A DNA stretch of 41,535 nt, taken from NCBI GenBank assembly GCA_001791645.1, contig MGFA01000015.1:1-41535 (forward strand), read 5' to 3'. Shown here piece after piece: positions 1-41,535 of the stretch (positions are counted from its first letter, which is position 1; the number at the start of each line of letters is the position of its first letter). The position numbers were made by a program, and so were the translations under genes. Under the pieces are notes generated by a model, which made no database searches, had not been told where the DNA came from, and saw only the letters and a program-made list of their open reading frames with translations. This DNA comes from Candidatus Uhrbacteria bacterium RIFOXYB12_FULL_58_10 (GTDB lineage: Bacteria > Patescibacteriota > Patescibacteriia > UBA9934 > GWF2-40-263).

Positions 1-159
1 CATGATGTCCAAGATAATCAAATCGTAGCCGTTGATTCTCGCCAACTTTTCTCCATCTTCACCGTCGAATCCAAAATCAACCGCGTAGCCGCGGTCACGC
101 AATTCTTCCACGATGTTTTCATTTAATTTTGTTTCGTCTTCGACGACGAGAATTTTCAT
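1..159 (-). CDS. Response regulator, receiver domain (N-terminal part, cut by window edge)
   Basis: Translating the reverse strand from the ATG at 159 gives 53 residues starting MKILVVEDE and ending LIILDIM at the window edge. This is the first half of a CheY-like receiver fold: the acidic pair E7/D8 binds metal and D51 is the expected phospho-acceptor at the end of beta-3. The ORF track omits it because it is incomplete. The beginning resembles OmpR-type two-component regulators, but any output domain lies outside the window. No histidine kinase is visible here. It is independent of the two receiver proteins at 9.65-10.43 kb. Confidence 0.85.
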   Translation of the reverse strand, partial: MKILVVEDETKLNENIVEELRDRGYAVDFGFDGEDGEKLARINGYDLIILDIM

Positions 160-284
160 AGCGTAAGTACGATATACCCCGACTGGTGAAGAAATAGTGA
201 AGCGCTCGCTGTTGTCATCATTCTATCAGAACCATACCGGAAGTCGTGAATCATCATGAGATTGTTTTTTTCGCGCAGATCTTT

Positions 285-470
285 TTATTTGCGTCCTGCG
301 ACCTTCCCATCCTTGATGAGAAGTTGTGACTTTATGTGACCGATTAGATCCCGTTTCTCCTCCTTCGCCCCTTCTTTCAGGATGTACTTCGCGCAAGCAT
401 ACACGTCGATGTCCGGCATAATCTCCGCGACTTTCGCAGTCGCCACATGTCCTCCGAGACTTGAGATCAT
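285..470 (-). CDS. Small hypothetical protein, 61 aa
   Basis: A short reverse-strand ORF, rich in K, I and A, ending KVAGRK. The open frame runs about 18 codons further upstream without an ATG, and that extension (VERIKQKVDRLTK) looks helical, so the true start could be an alternative codon. It follows the kinase gene ending at 548 on the same strand and may be its last partner. I do not recognise a family. It could be a spurious frame; only its soluble, charged composition and position support it. Confidence 0.35.
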   Translation of the reverse strand: MISSLGGHVATAKVAEIMPDIDVYACAKYILKEGAKEEKRDLIGHIKSQLLIKDGKVAGRK

Positions 471-547
471 CTTCGTCAGTCGATCAACTTTCTGTTTAAT
501 CCTTTCGACCAGATGGTTTGCCGCAGATCAAATATGGAGGTTTTGGT

Positions 548-1075
548 TTAAAACCCCCGATCCGTATCGCTAACTGCCGACCGAATTTTTTCGACGACCT
601 TATCCGGAGACAGATATTCGACATCGATGACGATGGCATTCGGTCGTTCCGCCTTCAGATCATCAATTTCGTGCCAAAACCGTTCGCATTTTTCAGGAGT
701 CAATAAACTGTCTTTCCGATACCCCCTCTCCGCAGCTCGTGCTAACACGAACTCCTTACGAGCCCAAAGAATGATTTCTGTCGCGTGAGCTCCATTTGCC
801 TGAGCAATTTCGATCATTCGATCAAGATGCATGCCATTACGCATCATTTTTTCAACGATGACACTGTGCCCGGTCTTCAAGTACCCGTCGATCATCGCGA
901 ATGAAGTCACGTACGAATATTCACTCGTTTCTTTCGCGTGTTCATTGTAATGGCTGATCATCCATCGAATTGCATCGATCTCCACGAGCAACGATAATGG
1001 TATGCTCTGGTGAAGGCCCGAGGCTATCGTACTTTTTCCAACGCCACACGGACCATTGATTATTACCAGCTGCAT
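548..1075 (-). CDS. P-loop kinase-like NTPase, 175 aa
   Basis: The N-terminus reads MQLVIINGPCGVGKST, so a Walker A motif (GPCGVGKST) follows directly on beta-1, as in small-molecule kinases of the AAA_33/zeta-toxin/chloramphenicol-phosphotransferase type. A DAIRW segment near residue 40 resembles the substrate-side acidic position after the first helix. The total length of 175 aa fits a stand-alone kinase of this class. The substrate cannot be read from the sequence. An extended -10 box lies about 30 bases upstream of the ATG. A second P-loop protein of the same general type, not closely similar, lies at 3632-4282. Confidence 0.75.
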   Translation of the reverse strand: MQLVIINGPCGVGKSTIASGLHQSIPLSLLVEIDAIRWMISHYNEHAKETSEYSYVTSFAMIDGYLKTGHSVIVEKMMRNGMHLDRMIEIAQANGAHATEIILWARKEFVLARAAERGYRKDSLLTPEKCERFWHEIDDLKAERPNAIVIDVEYLSPDKVVEKIRSAVSDTDRGF

Positions 1076-1099
1076 AGAATCACACGTGTTTAGCTACAA

Positions 1100-1417
1100 A
1101 TGTTGGCAGTATACCAGAGAACTTCACCCAAAGTCGCTAAGCGAGATCGGCCCCAGGAGCCAAAAATCGCATCTTGTTCATCAAGCTGTGTAGCCTATAT
1201 GGATGACAAAACGATTTACGCATACAACCAGATGGCTCAGAAAAAAGTCACGTTGCCTCGCTTATTTAGCTACTATCAAAAAGACGAGGTTGAGGGGATA
1301 TTGAATGACTTGGATTTCGACGTGGTTTATTTCGAGCAGTTCAAACCAGGAAAGCATAACTATCTCAACTTTGTCGCTCAGAACAGAATTCGTCATCCCA
1401 CTTTCATCGCGCAGTGA
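1100..1417 (+). pseudogene. C-terminal remnant of a class I SAM-dependent methyltransferase
   Basis: The ORF has 105 codons. From about residue 33 it looks like the last part of a methyltransferase: PRLFSYYQKDEVEGIL followed by a FDVVYFEQF strand and YLNFVAQ. That is the usual pattern 'fF.yy..eEl..lL...GF.v......wl..va.' that closes class I enzymes. The SAM-binding Rossmann part (GxGxG) is absent, and the first 32 residues do not resemble any methyltransferase segment. I infer a decayed gene whose 5' part was lost. Whether the remaining ORF is expressed cannot be told. Confidence 0.55.
1108..1116 (-). promoter_or_regulatory. Extended -10 promoter element for the 548-1075 kinase
   Basis: On the minus strand the bases read TGGTATACT, a TGn extension plus a good -10 hexamer. 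Transcription would start about 26 bases before the ATG at 1075. No convincing -35 box is seen, as is usual for extended -10 promoters. Confidence 0.5.
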
Positions 1418-1523
1418 CAGGAAACCATTGCTCCAGGAGAAACACAAGTGGGCTCTCACGGCCCAAACAAACTGAACCTTTGAATAGGGATTTTTGCTTT
1501 ATTCAGCTACACTGTAATAATCT

Positions 1524-3338
1524 ATGCGTACTTCCCGAAAAAAAATATCCCCATTTCGAAACAAAAAAGTTTTCCTATTTTTATCTGCGATGATAACGGC
1601 TCTGTTCGTAGTTGTGATTGTTGCTGTGATAAACATACAATCGAATAGAGAACGGAAAGTTGAGGCAGAAGCTTTATATCACGACAAAAGTCAACCCGTG
1701 GAGGAACGTGTTAACGACTTACTGAGCCGCATGACGGTAGATGAAAAAATTGGACAAATCGCATTGGTCGAAAAAAATAGTCTTCTTTTTTCATCGGATA
1801 TCGTGCGTTTCAACCTTGGTGCCCTTTTAAGTGGCGGCGGTGGAGGACCTGATTCCAATGAACCGGAGGCTTGGAAGAAAATGATTACAAATTTTCAGGA
1901 TTCCGCAAATTCAAGTCGCTTAGCCATACCTCTGTTGTATGGAGTCGATGCTGTTCATGGGAATGCGAATGTCCTTGGGGCAACCATTTTTCCTCACGCC
2001 ATTGGGCTTGGTGCGAGCGGAGATGAAGACCTCGTCCGTCGAGTCGGAGTAATTACTGCCGAGGAGATGTCTGCCACGGGCGCCAACTGGAACTTTTCGC
2101 CAACCGTAGACGTCGTTCAAGATAGTCGATGGGGTCGAACGTATGAAACGTTTGGTTCTGATACGGAGAGAGTTAGTGAACTCGCCACGGCGTATTTAGA
2201 AGGGCTTCAATCAAGTGCTATTGTCACGACAGCCAAACACTACTTAGGCACGGGGGCAATGGTATGGGGTACATCCACTAATCCCGATTTTAAGATAGAT
2301 CAAGGGGAAATCACGATAGATGAGGCAACTTTACGATCCGTTCATCTTCCTCCGTTCGTAAGTGCGATACGTGCGGGAGTAGGAAGTATCATGGTCGGTC
2401 ACGCGACTTGGAATGGTGTCGAATTAGTAGCCAACCATGAGCTTCTAACAGATCTCATAAAAGATGAACTTGGATTTGACGGATTTGTGGTTTCTGATTG
2501 GTACGGGATATATGAAATTCCGGGCAGTAAATATCATGCGCTGGTCACAGCGATAAATGCTGGCTTGGACATGGTGATGTTGCCTTATAACTACCGACTT
2601 TTTACAATGGAAATGCGACGAGCAATCAATAGCGGTGATATATCCATGGAACGTTTGGATGATGCGGTTCGTCGGATTCTTCGCGTGAAGTTCGCTGCCG
2701 GTCTTTTCGATCAAGAACCGCCTTCGGATCCTTCTTTGAATGAATTCGGTTCGAGCGAACATCGTCTGGTCGCACGTGAAGCTGTCCGTAAATCTCTCGT
2801 GATTCTACGAGACAAACAGCAGACGCTTCCTCTCTCAAAAACACTTTCGCAGATTGTGGTTGCCGGAGGAGCCGCAGACAACTTGGGACGACAATCCGGT
2901 GGTTGGACGATCGAGTGGCAAGGAATTGATGGAAATTGGATTCTTGGCACAACGATCCTACAAGGGATCAAGAACGCGGTATCATCACAGACCAAAGTTG
3001 ATTATCGTCAGGCAGGAGATTTTTCTCCGGAAGTGGAATCTGCTGATATGGGAATCGTTGTGGTTGGAGAAACTCCTTACGCCGAAGGATGGGGAGACAA
3101 TGAACACCCAACGCTTTCTGATGACGATCTGCAGGCAATCAATAATGTAAAAGCGATAAGTAAGAAGATCGTCGTTATTATTGTTTCCGGCCGACCGTTG
3201 GATATCAGCGCTTACGTGGATGACTGGGACGCTGTCATAGCCGCATGGTTGCCTGGAAGTGAGGGTGAAGGAGTGGCAGACGTCCTTTTTGGAAGCTACC
3301 CATTTACCGGCACACTCCCCGTGGTTTGGCCGCTATAA
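1524..3338 (+). CDS. Glycoside hydrolase family 3 (beta-glucosidase-like), membrane-anchored
   Basis: A 604-aa protein. Residues 1-15 are basic, about 16-37 form one transmembrane segment, and the rest is predicted extracellular. GH3 landmarks appear in order: RMTVDEKIGQ; LLYGVDAVHGN; FPHAIGLGAS; SPTVDVVQDSRWGRTYETFG; AKHYLGTG; and GFVVSDWYGI, whose D325 is the expected nucleophile. The second, alpha/beta domain follows (LVAREAVRKSLVILRD, WTIEWQG). The protein stops at LPVVWPL, where many relatives continue for several tens of residues to a 'PL(F/Y)PFG(F/Y)GL' ending, so the C-terminus looks slightly clipped. It probably cleaves beta-linked glucosides or other beta-glycans outside the cell. 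The gene is A+T richer than those to the right. A possible -10 (TACACT) sits about 11 bases before the ATG. Confidence 0.93.
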   Translation: MRTSRKKISPFRNKKVFLFLSAMITALFVVVIVAVINIQSNRERKVEAEALYHDKSQPVEERVNDLLSRMTVDEKIGQIALVEKNSLLFSSDIVRFNLGALLSGGGGGPDSNEPEAWKKMITNFQDSANSSRLAIPLLYGVDAVHGNANVLGATIFPHAIGLGASGDEDLVRRVGVITAEEMSATGANWNFSPTVDVVQDSRWGRTYETFGSDTERVSELATAYLEGLQSSAIVTTAKHYLGTGAMVWGTSTNPDFKIDQGEITIDEATLRSVHLPPFVSAIRAGVGSIMVGHATWNGVELVANHELLTDLIKDELGFDGFVVSDWYGIYEIPGSKYHALVTAINAGLDMVMLPYNYRLFTMEMRRAINSGDISMERLDDAVRRILRVKFAAGLFDQEPPSDPSLNEFGSSEHRLVAREAVRKSLVILRDKQQTLPLSKTLSQIVVAGGAADNLGRQSGGWTIEWQGIDGNWILGTTILQGIKNAVSSQTKVDYRQAGDFSPEVESADMGIVVVGETPYAEGWGDNEHPTLSDDDLQAINNVKAISKKIVVIIVSGRPLDISAYVDDWDAVIAAWLPGSEGEGVADVLFGSYPFTGTLPVVWPL

Positions 3339-3339
3339 G

Positions 3340-3534
3340 ATGACGTTTAGAGAATGGAATTGTCATGTTCTGTCCACACCAGCGATCCATACCATCGGCG
3401 ATGCGGCTGTTTCAACCGTTGGATATCACACGTCGTTTCCGTCGACTATTGGCGGTTTCATCCATATCCTTTTAGTGATTGCGATCATCGTCGTTTTCAT
3501 TCGCATCATCCGTGGCGAGAAGATTATCAAATAG
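3340..3534 (+). CDS. Small membrane protein with a DUF5670/lmo0937-like C-terminal helix
   Basis: A 64-aa frame opens at an ATG one base past the GH3 stop codon (TAAgATG), in another frame. Its last 30 residues, TIGGFIHILLVIAIIVVFI followed by RIIRGEKIIK, match my memory of the second helix of the lmo0937/DUF5670 family, tiny two-helix membrane proteins common in environmental bacteria. The first helix of that family is missing; residues 1-33 are polar and unlike it. This could be a chimeric remnant or a functional single-span peptide translated by coupling to GH3. The family match is from memory only. Confidence 0.5.
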   Translation: MTFREWNCHVLSTPAIHTIGDAAVSTVGYHTSFPSTIGGFIHILLVIAIIVVFIRIIRGEKIIK

Positions 3535-3603
3535 ATGGGTGGCGGTTTTGAACTTCTTCAGTATTCGCAGCCAACAATATCTCCATTTAATTGAGGGGGA
3601 TTT

Positions 3604-3612
3604 TGTTATACC
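3604..3612 (+). promoter_or_regulatory. Extended -10 promoter element for the 3632 gene
   Basis: TGTTATACC (TGn plus a -10-like hexamer) lies 19 bases before the ATG at 3632. Its placement argues for that ATG over the longer track ORF beginning at 3479, because the leader would be only about 13 bases. Confidence 0.45.
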
Positions 3613-3631
3613 ATGGGTGGGAATTGAAACT

Positions 3632-4282
3632 ATGTCTTCCGAAAATATGATCTATCTGATTGGCGGCCCACCGCGATGTGGAAAAACAACACTCGCAAAA
3701 AGCATGTCGAAGAAATTCGGCATTCCTTGGATTTCCACTGACATGCTGGAGGTTGTCAGTGGAGAGTATATGTCCCGTGCGGAATGGAAGAGGGCACATC
3801 CGTATTCGCTTTTACGGAGAACGCATAAAACCAATGACGCGTTCTATGGGAAACTCTCCCCGCAAGAAATTGTACGTATCCTGAGACGGCAGGCAATGGC
3901 AACGGCCCCAGCAATCGACATGGCGGCTATTTGCGAGATGAACGATGGGAACGACTACGTCATCGAGGGGTATCATATCGAGCCGGGCCTTGCGTCCAGG
4001 CTTGTGAACAAATATGGCAAGAAAAATGTCAGAGCCGTGTTTCTGACGAGGCACGATCCCAACGCGTTTGCCAGGGATGTAAAAAAGAGTACAACGCCGA
4101 ATGATTGGCTGATTGTCGGGACAAAAAGGGAGAAGACATTTTTGAAGGTTGGAAGGATGGTTTCGCACTTCAGTGATCATTTTGAAACGCAGGCCAAGAA
4201 ATACCGATTCAAGGTATATAAGATGGATGAGGACTTTCCGACCAAGCTCGTCGAGGCAGCGGATCATTTGCGAGGATTATGA
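3632..4282 (+). CDS. P-loop NTPase / kinase-like protein, 216 aa
   Basis: The protein begins MSSENMIYLIGGPPRCGKTT; GGPPRCGKTT is a Walker A loop at residues 11-20. It continues GIPWISTDMLEVV, the substrate-facing segment typical of small-molecule kinases. DYVIEGYHIEPGL resembles the 'vi.EG.h..p' strand seen in 2-phosphoglycerate kinase-like and zeta-toxin-like P-loop proteins. I chose the ATG at 3632 rather than the track start at 3479 because the motif then lies at the N-terminus and a -10 box sits just upstream. The end overlaps the next gene by ATGA, so the two are probably translationally coupled. The substrate is unknown. Confidence 0.75.
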   Translation: MSSENMIYLIGGPPRCGKTTLAKSMSKKFGIPWISTDMLEVVSGEYMSRAEWKRAHPYSLLRRTHKTNDAFYGKLSPQEIVRILRRQAMATAPAIDMAAICEMNDGNDYVIEGYHIEPGLASRLVNKYGKKNVRAVFLTRHDPNAFARDVKKSTTPNDWLIVGTKREKTFLKVGRMVSHFSDHFETQAKKYRFKVYKMDEDFPTKLVEAADHLRGL

Positions 4283-4729
4283 AGTACGAGATCAACGCTA
4301 CTATCGAAGGATTCGGATACAGAAAGGATCCTCGTGTCGCTGAGCTCCGCGGTGCACGGAATCCGGAAGAAGATATGCTCGTCGTCTTCGAGTGTACTGA
4401 AAGCCAAATCGCGCATTCGGTTGATCAAATCAACGAGTCGACCAAGGCCTACGTCGGAAAACTTGAGCCCGGTATTTTTGACCGCCTACCGGAAGGCGTC
4501 GAGAACGTCTATGCCAAATTCCAAGAAGGTCGCGTCCCAGCCGATGAACGAATATGTTTGCGTCGGCATGAAACAAATTTCCGACTCGCCCGCCCGCCCG
4601 TACGTCTTCCGCGTGGGGCGCGGTGATGGCGGGTCGTGGCTCTCCTACGCTTGGGCGGAGCCGGCGGACTGGTGGAGTGCGGGCGATCAGTTCGTGTTCC
4701 GTCTTCGCAAGAAACCCTTGAAGCCTTAG
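4279..4729 (+). pseudogene. Frameshifted gene coupled to the P-loop NTPase
   Basis: The gene begins with ATGA overlapping the upstream stop. Its first ~85 codons (MKYEINATIEGFGYRKDP...) read sensibly in frame 1. The remainder of that frame becomes arginine-rich and ends at 4626. From about 4530 onward frame 2 carries plausible protein instead: NEYVCVGMKQI, GSWLSYAWAEPADWW and QFVFRLRK, ending at 4729. Joining the two gives a product of about 150 aa. The sequence thus appears to contain one extra base between about 4510 and 4550. This may be a true disruption, a sequencing error or a +1 frameshift. I recognise no family; the coupling suggests joint work with the 3632 protein. Confidence 0.6.
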
Positions 4730-4894
4730 GTCCAAAGGCCTTTTCGGCACGTGCGGATTGAGAACGCGAACTCCTCGAAACTTAGTTCTGTATCCACACG
4801 TTGAGCCACATGGGACGATCAGTGTTAAAACTGGTCATTTTATGTCTTATCAGCTAACTTGTTACAAGTAACGACCGACCACCACACTTTCTTT

Positions 4895-6895
4895 ATGAAT
4901 CGTTTTTCAGAAGCAGCACCAAGACATGAGCAGTCAACACCAGATTTTGGAAAGGTCTATGAAGAATTAGACAAAATTTTGGATGGAAACAATGCTTATT
5001 CGAATAAGGATAATGCGGAACGTTTCCTAGAACTCCTAAGGAAGGTGAGTCGAGACGACAGTGATGAGGCATATGAGTTAATTAGCTACTACCTGGGCTC
5101 TTCAAAGAGAGAAAAAACGCATTCTCTACTTCTTCAATCAACAACATTTATAGAAGAGCATTCGCAGGAACTCATGCAACTGCTAGGTGTGGAAGATTTT
5201 ATGAATAGCCTTCGCAGTCGAAATAAGAACCTTTTCAAAATACATTTTGCCTCAATGCTTGAAAAAGATGGCCCTGCTATTGGTGGTTTAAATACAGAGA
5301 AATATCTTGACGAGTTAGATGGTCTGTCCGAGCAAACGAAAAAAAAGCTTCTTGGAAAACATGCGGAGACGATAGCTCGATACTACATGAGGGAGAATGA
5401 GTCTGAACTGGTCTTGTTTGCACGAAGAGAGATGGATGCGCGTATTGAAAGAGATTATGTAATGGACATCGATGCTCAACTGAATTCTGATCCCAATAGC
5501 TATATTGACAATCCTCCAAGCTACGGTGTTTTGTTTACAGATACACATCGCCAAGGTGAACACGCACTCCTCAAGGCATCCATGCTAAGACGTGGAAATA
5601 TGAAAATATCAGATGCTCGCTTGACCGATGATGACCGTGAGTTGCGTAAAAACCCGACAAAAGCAGGAGACCTCCTATTCAATAAGCAAACAGGCACCGA
5701 ACCGAAGGATCTCATATGGCTTTCCCACATTGGAGACTATTCAGCGCTTGTTTTTAAAGATCCTGATGATTTTGAAGTCTATGCGCGGAGCATAGAAAAA
5801 CGGCGCACTGTAGATGATAGTGAAGAAAGCCATGAATATACAGTCGGTTTACATTGTTCACGACATATACTTGTAAAGATGTGTGGCCCAAGAGGCGAGT
5901 TAGACAGCGAAGATGTTCTAAGTACATTGAGGCACGAGTGGCAGCACGCAGAATTTAATACAGTGCGAGGATCTGTTACATGGACACAAGGCTATAAATA
6001 TGATACATGGGACAAGAGAAAGGAATTTGAAAATTCATGGTCCTGTGACAAAAGGATCAAACTCATGAAAGATGAACTTCTGGCTTTTTACTGCGGGTCT
6101 TCTATTTATAAAGCCGTTTCCCGCCTAAAGAATGGGTATGATGAAACCTTTTCTGGCCAAGAACTCGCAAAACTTCGAAATGACCTTGAAAGCGTAAAGC
6201 AAGCCATTGTAGATAATTCGGGTGAAGAACTGGATTATTTCGAACGAAGACTACTAACAGCGCATTTAATGACAGTGCACTGGGAAAATATTCCAGAGGC
6301 TATAGATTCTTGGTTTGATTTTTACAAAAAAAGACGCGTCGATATTCGTGACATCCTTGATGTTCGTAAACGTGTCAAGGCGTTACAGGCAAAACATAAA
6401 AACAACCTCTTTCCTTCAGCTGTTATTGATGCGATTCAAGACCGTGCAGTTGGCATTATGGATGAGCTAGAGCAATTAGAAAAGCCATTTTTTGCTAAAT
6501 ATGCTCTCTATAAAACAACTTCAGAGGAGGTATTTGATACGCATAAAGATATTGACAATCTCTACAAGGAGCTTGAAAGCCTATATGGTGATTCGCGGTC
6601 TCTTATCTTTGGTGCTGATAAAATGGGTCCAGAGGAGCGTCAAGCGATTGGGGATCGTTATTTGGAGACCCTGTTATTGGCAATGGAGAATATGCGTATC
6701 GATATGTCTTTGATTCAAGAAGAGCTTGTAGACGGAGTATTTGAGGCATCCCCAGAAGTCGTTGACATGTTCAGTTTAGCCATGAATGCAAAGAATATTC
6801 GGTGCACATACGGAGTGCGTGGAAAAAAGATTAATTTCACACTCAAGGTAAGTTCAGACGACCGTTCATACAGAATTAGTACGGAGCTCAATTAA
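4895..6895 (+). CDS. Large zincin-like protein with HEXXH motif, 666 aa
   Basis: I start at the ATG at 4895; the track begins at a TTG at 4859 that has no better support. The centre carries STLRHEWQHAEFN, an HEXXH zinc-peptidase motif (H347, E348, H351). A KDELLAFY helix follows, whose E394 is a good candidate third ligand, the spacing expected of gluzincin-type enzymes. The rest is mostly helical and charged, without signal peptide or membrane span, so it appears cytosolic or exported by another route. The gene is clearly A+T richer than the genes after 7 kb, which suggests separate acquisition. No neighbour shares its strand closely, and a hairpin follows the stop. The substrate is unknown. 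Confidence is high for a real gene and moderate for peptidase activity. Confidence 0.8.
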   Translation: MNRFSEAAPRHEQSTPDFGKVYEELDKILDGNNAYSNKDNAERFLELLRKVSRDDSDEAYELISYYLGSSKREKTHSLLLQSTTFIEEHSQELMQLLGVEDFMNSLRSRNKNLFKIHFASMLEKDGPAIGGLNTEKYLDELDGLSEQTKKKLLGKHAETIARYYMRENESELVLFARREMDARIERDYVMDIDAQLNSDPNSYIDNPPSYGVLFTDTHRQGEHALLKASMLRRGNMKISDARLTDDDRELRKNPTKAGDLLFNKQTGTEPKDLIWLSHIGDYSALVFKDPDDFEVYARSIEKRRTVDDSEESHEYTVGLHCSRHILVKMCGPRGELDSEDVLSTLRHEWQHAEFNTVRGSVTWTQGYKYDTWDKRKEFENSWSCDKRIKLMKDELLAFYCGSSIYKAVSRLKNGYDETFSGQELAKLRNDLESVKQAIVDNSGEELDYFERRLLTAHLMTVHWENIPEAIDSWFDFYKKRRVDIRDILDVRKRVKALQAKHKNNLFPSAVIDAIQDRAVGIMDELEQLEKPFFAKYALYKTTSEEVFDTHKDIDNLYKELESLYGDSRSLIFGADKMGPEERQAIGDRYLETLLLAMENMRIDMSLIQEELVDGVFEASPEVVDMFSLAMNAKNIRCTYGVRGKKINFTLKVSSDDRSYRISTELN

Positions 6896-6902
6896 ACATT
6901 GT

Positions 6903-6932
6903 CCGGATTCCGGGCTGAGGCCCTCCATCCGG
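6903..6932. terminator. Hairpin between converging genes
   Basis: CCGGAT...ATCCGG encloses a second stem, GGGC/GCCC. It lies seven bases after the zincin stop and ten bases past the stop of the opposing gene. It lacks a long U-run on either side, so it may end transcription weakly in both directions. Confidence 0.5.
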
Positions 6933-6942
6933 GCTCCTCTCG

Positions 6943-7491
6943 TTATTTCATCGCGAGCACGATTGGGGCTGCCTGGTGGATGGCCATCGGTTCATCCCAC
7001 AGGCGGGCGCCGTTGCGCAGCGACTTGGCCGCGTAACCGTTTCCGGCGTTGCAGCTGTTGTGGCATTGCACGGCGTAGCTCACATATTTCGGGTAGCTGT
7101 TGCGTTCCAGGTACGAAATCGTCCAGTCGGCGGAACAGGCGAGGTCTTCCGCACATTCGACCGTGATCCCGTGAAGCTTGTAGTGAATCTGGAAGTACCC
7201 GCGCGCCTTGCCATTGTCGCCAATGGCGGTGGAGATGTTGTTGGACTCGGTCCAAAGCATTCCAAGCAGGGTTTGTGCGCAGTCCTGTCCATAGCTACGG
7301 GACTCACAGACGTCAAGAAGGACGTCCTGTACCGTGGGATCCGGGGTATCGACGGCAGCGATTTCGATTGTCTCAAGGGCAGAACCAGCCTGTTCGGCCT
7401 GTATGGCCAGGGGCTGGCCCGTGACCAGGGACACCAGCATGAGGGCCGTCGACAGTTGCTCCATCCAAGCGTTCATGGTCATAAGAATCAT
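6943..7491 (-). CDS. Secreted lysozyme/transglycosylase-like protein, 182 aa
   Basis: The N-terminus (MNAWMEQLSTALMLVSLV...AIQA) is a signal peptide. The mature part contains LLGMLWTESNN, where the glutamate matches the catalytic residue of soluble lytic transglycosylases, and then GDNGKARGYFQIH, the usual 'GdnG.A.GlfQI' turn of that fold. Six cysteines (CESRSYGQDC, CAEDLAC, CHNSC) are spaced as if to form disulfides, which fits an extracellular enzyme. The role would be cleavage of peptidoglycan, either self-remodelling or attack on a partner cell's wall. Several in-frame ATGs (7491, 7482, 7476) are possible starts. A clear sigma-70-type promoter lies 60-90 bases upstream. Confidence 0.8.
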   Translation of the reverse strand: MILMTMNAWMEQLSTALMLVSLVTGQPLAIQAEQAGSALETIEIAAVDTPDPTVQDVLLDVCESRSYGQDCAQTLLGMLWTESNNISTAIGDNGKARGYFQIHYKLHGITVECAEDLACSADWTISYLERNSYPKYVSYAVQCHNSCNAGNGYAAKSLRNGARLWDEPMAIHQAAPIVLAMK

Positions 7492-7549
7492 GGGTTATGT
7501 GGACTCGCCGCCAAAACAAAACGACCGCGTTGTTCGCGATCGGAGGGAT

Positions 7550-7578
7550 AGGATACCACAAATTACCCCTTTTGTCAA
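7550..7578 (-). promoter_or_regulatory. Sigma-70-type promoter for the lysozyme-like gene
   Basis: On the minus strand TTGACA (7573-7578) and TATCCT (7550-7555) are separated by exactly 17 bases. This predicts a start near 7543 and a leader of about 50 bases. Confidence 0.8.
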
Positions 7579-7590
7579 GAGGGGAAGGGG

Positions 7591-7610
7591 CTTAATTTAG
7601 CTAAATTAAG
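7591..7610. repeat. Perfect 20-bp palindrome
   Basis: CTTAATTTAG followed by its exact reverse complement. It lies just upstream of the -35 box of the lysozyme promoter and downstream of the terminator of the zinc-ribbon gene. It could be an operator or an extra hairpin of the terminator region. Confidence 0.7.
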
Positions 7611-7612
7611 TA

Positions 7613-7637
7613 CAAAAAACGAACGGTTGCCCGTTCG
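7613..7637 (-). terminator. Intrinsic terminator of the zinc-ribbon gene
   Basis: On the minus strand CGAACGG-GCAA-CCGTTCG is followed by TTTTTTG. It lies eleven bases beyond the stop of the 7648 gene and is a classic intrinsic terminator. Confidence 0.9.
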
Positions 7638-7647
7638 CCTTATGCAT

Positions 7648-8070
7648 TTACTCTCCCTTCGCCTCATCTTCATCCTCATCCGGTTCCATGAGCGCTTCGA
7701 GGATCAAGTCCATCTTTTCGTTGAGGGCTTTCAGCTGCTTTTCAATCCCTTCGGTGCCGGTGCGCGGAGTGCTTACGTAGGCCGGTTTGCCCGGTGCGCT
7801 CGATCGGTCGTAGCGCTGGTCCGTGCCTTCGCCCTTTTTGAAACAGTTTCGACAAAAAATCGGCTTTTTGCCGTTCGGCTTGAACGGGACCTCGCAGGCC
7901 GCTCCGCAGGAGCTGCAGGTTGCCGGATGCATGTCCGGTCGCTCGTCACTCCCACCAGCGTTGCCGCGCTTCCAGGCTCCGCCGCTTCCTCCGCCATACG
8001 ACTTGCCGCCCTTGTAGCCTCCCTTGCCGCCCTTTCGATCCGCGGCCGTCGTGTTATAGAATTTTTCCAT
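7648..8070 (-). CDS. CxxC-x17-CxxC zinc-ribbon protein, 140 aa
   Basis: The start is the ATG at 8070 (MEKFYNTTAADRKGG); the track's 8103 start is a TTG. The N-terminal 40 residues are Gly/Lys-rich (KGGKGGYKGGKSYGGG) and probably disordered, perhaps binding nucleic acid. A zinc ribbon follows, with CSSC and CRNC separated by exactly 17 residues and the familiar VPFKPNGKKPIFC core. This matches the small CxxC-x17-CxxC family (TIGR04272 as I recall) that is abundant in CPR genomes. The C-terminus holds a short amphipathic helix and an acidic tail (EPDEDEDEA). It lies eight bases after the ABC-F gene and ends at a strong terminator, so the two probably share a message. The function of the family is not established. 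Confidence 0.85.
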   Translation of the reverse strand: MEKFYNTTAADRKGGKGGYKGGKSYGGGSGGAWKRGNAGGSDERPDMHPATCSSCGAACEVPFKPNGKKPIFCRNCFKKGEGTDQRYDRSSAPGKPAYVSTPRTGTEGIEKQLKALNEKMDLILEALMEPDEDEDEAKGE

Positions 8071-8077
8071 ATGTGTG

Positions 8078-9535
8078 TTATTTGATAAGCGTGGCAAGGT
8101 CAAGCGTTTGGTCGAAGCGAATCTGTTTTACGAAATCTTCCGCGTGGCTTACCACGATCAGGCATCCCTCGTAATCGTCGAGCGCCTTCGCAATGACCGG
8201 GAGATGGCGGAAGTTGATATGGTTGGTCGGCTCGTCGAAGATGAGGAGCCCCGGTTCCTGTAGGACGAATCGCGCGAAGCACAGGAGCCCTTTTTGTCCT
8301 TCTGAGAGCGCGCCGACCGGGGTGGCAAGCGCATCGCCATCGAGTAAAAATCTTGCTCCGGTGCGGCGGATTGTCTCGTTGTCCGGCTGGTCCATGGCAG
8401 ATGCCAGCGATGCATAGGCCGTTTCCGAAAAGTCCAGGCCGGAGAAATCCTGCCGGTAGTAGCCGACCTTTACGTTCCCGGCAATGGTTGCGTCCGGATC
8501 ATTGCCGTCGGCGAGCGTGCGCAGAAGCGTGCTTTTCCCGATGCCGTTCGGTCCGGCAATGATCAAATGGGCTCCTCGGCGCAGCGTCAGGTCCATGTCA
8601 GCCCGGTGCGGCTCATGGTTTTGGATTATCTTGACCGCCTTCAGGGAGACGATCGGTTCCGAAAACGGCTGGGCCGGAATGGCGAACGCGCCAATGGTGC
8701 GGTCGTCGCGTCGCACGCCGACCATGTTTTCCTCGGCCACGGCGACCTCCTCCCTGAGCTTGCTTGCGAGCTTGCGCATTTTTCCTCCCTTGTGCGCGAA
8801 AAAGTTTACCTTGTCCTTGCGGTCCTGGATGGTCTTGAGGAGCTGCGCGTTTTTCGCACGGTCCCGTTCCACGCGCGCGGCGATCTCTTCTACCACGTCC
8901 GTGTAGTTCCCGACGTATTTTTCGATTTTTCCCGTGTATGCGTCGAGGTGCAGCACCCCCTCGGTAAAGCTGTTCAAGAAGTCCGCGTCATGGGAAATCA
9001 CGAGCGCGGTTTTCGGGTACATGATGAGAAACGCGGTCAGGTGGTCGATGCCGTCGCGGTCAAGATTGTTGGTTGGCTCGTCGAGCAGAAGGACGTCCGG
9101 CTGTTGGATGAGCGCGTAGGCGAGCAGCAGGCGGGCCTGCTGGCCTCCGGAGAAATCTCCGACCGGCTTATCGAGCGGAGCTGACAGGTTGACAATTTCG
9201 AGCGTGTCGGCAATGCGCTTTTCGAGGTTGTATGGCGTTTCCGCGAACGCGTGTGCAAAGTAGCCGCGGATCGTTTCCTGCATGGATTCGCGCGCCATGA
9301 CCTGTTTCGCGACCGCGATCGTCGTGCCGGGCAGCACGTGTACGCCGCCCTTGTCCGGCTTCAATTCGCCCGTGATGAGCTTAAAAAGCGTGCTCTTTCC
9401 GGCCCCGTTTTGGCCCATGAGCGTAAGTTTTGCATCTTCTCGAATTGAAAAGCTCGCCTCGTCAAGGGTGAGGTTTTCTTTCGAATATCCGAAGGTCACT
9501 TCTTCGAATCTAATGACGACGTTTCCCTGTGCCAT
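8078..9535 (-). CDS. ABC-F family ATPase, 485 aa
   Basis: Two ABC domains on one soluble chain without membrane spans, as in ABC-F translation factors and ribosome-protection proteins. Domain 1 has GQNGAGKST (41-49), signature FSGGQQARL and LLLDEPTNNLD. A charged linker follows (IAARVERDRAKNAQLL... and KLREEVAVAEEN), the position of the P-site tRNA interaction motif. Domain 2 has GPNGIGKST, signature LSEGQKGLL and LIFDEPTNHINF, in which the usual LD after TNH is replaced by IN. The likely role is resolving stalled ribosomes or protecting them from antibiotics; a specific subfamily cannot be assigned. An extended -10 box lies so close to the ATG that the message would be almost leaderless. Confidence 0.9.
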   Translation of the reverse strand: MAQGNVVIRFEEVTFGYSKENLTLDEASFSIREDAKLTLMGQNGAGKSTLFKLITGELKPDKGGVHVLPGTTIAVAKQVMARESMQETIRGYFAHAFAETPYNLEKRIADTLEIVNLSAPLDKPVGDFSGGQQARLLLAYALIQQPDVLLLDEPTNNLDRDGIDHLTAFLIMYPKTALVISHDADFLNSFTEGVLHLDAYTGKIEKYVGNYTDVVEEIAARVERDRAKNAQLLKTIQDRKDKVNFFAHKGGKMRKLASKLREEVAVAEENMVGVRRDDRTIGAFAIPAQPFSEPIVSLKAVKIIQNHEPHRADMDLTLRRGAHLIIAGPNGIGKSTLLRTLADGNDPDATIAGNVKVGYYRQDFSGLDFSETAYASLASAMDQPDNETIRRTGARFLLDGDALATPVGALSEGQKGLLCFARFVLQEPGLLIFDEPTNHINFRHLPVIAKALDDYEGCLIVVSHAEDFVKQIRFDQTLDLATLIK

Positions 9536-9546
9536 AGAAGGCGAAG

Positions 9547-9555
9547 GTTATACCA
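9547..9555 (-). promoter_or_regulatory. Extended -10 promoter of the ABC-F gene
   Basis: The minus strand reads TGGTATAAC, ending 12 bases before the ATG at 9535. A weak -35-like TAGCAT lies 17 bases upstream. The predicted leader is only a few bases. Confidence 0.6.
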
Positions 9556-9610
9556 TGCATCTGAAATAAATGCTAGTCCCGAGGTTTCAAATTTCGGTTA
9601 TGCGGATGCG

Positions 9611-9639
9611 TTGCGAATTGACGAAAGACTGGGTATAAT
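9611..9639 (+). promoter_or_regulatory. Promoter of the regulator / giant-protein operon
   Basis: TTGCGA (9611-9616) and TATAAT (9634-9639) are separated by 17 bases. Transcription would begin about 7 bases before the ATG at 9653. This rules out the track start (the TTG at 9611, which is the -35 itself). With the ABC-F promoter it forms a compact divergent control region. Confidence 0.8.
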
Positions 9640-9652
9640 GCAGTTGAAATCT

Positions 9653-10042
9653 ATGTTTGGAAAAAAGAGTATAAAAAAACGGGTGCTAGTCGTGGAAGAC
9701 GACGCTCTCCTGGCAAAAATTCTCGTAGAGAAACACGAACGGGAAGGATTTTTGGTATCCGTGGTCGAGAATGGTCTTGAGGTCGCCGATACGGTCAAGT
9801 CATTTTCCCCGAATTTGATTATCCTCGACCTGATCATCCCAGGGATCGACGGTTTTGCCGTGTTGAAACAATTGAAGGCGAACACAGCGACGGAGAAGAT
9901 TCCGGTCGTTATTCTTTCGAATCTCGGGGACGAGGGCGATATTCGTTCCGGAAAGGCGCTTGGTGCGGAGGAGTATTTCATTAAGTCGAACGTCGAGGTG
10001 AAAAAGATCGTCGATTTCGTCAAGAAACGATTGGGCGTCTAA
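9653..10042 (+). CDS. Single-domain response regulator (CheY-like), 129 aa
   Basis: The protein is one receiver domain: RVLVVEDDALL (acidic pocket), LIILDLIIPGIDGF (phospho-acceptor Asp), VVILSNLGDEGD (Thr/Ser switch position) and YFIKSN (conserved Lys). There is no output domain, so it must signal by protein contact. The start at 9653 follows from the promoter. It is the first gene of a plus-strand operon with a one-base gap to a second, similar regulator. No kinase is encoded beside it. Confidence 0.92.
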   Translation: MFGKKSIKKRVLVVEDDALLAKILVEKHEREGFLVSVVENGLEVADTVKSFSPNLIILDLIIPGIDGFAVLKQLKANTATEKIPVVILSNLGDEGDIRSGKALGAEEYFIKSNVEVKKIVDFVKKRLGV

Positions 10043-10043
10043 T

Positions 10044-10430
10044 ATGAAAACAGGCGCGGAAAAAAAGATTTTGTTAATCATCGAGGACGACGAGATTTTG
10101 TTGCGCGCGCTGTACCTCACCTTTCAAAAAAAAAATTATACCATCGCGACCGCGACCGATGGCGAGTCCGCGCTCAAGATGACCGAGCGCATGAAGCCGG
10201 GTTTGATTCTCCTCGACCTAATCATCCCCAAGATGGATGGGTTCGAGTACCTGAAGAACATGAAGTCCAATGCGAAGCTTGCCAGGATTCCCGTGATCGT
10301 TTTGTCAAACTTGGGAACACAGGAAGACATTGATAGGGCGAAAGAGCTTGGTGCCATGGATTATTTTGTGAAATCGGACACGAATTTGTCCGACTTGGCC
10401 AAAAAAGTTGAAAAGGTATTGGCAGGATAA
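10044..10430 (+). CDS. Single-domain response regulator (CheY-like), second copy, 128 aa
   Basis: A complete receiver domain with KILLIIEDDEILL, LILLDLIIPKMDGFEYL, VIVLSNLGTQED and YFVKSD. It closely parallels the preceding protein (same LDLIIP and LSNLG blocks), so the pair arose by tandem duplication or are sister genes. The ATG lies one base after the upstream TAA, and no Shine-Dalgarno site is present, implying coupled translation. Again there is no effector domain. Its place just ahead of the membrane and surface proteins suggests control of surface behaviour, an inference from position only. Confidence 0.92.
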   Translation: MKTGAEKKILLIIEDDEILLRALYLTFQKKNYTIATATDGESALKMTERMKPGLILLDLIIPKMDGFEYLKNMKSNAKLARIPVIVLSNLGTQEDIDRAKELGAMDYFVKSDTNLSDLAKKVEKVLAG

Positions 10431-10443
10431 GCGGCCTCAACTT

Positions 10444-11271
10444 ATGCGATACGCTTGGCTGAACCTGGTGCTGCGATTATCCAATCGCATTTACCAGCGC
10501 AAGCAAAGGGTGGTCAGCCAGGAAGGCCTGGCAGCCGTGGGGAACGTATTCGTTCTGATTTGTCTGGAGCTTATTCTGGCATTCTTTTCGCTTCCCCTTT
10601 ACCTAAACCTAAAACCGCAGAAGATTACAGCTTATTTTGAGGAGCGGGGAAGTTATTCGAAGATCATTTTTGACTATAACCTTCGTCGAATCCTGACGCT
10701 AACGGGAGTCGGTATTTTTTTGGCCATTTGGCTCGTCAAACTGTTGCTTATCTTGTTGGCGCCGACCGTGCTTGGAACGCCTCAGCTCTATCGCGTGTCT
10801 GAGCTGCGTCCGCCGGATCTGTTGACGGTGGACATGGAAACGGTCGCGGCAGAATCCGACATTCAGGCATCAAGGATTTCCTCCGATCTGATCGTTCCAG
10901 AATTGACGCAAGTACGGAAGAGCGGTGGCAAGGACTTCGTTTTTTATGGGACCGGGGCACCAAATTCGACCGTTGTTTTGCTCCTTTCCGACCTGCAGAC
11001 GGCCGTATACACGGGGGAGGCGGACCAGAATGGAAACTGGAAGATCGAACACCTCAATGAAAATTTCAAGCTCAACGAAGGAAATCATTCCATCCTGACT
11101 TTTACGCTTGACCAGGAAGAAAAGACGCGCAGTGATTTCTCGTCTGAACAATATTTCAAAGTGAGAACGACTTTCCTGGACATGGTTATAAGAAACGTCG
11201 ACGTGCTGGCCAATTGGTCGGTGATCATTTTGTTGTCGGTGGGCGTTTTTCTCACGTTCCTGACCCTTTGA
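10444..11271 (+). CDS. Membrane protein with one Ig-like domain; miniature of the giant surface protein, 275 aa
   Basis: I start at the ATG at 10444, 13 bases after the second regulator. Two transmembrane segments lie near residues 28-50 (LELILAFFSLPLYLNL) and 80-105. A polar stretch follows, then a beta-rich domain (DFVFYGTGAPNSTVVLLLSD ... QNGNWKIEHL ... LNEGNHSILTFTLD), and a final transmembrane helix (about 255-273). The first 110 residues resemble the start of the 3178-aa protein (SLPLYL/F, P+K, Y...LRR/VRR, T). The last ~110 residues resemble its end (FSGTAVPNSHVVVYIHS ... NGVWSI). So it has the two ends of the giant without the repeats. It may anchor or assemble with it; that role is inferred. 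Confidence 0.8.
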   Translation: MRYAWLNLVLRLSNRIYQRKQRVVSQEGLAAVGNVFVLICLELILAFFSLPLYLNLKPQKITAYFEERGSYSKIIFDYNLRRILTLTGVGIFLAIWLVKLLLILLAPTVLGTPQLYRVSELRPPDLLTVDMETVAAESDIQASRISSDLIVPELTQVRKSGGKDFVFYGTGAPNSTVVLLLSDLQTAVYTGEADQNGNWKIEHLNENFKLNEGNHSILTFTLDQEEKTRSDFSSEQYFKVRTTFLDMVIRNVDVLANWSVIILLSVGVFLTFLTL

Positions 11272-11287
11272 TCCTAATCGCGTTCCT

Positions 11288-14200
11288 ATGGAAAAACGAT
11301 TCCTTAACGTATTCCTGATGTTTTCGGGATACGTTTTCGCATTGAAGGAACGGTTGGTGCAGGCGAAGGACTGGTACCGCGTGCTGGCGATCGCCACGGC
11401 GCTCATCCTCGCTGAGCTTGTTTTCGCGCTTGTGTCTCTCCCGTTGTATTTCGTCGTGTCGCCGAAGAAGGTCCAGGAATCCGGAATGGTCTTTCCGGAA
11501 CGCAAGGGAGCCGGAAAATATCGGGATTATGTCGTGCGAAGGAAGATCACCATGGCATCCGCGTTGGGCGCGACGGCCGTTTTCGCGCTCAAGATTTTTT
11601 TCGTGGGCGTGGTTTCGTTCTATATGCTTGGCGCGCAGGAGCTGCTGGCTGACACGCAGGACTGGACATTCGACACGCCAGGAAATTACACATACGACAG
11701 CGCGAAGATTGAGGTGACGGGTGGAGTTGCGCGCCTAAAGAATCTTGGGAGTGCTTCGAGCGGAAGTACTTCGAATTCCAGTTTTGATGCGAGCGCGGCG
11801 GGTTGGACGGGCGTGCCAGGATGGATAGATGCGCCAAGTAAAACCAACAGTACCAATTGGCAGTCCGCGGGGGGAAATCCGACAGGTCATGTTGACATCA
11901 ACCTTCCGGGAAAAAAGAAAAACAGTTCGGCCGGTTACTGGTATCAGGCGTTCACCACGACGGCGAGCACGCCGGACACGGCCACGCTGAACCTTGACTG
12001 GAGGTCCGTCTCGGTTACCGATTTGCCAACGTCCTACCAGCTGTACGCGTTCATCGACACGGGAAGCGGGAATCCGGTTCTTGGCACGCAAGTATGGTCC
12101 AGTGGAAATTTGACCTCGGCGACGAGTTGGGCGTCAATTCCCACGGTGGATATCCGTTCGAAGGTTCCGACGGCCGGGACGTATTATTTGAAAATCGCGG
12201 CATATCACACATGTCAAACTGGAACGGACTGCGATACGGTTTCCGGCTTTGATAACGTTGCCGTGAATTGGTCAAAGACCGTTGTCAGCTACGATACGAG
12301 CAAGCCGACTATTTATCCGAACGCGTCGCTTAACCCATCAAAGGTCATTACCTGGGATTCATTCGCGGAAACCGCGACCAAGAACGGCGGGCAGATTTAC
12401 TATCAGCTTTCAGATGACGATGGATCCACGTGGAATTATTGGAGCGGTTCGACGTGGGCCGCGGCCGGGGCCGGCAATTATAACGCGGCGTCCGAGATAC
12501 ATGCGAACATCGCGACGTTTCCCACGACGTCAAACAAAATCAAATTCAAGGCATTTTTGGAAGGCGACGGCTCCCAGCAGGTTATGTTGGACAATGTTGC
12601 CATCGGATACACGCAGAACGCGCTGCCGGTGGTGACGTCCGTGACCCCGGCGCAGGATACCGGCGCGGGATACGTGTACGTGAATTACAGCCTACAGGAC
12701 AACAATAGTGATCCGCTCAGTTTGACGACGTACGAGTATTCGCTGACAGGAGCATTCGCCGGAGAACAAGCAACCATGACGCCGGTGCCGGTTGACCCGA
12801 ACCACAACGGGGTCACGGGGCTCTCATCCTCGCCAGGCGGCACGGCGCATACCTTCGTTTGGGATGCCAAGTCGCAGGTCGGTGCCATTTATGACTCGAC
12901 CGTTTACGTGCGTCTGCGCGCGAATGATGGCGTGGGGAACAGCGAGTATGCGATTTCGAGCGCATCCCCGGTCGATTATGTGATTCCGGTCGTTTCAAAC
13001 GTGACGGCCGTTCAGACCCCCGAATCGACGAACGTCGCATTCACGTATGACCTGACGGACGACACACCGGACAATTTGCTCGTCGAGGTTGACGTCTCTG
13101 AAGATGCCGGTTCCACCTGGACCGTGACGGACACGAGCGTGGGCGGGGCGGTTGGGAGTGGAATGTCGACCGGGACGGGAAAAACGATTACCTGGGCCGC
13201 GAAGACAGATTTTCCAAACCAGGTACAACATGACATTCGGGTTCGCGTCCGCGCAAAGGACAAGTGGATGAACCAAGGCACGGACGCCGCGAGCGCGGAC
13301 TTTGCCATTGATACGCTCTCTCCGGCCACGGCGATCGTCGCGAACTTGCAGGCGCAGCCGAATGCCGGAGATACGACCGTGCTTATTGGCGGTTCGTTTA
13401 CGGAAACGAACCCGGACACGAACGATTTTTACGTGGCCATAAACGGCGGGGCATATTCCGCCGGAACGGCCGGAACCACGAACACGGCAACGCCCGCAGA
13501 CCAGGCAACAGCGGTTGGAGCGACGCTCGATGGGAATGATGGCGTCTCCGGAGTAAAAATCATACACACGGATGATTTCGGACAGGCAACGGATAACGAG
13601 AACCCTTCGCCGGCAACGGCCTACACGTACGTGAGGCCGTACACGCCGCAGGCACCAACCTTGAGTTTGCCGGCGACCACCAACCTGAACCTGACCATCG
13701 TGCCGCACGCGAGCGAGGCGTCCGATTTGCCATATGCGATCCAGGAAACCACGACCGGCCTGTACGCGCAGGGTAACGGCACGCTTGGCGCCAGCCCGGT
13801 TTGGCAGATCATGGGGACGGGTTCCGGACAGTGGGGAAATAACACTGGCGTTTCAGGCCGAGTGAACGTTAGCGGGCTGTCCTCTCCGCTCTCGATGTAT
13901 GTCTTTAGGGTCAAATCGCGTAACCAGAACGACGGCGCGCACGCGGCTTCCTCGGAATCGGCGTATTCGGCGACCGCGCAAATCACGAACACGGCCCCGT
14001 CAATCTCCTATTCGAGCGTGTCGCAGACAACGGATGGCACCCAGTATGTCACGGTTAGCTACACGGGTACGGACGGGCAAGGGGACATTTGCAGCCTGCC
14101 GACGTATGAGTATTCCACGGACAACGTCAACTGGTATGCTATGACGGAAAAGACGGGCGTCGGCAGCGAAGGCGTAAGCAATCTTGTGTTCTTGTCCGGC

Positions 14201-17200
14201 GGGAGTGCGCACGCGTTCGTCTGGAATTCGGCCGCGGACGTCCCGAATTCCGAGCACGCGGCGGTTCGAGTCAGACTCAAGCCGAATGATTCGTTGACTG
14301 ATGGCTCGGTCGCCACTTCGAGTCCGTTTGCAGTTGACCAAAAAGTCCCGATTGTTTCCAACGTGTCCGTCATGCAAAACGCTGGTGCCAGGACCGTGAC
14401 CATTGGATATGACCTGTCCGATGCGCACAATTCCACGGTTGAGATCGACATTTCCGAGGACGGGGGTTCCACCTGGAGCGTGGCGGACACCGCGGTAAGT
14501 GGCGACGTTGGTTCCGGGATTGCGTCTGGCGCGGGAAAGAGCATCACCTGGAACGCGGGCACGGACTTTGACGACCAATACCAGAGCGACATCCGCGTTC
14601 GCGTCCGTGCCAACGATACGTTCGGCAACCAGGGCGCCAATGCCGAATCGTCGAACTTCACGCTCGACACACACGACCCCTCCGTCACCAACGTGACCGC
14701 GGCCCAGGACGGCGGGGCAAAGACCTTCACGTTTCACTACGATGTCTCCGAGGACGCCGGGAATGTCACGGTCGCGCTCGCCATCTCGAGCAACGGGGGG
14801 TCCACATGGGTCGTTCCGACGACCTCAGCGTCTGGCGACCTTGGCGCGGGCATCGGGTCCGGGAGCGGAAAGACGATCGCCTGGGACGCCGGGACTGATT
14901 ATGACGGCTTTGAAAAGACGGCCATGCGCGTGAGGATTACGGCAACGGATTCATATTCGAACGCCGGCATTGGCTCCACCGGCGATTTCTCCTTGGATAC
15001 GCTGGCCCCGCGAGTGACGGGCGTGAGCGCCGCCCATGGCGCCGGATCCACGAACGTTGTCGTCACATATACGCTGGCGGATCAAAACGTCTCGCAGGTC
15101 GAGATTGATATCTCGGAGGACAGAGGCGGAAGTTGGACGGTTGCGGACACGGCCGTGTCAGGCGATGTGGGTTCGGGCGTTGCCAGCGGCGCGAAGACCA
15201 TTACGTGGGAGGCAGGAACCGATTTTGACGAGCAATCACAGGCGGACATGCGCGTTCGGGTCCGGGCGAAGGATCCGTTTGAGAATCAAAGCGCGAATAC
15301 TGAGTCTGGCGATTTCTCGATTGACACGGTCAATCCGACTGTCAACGTTATTGCCGATTTGCAGGCGCAGCCGAATGGCGGTGACACCACGGTACTCATT
15401 GGCGGCTCGTTCATGGAAACGAATCCGAACACGAACGGCTTTTATGTCGCGTTGAACGGAGGCGATTATGGTTCGGTTACCGACGGGCAGACGAACACGG
15501 CGACGCCCGCGGACAAGGCGACTGCCACCGGGGTGACGCTCGACGGCAACGACTATGTCTCTAAGGCGAAGATCGTGCACGCGGACGATTTCGGACAAAC
15601 GGTCGACAACGAAAACGTCTCGCCGTCCGCGGCGTACAAATATGTGAAACCGTACACGCCGCCGGCGCCGACCGTGGATAATCCGACGGTCGGCATGGTA
15701 GACGTGACCGTGAACAAGCACGCGTCGGAAACGGACGGGTTGGAATATGCCGTGTACGAGACCACGCAGGACGCGTACGTGCAATCGGACGGTACGCTCG
15801 GCGCCAGCGTGGCTTGGCAGGCGCTTGGAACGGGCGGCGGGGAGTGGGGAAACGGGACGGGTACGTCTGGCAAGGTGACGGCGAGCGGGCTTGCGAATCA
15901 CTCGTATACGTACGAGTTCAAGACCGTTTCGCGTAACGTGAGCGACGCGGCGCACGCGGCGTCGAGCGAAAGCGCGCTTTCCGGCGGGGCCTCTTCTGCC
16001 AATCAGTCGCCGGTGATCGTCCTTGATTCGGTCGCGCAGACCACGGACGGCTCAAAATATGTCACGATCAACTACACGGGATCGGATCTTGAGAGCGAGG
16101 ATTCCAATGTCATCACGGCGGAATATTCCCTCAATGGCACCACGTGGTATGACATGACCGAAAAGACGGGCGTGGGAAGCGACGGCACGACCGGGCTTTC
16201 CTTCGGCTATGCCGGTAGCGCGCATGATTTCATGTGGGATGTGGGCACGGATTTGGCAAACACGGAGGATTCCACGACCTATGTCCGATTGCAGGCGAAT
16301 GACGGCACGTCGAGCAGCGCCATCACCACGTCGAGTCCGTTCGCCGTTGATACGAAGGTACCGGCGATTTCCTCGGTGGTCGGCGAACAGACGCTCGGTT
16401 CTGGTATTGTTTCCTTCGCGTACACGCTAACGGACCTGTCGACCGGTACGGTCGAGCTTGATATTTCAGATGACGGCGGCTCCACCTGGAACGTGGCCGA
16501 CACGAGCGTGAGCGGCGACGTGGGCGGAGACGTTTCTTCGGGGACAGGGAAGACGATCTCGTGGAATGCGCTTTCGGACTTTGCAAATCAGGAACAGACC
16601 GACCTTCGCGTCCGCGTCCGCGCGACGGACGCGTTCGGAAACGCGGGAACGAACGCGTCGTCCACGAACTTCGCGCTTGACACGAAGGTTCCGGGCGTCA
16701 GCAACGTGACGGCATCGCAGGACGCGGGTCTGAACACGGTGACGATCGAGTACGACCTTTCCGACGCGAACGATTCCACGGTCGTCATTGAGATCTCCGA
16801 GGATTTTGGTTCGACCTGGGGAGTGGCGACGTCCACCCTTTCCGGCGACGTCGGCGCGGGCGTGGCATCGGGCGTTTCAAAGACCGTCGCGTGGGACGCG
16901 GCAACGGACTTTCCAAATCGTGAGCAGGCAGGCATGGTTGTCCGCGTTCGCGCGACGGACACGTACGCCAACGCGGGCCCGAACGTGTCCTCCGCGTCGT
17001 TTGTGGTGGATACAAAGGCGCCGGTCGTCTCGAACGTGAGTGCCGTCCAGACGCTCGGCACCGACTCCGTGGTCTTCACGTATGACCTTGCGGATAGCGG
17101 GGCGTCGACCGTTTTGCTCGACATCTCGGATGACGGCGGCTCCACCTGGACCGTGACGGACACGTCCGTGGCCGGAAGCGTCGGGGCCGGTATCACGGCC

Positions 17201-20200
17201 GGCAACGGGAAAGCGATCACATGGGACGCGGCCACGGACGCGCCGGGCACGGATCTCTCGACGATGCGCGTGCGCATTCGCGCGACGGATCCGTACGAGA
17301 ACGCGAGCGCGAACGTCGAATCATCGAATTTCGTCCTTGACACCGTTGCGCCGTCCTCGAACGTCTTGGCAGATGTGGCGTCACAGCCGCAAGCTGGCGA
17401 TTCGGTCGTTTCCGTCGAAGGGTCGTTTTCCGAGACAAATCCGGATACCAACGAGTTTTATGTGGCGATAAACGGCGGGGCGTATTTTGCCGGTACGTCG
17501 GGGATCGGAAATACGGCATCTCCGTCAAACCAGGACACGGCGGTCGGTGCCACGCTCGACGGGGACGATTACGTCTCAAGGGTGAAGATCGTGCACACCG
17601 ATGATTACGGGCATTCCGTCACGAACGAAAACGTGTCGGTCACGACCTCCGTAAAATACGTGAAGCCGTACGTACCGCAGGCGCCGACCGTAGGAAATCC
17701 GGAAAATACGTCCGTGGACGTTCTGGTTCTGCCGAACGTTTCCGAAACAGCCGGTCTGGAATACGCCATCCATGAAACGACGACGGATCGCTTTGTCCAG
17801 GCAGACGGGAGCCTCGACGTTGCCGAGGATTGGCAGACGACGGCCGCATGGGGAACGGTGACCGTCACCGGGTTGACGTCGCCGGTCGCGACCTATGCGT
17901 TTCAGGTAAAATCCCGAAACGTCAGCGACGCGGCGTACGCGGCGTCGAGCGAGAGCGCTTTGTCGGCCTCCGCGTCCATTGCCAACACGGCTCCGAGCGT
18001 TTCCATTACCGCGGCCGCGCAGGTCACGGGTGGCAACTATGCGCTCATCGAGTACATTGGGACGGACGCGCAAAACGACACCAACGACCTTTCCGTGTTC
18101 GAATATTCGACGGATAACGCGACATGGCATGTCATGACCGAGAAATCGGGCGTCGGTTCGGACGGGGTGAGTGACCTCGTATTCTCGTCCGTTGGATTAA
18201 GCTACGTTTTCGCCTGGGACATTGCATCGGATTTGACGAACACCGGGGATTCGACCGTGTACGCGCGTTTGCAATCGACCGACACGTTGGCTGATAGCAA
18301 CGTGGCGACATCATCGGCGTTCGCGGTCGACACGGTCGGACCGGTAATCTCAAACATCCGGACGAGCCAGGCGCCGGGCACCACGAACGTGACGATTTTT
18401 TATGACCTCGCCGAAGATACGCCGGGAAACAACGAGATGATGCTCGTCATTTCGGATGACGGCGGCGCGACATGGACGGCTCCCGTAACAACGCTTTCCG
18501 GCGATGTGGGCGCGGGCGTCTCTGCCGGGGATGACCGGACCGTGACCTGGGACGCGGGAGTTGATTTTGCGGGTCAGGAAAGCGACGCGCTGCGCGTCGA
18601 GATCCAAGGAACCGACGCCTACGACAACGTCGGAAGCGCGGTGCAATCGTCCGATTTTACCGCGGACGCGAAGTCGGCCGTGGTGAGCGGCGTGTCTGCC
18701 TCGCAAACGGTCGGAACTGGTCAGGTCGTCGTCAACTATGCACTCTCCGATTTGTCGCCCGGAGGGTCGTTCGTTGAGTTCGGTATTTCGTCGGATGGCG
18801 GCGCTACCTGGAGCGTGCTGGCAACCACTTACTTCGGCGACATTGGTTCCGGCCAGACCACAGGCTCAAAGTTATTCACCTGGGAGGCCGGAACGGATTT
18901 CAACGGTCAGGCCGGGGCTGACATGAGAGTTCGAGTTCGGGCAAAGGATTACTTCGCGAACCAGGGGTTCTATGTCGAGTCCTCATCATTCGTCGTTGAT
19001 ACGAGCGCCGCGGTGATCTCCGGTCTCTTGGCCGTTCAGGATGCGGGAGCGGATACGGTTACGCTAACCTATGACCTGGCAGATGACTCCGATGGCACGT
19101 TGAATGTGAACGTCGACGTTTCCGATGATGGAGGATTCACCTGGACGGTCGCGCGCACTTCCATGATTGGCGATGTTGGGTCGGGAATTACGACCGGAGC
19201 TGGAAAAACGATTGCCTGGTACGCAGGAACGGATTTCAACGGCCAGGATGTCGCCAACATGCGTGTTCGAATGACTGCAACGGACAGATTCGGCAACGTG
19301 AGTCCGAACTTTGAATCCGGTGATTTCGCGCTTGATACGGCCGATCCTGTCGGGCTGGCTGACCTGAGTACATTTTCAAGCGGTGCGACGTCTGTGACAT
19401 TGCACTGGACTGCGGCGACGGACGGGCACTTCGACCATTATGAGCTTTGGTATGGCGCGAACCGTGCGGATGTCCAGGATCGAACAGGATCTGCTTCCAG
19501 ATGGGGCGTGACCGACGACGCGAATTTGGCCGACGCGTTGACGGACGCGACCGTGATCACGGGTCTCTCGCTTGACGCGGATTTTTACGGAAAGATTTGG
19601 GCGGTTGACGCGTTCGGACATGAAACCACTACGAACGACATCAATGTATACACGCTGGTCGAGGCAACGGGCGGCGGCGGTGGAGGCGGTCTTGCCGGGC
19701 TTTCGGACGCGGTCGCTCCGGTCCAGCCGATATTATCATCGCTTTCGACTCCAACGAATCAAGCCATGGTCTTGGTTTCAGGGTTGGCCGAACCATTGTC
19801 GAACGTCGATCTCTACGATCACGACAATCTCGTCGCGCGTTTGGATCAGGTCACGGGATACACGGGGCGATTCTCGCAGGAGTTCTCGTTTGCCGAGGGC
19901 GAACATCGGCTGACCGTTCGGGCGATTGATTCGTCTCGCAACGAAAGCGAGCGTTCGATCGCAGTCAACCTTTCCGTTGATATGACTCTGCCGAGCCGAC
20001 CGATCATCACAAGCCAACGAATCGCTGAAACCATTGAAACGACTCCCGTGATCGTCGGAACGGCAGAAGCGCTTAGCGCCGTCGAGATTGTCGTCGATGG
20101 TCAATACGCATTCGTGACATCAGCGGACCAGTACGGTAACTGGAGATATCTGCTTCCGAATCAGTTCGCGCTTGACCTTGGGGCGCATACGTTCGTTGCG

Positions 20201-20824
20201 CGCGCGACGGACACGGCAGGAAATACGAGCAATCCGGCGACAGTCACGTTGAACGTGATTGAGCCTCCCGTATCAGTCATGCCGAAACCAGGCGTCGGCG
20301 AAGGAACGGTCCTTGGATTGCTGCTGCCATCCGTTCCGGTTCTTACGCCCACAACGCCTCCGGTGTCCGTCGCAGAAATTATTCGTGAGGAGACAGAGGC
20401 TGTCGTTCTCCCGGGACTTTTGGCTCCAGAAGTTGTTCTGAGCGCGGCCTCGCTCGATGGAAATAGGTTCATTTTCAGCGGCACGGCCGTTCCGAATAGT
20501 CATGTGGTCGTTTACATCCATAGCGCCCAAGCGCTCATTTACCAGACAATAGCAGATAACAATGGCGTGTGGAGCATCTCCCATTCGCAGGATACGGCCG
20601 AATTGACCCCGGGCGAGCATACGATCTATTCCGTTTCAGTTGATCCGGAAGCCAAAGTAAAGAGCATACCAGGAGAGGTGAAATCCTTCTTCGTCACACG
20701 AAGCGCCTGGGCAGCGTTCTATCAGATGCTCAACTTACAAACAACGCTTGTGACTATTCTTGCCCTGCTTGCCTGCGTTTGGTGGCTTTTCATCCTGAGA
20801 AAGCGTACCATCGCTCAGGTATGA
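11288..20824 (+). CDS. Giant repeat-built cell-surface protein, 3178 aa
   Basis: Order along the chain: two transmembrane segments (about 36-58 and 83-110); a jelly-roll-like region (about 120-330) and a further beta domain; one T and one S module; then three super-repeats of 671-672 residues (from about 677, 1348 and 2020). Each super-repeat contains an E module (GGSFTETNPDTN), an FN3-like F module (SRN...AHAASSESA), a T module (TTDGTQYVTVSYTGTD) and three S modules (DGGSTWxV ... SGDVGSG ... TDF ... RVRVRA). An FN3 domain, a GGGGGGLAG linker, three Ig-like domains and a C-terminal transmembrane helix ending RKR follow. The layout suits a long, membrane-anchored stalk or adhesin for contact with other cells; no enzyme motif is seen. 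It is tightly packed in the regulator operon and overlaps the MFS gene by ATGA. Confidence 0.9.
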   Translation: MEKRFLNVFLMFSGYVFALKERLVQAKDWYRVLAIATALILAELVFALVSLPLYFVVSPKKVQESGMVFPERKGAGKYRDYVVRRKITMASALGATAVFALKIFFVGVVSFYMLGAQELLADTQDWTFDTPGNYTYDSAKIEVTGGVARLKNLGSASSGSTSNSSFDASAAGWTGVPGWIDAPSKTNSTNWQSAGGNPTGHVDINLPGKKKNSSAGYWYQAFTTTASTPDTATLNLDWRSVSVTDLPTSYQLYAFIDTGSGNPVLGTQVWSSGNLTSATSWASIPTVDIRSKVPTAGTYYLKIAAYHTCQTGTDCDTVSGFDNVAVNWSKTVVSYDTSKPTIYPNASLNPSKVITWDSFAETATKNGGQIYYQLSDDDGSTWNYWSGSTWAAAGAGNYNAASEIHANIATFPTTSNKIKFKAFLEGDGSQQVMLDNVAIGYTQNALPVVTSVTPAQDTGAGYVYVNYSLQDNNSDPLSLTTYEYSLTGAFAGEQATMTPVPVDPNHNGVTGLSSSPGGTAHTFVWDAKSQVGAIYDSTVYVRLRANDGVGNSEYAISSASPVDYVIPVVSNVTAVQTPESTNVAFTYDLTDDTPDNLLVEVDVSEDAGSTWTVTDTSVGGAVGSGMSTGTGKTITWAAKTDFPNQVQHDIRVRVRAKDKWMNQGTDAASADFAIDTLSPATAIVANLQAQPNAGDTTVLIGGSFTETNPDTNDFYVAINGGAYSAGTAGTTNTATPADQATAVGATLDGNDGVSGVKIIHTDDFGQATDNENPSPATAYTYVRPYTPQAPTLSLPATTNLNLTIVPHASEASDLPYAIQETTTGLYAQGNGTLGASPVWQIMGTGSGQWGNNTGVSGRVNVSGLSSPLSMYVFRVKSRNQNDGAHAASSESAYSATAQITNTAPSISYSSVSQTTDGTQYVTVSYTGTDGQGDICSLPTYEYSTDNVNWYAMTEKTGVGSEGVSNLVFLSGGSAHAFVWNSAADVPNSEHAAVRVRLKPNDSLTDGSVATSSPFAVDQKVPIVSNVSVMQNAGARTVTIGYDLSDAHNSTVEIDISEDGGSTWSVADTAVSGDVGSGIASGAGKSITWNAGTDFDDQYQSDIRVRVRANDTFGNQGANAESSNFTLDTHDPSVTNVTAAQDGGAKTFTFHYDVSEDAGNVTVALAISSNGGSTWVVPTTSASGDLGAGIGSGSGKTIAWDAGTDYDGFEKTAMRVRITATDSYSNAGIGSTGDFSLDTLAPRVTGVSAAHGAGSTNVVVTYTLADQNVSQVEIDISEDRGGSWTVADTAVSGDVGSGVASGAKTITWEAGTDFDEQSQADMRVRVRAKDPFENQSANTESGDFSIDTVNPTVNVIADLQAQPNGGDTTVLIGGSFMETNPNTNGFYVALNGGDYGSVTDGQTNTATPADKATATGVTLDGNDYVSKAKIVHADDFGQTVDNENVSPSAAYKYVKPYTPPAPTVDNPTVGMVDVTVNKHASETDGLEYAVYETTQDAYVQSDGTLGASVAWQALGTGGGEWGNGTGTSGKVTASGLANHSYTYEFKTVSRNVSDAAHAASSESALSGGASSANQSPVIVLDSVAQTTDGSKYVTINYTGSDLESEDSNVITAEYSLNGTTWYDMTEKTGVGSDGTTGLSFGYAGSAHDFMWDVGTDLANTEDSTTYVRLQANDGTSSSAITTSSPFAVDTKVPAISSVVGEQTLGSGIVSFAYTLTDLSTGTVELDISDDGGSTWNVADTSVSGDVGGDVSSGTGKTISWNALSDFANQEQTDLRVRVRATDAFGNAGTNASSTNFALDTKVPGVSNVTASQDAGLNTVTIEYDLSDANDSTVVIEISEDFGSTWGVATSTLSGDVGAGVASGVSKTVAWDAATDFPNREQAGMVVRVRATDTYANAGPNVSSASFVVDTKAPVVSNVSAVQTLGTDSVVFTYDLADSGASTVLLDISDDGGSTWTVTDTSVAGSVGAGITAGNGKAITWDAATDAPGTDLSTMRVRIRATDPYENASANVESSNFVLDTVAPSSNVLADVASQPQAGDSVVSVEGSFSETNPDTNEFYVAINGGAYFAGTSGIGNTASPSNQDTAVGATLDGDDYVSRVKIVHTDDYGHSVTNENVSVTTSVKYVKPYVPQAPTVGNPENTSVDVLVLPNVSETAGLEYAIHETTTDRFVQADGSLDVAEDWQTTAAWGTVTVTGLTSPVATYAFQVKSRNVSDAAYAASSESALSASASIANTAPSVSITAAAQVTGGNYALIEYIGTDAQNDTNDLSVFEYSTDNATWHVMTEKSGVGSDGVSDLVFSSVGLSYVFAWDIASDLTNTGDSTVYARLQSTDTLADSNVATSSAFAVDTVGPVISNIRTSQAPGTTNVTIFYDLAEDTPGNNEMMLVISDDGGATWTAPVTTLSGDVGAGVSAGDDRTVTWDAGVDFAGQESDALRVEIQGTDAYDNVGSAVQSSDFTADAKSAVVSGVSASQTVGTGQVVVNYALSDLSPGGSFVEFGISSDGGATWSVLATTYFGDIGSGQTTGSKLFTWEAGTDFNGQAGADMRVRVRAKDYFANQGFYVESSSFVVDTSAAVISGLLAVQDAGADTVTLTYDLADDSDGTLNVNVDVSDDGGFTWTVARTSMIGDVGSGITTGAGKTIAWYAGTDFNGQDVANMRVRMTATDRFGNVSPNFESGDFALDTADPVGLADLSTFSSGATSVTLHWTAATDGHFDHYELWYGANRADVQDRTGSASRWGVTDDANLADALTDATVITGLSLDADFYGKIWAVDAFGHETTTNDINVYTLVEATGGGGGGGLAGLSDAVAPVQPILSSLSTPTNQAMVLVSGLAEPLSNVDLYDHDNLVARLDQVTGYTGRFSQEFSFAEGEHRLTVRAIDSSRNESERSIAVNLSVDMTLPSRPIITSQRIAETIETTPVIVGTAEALSAVEIVVDGQYAFVTSADQYGNWRYLLPNQFALDLGAHTFVARATDTAGNTSNPATVTLNVIEPPVSVMPKPGVGEGTVLGLLLPSVPVLTPTTPPVSVAEIIREETEAVVLPGLLAPEVVLSAASLDGNRFIFSGTAVPNSHVVVYIHSAQALIYQTIADNNGVWSISHSQDTAELTPGEHTIYSVSVDPEAKVKSIPGEVKSFFVTRSAWAAFYQMLNLQTTLVTILALLACVWWLFILRKRTIAQV
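13318..15330 (+). repeat. Super-repeat copy 1 (E-F-T-S-S-S modules)
   Basis: This copy begins just before the AQPNAGDTTVLIGG block. Measured between the same Pro codon (13358 and 15371), its length is 2013 bases, or 671 codons. The three S modules start at VSNVSVMQNAG, VTNVTAAQDGG and VTGVSAAHGAG. Confidence 0.85.
15331..17346 (+). repeat. Super-repeat copy 2 (E-F-T-S-S-S modules)
   Basis: It starts before AQPNGGDTTVLIGG. The distance to the matching Pro codon of copy 3 (15371 to 17387) is 2016 bases, or 672 codons. Module order is identical to copy 1. Copies 1 and 2 are most alike in the E module. Confidence 0.85.
17347..19341 (+). repeat. Super-repeat copy 3 (E-F-T-S-S-S modules)
   Basis: It starts before SQPQAGDSVVSVEG and keeps the same six-module order but is more diverged. 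It ends where the C-terminal FN3 domain begins (ADLSTFSSGATSVTLHW). Confidence 0.8.
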
Positions 20825-22032
20825 CCGTTCGCGTTTCCTCCACGCCATTTCCGAGGCCCGCGCGTGCCTCGGGCATTCGCGAGGGGTTGTCCGCGCTTGC
20901 CTGGCACCGCATTCTCATCCAGACCGGTGCGGCCATGCTCGGAATGTTCCTTCCGATGTTTCTGTACCAGTTATTCGACCGGAACATGTCGGCCGTGTTG
21001 TGGTACGCGTTCGCTTATTACCTGCTTGCCGGATTGTTGGAACCGCTTGGCGCGATGGTGATGACGCGCATCGGCATGAAAAACGCATTGCGACTTGGCA
21101 CAATGCTGTATGTTTTTTTCTTTCTTACCCTTGCGCTTGCCGAGTACATTCCGGTTCGGGCCGTGGTCATTTCAAGTCTTTTGGCGATTTCCACCTGGCA
21201 TGTTATCTATTGGGTTCCATATCACACGGAGTTCGCGGAAGAGGGAAGAGGACACCGGCTGGGAACTGTGATTGGCGCGATCGCGGCGGCAGGCTCGCTC
21301 GTCGGGGTGGTGCTCCCAACGTTTTCGGGATGGGTGATCGAAACGTATGGGTATCCGGTATTGTGTTTGTCCGCGCTGCTTGTCGTTTTTGCCTCGCTCG
21401 TACCGATTGGTCGAGTTCGTGCGACGGAAGAACAGTATGAGTTTGGATTCCTTCAGACGTTTCGGGAACTATTCGCGCCGGCAAGACGACGATTTCTCAT
21501 GACGTTCGCCGCGGAAGGTGCGGAGAGCGTGGTTGGTTTTTTCGTTTGGCCCGTATTTTTGTTCGAATTGCTTCGCGGAGAATACGTGCAAGCCGGCATG
21601 GTGACGACGGCGGTCGGATTACTGAGTATTGCCATTCAAATATTGGTCGGACATCTGGTAGACCGCGAAAAGCATCGCGGACGCCTTTTGTCATTCGGGA
21701 TGAATCTTTCCGCCATTGGCTGGATCCTAAAGTCGTTCGTGAGCTCGGTCGCGCACATTATTTTGTTCGGAACCCTGCATAGTTTTGCCCTCATTCTCAT
21801 GCGCACGCCGTTTGAGGCGCTTATGTACGCGAAGGCCGCGGACGCGGGGCATTACGTCGATGAGTACACGGTATTGCGCGAAATGGCGCTCTCGCTGGGG
21901 CGCGTCATTCTGCTCGCGGTGTTGCTCTCGCTTGGCGCCGCGTTCCAGTTTTGGATCGCGTTTTTGATAACGGCCGCGGTGACGTTTTTCTTCGGTATTC
22001 TTTCCCGCAAACCGCCGGCGTTTGGTACCTAA
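20821..22032 (+). CDS. Major facilitator superfamily transporter, 403 aa
   Basis: A polytopic protein with about twelve hydrophobic segments (e.g. AAMLGMFLPMFLYQLF, VYVFFFLTLALAEYI-like stretches, and the C-terminal FLITAAVTFFFGIL) and a central basic loop (FAPARRRFLMTF). A DREKHRGRLLSFG loop in the second half fits the cytoplasmic loop signature of MFS carriers. The ATG overlaps the giant gene's stop (ATGA), so it is translationally coupled as the last gene of the operon. The track start at 20779 lies inside the giant gene and is not needed. The substrate is unknown. Its stop codon overlaps that of the opposing gene at 22029. Confidence 0.85.
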   Translation: MTVRVSSTPFPRPARASGIREGLSALAWHRILIQTGAAMLGMFLPMFLYQLFDRNMSAVLWYAFAYYLLAGLLEPLGAMVMTRIGMKNALRLGTMLYVFFFLTLALAEYIPVRAVVISSLLAISTWHVIYWVPYHTEFAEEGRGHRLGTVIGAIAAAGSLVGVVLPTFSGWVIETYGYPVLCLSALLVVFASLVPIGRVRATEEQYEFGFLQTFRELFAPARRRFLMTFAAEGAESVVGFFVWPVFLFELLRGEYVQAGMVTTAVGLLSIAIQILVGHLVDREKHRGRLLSFGMNLSAIGWILKSFVSSVAHIILFGTLHSFALILMRTPFEALMYAKAADAGHYVDEYTVLREMALSLGRVILLAVLLSLGAAFQFWIAFLITAAVTFFFGILSRKPPAFGT

Positions 22033-22436
22033 GCGCGTTTTTTTCGTCCGAACGCACTGAATCCGACGAACGCGCCAATGAGCCCGTTCAAAAAGTCACC
22101 GATGGTGTCCGCAACGGACATTTGATTGATGGCAAAGTTAAAACGCGTGACAATGGTTCGATCCAAGACGTACTCATGGAACTCCCAGGCAATCGCAACC
22201 AGGGCAACGAATCCAAGAACAAACAGCAGGTCATACCAAGCTGGCGTTCGCCCGACCTGGTGCCGGCGTTTGAAGTCGTCATGGAGCGCGATCGCGAACA
22301 TTCCGGCCGCAAGACCGCCTCCAAGATGAAGTGGAATATCGATATTTGGGAACATTTTATACCATCCGAGCCCCAAACTTATGGCATTCACGGCATAAAC
22401 GGCAATTCCGGTAGCAATGGCTTTTCGATAAGTCAT
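22029..22436 (-). CDS. Small membrane protein, DUF2238/YjdF-like, 135 aa
   Basis: The start ATG at 22436 lies only about 9 bases from a -10 box; the track's 22475 start is upstream of that box. The protein has about four membrane segments and conserved-looking polar residues inside them: NIDIPLHLGGGLAAG, AWEFHEYVLD and SVADTIGDFLNGLIGAFVG. These resemble the 'D..vH...G', 'E..E...D' and 'DT..D...n..Ga' pattern of YjdF/DUF2238 membrane proteins, from memory. The function of that family is not known to me. It converges on the MFS gene. Confidence 0.7.
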   Translation of the reverse strand: MTYRKAIATGIAVYAVNAISLGLGWYKMFPNIDIPLHLGGGLAAGMFAIALHDDFKRRHQVGRTPAWYDLLFVLGFVALVAIAWEFHEYVLDRTIVTRFNFAINQMSVADTIGDFLNGLIGAFVGFSAFGRKKRA

Positions 22437-22444
22437 ACGGCCAT

Positions 22445-22453
22445 AGTGTAGCA
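22445..22453 (-). promoter_or_regulatory. Extended -10 promoter of the DUF2238-like gene
   Basis: The minus strand reads TGCTACACT, nine bases before the ATG. A TTGTCA lies 19 bases upstream. The predicted message is essentially leaderless. Confidence 0.6.
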
Positions 22454-22468
22454 CGGGGGATAACCCTA

Positions 22469-22497
22469 TTGACAACCTCAGGCTTTTCCGCTATATT
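22469..22497 (+). promoter_or_regulatory. Promoter of the cold-shock gene
   Basis: TTGACA (22469-22474) and TATATT (22492-22497) have a 17-base spacer. Transcription would begin near 22504, leaving a leader of about 80 bases before the ATG at 22585. That is long compared with other promoters in this part of the window. Confidence 0.85.
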
Positions 22498-22584
22498 GCA
22501 GCCAAGCAATACAGCCAGGACGCGGATCAGTGGTCGAGTTTCCGCAAACGGCAGAGGTTGCGGACTACTCATCTAAGCATTCCT

Positions 22585-22782
22585 ATGACCGGAACGATCA
22601 AAACGCTCACGGAAAAGGGATTCGGCTTCATCACCCCGGAAGGCGGCGACAAAGACGTGTTTTTCCACATGTCGTCCCTCTCGGATCTTGACTTCAACGA
22701 CCTCAAGGTCGGAGATGCCGTTTCCTTCGACGTCGAGGATTCCGACAAGGGTCCCCGCGCTGTCAACGTGACACGCGCCTAA
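22585..22782 (+). CDS. Cold-shock domain protein (CspA family), 65 aa
   Basis: A single cold-shock domain: MTGTIKTLTEKGFGFITPEG contains RNP1 (KGFGFI), and DVFFHMSSL contains RNP2 (VFFH). The ending (GPRAVNV) is typical. The protein binds single-stranded RNA or DNA and acts as an RNA chaperone. I start at the ATG at 22585; the upstream track start at 22558 adds residues outside the domain. The long untranslated leader is a known feature of csp messages, where it controls temperature response. A strong terminator follows. Confidence 0.95.
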   Translation: MTGTIKTLTEKGFGFITPEGGDKDVFFHMSSLSDLDFNDLKVGDAVSFDVEDSDKGPRAVNVTRA

Positions 22783-22792
22783 CCCTTTCCAC

Positions 22793-22815
22793 AAAACCCG
22801 CCTTTGGCGGGTTTT
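22793..22815 (+). terminator. Intrinsic terminator after the cold-shock gene
   Basis: AAAACCCGCC-TTT-GGCGGGTTTT is a near-perfect stem-loop with flanking A and T tracts, ten bases past the stop codon. Confidence 0.9.
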
Positions 22816-22816
22816 G

Positions 22817-22825
22817 TGTTATACT
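22817..22825 (+). promoter_or_regulatory. Extended -10 promoter before the short DUF6629-like ORF
   Basis: TGTTATACT directly follows the terminator. Transcription would begin about 5 bases before the ATG at 22837. No -35 is visible. Confidence 0.5.
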
Positions 22826-22836
22826 GGTCGCAATCT

Positions 22837-22917
22837 ATGTGCTTTTCGGCTCCGATTAGCTTTGTGACTGCCGGCGTTTTGGCCGTAACCGGCGTGGCCG
22901 GCGTGCGCACGGCGTGA
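22837..22917 (+). pseudogene. Truncated N-terminus of a DUF6629-like membrane protein, 26 aa
   Basis: The ORF starts MCFSAPISFVTAG and ends GVRTA-stop. As I recall, the DUF6629 family begins 'MCFSA.aSF..g..L...G...', and full members have around 200 residues with several membrane helices. Only the first helix is left here. The stop (TGA) overlaps a GTG that opens the glycerate-kinase frame (GTGA). The piece is either a fossil created when the rest was deleted, or a short membrane/leader peptide now coupled to the kinase. It is too short for the ORF track. Confidence 0.55.
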
Positions 22918-24212
22918 AAAACCATTTATTTCGACGTATGCAAAAACACGTGAAGACCAAATTGAACGCGCTACGACGCGATGCGCTTGCGGTATTGAAG
23001 GTTGGTCTTCGGGCAATTAAAACGCCGGAGGCTGTGAGACTCACCTGCCGTCTTCACGGTGATACGTTGATGGTTGGCGGCAAGCGGTTCGACCTGAAAA
23101 AATACAATCGTCTTTTTGTCATCGGCATCGGGAAGGCTTCTCTTGAGGCTGGAAATGCCCTGGAGAAATTGCTCGGTGATCGCATTACGGGCGGGATTCT
23201 TCTCGACGTAAAAAAGGCAAAGCTCAGGCGGATAAAGAGCGTTGCCGGAACGCATCCGTTTCCAAGCATCGCAAACATGAAGGCGACCGGAGAAATCATG
23301 GCGCTTTTGAAGCAATTCGACAGCCGTGACCTTGTGATTACGATTGTCTCTGGCGGCGGATCGACGCTTTTGTGTTGGCCGTTCGAGCTGAAGTGCGATG
23401 ATCTTACGGTCGTGACGAAGACGCTGATGTCAAAGGGGGCGACCATTCAGGAGGTGAACGTGGTGCGCAAGCATCTTTCTGAGATTCTTGGCGGCCAATT
23501 CGCGCGTCTGGCCTATCCGGCCACGATCATCGGCCTTATCTTTTCGGACGTCCCCGGCGATGACATTGGCGTGGTTGCGTCCGGTCCGACGGTTATGGAC
23601 ATTACAACCGTTGAGGACGCAAAACAGGTGATGGAGCGGTACGATCTGCTTAAGGCCTGTCGAATTCCGAATTGCAACTTGCGGGAGACGCCCAAGGATG
23701 AACTATTTTTTCGCTCCGTCACGAACGTGCTGGTCATCAACAACGGCGTTGCCATCGACGCGATGGTGCGCGAGGCGAAAAAGCGGGGATACCGAACGCG
23801 CGTGCTTTCAACGGCGCTGACTGGTGAGGCAAGGGAGGTCGGACAAATGCTCGCAAACATTCCGCGTCGCGGGGAAATGGTGTTCGCGGGCGGAGAAACC
23901 ACGGTTACGCTGCGCGGCAATGGAAAGGGAGGTCGTAACCAAGAGCTGGCGCTTGGCGCCCTGCCGTACGTCAACGGCGACGCGCTCGTACTTTCTTGCG
24001 CCTCGGACGGCGTCGACAATACCCCCGTGGCCGGAGCGATCGCGGACAAGACCACTCTCCGGCATGCAACGCGTTTGAAACTCGATCCGGAGACCTTTCT
24101 CAGCCGAAACGATTCGTTCGCGTTTTTCAAAGGTTCCGGAGACCATATCGTCACGGGCGTAACCGGCGCGAACGTTGCGGACCTCATGATTGCGGCGCGC
24201 ATAAAAATCTAA
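22914..24212 (+). CDS. Glycerate 2-kinase (MOFRL family), 432 aa
   Basis: This would phosphorylate D-glycerate to 2-phosphoglycerate with ATP in the cytosol, feeding lower glycolysis. Family landmarks: LFVIGIGKASLEAGNALE at the N-terminal domain; IVSGGGSTLLCWP (nucleotide-binding Gly/Ser loop); VRKHLSEILGGQFARLAYPA; FSDVPGDDIGVVASGPT; then the MOFRL domain with FAGGETTVTLRGNGKGGRNQE, SDGVDNTPVAGAI and GSGDHIVTGVTGANVADL. The length is as expected for the class. The start is either the GTG at 22914, overlapping the preceding short ORF, or the ATG at 22938; neither has a Shine-Dalgarno site. Fifteen bases separate it from the TerC-like gene. Confidence 0.93.
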   Translation: MKNHLFRRMQKHVKTKLNALRRDALAVLKVGLRAIKTPEAVRLTCRLHGDTLMVGGKRFDLKKYNRLFVIGIGKASLEAGNALEKLLGDRITGGILLDVKKAKLRRIKSVAGTHPFPSIANMKATGEIMALLKQFDSRDLVITIVSGGGSTLLCWPFELKCDDLTVVTKTLMSKGATIQEVNVVRKHLSEILGGQFARLAYPATIIGLIFSDVPGDDIGVVASGPTVMDITTVEDAKQVMERYDLLKACRIPNCNLRETPKDELFFRSVTNVLVINNGVAIDAMVREAKKRGYRTRVLSTALTGEAREVGQMLANIPRRGEMVFAGGETTVTLRGNGKGGRNQELALGALPYVNGDALVLSCASDGVDNTPVAGAIADKTTLRHATRLKLDPETFLSRNDSFAFFKGSGDHIVTGVTGANVADLMIAARIKI

Positions 24213-24227
24213 CAGCCTTTGGCGTGT

Positions 24228-25172
24228 ATGACATTCGTGGAATTATTGATGATCATCGCGGGGCTGTGCCTGTTCGAAACCATTTCGTCGATCGACAATG
24301 CCATTATCAATGCCGAGGTGCTCCACACCATGGGGCAAAAGGCGAGAAAATGGTTTTTATTTTGGGGAATGTTGTTCGCGGTATTCTGCGTGCGCGGTTT
24401 GTTGCCTTGGCTCATCGTGTACTTCGTTAATCCGCAGCTCGGGTTCGTCGGGTCGCTCACGGCTACGTTTTCGAACGATCCGCATGTCATCGAAGCCATC
24501 GAGGCATCCGCGCCAATTCTTCTTGCCGGCGGAGGCATATTTCTAGTGTTCCTCTTTTTTCACTGGCTTTTTTTGGAATCGAAACATTTTGGCTTGATCG
24601 GAGAAAAGTTTTTTTATCGTCAGGGCGTTTGGTTTTATGCGGTCGTGTCCGTGATCCTTGCGTTCGTCGTGTGGGAGTCGCTCCAATCGAACCCAATGAT
24701 GGCATTTGGTGCCGTGGTCGGCTCTACCGCGTTTTTTATCACCCATGGATTCAAGCAAAATGCGGAACTCGCCGAAAAGCAGATGATGTCCGGGTCAAAC
24801 CACCTGGGGGATATCGCGAAGATTCTGTATCTTGAGGCGATCGACATGACCTTTTCCATTGACGGCGTGCTCGGCGCATTCGCGTTTACACTTTCAGTAC
24901 CGCTCATCCTGATCGGCAATGGGCTTGGGGCCGTCATGGTGCGACAAATCACGGTTGGAAACGTCGAGCGCATCAAAAAATATGTGTTTTTGAAGAATGG
25001 GGCCATGTATTCCATTCTATTTTTGGGATGCATCATGCTGCTCGATGCGTTCGGCGCGCACATTCCGTCCTGGTTGTCACCGATCGTGACTTTCGCGGTG
25101 GTCGGTTATTTTTGGTGGAAGTCGATTGTGTTCGCAAAAAATGGGAATGCGTCGGAACCTCTGGTAGAATAA
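24228..25172 (+). CDS. DUF475 / TerC-superfamily integral membrane protein, 314 aa
   Basis: I start at the ATG at 24228 (MTFVELLMIIAGLCLFETI); the track adds a TTG-started prefix. Two acidic membrane motifs characteristic of TerC-like proteins are present: FETISSIDNAIINAEVL in the first helix region, and LEAIDMTFSIDGVLGAFAFT in the middle, each with Asp/Glu within membrane helices. About eight helices are seen in all. TerC relatives export divalent metals such as manganese or contribute to tellurite and stress resistance. DUF475 itself has no firm assignment, so metal transport is an inference. No Shine-Dalgarno site precedes the start. Confidence 0.85.
   Translation: MTFVELLMIIAGLCLFETISSIDNAIINAEVLHTMGQKARKWFLFWGMLFAVFCVRGLLPWLIVYFVNPQLGFVGSLTATFSNDPHVIEAIEASAPILLAGGGIFLVFLFFHWLFLESKHFGLIGEKFFYRQGVWFYAVVSVILAFVVWESLQSNPMMAFGAVVGSTAFFITHGFKQNAELAEKQMMSGSNHLGDIAKILYLEAIDMTFSIDGVLGAFAFTLSVPLILIGNGLGAVMVRQITVGNVERIKKYVFLKNGAMYSILFLGCIMLLDAFGAHIPSWLSPIVTFAVVGYFWWKSIVFAKNGNASEPLVE
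25162..25170 (+). promoter_or_regulatory. Possible extended -10 promoter for the SIMPL gene
   Basis: TGGTAGAAT at the very end of the TerC-like gene. It would give a leader of about 45 bases that carries the AGGAGG site. No clear -35 is seen. Confidence 0.4.
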
Positions 25173-25222
25173 GATTTATAAAACTCAGTCATCATTTATC
25201 ATTAACGTAGGAGGATATGACC

Positions 25223-26029
25223 GTGAAAAAACAAGAGTCGAATCCGACTCCGGCTTCCATTTCTATCTGGCCGGCATGGCACGAAAACAAGCCATTCGCG
25301 CTTACGTTGCTCCTCACTTTCGCATTTCTGATCGCCTTTCTGATGGCACGGACGTCGCTCGCTCTCGGCGAGGCGTCGCAGGTTGGCAAGCCGGATCCAT
25401 ACGAGCATCAGATTTCGATTGATGGCACGGCCACGGTGACCGGCGTGCCGGACATCGCCACGGTGACGCTTGGCGTGGAAAGCAAGGGGGCCGACGTCGC
25501 GACAGCGCAGTCGACGAACAGCGAGTCCACGAACGCGCTCATTGCATCGGTCGTGGCTCTCGGGGTGGACAAAAGCGATGTGCAGACGTCAAACTATAGC
25601 GCGTACGAAAATACGGAATGGAATCCGGATACGGAAACGTATGATTCGGCGGGCTGGATCGTGAGCCAGCAGGTGACGGTCAAGGTTCGTGACACGTCAA
25701 GGCTCTCGACGGTGCTCGATGTCGCCGGAAGGAACGGCGCTACGAGCATTTCCGGACCCAACTTCACGATTGACGACACAAGTCATTTGAGAGATCAGGC
25801 CAGGGAAGAGGCCATCGCGGACGCGACGGAAAAGGCGGCAGTGCTCGCCGCGTCGCTCGGCGTGCGGCTTGAACGCGTCGTTGGCTACAGCGAGTGGGTC
25901 GATTCGTCGTATCCCTCGCCGTACTACGCGCTCGCGGAAATGGGAATCGGAGGATCAAAGCCCGACGTATATGCGGGAACAAATGAGGTCACGCTCAACG
26001 TTTCGATCACTTACAAGTTGACAGAGTAA
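25223..26029 (+). CDS. SIMPL-domain (DUF541) protein, membrane-anchored, 268 aa
   Basis: A signal-anchor helix (FALTLLLTFAFLIAFLMA) is followed by a SIMPL domain: ISIDGTATVTGVPDIATVTLGVES, then VVALGVDKSDVQTSNYSAY (the typical 'l...gi...di.t....' block), QQVTVKVRDTSRLSTVLD, and AREEAIADATEKAAVLAASLGVRLERV near the end. Such proteins are exported or periplasmic; relatives include the BP26 surface antigen and YggE, linked to oxidative stress. AGGAGG at 25209-25214 lies 8 bases from the GTG at 25223 but only 2 from the ATG at 25217, so I prefer the GTG; the track uses the ATG. This is the first strong Shine-Dalgarno site seen from the left of the window. Confidence 0.85.
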   Translation: MKKQESNPTPASISIWPAWHENKPFALTLLLTFAFLIAFLMARTSLALGEASQVGKPDPYEHQISIDGTATVTGVPDIATVTLGVESKGADVATAQSTNSESTNALIASVVALGVDKSDVQTSNYSAYENTEWNPDTETYDSAGWIVSQQVTVKVRDTSRLSTVLDVAGRNGATSISGPNFTIDDTSHLRDQAREEAIADATEKAAVLAASLGVRLERVVGYSEWVDSSYPSPYYALAEMGIGGSKPDVYAGTNEVTLNVSITYKLTE

Positions 26030-26121
26030 CAGATTTGTTTCCTTCGTCTCTAGGGCATTGACGGCCGTTTACGCGAGGTATTCGACCGGTTCGCGATCCG
26101 TGTTTACATTGCGGCATACGT

Positions 26122-26150
26122 TTGACAGAACGAAAAAACGGGAATAGATT
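26122..26150 (+). promoter_or_regulatory. Promoter of the 26192 gene
   Basis: TTGACA (26122-26127), a 17-base spacer, then TAGATT (26145-26150). The predicted leader is about 35 bases and includes AGGAGG five bases before the ATG. Confidence 0.8.
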
Positions 26151-26191
26151 GTTTTCTCCGACCAAAGACGGCCGGATGACAGGAGGAACCA

Positions 26192-26872
26192 ATGCTTTCG
26201 TTGATTTCTGACGAACCTGCGCGAATGGGATTCAATCCGGAAGCGCCAAGGCTTTCGGTCCGCATTTGCTGGGCCGACGCGCAACCGGTGATCGTCTCTC
26301 CTCCGTGTAGCGCCAGGGCGATTGCCTGGGTTCTGCACGAGATCGAGGAAGTCTCATGGGCCGGGATTGGCCGCGAGGACGTGGTCGAAGTTTATCTCCA
26401 ATACCCGAGTGGCGTCCCGGACGTGCTGGTGAACGGAGAACCGGACAACGACGCGGCCGCGGAGATCATGTGCAGTTTTGGTCCCGTGTTCGGGAATCTC
26501 ATGCAAGCTATGGCCAAGTCGGTGCTGTTCCTGCCTTCCGCGGTCGAGTTCGAGAATGCGGTAGCCAATGCGCATGCCGAAAGCCTGCGCGCGGCGCTGC
26601 TTCGAGGCGATGCGCGACTCATACGTGCGAACGCGCACCGCGTGGTACCCGTGTGCCGCTCGTGCGGTTGCCTGTTCGACCATGAGGAACACGAGGGGAC
26701 GGAGGACGAGAAAGTGATCGGCATCGATGCACGTACGAACTGCGGAGATCCGTTCGCCCCGTTTGTCGCAAAGGTTTTTTGGCTGGCAGGGGCGACAGTG
26801 CTGTGCAGGGTGGCGGACGCGAACCTGCGCCGGCTGCTACAGGATCTCATGCCGACCCTTGTCGAACTCTAG
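26192..26872 (+). CDS. Unrecognised protein, 226 aa, ending at an in-frame amber codon
   Basis: A good promoter and AGGAGG-aacca-ATG support the start. The product is soluble, with a first domain (RLSVRICWADAQPVIV ... AIAWVLHEIEE) and a later CRSCGC motif, the only hint of metal or redox chemistry. I know no family. The same frame stays open after the TAG for another 35 codons (26873-26977), read as ADVIDVSNGQPVVASEP and LDPLNLDRIIVTIL, before a second TAG. That stretch has C/G-rich third codon positions like the gene itself, so the annotated end may be a premature stop. Transcription appears to end at 26982-27006. Confidence 0.75.
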   Translation: MLSLISDEPARMGFNPEAPRLSVRICWADAQPVIVSPPCSARAIAWVLHEIEEVSWAGIGREDVVEVYLQYPSGVPDVLVNGEPDNDAAAEIMCSFGPVFGNLMQAMAKSVLFLPSAVEFENAVANAHAESLRAALLRGDARLIRANAHRVVPVCRSCGCLFDHEEHEGTEDEKVIGIDARTNCGDPFAPFVAKVFWLAGATVLCRVADANLRRLLQDLMPTLVEL

Positions 26873-26980
26873 GCGCTTACGGCTGACGTGATCGACGTCA
26901 GCAACGGGCAGCCCGTGGTGGCAAGCGAACCCATCCTTGACCCGCTCAACCTCGACCGCATCATTGTCACCATCTTATAG
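26873..26980 (+). other. In-frame continuation after the amber stop (35 codons)
   Basis: Immediately after TAG (26870-26872) the frame runs ALTADVIDVSNG...DRIIVTIL to a second TAG at 26978-26980. The residue mix and G/C-rich third positions look like real coding sequence. It is either the amputated C-terminus of the 26192 product or a readthrough extension. Confidence 0.5.
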
Positions 26981-26981
26981 T

Positions 26982-27006
26982 CCGGCCAATCGGTCGGCAT
27001 TTTTTT
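26982..27006 (+). terminator. Intrinsic terminator, plus strand
   Basis: CCGGCC-AATC-GGTCGG (one G-U pair) is followed by CATTTTTTT. It lies one base after the second TAG, so the 35-codon extension is inside the transcript. Confidence 0.8.
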
Positions 27007-27037
27007 AAAAAAATGGCTCCGCGTTCGAAAGCGGAGC
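27007..27037 (-). terminator. Intrinsic terminator, minus strand
   Basis: GCTCCGC-TTTCGAAC-GCGGAGC (minus strand) is followed by CATTTTTTT. It ends transcription of the PLP-enzyme gene four bases past its stop. Confidence 0.85.
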
Positions 27038-27041
27038 AGGA

Positions 27042-28037
27042 TCAGGTAAGCCGATCGGGATACAGTTCCCGGTACATGCCCGGGGTGAGGCAGAACCGGT
27101 AGGCCCCGTCGGTTCGGCGAAACTCAGGCGGTCCATCGGGGGCGATCGCGAACAGGAACACATTGCTCGGCCGTGCCGAGGCGGGGAGCGCGCCGGAAGC
27201 GATGCCGCGCGCGACCATCTCGTCCTGGAGCGCGGCGTACTTCCGCGGAAGCTCGCCCGTGAGCCCGTGGCGGCGAATCAGCATGGTGCCGAGCGCCAGC
27301 GAGAACGGGTTCGCGAACCACTTGTTTCCGACGAGCGAGCCGATGGGCTTGCGTGAGAACACGCCGCCCACGCGGTGGTAGTACGCGCCGAACGGCTTGG
27401 ACAGCGAGAACACCACCGCCGCTACGTTGGGAAACCCGCGGAGGTCGACATCGCGCGACTCGCGAACCGCTCCCACAAAGGTGACGTCGAGCAACACGCG
27501 AACCCGAGGATTCACCGTGAGCAGCGCTCCGAGGAACGTTCGGATGTCGACATCTTCCCCGTCGATGGACGACGGGCTGGTGATGAACCACACATCATTG
27601 TCCTGCTGCGGAATCGTGAGGACCACGGCATGCAGGCGCGAATGCACGCGCACGGGGATGCCGCGCGCTTCCGCGATGTGCCGGAACCCTTCGTAGTCGC
27701 CATCGAACATGTTGAGCCGCATCCCTGGCAGGATGAGGTCCTTGAGTGCCTCGCTCGCGCCGGAGGTGGCGTATGCGTGCGGGAACTCGTCGCCGAGCAT
27801 CACGGGAGACGCATTGCGCCAGGTCTCCAGGAACAGTCCCGGTAGACGCTCCTGTCCGCCATTGTAGGCCTGCTCGTAGAGCAGGTGCGGATAGGCGCGC
27901 CACAGCTCCTCGACCGCTGTACGCGTTTCGGGCAGGTACAGAGAGTACACCGTCCGGATGATGTTCGGCACAGTGATGGCGGGACACGCGGAAAGCGCGA
28001 CCGAGAAATCAGCGATCTCGACAGGAAGAATGGTCAT
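27042..28037 (-). CDS. PLP-dependent aminotransferase-like enzyme (fold type I), 331 aa
   Basis: The fold type I pattern is visible. QAYNGGQERLPGLF resembles the N-terminal substrate segment, and YATSGASEALKDLI the phosphate-binding 'tsGa.eAl' turn. DNDVWFITSPSSIDG corresponds to the 'l.nPnnPtG' region, RVLLDVTFVGAV to the Asp that contacts the pyridine nitrogen, and VFSLSKPFGAYYHRVGG holds the Schiff-base lysine (SLSK). The amino donor and acceptor cannot be deduced. The promoter at 28075-28103 rules out the track start at 28103. The ATG at 28037 has AGAGG seven bases upstream; the ATG at 28061 would be almost leaderless. The gene is transcribed alone. Confidence 0.8.
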   Translation of the reverse strand: MTILPVEIADFSVALSACPAITVPNIIRTVYSLYLPETRTAVEELWRAYPHLLYEQAYNGGQERLPGLFLETWRNASPVMLGDEFPHAYATSGASEALKDLILPGMRLNMFDGDYEGFRHIAEARGIPVRVHSRLHAVVLTIPQQDNDVWFITSPSSIDGEDVDIRTFLGALLTVNPRVRVLLDVTFVGAVRESRDVDLRGFPNVAAVVFSLSKPFGAYYHRVGGVFSRKPIGSLVGNKWFANPFSLALGTMLIRRHGLTGELPRKYAALQDEMVARGIASGALPASARPSNVFLFAIAPDGPPEFRRTDGAYRFCLTPGMYRELYPDRLT

Positions 28038-28074
28038 GAACGCCTCTGTTCCGGAAGGCATTTCCGGAGCGCGA

Positions 28075-28103
28075 AGCATACGCATTTTTCGGTCTTTTGT
28101 CAA
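28075..28103 (-). promoter_or_regulatory. Promoter of the PLP-enzyme gene
   Basis: On the minus strand TTGACA (28098-28103), 17 bases, TATGCT (28075-28080). The leader then contains CCGGAA...TTCCGG, a small hairpin just before the AGAGG site. Confidence 0.85.
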
Positions 28104-28105
28104 TA

Positions 28106-28132
28106 GAAAAACCCGTCTGAGATTCAGACGGG
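28106..28132 (-). terminator. Terminator of the ABC exporter gene
   Basis: Minus strand CCCGTCTGA-ATC-TCAGACGGG followed by TTTTTC. The TGA stop of the ABC gene is part of the left arm. Confidence 0.9.
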
Positions 28133-30019
28133 GGAGATGGCTGTCAGGGTAGACGAATGCGTGGTTCTCATGATGATCCCCTGGTCGTCGGCGAGTTCCC
28201 GAAAGGTGGGGGATGCGGCATAGAGTTCCTCGAACGAATGGCCGACAGCCTCGATTTGCGTTTCGCCCGGTTGTACCTCCGCGGCCGAGCGCAGGACCAC
28301 GAACAGGTCGTGGGTGTCGCGTACCGTGGAGAGCCTGTGCGTTACGGTAAGCGCGCCGACCGCGCCGTCGAGCGCTTGCTCGAGGCCGCGCTGTACATCG
28401 CGTTCCGTGGACGAGTCAAGCGAGGACGTGGCCTCGTCGATCGCCATGAACCATGGCTTGCGTGCCACGGCCGCGCCAATCATGAGTCGTTGGGCCTGTC
28501 CACCGGAGAGCCGGAGCCCACCGCGGCCCACGCGCGTATCCAGCCCGCTGGAAAGCCGGTTGCCGAAGTCCACGCGCAGTCGGCGCATGAGTCCCCACAG
28601 CGCATCGTCCGGCCAGTCGCCCGGGTTGGTGCCATAGAGCAGGTTGTCGCGCACGGTCCCGTCGAAAACCTGCGGCTGCTGGGCAATGTAGCCCACATGT
28701 TTCAGCCAGGATGCCAGGCGCAGGCGGCGCAGATCGATTCCGTTCACGAGCACACGGCCCTTTGCCGGGTCGCGGGCACGCAGCAGAAGGCGCATGAGCG
28801 TGGTCTTTCCGGATCCCGAGCGTCCGAGCAACGCCACTTTGGCGTGCGGTGGAATGTCGAGCGTGATGCCAGAGAGCACTGGTGCCGCGTTGCCATCCTG
28901 GTCCGGGTAGGAACACTCCACGTTTTCGAACCGCACGTGCACGCCGTCAGGCGAGGCCGGGAGTTCGACATTGCCATCCTCTACGGTACTTTGCAGAGTA
29001 AGCGCGCGCTTCATGGAACGCACGGAAGGCGCGTTCCAGTTGAGCTGCTGCTCGATGAACGAAACGCGCCACAGGTTTTCCACCATGAATCCGGTCCAGG
29101 TGAAGAGAGGGAACAATATTCCCACTTCCCACAGGCCGTTCCAAACCTTCCATGACCCGTAAACGGTCACCACGGCGAGTGCCACGTAATTGCCCATTCC
29201 GCGCCAAAGCGCCCGATCGTTTACCCAAATCCAGAAGTCACGATCCGGGCCGATGAGTCCGCGGAACTTGGTCGCGACGGCGCGCGTCTCGTGTACTTCC
29301 ATGCCACATGCCTTCACGCGTTCGACGTGCTGCCAGCGGTCGGCACGGTAGCGGTTCATGGCGCGGAATCCTCGTTCGATCGGGACGCACACGCGATTGA
29401 TATTCGCGTTGAAGAAGAACATCCAGAGCACGTGTATCACGAGCAGCGCGCTCATCACGATGCTTGCTTCCACGGAGATGAACCACAGGCACATGTAGCA
29501 GAGCGTCAGTTCGAGAAGAACCTGGAGTCCGTCGAACAGCAGAAGGTTCTGCACAAGGATCACGCTCGAACGCCCGCGTTCCACGTTGGCCGCGGAAAGC
29601 GTGTCTCCCTCGTGCAGGTGCTGGCCGAGCGATTTGCCGAGGAACAGCTCGGTGGTGCGAACGTCGATACGCCCCATGTTTTCGCCAAGCACGATTTCGC
29701 GTTCCGCGCACCGGTACCTATTGGCGAGCAGCTTTCCCATGAGGCACATGCCGAGCGTGGCAAGCCCGAAGCGAAGCATGGAGGCGTTGTGCGTTACCAG
29801 ACCGTTCACGATGTATGATCCGGTCCAGGGCTGCAGTGCCGAAATGGCAGTCATGGCGCACAGGAAGCCGAACATGCGTCGAATGTGCGGCCAGGATTCG
29901 TGGGCGACCAGCTCGCTGATCGTCCAGCGATACACCTGGAAGCTGTCGCGCATTTCGCGCCAATAGTCGCCCCAGGATTCGGTAGCAGTGGGAATGTCGT
30001 CGTCGATGTCAATGGACAC
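28124..30019 (-). CDS. ABC exporter, fused membrane and ATPase domains, 631 aa
   Basis: A half-transporter that would dimerise in the membrane. Residues ~1-330 carry about five to six hydrophobic segments (e.g. MFGFLCAMTAISAL, LLELTLCYMCLWFI, IVMSALLVIHVLWMFFF). The ATPase follows with LLGRSGSGKTT (Walker A), YIAQQPQVFDGTVRDNL (Q-loop), LRLSGGQAQRL (signature), WFMAIDEATSSLDS (Walker B/D-loop) and LTVTHRLSTV (H-loop), all intact. The cargo is unknown. The start is a GTG with AAGGAG six bases upstream. The message begins at a promoter 240 bases away and includes a 37-aa upstream ORF and three hairpins, so expression is probably attenuated. It ends in a strong terminator. Confidence 0.93.
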   Translation of the reverse strand: MSIDIDDDIPTATESWGDYWREMRDSFQVYRWTISELVAHESWPHIRRMFGFLCAMTAISALQPWTGSYIVNGLVTHNASMLRFGLATLGMCLMGKLLANRYRCAEREIVLGENMGRIDVRTTELFLGKSLGQHLHEGDTLSAANVERGRSSVILVQNLLLFDGLQVLLELTLCYMCLWFISVEASIVMSALLVIHVLWMFFFNANINRVCVPIERGFRAMNRYRADRWQHVERVKACGMEVHETRAVATKFRGLIGPDRDFWIWVNDRALWRGMGNYVALAVVTVYGSWKVWNGLWEVGILFPLFTWTGFMVENLWRVSFIEQQLNWNAPSVRSMKRALTLQSTVEDGNVELPASPDGVHVRFENVECSYPDQDGNAAPVLSGITLDIPPHAKVALLGRSGSGKTTLMRLLLRARDPAKGRVLVNGIDLRRLRLASWLKHVGYIAQQPQVFDGTVRDNLLYGTNPGDWPDDALWGLMRRLRVDFGNRLSSGLDTRVGRGGLRLSGGQAQRLMIGAAVARKPWFMAIDEATSSLDSSTERDVQRGLEQALDGAVGALTVTHRLSTVRDTHDLFVVLRSAAEVQPGETQIEAVGHSFEELYAASPTFRELADDQGIIMRTTHSSTLTAISPV

Positions 30020-30033
30020 GTCGTTCTCCTTGT

Positions 30034-30070
30034 GAAAGAAAGAGCCCGGTCGCGCGTTGCGGCCGGGCTC
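30034..30070 (-). promoter_or_regulatory. Leader hairpin directly before the ABC exporter
   Basis: Minus strand GAGCCCGG...CCGGGCTC followed by TTTCTTTC, then AAGGAG and the GTG start. It looks like a terminator-type attenuator whose U-rich tail runs into the ribosome site. Confidence 0.65.
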
Positions 30071-30096
30071 TTGGCTGTTTTTATGAAATCGGCAGG

Positions 30097-30210
30097 TTAT
30101 GCCGTCATCAAAGCCAGAAAAAAGCCCGTCCGCGCACAGCGCGAACCATACGCCCAGACCTGAAAGGCCTGGGTTTGGATGTCCGTCAGTTTTTGCGTGA
30201 AATTGGACAT
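30097..30210 (-). CDS. 37-aa upstream ORF in the leader of the ABC exporter
   Basis: An ATG at 30210, about 12 bases after the expected transcription start, opens MSNFTQKLTDIQTQAFQVW and ends RTGFFLALMTA-TAA. It has no Shine-Dalgarno site. Two hairpins lie within it and a third follows it before the exporter start. The position is that of a leader peptide; no run of a single amino acid is present to suggest classic amino-acid attenuation. It may also be a small membrane-active peptide secreted by the neighbouring exporter. It is not in the ORF track. Confidence 0.45.
   Translation of the reverse strand: MSNFTQKLTDIQTQAFQVWAYGSRCARTGFFLALMTA
30118..30143 (-). terminator. Terminator-like hairpin inside the exporter leader
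   Basis: Minus strand CGCGC-TGT-GCGCG, then GACGGGC and TTTTTT. The gap between stem and U-run makes it a weak or conditional terminator. A second stem, CCCAGGCCT-TTC-AGGTCTGGG (30153-30173), lies just upstream. Confidence 0.5.
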
Positions 30211-30228
30211 AGGGATCGTTAGGAACGC

Positions 30229-30257
30229 ACGATAAACGATCTGCTGGTTCATGTCAA
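30229..30257 (-). promoter_or_regulatory. Promoter of the uORF / ABC exporter transcript
   Basis: Minus strand TTGACA (30252-30257), 17 bases, TATCGT (30229-30234). Confidence 0.8.
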
Positions 30258-30272
30258 GTGGATGGGCCGTCA

Positions 30273-30299
30273 AAAGAAAAATCCGCCCTGAGAGGGCGG
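30273..30299 (-). terminator. Terminator of the 30320 gene
   Basis: Minus strand CCGCCCT-CTC-AGGGCGG followed by ATTTTTCTTTT. Confidence 0.9.
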
Positions 30300-30319
30300 T
30301 GTGGAGTCGGCTGTGTGGG

Positions 30320-30676
30320 TCAGACGGTGATGGAGGTCGTTCCGCAGGTGTAGCGCGAGAACCCCAGTGGCCCGTCGATCCGTACCTTGTTCTCGAACCA
30401 GTAGCACACCCGGTGGTCGGCGGTCAGCGATGCGCTGACCGTCACTACCCCGCTCGGGTAGATGCTCGTCGCGAGAACATCCACCGGCATGGGCACCGGG
30501 TCGCCCTCTTGGTCGAACAGCAGGGTGGCCCCGGCGCGGGTCACGAGCTCGTTCGCGAGCCAGCGGGTGAGGCCCGTGGGCATCTTCACGCCGGCGACGG
30601 CGGCTCCGGCGCGGGCGAGGATGTGGTCGCGGCGGCGCGACCGTTCTGGTGGCATGTTCAGGTGCTTCATGTACAT
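30320..30676 (-). CDS. Unrecognised small protein, 118 aa
   Basis: The start is the ATG at 30676, seven bases after AGGAGG; the promoter makes the track start at 30712 impossible. The N-terminus is basic (PPERSRRRDHILARAG), and the rest looks like a small alpha/beta or beta domain (GVVTVSASLTADHRVCYWFENKVRIDG). No signal peptide or membrane helix. I recognise no family. It is transcribed alone from its own promoter to its own terminator, in the same style as its neighbours. The ribosome site lies in a hairpin loop. Confidence 0.7.
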   Translation of the reverse strand: MYMKHLNMPPERSRRRDHILARAGAAVAGVKMPTGLTRWLANELVTRAGATLLFDQEGDPVPMPVDVLATSIYPSGVVTVSASLTADHRVCYWFENKVRIDGPLGFSRYTCGTTSITV

Positions 30677-30678
30677 TT

Positions 30679-30695
30679 CACGTCCTCCTGACGTG
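30679..30695 (-). promoter_or_regulatory. Hairpin presenting the Shine-Dalgarno site of the 30320 gene
   Basis: Minus strand CACGTC-AGGAG-GACGTG: the AGGAGG core forms the loop plus first base of a 6-bp stem, three bases before the ATG. It could control access of the ribosome. Confidence 0.55.
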
Positions 30696-30710
30696 TCACG
30701 GTGCGTGAGC

Positions 30711-30739
30711 AAGGTATGTCATTTTGCGGGTTTTGTCAA
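30711..30739 (-). promoter_or_regulatory. Promoter of the 30320 gene
   Basis: Minus strand TTGACA (30734-30739), 17 bases, TACCTT (30711-30716). It begins directly after the terminator of the NAD operon. Confidence 0.8.
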
Positions 30740-30752
30740 GCCCCGCGATAAG

Positions 30753-30779
30753 AAAAAGCCCGCCTCGGGGGGAGGCGGG
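30753..30779 (-). terminator. Terminator of the NAD operon
   Basis: Minus strand CCCGCCTC-CCCCC-GAGGCGGG followed by CTTTTTC, seven bases beyond the nadE stop codon. Confidence 0.92.
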
Positions 30780-30786
30780 AGGGGTC

Positions 30787-32715
30787 TCAGATGGTCTCGG
30801 CCCAGGTGCGGTCCTGGACCACGGGAAGCTGAAGCGCGCGTTCGCGCTCCAAGTCGAGCGTGCCGAGGTGCAGCGAGAGCGGGCACTGGACCCACTTGAA
30901 GATGGAGCCGAAGAACAGTCGGACGAACAGCGCCGTCCATTCCGCGACCCGCTCTTCCTTGGGCCACATCTGCGTGACGATCGCCTGCACCTCGCAGACG
31001 GACATCTTCTCACCCACGAACAGGGCGAACATCGCGTCCAGCACCGGGAACGGCATCAGGTCGCGCTCGTCCTCCTGTCCCTCTTCCAGCTCGGCCGATG
31101 CCTTGCTGTCGAGAAGGCTGTGGATCACATCAAGTCCGGTCTGCTCGAAATACCAGCGAATGAACTCGATGACCACCGTCTTCGGCAGGTTTGCGATGAG
31201 CGCGAGCGCGCCCATCATGTCGCCGCCGACCGTGGTGTAGCCCACGGCCTTCTCGGTCATGTTGGATGTCTGCAGCCACAGGCCGCCCGTCTCGTTGGCG
31301 ATGTTCTGCATGCGCTCGCCGCGCACGCGAGCCTGGATATTCTGCTCGGTATTGCGCTTGAGACTCGAGACGCCGAGCAAGGCCATGAGCGCCCGGCGCT
31401 CCTTTTCCACCGCCTCCTGGATGGGCGAGACCTTGAGCGTGACGCCGAGGTCATCGCAGATCCGCTTCGTGATCCCGCGCGTCTCCGTGCTGTTGTGGTC
31501 GCTCGGCATGTCGACGCACCAGACCATGTCCCTGATGAACGCCGCGCGTTCGTCGTCCGCGAGCTTGCGCCGGTCGGCCTCCTTGCATACCGCCTTGTGG
31601 GCGAGCATGAGCGTCAGGCACGAGTCCTTCCCGCCGGAGAGTGCGATGAGGATCCGCTTGAACGCGCCGGTCTTGCGGAAGTATCCCATCATGCCGATGC
31701 CGATGACCATCTCCAGGTCCTGGAAGTACTCGTATCGCGCGCTGGCGCGGGGCGAGTCCGCCTCGGGAAGGAAGAAGCTCCGGTTCTTCGGGAACGGGTA
31801 TGGCAGCGCGCCGTTCGGCGGAGCGACCTTCCTCAGGATGTCGTCGGTTACCACGGGGACCGGCTTGTGGGCGCCGAGGTACTGGTCGCGCGCGTGGCGC
31901 CAGGTGGTGTTTTCCATTCGCATGCGGCGCACGCGGTCGAGGTCGACCACCTGTGTCTGGTATCCCTCGCGGCCGCGTTCGGAATCGAGCATCATTCGCC
32001 CGCACTGGTTGACGTATCCGCCCCCTTCGAATACCAGGCTGTCCTGGGCGCCGACGAGGTTGACGTACGCCACCGTGGTCAGGTTGTCCGCGGCCCGCGT
32101 GGAGATCATCTCGTGGCGCGTCTGGCGGGCGCCGAGTCGGAACGGCGAGGCATTGATGCTCACGTCGAGCTCGGCGCCGCTGAAGTTGCGCCGAACCATG
32201 GGGCCGTCGGGGCGCCAGATGTCCTCGCAGACCTGCGTTGCCATCCTTCCGAAGCCGAACTCGAAGATCATGTCGCCGATCGGAATGTTCCGGATCTTTG
32301 CGCTCATGCCGATCGAGCCAGGGGTGATGGTCCGGCCCTCGTAGAACACGTTGTAGTCCGGGAGGTTCTCTTTTGGAACCATTCCGACGATTCGACCACC
32401 CGCGATAATGGCCGCGACGTTGTACAGGCTGCCGTCTAGGTGGACCGTGAGGCCGACCACGAGCACCGTGTTTCGGAACGTGTCGTCGAGGCTCGCGACC
32501 AGGTTGTCGAGCGCCTTGCCCTGCTGGTCGACGAAGGCCGCCCATTGAACCAGGTCCTCGCACGGGTAGCCAGATACGGACAGCTCACCGAAGGCAGCCA
32601 CATGACAGCCCTCGGCTGCCATCGCACGCGCCTGGACGAGAATCCGATTGACGTTGTCCTCGAAGGCACCGACCGTGGGGTCGACGTTTCCGAGACCGAT
32701 TTTTACGAGTCGCAT
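30787..32715 (-). CDS. nadE: Glutamine-dependent NAD(+) synthetase, 642 aa
   Basis: It catalyses the last step to NAD: NaAD + ATP + glutamine to NAD + AMP + PPi + glutamate. The N-terminal nitrilase-type glutaminase holds the Glu (FGELSVSGYPCEDL, ~44), Lys (VPKENLPDYNVFYEGR, ~114) and Cys (ATQVCEDIW, ~162) triad. The C-terminal synthetase has the PP-loop ALSGGKDSCLT (~358) and TSNMTEKAVGYTTVGGD, the usual 'tsN.sE...Gy.T..GD' nucleotide site. The length suits the two-domain form, so it does not need free ammonia. I start at the ATG at 32715 with GGAG five bases upstream; the track start at 32775 lies in the leader hairpin. Last gene of the operon, followed by the terminator. Confidence 0.96.
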   Translation of the reverse strand: MRLVKIGLGNVDPTVGAFEDNVNRILVQARAMAAEGCHVAAFGELSVSGYPCEDLVQWAAFVDQQGKALDNLVASLDDTFRNTVLVVGLTVHLDGSLYNVAAIIAGGRIVGMVPKENLPDYNVFYEGRTITPGSIGMSAKIRNIPIGDMIFEFGFGRMATQVCEDIWRPDGPMVRRNFSGAELDVSINASPFRLGARQTRHEMISTRAADNLTTVAYVNLVGAQDSLVFEGGGYVNQCGRMMLDSERGREGYQTQVVDLDRVRRMRMENTTWRHARDQYLGAHKPVPVVTDDILRKVAPPNGALPYPFPKNRSFFLPEADSPRASARYEYFQDLEMVIGIGMMGYFRKTGAFKRILIALSGGKDSCLTLMLAHKAVCKEADRRKLADDERAAFIRDMVWCVDMPSDHNSTETRGITKRICDDLGVTLKVSPIQEAVEKERRALMALLGVSSLKRNTEQNIQARVRGERMQNIANETGGLWLQTSNMTEKAVGYTTVGGDMMGALALIANLPKTVVIEFIRWYFEQTGLDVIHSLLDSKASAELEEGQEDERDLMPFPVLDAMFALFVGEKMSVCEVQAIVTQMWPKEERVAEWTALFVRLFFGSIFKWVQCPLSLHLGTLDLERERALQLPVVQDRTWAETI

Positions 32716-32745
32716 GTTGTCTCCGATGAATGAGCATTTCTTTGT

Positions 32746-32811
32746 CTTGAGGCCTCGAACACGGGATGTGCTCAAGGACTCGAGGAAAGATCCGTATGCC
32801 TTGGCATACGG
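32746..32811 (-). promoter_or_regulatory. Two-hairpin intercistronic element before nadE
   Basis: Minus strand order: hairpin 1 CCGTATGCC-AA-GGCATACGG (32792-32811); linker ATCTTTCCTCG; hairpin 2 CTTGAG...CTCAAG enclosing GAGCAC/GTGTTC (32746-32776); then GGAG and ATG. Confidence 0.75.
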
Positions 32812-32833
32812 AGAGGGGCGGGTTGTATCTCCC

Positions 32834-33796
32834 CTAGTAGAGGCTCTCGCCGTTGTGGTCCCAGTTGCGATACCCGTGGCCGTCTGGCTTGTGCACGATG
32901 GACTTCAGGACGCTGCCGCTCGTTCCTTCCTCAGTGCATGAGAAGGTCAGGTTCACGCCGTGGGCTGGGTCCTTGAAGTTCCCGCCGACCACGAACACCG
33001 GGGTTCCCCACGGGAGTGGGTCGCGCTGCTGGAGGCCGTACTGGTTCTCGAGTTCGGAGGCCATGCGGATGAACTCGTCCTGGATCGGCGCGACTTCGAC
33101 CGCGTGGGCGTGGCTCCATTCGTACACGCCCGCGTTCCACGCGCCGTATACCTTCGGTCGCCACACTTCGCGGACGACCACCTGGTGCGCGCCGAGGTTG
33201 CCGGCCCGCTGAACGTAGTCGAGCACGCCTGCCGCGTCCTTCACGCCGAGATCGCTCATCACGAGCGAGCAGCGCACGAGCAGGCCAAGGTCGCGCGCGA
33301 TCGGAATGAGCTCGGCCGCGCTCTTGCGAATGCCCATGAGCTCGCGGTTCTGCGCCTCGTCGAACGACGCGAGCGAGAAGCTCACCATGGTGAGCCCGGC
33401 GTCGACAAGCTGTTCGAGCAGTTGCTCGCGCAGTTTGCCTGTGTGCAGGAGCCAGCCGTTCGTGTGCATGTCCACGAGAGGGAGGTATTCCTGCGCGGTA
33501 CTGACCAGCCAGGTCAGGTACTCCGGCGTCTCCTGGGTCGGATCGGCCTTGCCGGTGAGAATCGCGTGCGTGGCGCCGAGCCGTTCGGCATATCGGAGGC
33601 CGACGCGAAGCCGGCGCTCGTTGCAGAAGGCGATGTCGCCCGCGTTGCACGGCGTGACTTCTGCCTCGGGGGTGGTCCGCGAGATGCAGAAGCGGCATCC
33701 GGCGTTACACCGGGTCCGCGAGCTGCACATGAGGCTGATCGACTGGGCGCGCATCTGGCCATTGCCATGCGCGATCTGGGGCTTTTGGGTGTCCAT
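32834..33796 (-). CDS. Radical SAM protein in the NAD operon, 320 aa
   Basis: Cys30, Cys34 and Cys37 form the CxxxCxxC cluster site (RCNAGCRFC). THAILTGKADPT follows, close to the glycine-containing SAM-binding strand of a TIM barrel, and then YLPLVDMHTNGWLL. A fourth cysteine, CTEEGTSGS, near the C-terminus could bind substrate or a further cluster. It resembles small MoaA/NifB-like radical SAM enzymes in layout, but I cannot name its reaction. Its place between a phosphatase and nadE suggests action on a pyridine-nucleotide-related compound, an inference. It starts at the ATG at 33796 and has its own two-hairpin leader. Confidence 0.88.
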   Translation of the reverse strand: MDTQKPQIAHGNGQMRAQSISLMCSSRTRCNAGCRFCISRTTPEAEVTPCNAGDIAFCNERRLRVGLRYAERLGATHAILTGKADPTQETPEYLTWLVSTAQEYLPLVDMHTNGWLLHTGKLREQLLEQLVDAGLTMVSFSLASFDEAQNRELMGIRKSAAELIPIARDLGLLVRCSLVMSDLGVKDAAGVLDYVQRAGNLGAHQVVVREVWRPKVYGAWNAGVYEWSHAHAVEVAPIQDEFIRMASELENQYGLQQRDPLPWGTPVFVVGGNFKDPAHGVNLTFSCTEEGTSGSVLKSIVHKPDGHGYRNWDHNGESLY

Positions 33797-33807
33797 GCGA
33801 TCCTCAT

Positions 33808-33868
33808 TCGAAGCGTCGACGGGGTGTCGGCGGCTCGAGGAAAGAGGCCTCCGCTACGAGATGGAGGC
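33808..33868 (-). promoter_or_regulatory. Two-hairpin intercistronic element before the radical SAM gene
   Basis: Minus strand: hairpin 1 GCCTCC...GGAGGC (33847-33868) with the upstream TAG stop in its loop; linker CTCTTTCCTCG; hairpin 2 TCGAGC..CGAC-ACCCC-GTCG..TTCGA (33808-33838); then GAGGATCGC and the ATG. Confidence 0.7.
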
Positions 33869-34636
33869 GAGCAGGTCTGCGTTGGAGAAGGTGCGACGGA
33901 CGATGGGCCGCCAGACGTTCGATGACCTCCCGAGGTCGCTCGGGCAGGTCGAATGGCGCCACATGGGAGCGTTGCGGACATCGTTCGGATTTTCTGGGTG
34001 CACCCGCGAGTATTCGACCACCTGGCCGTTGTAGATGTGGTCGCATGGATTCTCGGACGCGTCGAGCGCGTTCCAATCCTCGATGGTCAGTCGTTCCAGA
34101 CGCATGCGGAACGCCCACATGACCTCGCCGTGGCACACGATGATGGCGCGGCCGTCCGTGCACTCCCGGTGCAGGGTGTCGAGCATCCGATCCACGCGGC
34201 CGCACACTTCCACCATGGTTTCGCCGTTCGGCGGACACCACAGGAATCCGTTGATGGCTCGCCGTTCTATGTTTTCGGCGAAGCGTGCCAAGCGGTCGCG
34301 ATGGCACATCACGTCGAGGTCGCCCCAGTCACGCTCGCGCAGGTAGAAATCCACGCGCCACTGGGCGTTCTCGAGGCCGAGCAGGGCGGCGGTTTCTCGC
34401 GCGCGGAAGTAGTCCGACGTGAAATAGTGCGAATAGGGTGGGTTGTTGGAACGGATCCATTCGCCCGTGGCGCGCGCCTGTTCGCGCCCGCGTTCCGTGA
34501 GCCGCCAGGTACGGCTGTGGCGCTCGAGGAACTCGGCCGTGAAGCACGAGTCGTCGCCGCGCAGCGAAGCATGGTGCGCGACGTTGCCCTCGCTCTCGCC
34601 ATGGCGGACAAGAGTGAGACGCAGGGGCATGGTCAT
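33854..34636 (-). CDS. Histidine phosphatase family protein, 260 aa
   Basis: The N-terminus LRLTLVRHGESEGNVAHH has the RHG motif whose histidine takes the phosphate. The second histidine is in IIVCHGEVMWAFRMRLE. ETAALLGLENAQWRVDFYLRERDWGDLD corresponds to the 'rA..TA......l.E...G..' segment. This is the phosphoglycerate-mutase/phosphatase branch (cofactor-dependent PGM-like). Lacking an obvious mutase signature, it is more likely a phosphatase. Within this operon a mononucleotide or sugar phosphate derived from NAD turnover would be a sensible substrate, but that is inferred. The start ATG at 34636 is preceded by AAGGAG. Confidence 0.88.
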   Translation of the reverse strand: MTMPLRLTLVRHGESEGNVAHHASLRGDDSCFTAEFLERHSRTWRLTERGREQARATGEWIRSNNPPYSHYFTSDYFRARETAALLGLENAQWRVDFYLRERDWGDLDVMCHRDRLARFAENIERRAINGFLWCPPNGETMVEVCGRVDRMLDTLHRECTDGRAIIVCHGEVMWAFRMRLERLTIEDWNALDASENPCDHIYNGQVVEYSRVHPENPNDVRNAPMWRHSTCPSDLGRSSNVWRPIVRRTFSNADLLASIS

Positions 34637-34651
34637 GGCTGTCTCCTTGGT

Positions 34652-34705
34652 CCGAGCGGTCCAGTTGCCTGGACGGCTCGGGAAAAGAGAGGACGCTTAG
34701 CGTCC
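34652..34705 (-). promoter_or_regulatory. Two-hairpin intercistronic element before the histidine phosphatase
   Basis: Minus strand: hairpin 1 GGACGC-TAA-GCGTCC (34691-34705), in which the Nudix stop codon TAA is exactly the three-base loop; linker TCTCTTTTCC; hairpin 2 CCGAGC...CCAG-GCAA-CTGG...GCTCGG (34652-34681), closed by a GNRA-type tetraloop; then AAGGAG. This is the clearest example of the element. Confidence 0.8.
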
Positions 34706-35269
34706 CAGGTGTTGCGGCCTTCGAAGAAGTCGGCACTCGAGCTCGCGTGCAAGCGCGTACACGCGCAGGTCGTCGTGCGGGCCGATCAGAAATTCCTGAG
34801 TGGACATCCAGACGCGGTGCGTGCGTTCGTTCTCGGCCGCGACCCCGAACGTTTCACCCGGATCGAGTTGGTCCTCCCGAATCTCCGCGAACGCAAGGAT
34901 GCAGCGCTCCGTGAGCACACCCGGCGAAGGAGCCAGGGGACGGCCTTCATTGAGCAGGGTCACGTCGGCTTCCATGATGTTCGCACCGGCCTCTTCCTTG
35001 GCCTCTGCGACGAACAACGCCTTGGCGCCGACCACGCGGTCGAACCGTCCTGCGATGAGCTCGACGATCAGTCCCTCCGTGTTGTCGTCGCGCACCATGG
35101 GTGCGCGGTTCTGTCGAACCAGGCACACGCGATCATTGGCAGGGTCGTACAGCAGGCCCGAGACCGAGTCCGTGGTACGCACCACGAGCATCGTGTGTTT
35201 GGAACCGGGCTTCTGCCAGCGTTCGAGCCGAAGAAAGCCGGAAAAGTCGGTGTCAATCAGATTGAACAT
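34697..35269 (-). CDS. Nudix hydrolase-like protein (ADP-ribose pyrophosphatase type), 190 aa
   Basis: The layout is that of NudF-like ADP-ribose pyrophosphatases: VVRTTDSVSGLLYDP, then RVCLVRQNRAPM, then VELIAGRFDRVVGAK...FVAEAKEEAGANI, with EERC-like ILAFAEI after it. The Nudix box (GX5EX7REUXEEXGU) is incomplete: the EAKEEAG helix end is kept, but the usual Glu after GX5 and the Arg of REU are missing. Catalysis may be altered or weak. If active it would split ADP-ribose or a dinucleotide to mononucleotides. The ATG at 35269 overlaps the end of the nucleoside hydrolase gene by 13 bases and has GGAGG seven bases upstream, so it is coupled. The much longer track ORF is a shadow upstream of that. 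Confidence 0.8.
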   Translation of the reverse strand: MFNLIDTDFSGFLRLERWQKPGSKHTMLVVRTTDSVSGLLYDPANDRVCLVRQNRAPMVRDDNTEGLIVELIAGRFDRVVGAKALFVAEAKEEAGANIMEADVTLLNEGRPLAPSPGVLTERCILAFAEIREDQLDPGETFGVAAENERTHRVWMSTQEFLIGPHDDLRVYALARELECRLLRRPQHLGR

Positions 35270-36291
35270 TCCAGTGCCTCCCTGATGTAGTGCGCGAGCG
35301 CACCGCGCAGGTCGTTTGGGTCGTGGACGCAGTGGTTGCCACGGACGCGCCCGATGACGCGGTGCGTGACTCCGTTGATTTCGAATCGTTCTGGGTCGTA
35401 GAAGCGTCTCGCAAGCTCGGGCACGGCCGCGAGGACGTTCATCGGGTCGTAGAGCCGGAACGTCTGCACGAACGGCCATGCCGGCTGGTCGCCCGGAATC
35501 CCGGGGTCCTGTTCCCACATGGACGTGCGAACATACCAGTCGCGCGTGCGGGAGACCGGAAGCCTTCCGCGAACTGTCGATCCGGGCTCGGCGTGAACCG
35601 CCTGCCACAGTTCGTCCATGGCCAGAGGAAGCCTTCGCGCCAGCGCGAGGCCGACCGGATGGCCGAGCTCCGCGAGCATCACCGGCATCCACGCCACCAT
35701 TTGGCAGACGTAGGCTGCCTCACGCATGAGCACCGTGGTCGGCACGCGGTTGTCCCGCAGCCAGCGGTAGATAAACTCCGCGGCCGGCAGATCGAACTCG
35801 TTGTTCGCCGCGTCGTCCGGGATCAGGTGCCCGTCATCGGTCACGCGCACGCCGCCCATGATGGCGACGTGCCCGACCCGTCTCAGGAACAGGTCAGCAT
35901 CCGTCTTGATGAAGGCGACCACGTCCGTGAGCGCGCTGTTGAGCACGAGCGTGACGGGTTCCGCGGAATCCGTGAGAACCCGGCGCAACAGTTCCTGTCC
36001 GTCGCCGAACAGTCGGCTGGCATCGGCCAGATAGGAAACGTCGGTCTCGTGGCTCGGCGTCCGGCCGTCCATGGTGACGGACATCCCGACGGACACGGGG
36101 ACGTGTCCGAAGCCAACCGCCTCGAGCGTTCCCTTGGCAAGGCGCGCGCGTTCGAGCGCTGGATTCAGGTTCGCGATCACGCCGAGCAGGCGGACGTATC
36201 CGCGCCTGGCGAGCGCAACGGCAAGGAGCATGGCGAACTCGTCGTCCAGGTCCTTGCCGAAGTCGCCGACCATCAGCATGGGAATGGGCAT
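35257..36291 (-). CDS. Inosine/uridine-preferring-type nucleoside hydrolase, 344 aa
   Basis: The N-terminus MLMVGDFGKDLDDEFAMLLA carries the Asp cluster that binds calcium and ribose (usually DxDxxxDD, here DFGKDLDD). LVLNSALTDVVAFI and HVAIMGGVRVTDDGHLIP, then ANNEFDLPAAEFIY, match the family's 'GplTnla', 'MGG' and 'EfN...Dp.Aa' segments. It would hydrolyse the N-glycosidic bond of a ribonucleoside to base plus ribose. Among NAD genes, nicotinamide or nicotinate riboside is an attractive substrate, giving the base used by PncA/PncB; that is an inference. It starts at the ATG at 36291 with GAGGTG upstream, after the two-hairpin element, and is coupled to the Nudix gene. Confidence 0.88.
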   Translation of the reverse strand: MPIPMLMVGDFGKDLDDEFAMLLAVALARRGYVRLLGVIANLNPALERARLAKGTLEAVGFGHVPVSVGMSVTMDGRTPSHETDVSYLADASRLFGDGQELLRRVLTDSAEPVTLVLNSALTDVVAFIKTDADLFLRRVGHVAIMGGVRVTDDGHLIPDDAANNEFDLPAAEFIYRWLRDNRVPTTVLMREAAYVCQMVAWMPVMLAELGHPVGLALARRLPLAMDELWQAVHAEPGSTVRGRLPVSRTRDWYVRTSMWEQDPGIPGDQPAWPFVQTFRLYDPMNVLAAVPELARRFYDPERFEINGVTHRVIGRVRGNHCVHDPNDLRGALAHYIREALECSI

Positions 36292-36303
36292 ATCTTCACC
36301 TCG

Positions 36304-36362
36304 AGGCGTTGAGCACGCAATGTGTTCAACGCCTGGAGAAAAGAGACGAGACGTGTCTCGTC
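36304..36362 (-). promoter_or_regulatory. Two-hairpin intercistronic element before the nucleoside hydrolase
   Basis: Minus strand: hairpin 1 GACGAGAC-AC-GTCTCGTC (36345-36362), overlapping the pncB stop; linker TCTTTTCTCC; hairpin 2 AGGCGTTGA...TCAACGCCT enclosing CAC-ATTGC-GTG (36304-36334); then GAGGTG and ATG. Confidence 0.8.
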
Positions 36363-37623
36363 AGACGCGGCATTCCTCGGAGAAATGCCCATGGTAATCG
36401 GCGAGCCCTACCAGGCGCGTGACAACGGCTTCTCCGCCGATGGCCTTCTGGATGTTGTCGGTGAGCTTGCCGAGGTCGTGCCCGGCGCACCACATCAGCT
36501 TGACCACGATCGAAATTGGATCGATCCCCATGTCGAACATGAGGTCCGTGCCCCAGCCGAACTGGAACGTCATCCAGCCGACGAAGCGCTCGGCGAGCGC
36601 GATCATCTTGCGGACGTCGAGGCCGTCGGAGAACACGCCGACCTTGGCGATCGGGTCGATCCCGAGCTCGCGATAGTACGCGATAAAGCGCTCGCCCCAG
36701 TCGAACGGGTCGCCGGAGTCCTGGCGTTGGCCCTTCCAGGCGCGCGCGCGGGCCTCGCCGAACGTGCGCAGGAAGTACTCGCTCCCGTAGGTGTCGGAGA
36801 GCGCAATCGACAGCATGTCGCCATAGAGCGCGAACCAGTCGTCGAGCATACGCTCGTGCGACACGAGTCGGCCTGCCGCGTTGTCCTCGGCGTGATAGAT
36901 GCCCTGGTAGGCCATGTCGCACTCGTGCGCCATGGTGCCGACCACGTTGAGGCCGGTGCGCATGGCGAGCAGGACGTTGGAGGTTCCCATCAGCAGCCCG
37001 GGCCGCAGCTCGGCCATCAGGCGGCGGAGCACGTGCTCCTGCCATGCGAGCGACCGGCGCCGGCGCGTGCCGAAGTCGATGAACGGCACGGGCAGGCCGC
37101 GGTCGTGCGCCTCGTTGAGCGCGACGATCTTGGCGGTGAGCCTGCGGTCGCCCTCGGCCCAGAGGTCATCATCCGTGAGTCCTAGCTCGTGCTTCTCGCC
37201 CTCGATGTACAGCTCGTTCACGATGTTCATGACGAGCGTTTCCCAGAGCATTGAGTCGACGAGCCGTGCTTCTTCCGGGGTCTCGATGATCAGCTGTGTG
37301 CCGTCCTCCGAGAGGGAGACGTGGATCGGTGAGAGCTGGAGCCCGCGGAGGAACTCCAGGAACTCTGGTTCGAACAGACCTCCGCGTTTCTCGCTCACCT
37401 CGGCGAGGTAGGCGATCTCCTCGTCCGTGAAGCGCAGGGTGCGCCCGTGCCTGAACTGGCGTCGCAGCTCTTTCACGCCGATCTTGCGCGCAAGCTGCAC
37501 GCGCACGGTACGATTCTTGAATCCGTATCGGCCGGTCACCGCGAGGTGGAACTTCCAGTACAGCTGAAGCATCGTCAGCTTGTAAAAGTCTACGTCCGCG
37601 AGCGACGTGAGAATCCAACGCAT
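36361..37623 (-). CDS. pncB: Nicotinate phosphoribosyltransferase, 420 aa
   Basis: It joins nicotinate and PRPP (with ATP) to give NaMN, the entry of the Preiss-Handler route. Signature blocks: SLADVDFYKLTMLQLYW at the N-terminus (family 'DlYkltM.q'); PFIDFGTRRRRSLAWQ; LLMGTSNVLLAMRTGL; VVGTMAHECDMAYQ; LSDTYGSEYFLRTFG; GQRQDSGDPFDWGERF; and KVGVFSDGLDV, the PRPP/phosphate sites. The length matches bacterial PncB. The start is the ATG at 37623 with GGAGG seven bases upstream; the first ~185 residues of the 606-aa track ORF are a shadow over the next gene. NaMN would pass to the NadD half of the adjacent fusion. Confidence 0.95.
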   Translation of the reverse strand: MRWILTSLADVDFYKLTMLQLYWKFHLAVTGRYGFKNRTVRVQLARKIGVKELRRQFRHGRTLRFTDEEIAYLAEVSEKRGGLFEPEFLEFLRGLQLSPIHVSLSEDGTQLIIETPEEARLVDSMLWETLVMNIVNELYIEGEKHELGLTDDDLWAEGDRRLTAKIVALNEAHDRGLPVPFIDFGTRRRRSLAWQEHVLRRLMAELRPGLLMGTSNVLLAMRTGLNVVGTMAHECDMAYQGIYHAEDNAAGRLVSHERMLDDWFALYGDMLSIALSDTYGSEYFLRTFGEARARAWKGQRQDSGDPFDWGERFIAYYRELGIDPIAKVGVFSDGLDVRKMIALAERFVGWMTFQFGWGTDLMFDMGIDPISIVVKLMWCAGHDLGKLTDNIQKAIGGEAVVTRLVGLADYHGHFSEECRV

Positions 37624-37656
37624 TATTATGCCTCCATGAAAAGGGCGTTTCTTTTT

Positions 37657-37713
37657 TCGGCGCTCCCACGCGGGTCGTGAGGGGGCCGAGTAAAGAGGGA
37701 AGCGGGGCTTCCC
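37657..37713 (-). promoter_or_regulatory. Two-hairpin intercistronic element before pncB
   Basis: Minus strand: hairpin 1 GGGAAGC-CCC-GCTTCCC (37697-37713); linker TCTTTACTCGG; hairpin 2 TCGGC...GCCGA enclosing CTCACG-ACCC-CGTGGGAG-like pairing (37657-37689). It is followed by ~25 bases and GGAGG. Confidence 0.7.
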
Positions 37714-37718
37714 GATGT

Positions 37719-39134
37719 TCAGGATGGGAACTGCAGCGCGGCGATCTTGGCGCCGAGCGAACGGCCGGGGAGGAAGGCTAGTTCCACGCTTTCCACGCGA
37801 CTTCGGCGGACGCGCATCTCGATGCACGGGCCGTAGGGGATGCCGTCGATCACCGCTCGCACGGGGCGCTTTGCGGGATCGAGTACCCTGAAGGTGACCG
37901 TCGAATCGTCCGGTACCATGGCGTGGTGCCAGCCGACGGGATCGGCTACGGCTGACGCGGCGATGAGCAGCACAGGCGTGTCGATGAGTTGCGGCGGAGC
38001 GCCCATGGCACGGGCATAGGCCGTGGAGCCCGCCGGCGTGGACACGAGCACGGTATCGCACGCGAGGCACGGGATTTCGTGTCGGTTCTGTCCCTCGGCG
38101 ACGACGCGGATCCAGGCGGTCTGCGTGCTGTCGCGTTCGAGCCACGCGTCGTTGAACGCATATCGTTTCTTTGGATCCCACGTTCCGTCGGGAAGTCGGA
38201 ACTCCACCTCGACCTTGGAGAGCAGGTGCGTATCGAACGGCTGGCCACTTGCGACGTGGGCGTTGAATTCCTCACCGGTGAGCTCGTTGAGCAGAAATCC
38301 GCGGTGACCCGCGTTGATCCCGATGATCGGAATGCCGGGTTGCACGGAACCGATGACGTCGAGCATGTGCCCGTCGCCGCCGATCGCCACGACGGCGTCA
38401 GGGTCATTCGCGCCGTGAGGGTTCACTTCGTCCATGATCGCCCTCGCCCGTTCATTTTCCCCAGCCGGGATGACGAAGAGGTTCGGGTTTCTTGGCAACG
38501 TCAGGCGACCGAAGCGCTTTGCGCCGGGTGCGGCGCTGTAGAGGCCGAACCGCACGACATACGCGGCTACGCGCGGCGGTACGCCCGGGGGCGCGGTATC
38601 GCCACGCGCGAATGCCAGACGCGCGTCGCTGCTCGCGTCCGAACGGCCCGTGCCGTCGATGACTTCACGATGCGGCGGGAGATCGGCTTCGGTGAACGGA
38701 TATCCCTCGCGCGGAACGATCACGAAGTTCAGTTCGTTCCACACGCGGGCTCCGTCTTTCCAGGACATTTGGATCTCGGACCTGCCGGACGCGCCGCCGA
38801 CGATCAGGTCGCTCCCGATCATGTGCCACACTTCCCATCCGCCACCGAGCCGTTTCTTCCAGAGCCGATCGAGATCGGTCGTCCGGAGGAACTCGTCTCG
38901 TTCGAGGTCGTCCAGGTCGAGTTCGACCCCTGGAATGTCGTCGAACGCGATTCGTGCCATGTTCGCGCGGTGCGCGGGGTCCACGGCGTTGTTCGATCCC
39001 TTGGTCGGCCGAATGCCGCAGATGACGACGCGCGTTCGGTCGAAGCGACGCGCTGCTCGTGTTGCCGCCTCGACGTGCGTTTCGTGCGGGGGATTGAGGG
39101 ATCCGCCGAAAACGCAAAGCCTGTTTATTGCCAT
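37719..39134 (-). CDS. Fused nicotinate mononucleotide adenylyltransferase (NadD) and NAD kinase (NadK), 471 aa
   Basis: Residues 1 to about 200 are NadD-like: LCVFGGSLNPPHETHV is the nucleotidyltransferase 'GGxxxPxHxxH' site, WEVWHMIGSDLIVGG the middle strand, and DASSDARLAFARGD the C-terminal 'SST.iR' segment. From about 225 an NAD kinase follows: AVVAIGGDGHMLDVI (GGDG, ~251), IPIIGINAGHRGFLLNE, YAFNDAWLERD (NE/D site), VLVSTPAGSTAYARAMGAPP and a Gly/Asp-rich ending. The chain would convert NaMN to NaAD and, after NadE, NAD to NADP. The ATG at 39134 has AGAGGA upstream. No frameshift or stop separates the halves. I know of no common NadD-NadK fusion; the activities are inferred from intact motifs. 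Confidence 0.92.
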   Translation of the reverse strand: MAINRLCVFGGSLNPPHETHVEAATRAARRFDRTRVVICGIRPTKGSNNAVDPAHRANMARIAFDDIPGVELDLDDLERDEFLRTTDLDRLWKKRLGGGWEVWHMIGSDLIVGGASGRSEIQMSWKDGARVWNELNFVIVPREGYPFTEADLPPHREVIDGTGRSDASSDARLAFARGDTAPPGVPPRVAAYVVRFGLYSAAPGAKRFGRLTLPRNPNLFVIPAGENERARAIMDEVNPHGANDPDAVVAIGGDGHMLDVIGSVQPGIPIIGINAGHRGFLLNELTGEEFNAHVASGQPFDTHLLSKVEVEFRLPDGTWDPKKRYAFNDAWLERDSTQTAWIRVVAEGQNRHEIPCLACDTVLVSTPAGSTAYARAMGAPPQLIDTPVLLIAASAVADPVGWHHAMVPDDSTVTFRVLDPAKRPVRAVIDGIPYGPCIEMRVRRSRVESVELAFLPGRSLGAKIAALQFPS

Positions 39135-39160
39135 GGAATGAGTTCCTCTGTTCTTCCGTT

Positions 39161-39214
39161 CGGATTCCCACCGCGTGTGAGCATCCGGAGAAAAGACCCG
39201 AGAACGTTCTCGGG
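39161..39214 (-). promoter_or_regulatory. Two-hairpin intercistronic element before the NadD-NadK gene
   Basis: Minus strand: hairpin 1 CCCGAGAACGTTCTCGGG, a perfect 18-base palindrome (39197-39214); linker TCTTTTCTCC; hairpin 2 CGGAT...ATCCG enclosing CTCAC-ACGCG-GTGGG (39161-39187); then AGAGGA. Confidence 0.8.
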
Positions 39215-39222
39215 AAGGCCGA

Positions 39223-39978
39223 TCAGGCCGCGGCGCGGATCTGGTCGGAGGTGATGAGGTGGCCGCCGGCGGCCTTGATCTTGTCGGCCATCTCGTCCGC
39301 GCCCTCCTGCGTAATCGCCGGAGACAGGTCGGTAACCATGTAGGTCTCGAACCCGTACTCGAGGCTGTGGAGCCCACTTAGTCCATCGCAGACGTCGAAG
39401 ACGAATCCGGTCACCACGTTCGTGGTGATCCCGCGGCAGCGCTCATACTCGTCGAGGCGCGTGGAGTCACCGCCATTGTCGCGAAATGCCGAGTACGAGT
39501 CCCGGTGCGGACGGTTGCCCTTGTTCCAGGTGATCGTGGACTCGCGCTCGATGTCCGCGTAGATGCGCGCGTCGTCCTCGCCCTCGATGGCATGATCGGG
39601 CCAGAGGGTCTGGAAACCGACGATCGTCAGGTACTCGATCAGCTCCGCGAGCGTGAACAGCGCGTGCGCAGCGATGCGGTTTTCCGTCCAGGCGAGTACC
39701 TCCGAGAGCGTTAGGTCGTGGAACTTCGCGTACCCGATGAATGAGCTCGCGAGCGAGACGTGACCCCACGGATGGATGTCCCGCGTGACGATGCGGCGGT
39801 TCACGGGGAACTTGCGCATCAGACGGAGGATGTGCCCGAACTGCTCGTTGCAGCCGTCGACCCCGAGCGGGTACGGCTTGCAGAACGTCGACTGAAGGTC
39901 GATGCCGAGAAAGGCCCACGTTCCGATCCTCGGGACGATCAGGCCTTCTAAAGTACGACGAGTGCAGAACACTGCCAT
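39223..39978 (-). CDS. pncA: Nicotinamidase, 251 aa
   Basis: It deamidates nicotinamide to nicotinate, the first step of the route encoded here. The triad is visible: Asp in FLGIDLQSTFC (~27), Lys in WNKGNRPHRDSYSAFRDN (~154) and the nucleophilic Cys in GFVFDVCDGLSG (~197). The metal site is in VTRDIHPWGHVSLAS (D.H and the second His) and LWPDHAIEGE corresponds to the family's 'WP.Hc..g'. It is somewhat longer than the usual ~180-210 aa because of inserts (GYAKFHDLTLSEVLAW). The start ATG at 39978 follows GAGGTG. It is preceded by the two-hairpin element and followed by another before the NadD-NadK gene. Confidence 0.93.
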   Translation of the reverse strand: MAVFCTRRTLEGLIVPRIGTWAFLGIDLQSTFCKPYPLGVDGCNEQFGHILRLMRKFPVNRRIVTRDIHPWGHVSLASSFIGYAKFHDLTLSEVLAWTENRIAAHALFTLAELIEYLTIVGFQTLWPDHAIEGEDDARIYADIERESTITWNKGNRPHRDSYSAFRDNGGDSTRLDEYERCRGITTNVVTGFVFDVCDGLSGLHSLEYGFETYMVTDLSPAITQEGADEMADKIKAAGGHLITSDQIRAAA

Positions 39979-40010
39979 TAGACACCTCGCTGACGTTTAT
40001 TCTTCTTCCG

Positions 40011-40079
40011 AGCCGTCCATGACCTCATGGGCGGCTTGGATAAAGACCCCACTTCGCACTGTGCAGGGCTACGTTGGGG
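40011..40079 (-). promoter_or_regulatory. Two-hairpin intercistronic element before pncA
   Basis: Minus strand: hairpin 1 CCCCA...TGGGG with inner GCAC/GTGC (40047-40079, less perfect than the others); linker TCTTTATCC; hairpin 2 AGCCGcCCATGA-GG-TCATGGaCGGCT (40011-40036); then ~25 bases and GAGGTG. Confidence 0.65.
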
Positions 40080-40087
40080 GTGGGCAG

Positions 40088-41446
40088 TCAAAGCCCGAAG
40101 TGCGCGGTGAGGCGCTTGTCGTTGGCGGTCGGGCCGTGGGAGGTGATCCACACGTGGAGGCCGAGCTCGCGCTCGATGGCGGCCACGTGCTCGGCGACGC
40201 GTTCCTCCTGCGTCGACGCGCGGGTCGAGACCCCGTACCTGGGCACGGCCTCGAACAGTCGGCGGGTGAGTGCCTCCTGGTATTCGAGGTCCTTGAACGG
40301 CCCGAGCTGGATGTCGCGGCCCGTGTCGTAGGCCGTGCAGATCTTCCACTCGGCCTCGTCTTTCAGGCGGTCGAGGCAGGTGACGATCAGACCGTCGAGC
40401 TTGCCGATACACGCGATGGCGTATCGCACGGCCACGGCGTCGAACCAGCCGACGCGGAACACGCCCTGCCAGCCGTCCTGGCCGTTGTGCGCGTCGGGCA
40501 CGCGTACGGAGAGGCCCGCATCCTCGGTGACGAATGGGCCGGCGCCGTGCCGGGTGCCGTACGCGCGGACGATGCCGAGCCGATGCACTTCGCCGGCGTA
40601 CCCGTGCTCCTCGAGCAGCGCGTCGGCGTTGTCGAGGGTGCAGGTGGACCAGGTGGTGTACGGGTGGAATCCGCGCCACTCGTCGATGAGCACGCCTTGC
40701 GCGGGCTCGAAGATGACCGTGCCAGGGCGGGCGAGGATCTCGCCGAGGTACGCGTCCGGAACGATCCGGGCGCGTTCGAGGAACGGTGCGAGCAGGCACA
40801 GGTACTCGTCGACCACGCTCGGGTAGAACAGGTCGTCGATGTCGTGGACCGCGTCGCGCAGATGCGTGCACTTGGCGAGCACGCCTTCCGCGCGCAGCTG
40901 CTCGAGCTTGTACGCCTGGACCCGCAGGAACTTCTCTCGCAGCGCGATCGCATCCCCGACGAGGTCGCGGACGCGCACGATGAGCGACGGGTCGAGCTCG
41001 AGCGAGTCCTTCACGGTCTCGCCGACCCCGGCGCCGCAGCTCCCGTGCCGTCCCACGCCCCGCGCGCGCTCGCGCATGCGGTTCGCGATCTCGTGCCACG
41101 GGGTGATGACGAGCGCGTTCTCGCTGATCGTGGTGCGCTTGAACGCGTCCGTGACGCCGAGTCGCGCAAGGCGCTCCTCTTCCTCGAGCATGTTCCACGG
41201 GGACAGGACCATGAAGCGCGTGAGGTGCGTCGCGACGCCCGGGACCAGCGTGGCCGATCCGAACTGCTGGAAGCGGTGCAGCTGGCCGTCCTGCCCGACC
41301 ACGTGGTGCGCGGCCTGCGCGCCGCCGTTGAAGCGGACCACCGTGTGCGCGCCTCGCAGGCGTGCCAGGTAGTCCACCGTCGTCCCTTTGCCCTGGTCGC
41401 CCATGAACAGGTCGGCCAGGAGCCAGGCTTCTCTTGGGTGTGTCAA
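40088..41446 (-). CDS. Adenylosuccinate synthetase paralogue (PurA-like), 452 aa
   Basis: PurA condenses IMP and aspartate with GTP. The fold is recognisable: ADLFMGDQGKGTTVDYLA (canonical GDEGKG), VVRFNGGAQAAHHVV (canonical GGNNAGHTVV), GSCGAGVGETVKDSLE in place of the 'GIGPaY.dK' loop, FEPAQGVLIDEW (canonical FEGAQGtlLD), YGTRHGAGPFVTED and VGWFDAVAVRYA. The catalytic Asp17 and one of the two histidines near 43 are kept, but many flanking residues differ, so the substrate may have changed. I prefer the TTG at 41446: AGGAGG lies nine bases upstream and a hairpin precedes it, as at every other gene of this operon. The track's ATG at 41497 would place those inside the gene. First gene visible; the operon probably continues beyond the window. 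Confidence 0.85.
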   Translation of the reverse strand: MTHPREAWLLADLFMGDQGKGTTVDYLARLRGAHTVVRFNGGAQAAHHVVGQDGQLHRFQQFGSATLVPGVATHLTRFMVLSPWNMLEEEERLARLGVTDAFKRTTISENALVITPWHEIANRMRERARGVGRHGSCGAGVGETVKDSLELDPSLIVRVRDLVGDAIALREKFLRVQAYKLEQLRAEGVLAKCTHLRDAVHDIDDLFYPSVVDEYLCLLAPFLERARIVPDAYLGEILARPGTVIFEPAQGVLIDEWRGFHPYTTWSTCTLDNADALLEEHGYAGEVHRLGIVRAYGTRHGAGPFVTEDAGLSVRVPDAHNGQDGWQGVFRVGWFDAVAVRYAIACIGKLDGLIVTCLDRLKDEAEWKICTAYDTGRDIQLGPFKDLEYQEALTRRLFEAVPRYGVSTRASTQEERVAEHVAAIERELGLHVWITSHGPTANDKRLTAHFGL

Positions 41447-41470
41447 AGGATCTTTCCTCCTCGTGTCACT

Positions 41471-41535
41471 GGTCGACCGCGGGTCAACCGTTGGCATCAG
41501 GATGAAAAAACGGGGCCTGGCACCTGCGCTCAGGC
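41471..41535 (-). promoter_or_regulatory. Two-hairpin element before the PurA-like gene (cut by window edge)
   Basis: Minus strand: hairpin 1 GCCTG...CAGGC with tail CCCGTTTTTTC at the edge; hairpin 2 GGTTGACC-CGC-GGTCGACC (41471-41489); then AGGAGG and TTG. No promoter is seen, which suggests more genes upstream. Confidence 0.65.

Follow-up and report, generated by a model that had tools for sequence, protein, structure and literature searches.

Organization of the operon and of the giant protein

The window, which is the whole 41,535-nucleotide stretch of DNA that was analyzed and the entire contig C15 of a 1.12-Mb source genome, carries a four-gene operon in which two response regulators (RR1 and RR2), a small membrane partner, and a giant protein follow one another with intergenic gaps of 4, 16, and 16 nt, the giant gene coming last (Table 1). 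The earlier note had treated the giant in isolation and overlooked this context of response regulators and a paralogous small membrane protein. Both regulators match PF00072 well beyond its cut-off and carry the EDD, LDL, and IKS/VKS motifs (acidic pair, phospho-acceptor Asp, and Lys), and both end after the receiver, with no output domain in either. The candidate promoter lies 13 nt before the RR1 start and is suggestive only, shuffled sequences yielding 1.7 matches on average.

Table 1. Features of the window, with positions in nucleotides and residues of the encoded protein
Feature	Position	Strand	Description
Truncated receiver-domain ORF	1..222	-	At contig edge
Candidate sigma-70-like promoter, TTGCGA-17-TATAAT	9611..9639	+	10/12 consensus; sole match in 9300-11700
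RR1, receiver-only response regulator	9653..10039	+	128 aa; PF00072 E=2e-18
RR2, receiver-only response regulator	10044..10427	+	127 aa; PF00072 E=1e-23
Small membrane partner	10444..11271	+	275 aa; amphipathic N-terminus, two TM helices, one Ig-like domain, C-terminal TM (hydropathy)
Giant protein	11288..20824	+	3178 aa
Module N	11288..11650	+	aa 1-121; two TM helices, aa 29-59 and 87-117; paralogous to small partner
Module J	11651..12289	+	aa 122-334, about 213 aa; beta-rich; conserved in relatives
Module K	12290..12613	+	aa 335-442, 108 aa; Asp-box SDDDGSTW
Partial unit T0-S0	12614..13309	+	T0 aa 443-563; S0 aa 564-674
Block u1 (E F T S S S)	13310..15322	+	aa 675-1345, 671 aa
Block u2 (E F T S S S)	15323..17338	+	aa 1346-2017, 672 aa; AF2 model pLDDT 82
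Block u3 (E F T S S S)	17339..19330	+	aa 2018-2681, 664 aa; shorter F
Modules C, I, I	19331..20302	+	HMM map; conservation in relatives
Module Z	20405..20824	+	Ig-like domain; C-terminal TM, aa 3146-3172; short basic cytoplasmic tail
NAD synthase and nicotinate phosphoribosyltransferase genes	30787..38181	-	Neighboring genes

Hidden Markov models built from the copies resolved the giant into the module order N-J-K-T-S-(E-F-T-S-S-S)x3-C-I-I-Z. For module J, Pfam gave weak matches only and no assignment, and no ligand-binding domain of known specificity was recognized in the window's giant. An LPXTG-type sortase motif is absent from the C-terminal sequence. The giant resembles SiiE (PDB 2yn3, among its fold matches) and the Lap-type adhesins in forming a long string of Ig-like domains that would project from the cell; unlike these, it gave no RTX family match and no type I secretion signal was found, its C-terminus being a TM helix that would serve as the anchor.

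The small partner, which also shows a weak Ca_tandemer match, is homologous to the two ends of the giant: its first about 120 residues correspond to module N and its last about 130 to module Z. Practically all small and giant proteins have a conserved Glu in TM1, and nearly all have a conserved Lys in TM2, the exceptions being the giants of L032 and L088. The small partner accompanies the giant wherever the context is visible in relatives. Because the two-helix module and the Ig-TM end are common to both proteins, the small partner is probably part of the same membrane complex as the giant. An Ala stands at a possible signal-peptidase site after TM2 (LLA before D, or LLA before A/D) in 16 of 16 giants; cleavage there is therefore possible and would leave J-K as a free tip. 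The two-helix module would thus be either retained or cleaved off after TM2. The mature chain would consist of about 26 Ig/FN3-like domains in a row, anchored through the C-terminal TM helix, and J-K would lie at the end opposite to this anchor.

The repeated block and its predicted fold

Self-comparison of the giant by ungapped BLOSUM scoring gave the best match at an offset of 671 aa (residues 632-1301, score 1686), followed by offsets of 1343 aa (704) and 672 aa (630), while shuffled giants never scored above 61 (20 shuffles, all offsets 60-2399). The 2-kb diagonal that had been proposed as a check on the repeat is thus present. At the DNA level, the repeat spacings are 2013 and 2016 bases, and the period from E1 to E2 to E3 is constant at 671 and 672 aa. 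The three-fold E-F-T-S-S-S super-repeat described in the earlier note, together with the partial T-S unit ahead of its first copy, was recovered in this way; the near-constant period of 2013-2016 bases claimed for it, however, does not extend to the third block, which is 664 aa long and is over after 1992 nt. T-to-T and S-to-S spacings into this block are 661 and 660 aa, because F3 is shorter (105 versus 116 aa) and the three S modules are 1-2 aa longer. The block copies are 57-61% identical at the DNA level and have no exact word in common longer than 19 bases, which makes a collapsed or artificial assembly repeat unlikely, and this explanation was rejected.

The constant length had also been taken as a sign of functional spacing. 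In line with a strict constraint that maintains the 2-kb period, u1 and u2 differ in length by one residue despite only 55% identity. However, the rate of indels per 100 aa is 0.2-0.4 in E, T, and S, 0.9 in F, and 0 in K and I, and since K and I lie outside the repeat, constant length is a property of such domains for which no special constraint is needed. In addition, F occurs in two lengths (about 105 or 116 aa), the third block drifts by 8-12 aa, and two relatives carry SSSS in blocks 3 and 4. Functional spacing as a separate constraint is accordingly not supported, and we regard its strict form as very improbable.

To the fold of the block, an AF2 model of u2 (pLDDT 82, pTM 0.54) computed from an alignment of seven window, L031, and L032 rows assigned an almost entirely beta structure. 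The S region of this model, with a pLDDT of about 90, shows 7-8 strands per module and a predicted beta-sandwich. Its best matches among solved structures were strings of Ig/FN3 domains (contactin, gp130, fibronectin, and SiiE), with low TM-scores over the whole model. For the F module, no FN3 family model match was found at E<=0.1, and the giant gave one weak DSCAM-type match, below cut-off and outside F, so that the FN3/Ig resemblance comes from the fold search alone. A profile of the whole block matched one non-significant sialidase among solved structures, and a J-K profile matched none. The model of the N-J-K-T-S head was discarded (pLDDT 39, two sequences in the alignment). The predicted fold supports a block region that is a beaded rod of Ig/FN3-like domains, and the stalk-like chain proposed earlier is backed by the model and its fold matches; rigidity of the stalk and its contact with a host or prey cell would be further steps.

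All 114 S modules and 15 of 15 K modules fit the relaxed Asp-box pattern [ST]x[DN]xGxx[WFY], 82 of the S modules also in its strict form S-x-D-x-G-x-T-W; E, F, T, C, and I modules are without it (0-2 each). The S profile matches Asp-box proteins, mostly by the motif alone. PF03404, the sulfite oxidase dimerization domain, scored 29.4 bits against the whole giant (cut-off, 22.7), and single S modules reached E=0.017 at best. The Asp-box is known from Ig-like domains of sulfite oxidase and chitobiase and from reelin, where Asp-boxes support inter-domain contacts and perhaps a rod-like superstructure (PMC2716378). By analogy, the Asp-boxes of the giant, present in all S and K modules as in PF03404, chitobiase, and the reelin subrepeats, may take part in inter-domain contacts or rod stacking. 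The giant differs from PF03404 and reelin in carrying tandem S modules inside a six-module block, and the likeness to reelin concerns the motif.

Relatives, block number, and block history

Of 73 genomes from the order, 7 were found to encode homologues of the giant at the thresholds used, as were 16 of 381 from the class; the weakest of these matches are to single modules. Two near-full-length relatives come from named metagenome-assembled genomes (L031, Buchananbacteria; L032, Kaiserbacteria). These matches place the source genome in the Patescibacteria. None of the four congeners (G001-G004) has a copy of the locus, and phage records gave no match. This patchy distribution indicates that the locus is not needed for life in this group.

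The relatives have the scaffold N-J-K-T-S-(E-F-T-S-S-S)n-C-I-I-Z, with n=0 in G103; n=1 in G331, G319, G148, and G376; n=3 in the window, G247 (=L031), G100, and G235; and n=4 in G025 and G009, in which the SSSS of blocks 3 and 4 amounts to a seventh module. Some relatives have a single I module instead of two, the C module was not detected in the G148 giant, and the G331 and L032 giants contain additional domains between modules. Shuffled module order, which had been named as grounds for giving up the super-repeat, was looked for and not found in any relative; the block number varied while the scaffold order was kept.

Several relatives show further peculiarities. About eight SpaA_2 prealbumin-like domains lie between C and I in the single-block giant of G331 (L079 4890-7259, minus strand), an alternative means of adding length. 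In the Kaiserbacteria relative (L032 11018-16093), about 1700 aa of other sequence, including a lectin-like Laminin_G_3 domain, is placed between K and T. The four-block giant of G009 (L035 4296-16336) is spread over three ORFs by stop or frameshift, which could mean a decaying gene or sequencing errors. In G025, a second repetitive secreted protein, split by frame, directly follows the giant at the contig end (L034 17225-18688).

These comparisons bear on whether the giant could be a structural envelope element, such as an S-layer-like coat or a doubly anchored loop, without a specific partner. TM segments at both ends and many weakly specific Ig-like domains would suit such a role; patchiness in genus and family, a block number of 0-4, and the lectin-like insertions in relatives argue against it, and we hold it to be quite improbable.

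To trace the origin of the blocks, a tree was built from 31 E-F-T segments of the window's giant and its relatives. The segments cluster by position and not by genome (u1, 100/99; u2, 100/99; u3, 87/94; u4, 99/96), and S modules largely cluster by position as well. Since each of blocks 1, 2, and 3 has its ortholog at the corresponding position in other families, the tree indicates that the triplication arose before these families split (or before a transfer between them) and that the copies have diverged in place since. Whole-unit duplication, as proposed in the earlier note, is supported by these clades, by block numbers of 0, 1, 3, and 4, and by an order that was never shuffled.

The reverse process is seen in G103. 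G103 (n=0) shares its genus with G247 (n=3), and the two come out as sisters for scaffold, small protein, RR1, and RR2. The T module of G103 is T0 (85 identities versus 35-37), and the first part of its single S follows S0 of G247, while the end follows the last S of block 3, the last 14 of 14 informative sites being of the block-3 type. The best single split fits 36 of 46 sites (permutation P=0.00045). Judged from these sites, G103 lost its entire array via a hybrid S, which is what would be left by one recombination between S0 and the last S.

Signaling genes and proposed function

The order RR1-RR2-small-giant recurs in 13 loci. RR1 is orthologous by position in 13 loci (clade 100/99), and RR2 forms a position-specific clade with R2 of relatives (94/88); the window's RR2 is labeled "far" in the regulator tree because the small ORF of the window, when extended upstream, overlaps it. 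In 11 loci (G009, G029, G046, G235, G331, G148, G376, G247, G103, L032, and G675), a histidine kinase of the PAS, Cache, or CHASE type is the immediate neighbor, upstream in some and downstream in others. No histidine kinase was seen within the available flanks of the window, G100, G025, and G310; in G122, a kinase lies about 7 kb from the locus, and the remaining loci are truncated where their contigs end. The total of HisKA genes per carrier genome is 1-4; G029 and G376 have no other than the one next to the locus. For 10 of 12 loci with a kinase neighbor, the probability is about 1e-15 at an assumed 2% per locus, a figure that is only rough because the loci are related. In G675, from another class of the phylum, a giant-kinase pair and a receiver-small pair are divergent; the layout has changed, yet the four parts stay together. 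The window's 41.5-kb contig holds no histidine kinase, the four of this genome lying on other contigs. Beyond the truncated receiver-domain ORF at the contig edge, more signaling genes, perhaps a kinase, could lie.

The linkage allows three readings of how signaling and tether are related. In the one that we judge probable, if only by a little, the giant is a membrane-anchored Ig/FN3-like surface tether whose reach depends on its block number and whose presentation or use is controlled by phospho-signaling. Alternatively, the giant may be an ordinary tether or adhesin, with the two-component genes controlling only transcription via another regulator or being historical neighbors. Receiver-only proteins can hand phosphate on to other regulators or compete with them, additional response regulators occur elsewhere in several genomes, and the window is without a nearby kinase. 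Against this stand the gene order kept over families with a position-specific clade for each regulator, the grouping retained in the rearranged G675 locus, and the missing output domains of RR1 and RR2; we consider this alternative possible but on balance unlikely. Signaling could also run from the outside in, with the giant as a contact sensor: pulling or binding at its tip would reach the kinase by way of TM helices and the small partner. Kinase adjacency in relatives, TM segments at both giant ends, and the charged TM residues common to small and giant proteins are compatible with this. However, the neighboring kinases carry their own, varied sensor parts (Cache-HAMP-PAS, PAS arrays, and CHASE) and so do not seem specialized for reading the giant, making such a relay improbable.

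In the favored reading, a surface tether under phospho-signaling control, the histidine kinase that adjoins the locus in most relatives would feed RR1 and RR2. Because these have no output or DNA-binding domain, they would have to act by protein contact, most likely touching the cytoplasmic side of the small-giant complex and thereby switching presentation or use of the tether, the reach of which would be set stepwise by the number of E-F-T-S-S-S blocks. At about 4 nm per domain, each block is estimated to add roughly 25 nm. RR1 and RR2 are receiver-only, unlike PorX, which has an additional C-terminal part; no type IX secretion system genes were seen, and binding by RR1 and RR2 is only proposed. 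The analogy with PorXY of the type IX secretion system lies in a CheY-like regulator thought to act on a surface-protein membrane complex: the binding partner of PorX is a membrane protein, PorL, and not a promoter (PMC5005315).

That the task of the tether would be cell contact is suggested by the lifestyle of cultivated Patescibacteria, by the giants of Vampirococcus, and by the lectin-like and SpaA insertions in relatives; Laminin_G_3 or eight SpaA_2 domains inserted in the same scaffold are as expected for an adhesin. To our knowledge, how most Patescibacteria recognize and hold their hosts is largely unknown outside the type IV pili of Saccharibacteria. Cultivated Patescibacteria are all described as episymbionts of other microbes (PMC12206443). 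Passages on the CPR bacterium Vampirococcus lugosii propose that giant membrane proteins carrying adhesion domains attach it to its host (PMC8080830). The present giant is likewise a very long membrane-anchored protein of a reduced CPR genome; as far as those passages go, it differs in forming one family with invariant module order, quantized blocks, a paralogous small partner, and linked response regulators, and they describe no locus of this kind (PMC8080830).

Nor was a described Patescibacteria locus of this kind found in the literature searched, from an incomplete library. Giant CPR surface proteins are known, while the linked signaling operon, the common anchors, and the position-locked blocks appear undescribed in that literature. 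More tentatively, and with rather less confidence than in the tether itself, we suggest an undescribed signal-controlled surface apparatus in which regulators and kinase act directly on a small-giant complex with common anchors, and in which lineages tune reach in one-block steps by S-module recombination. The operon joins a giant tether to some of the few signaling genes of reduced genomes and so provides named candidates for regulated attachment. With its series of 0, 1, 3, and 4 blocks on one scaffold, the family offers a natural experiment in reach, and G103 with its hybrid S module illustrates how a single step can alter that reach.

Two further observations concern the contig. Its GC content climbs from left to right, from about 45% at one end to 64% at the other, other contigs sampled having 53-59%, and this gradient possibly reflects a recent one-sided acquisition or a composite contig. 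The neighboring NAD synthase and nicotinate phosphoribosyltransferase genes amount to NAD salvage in a reduced genome.
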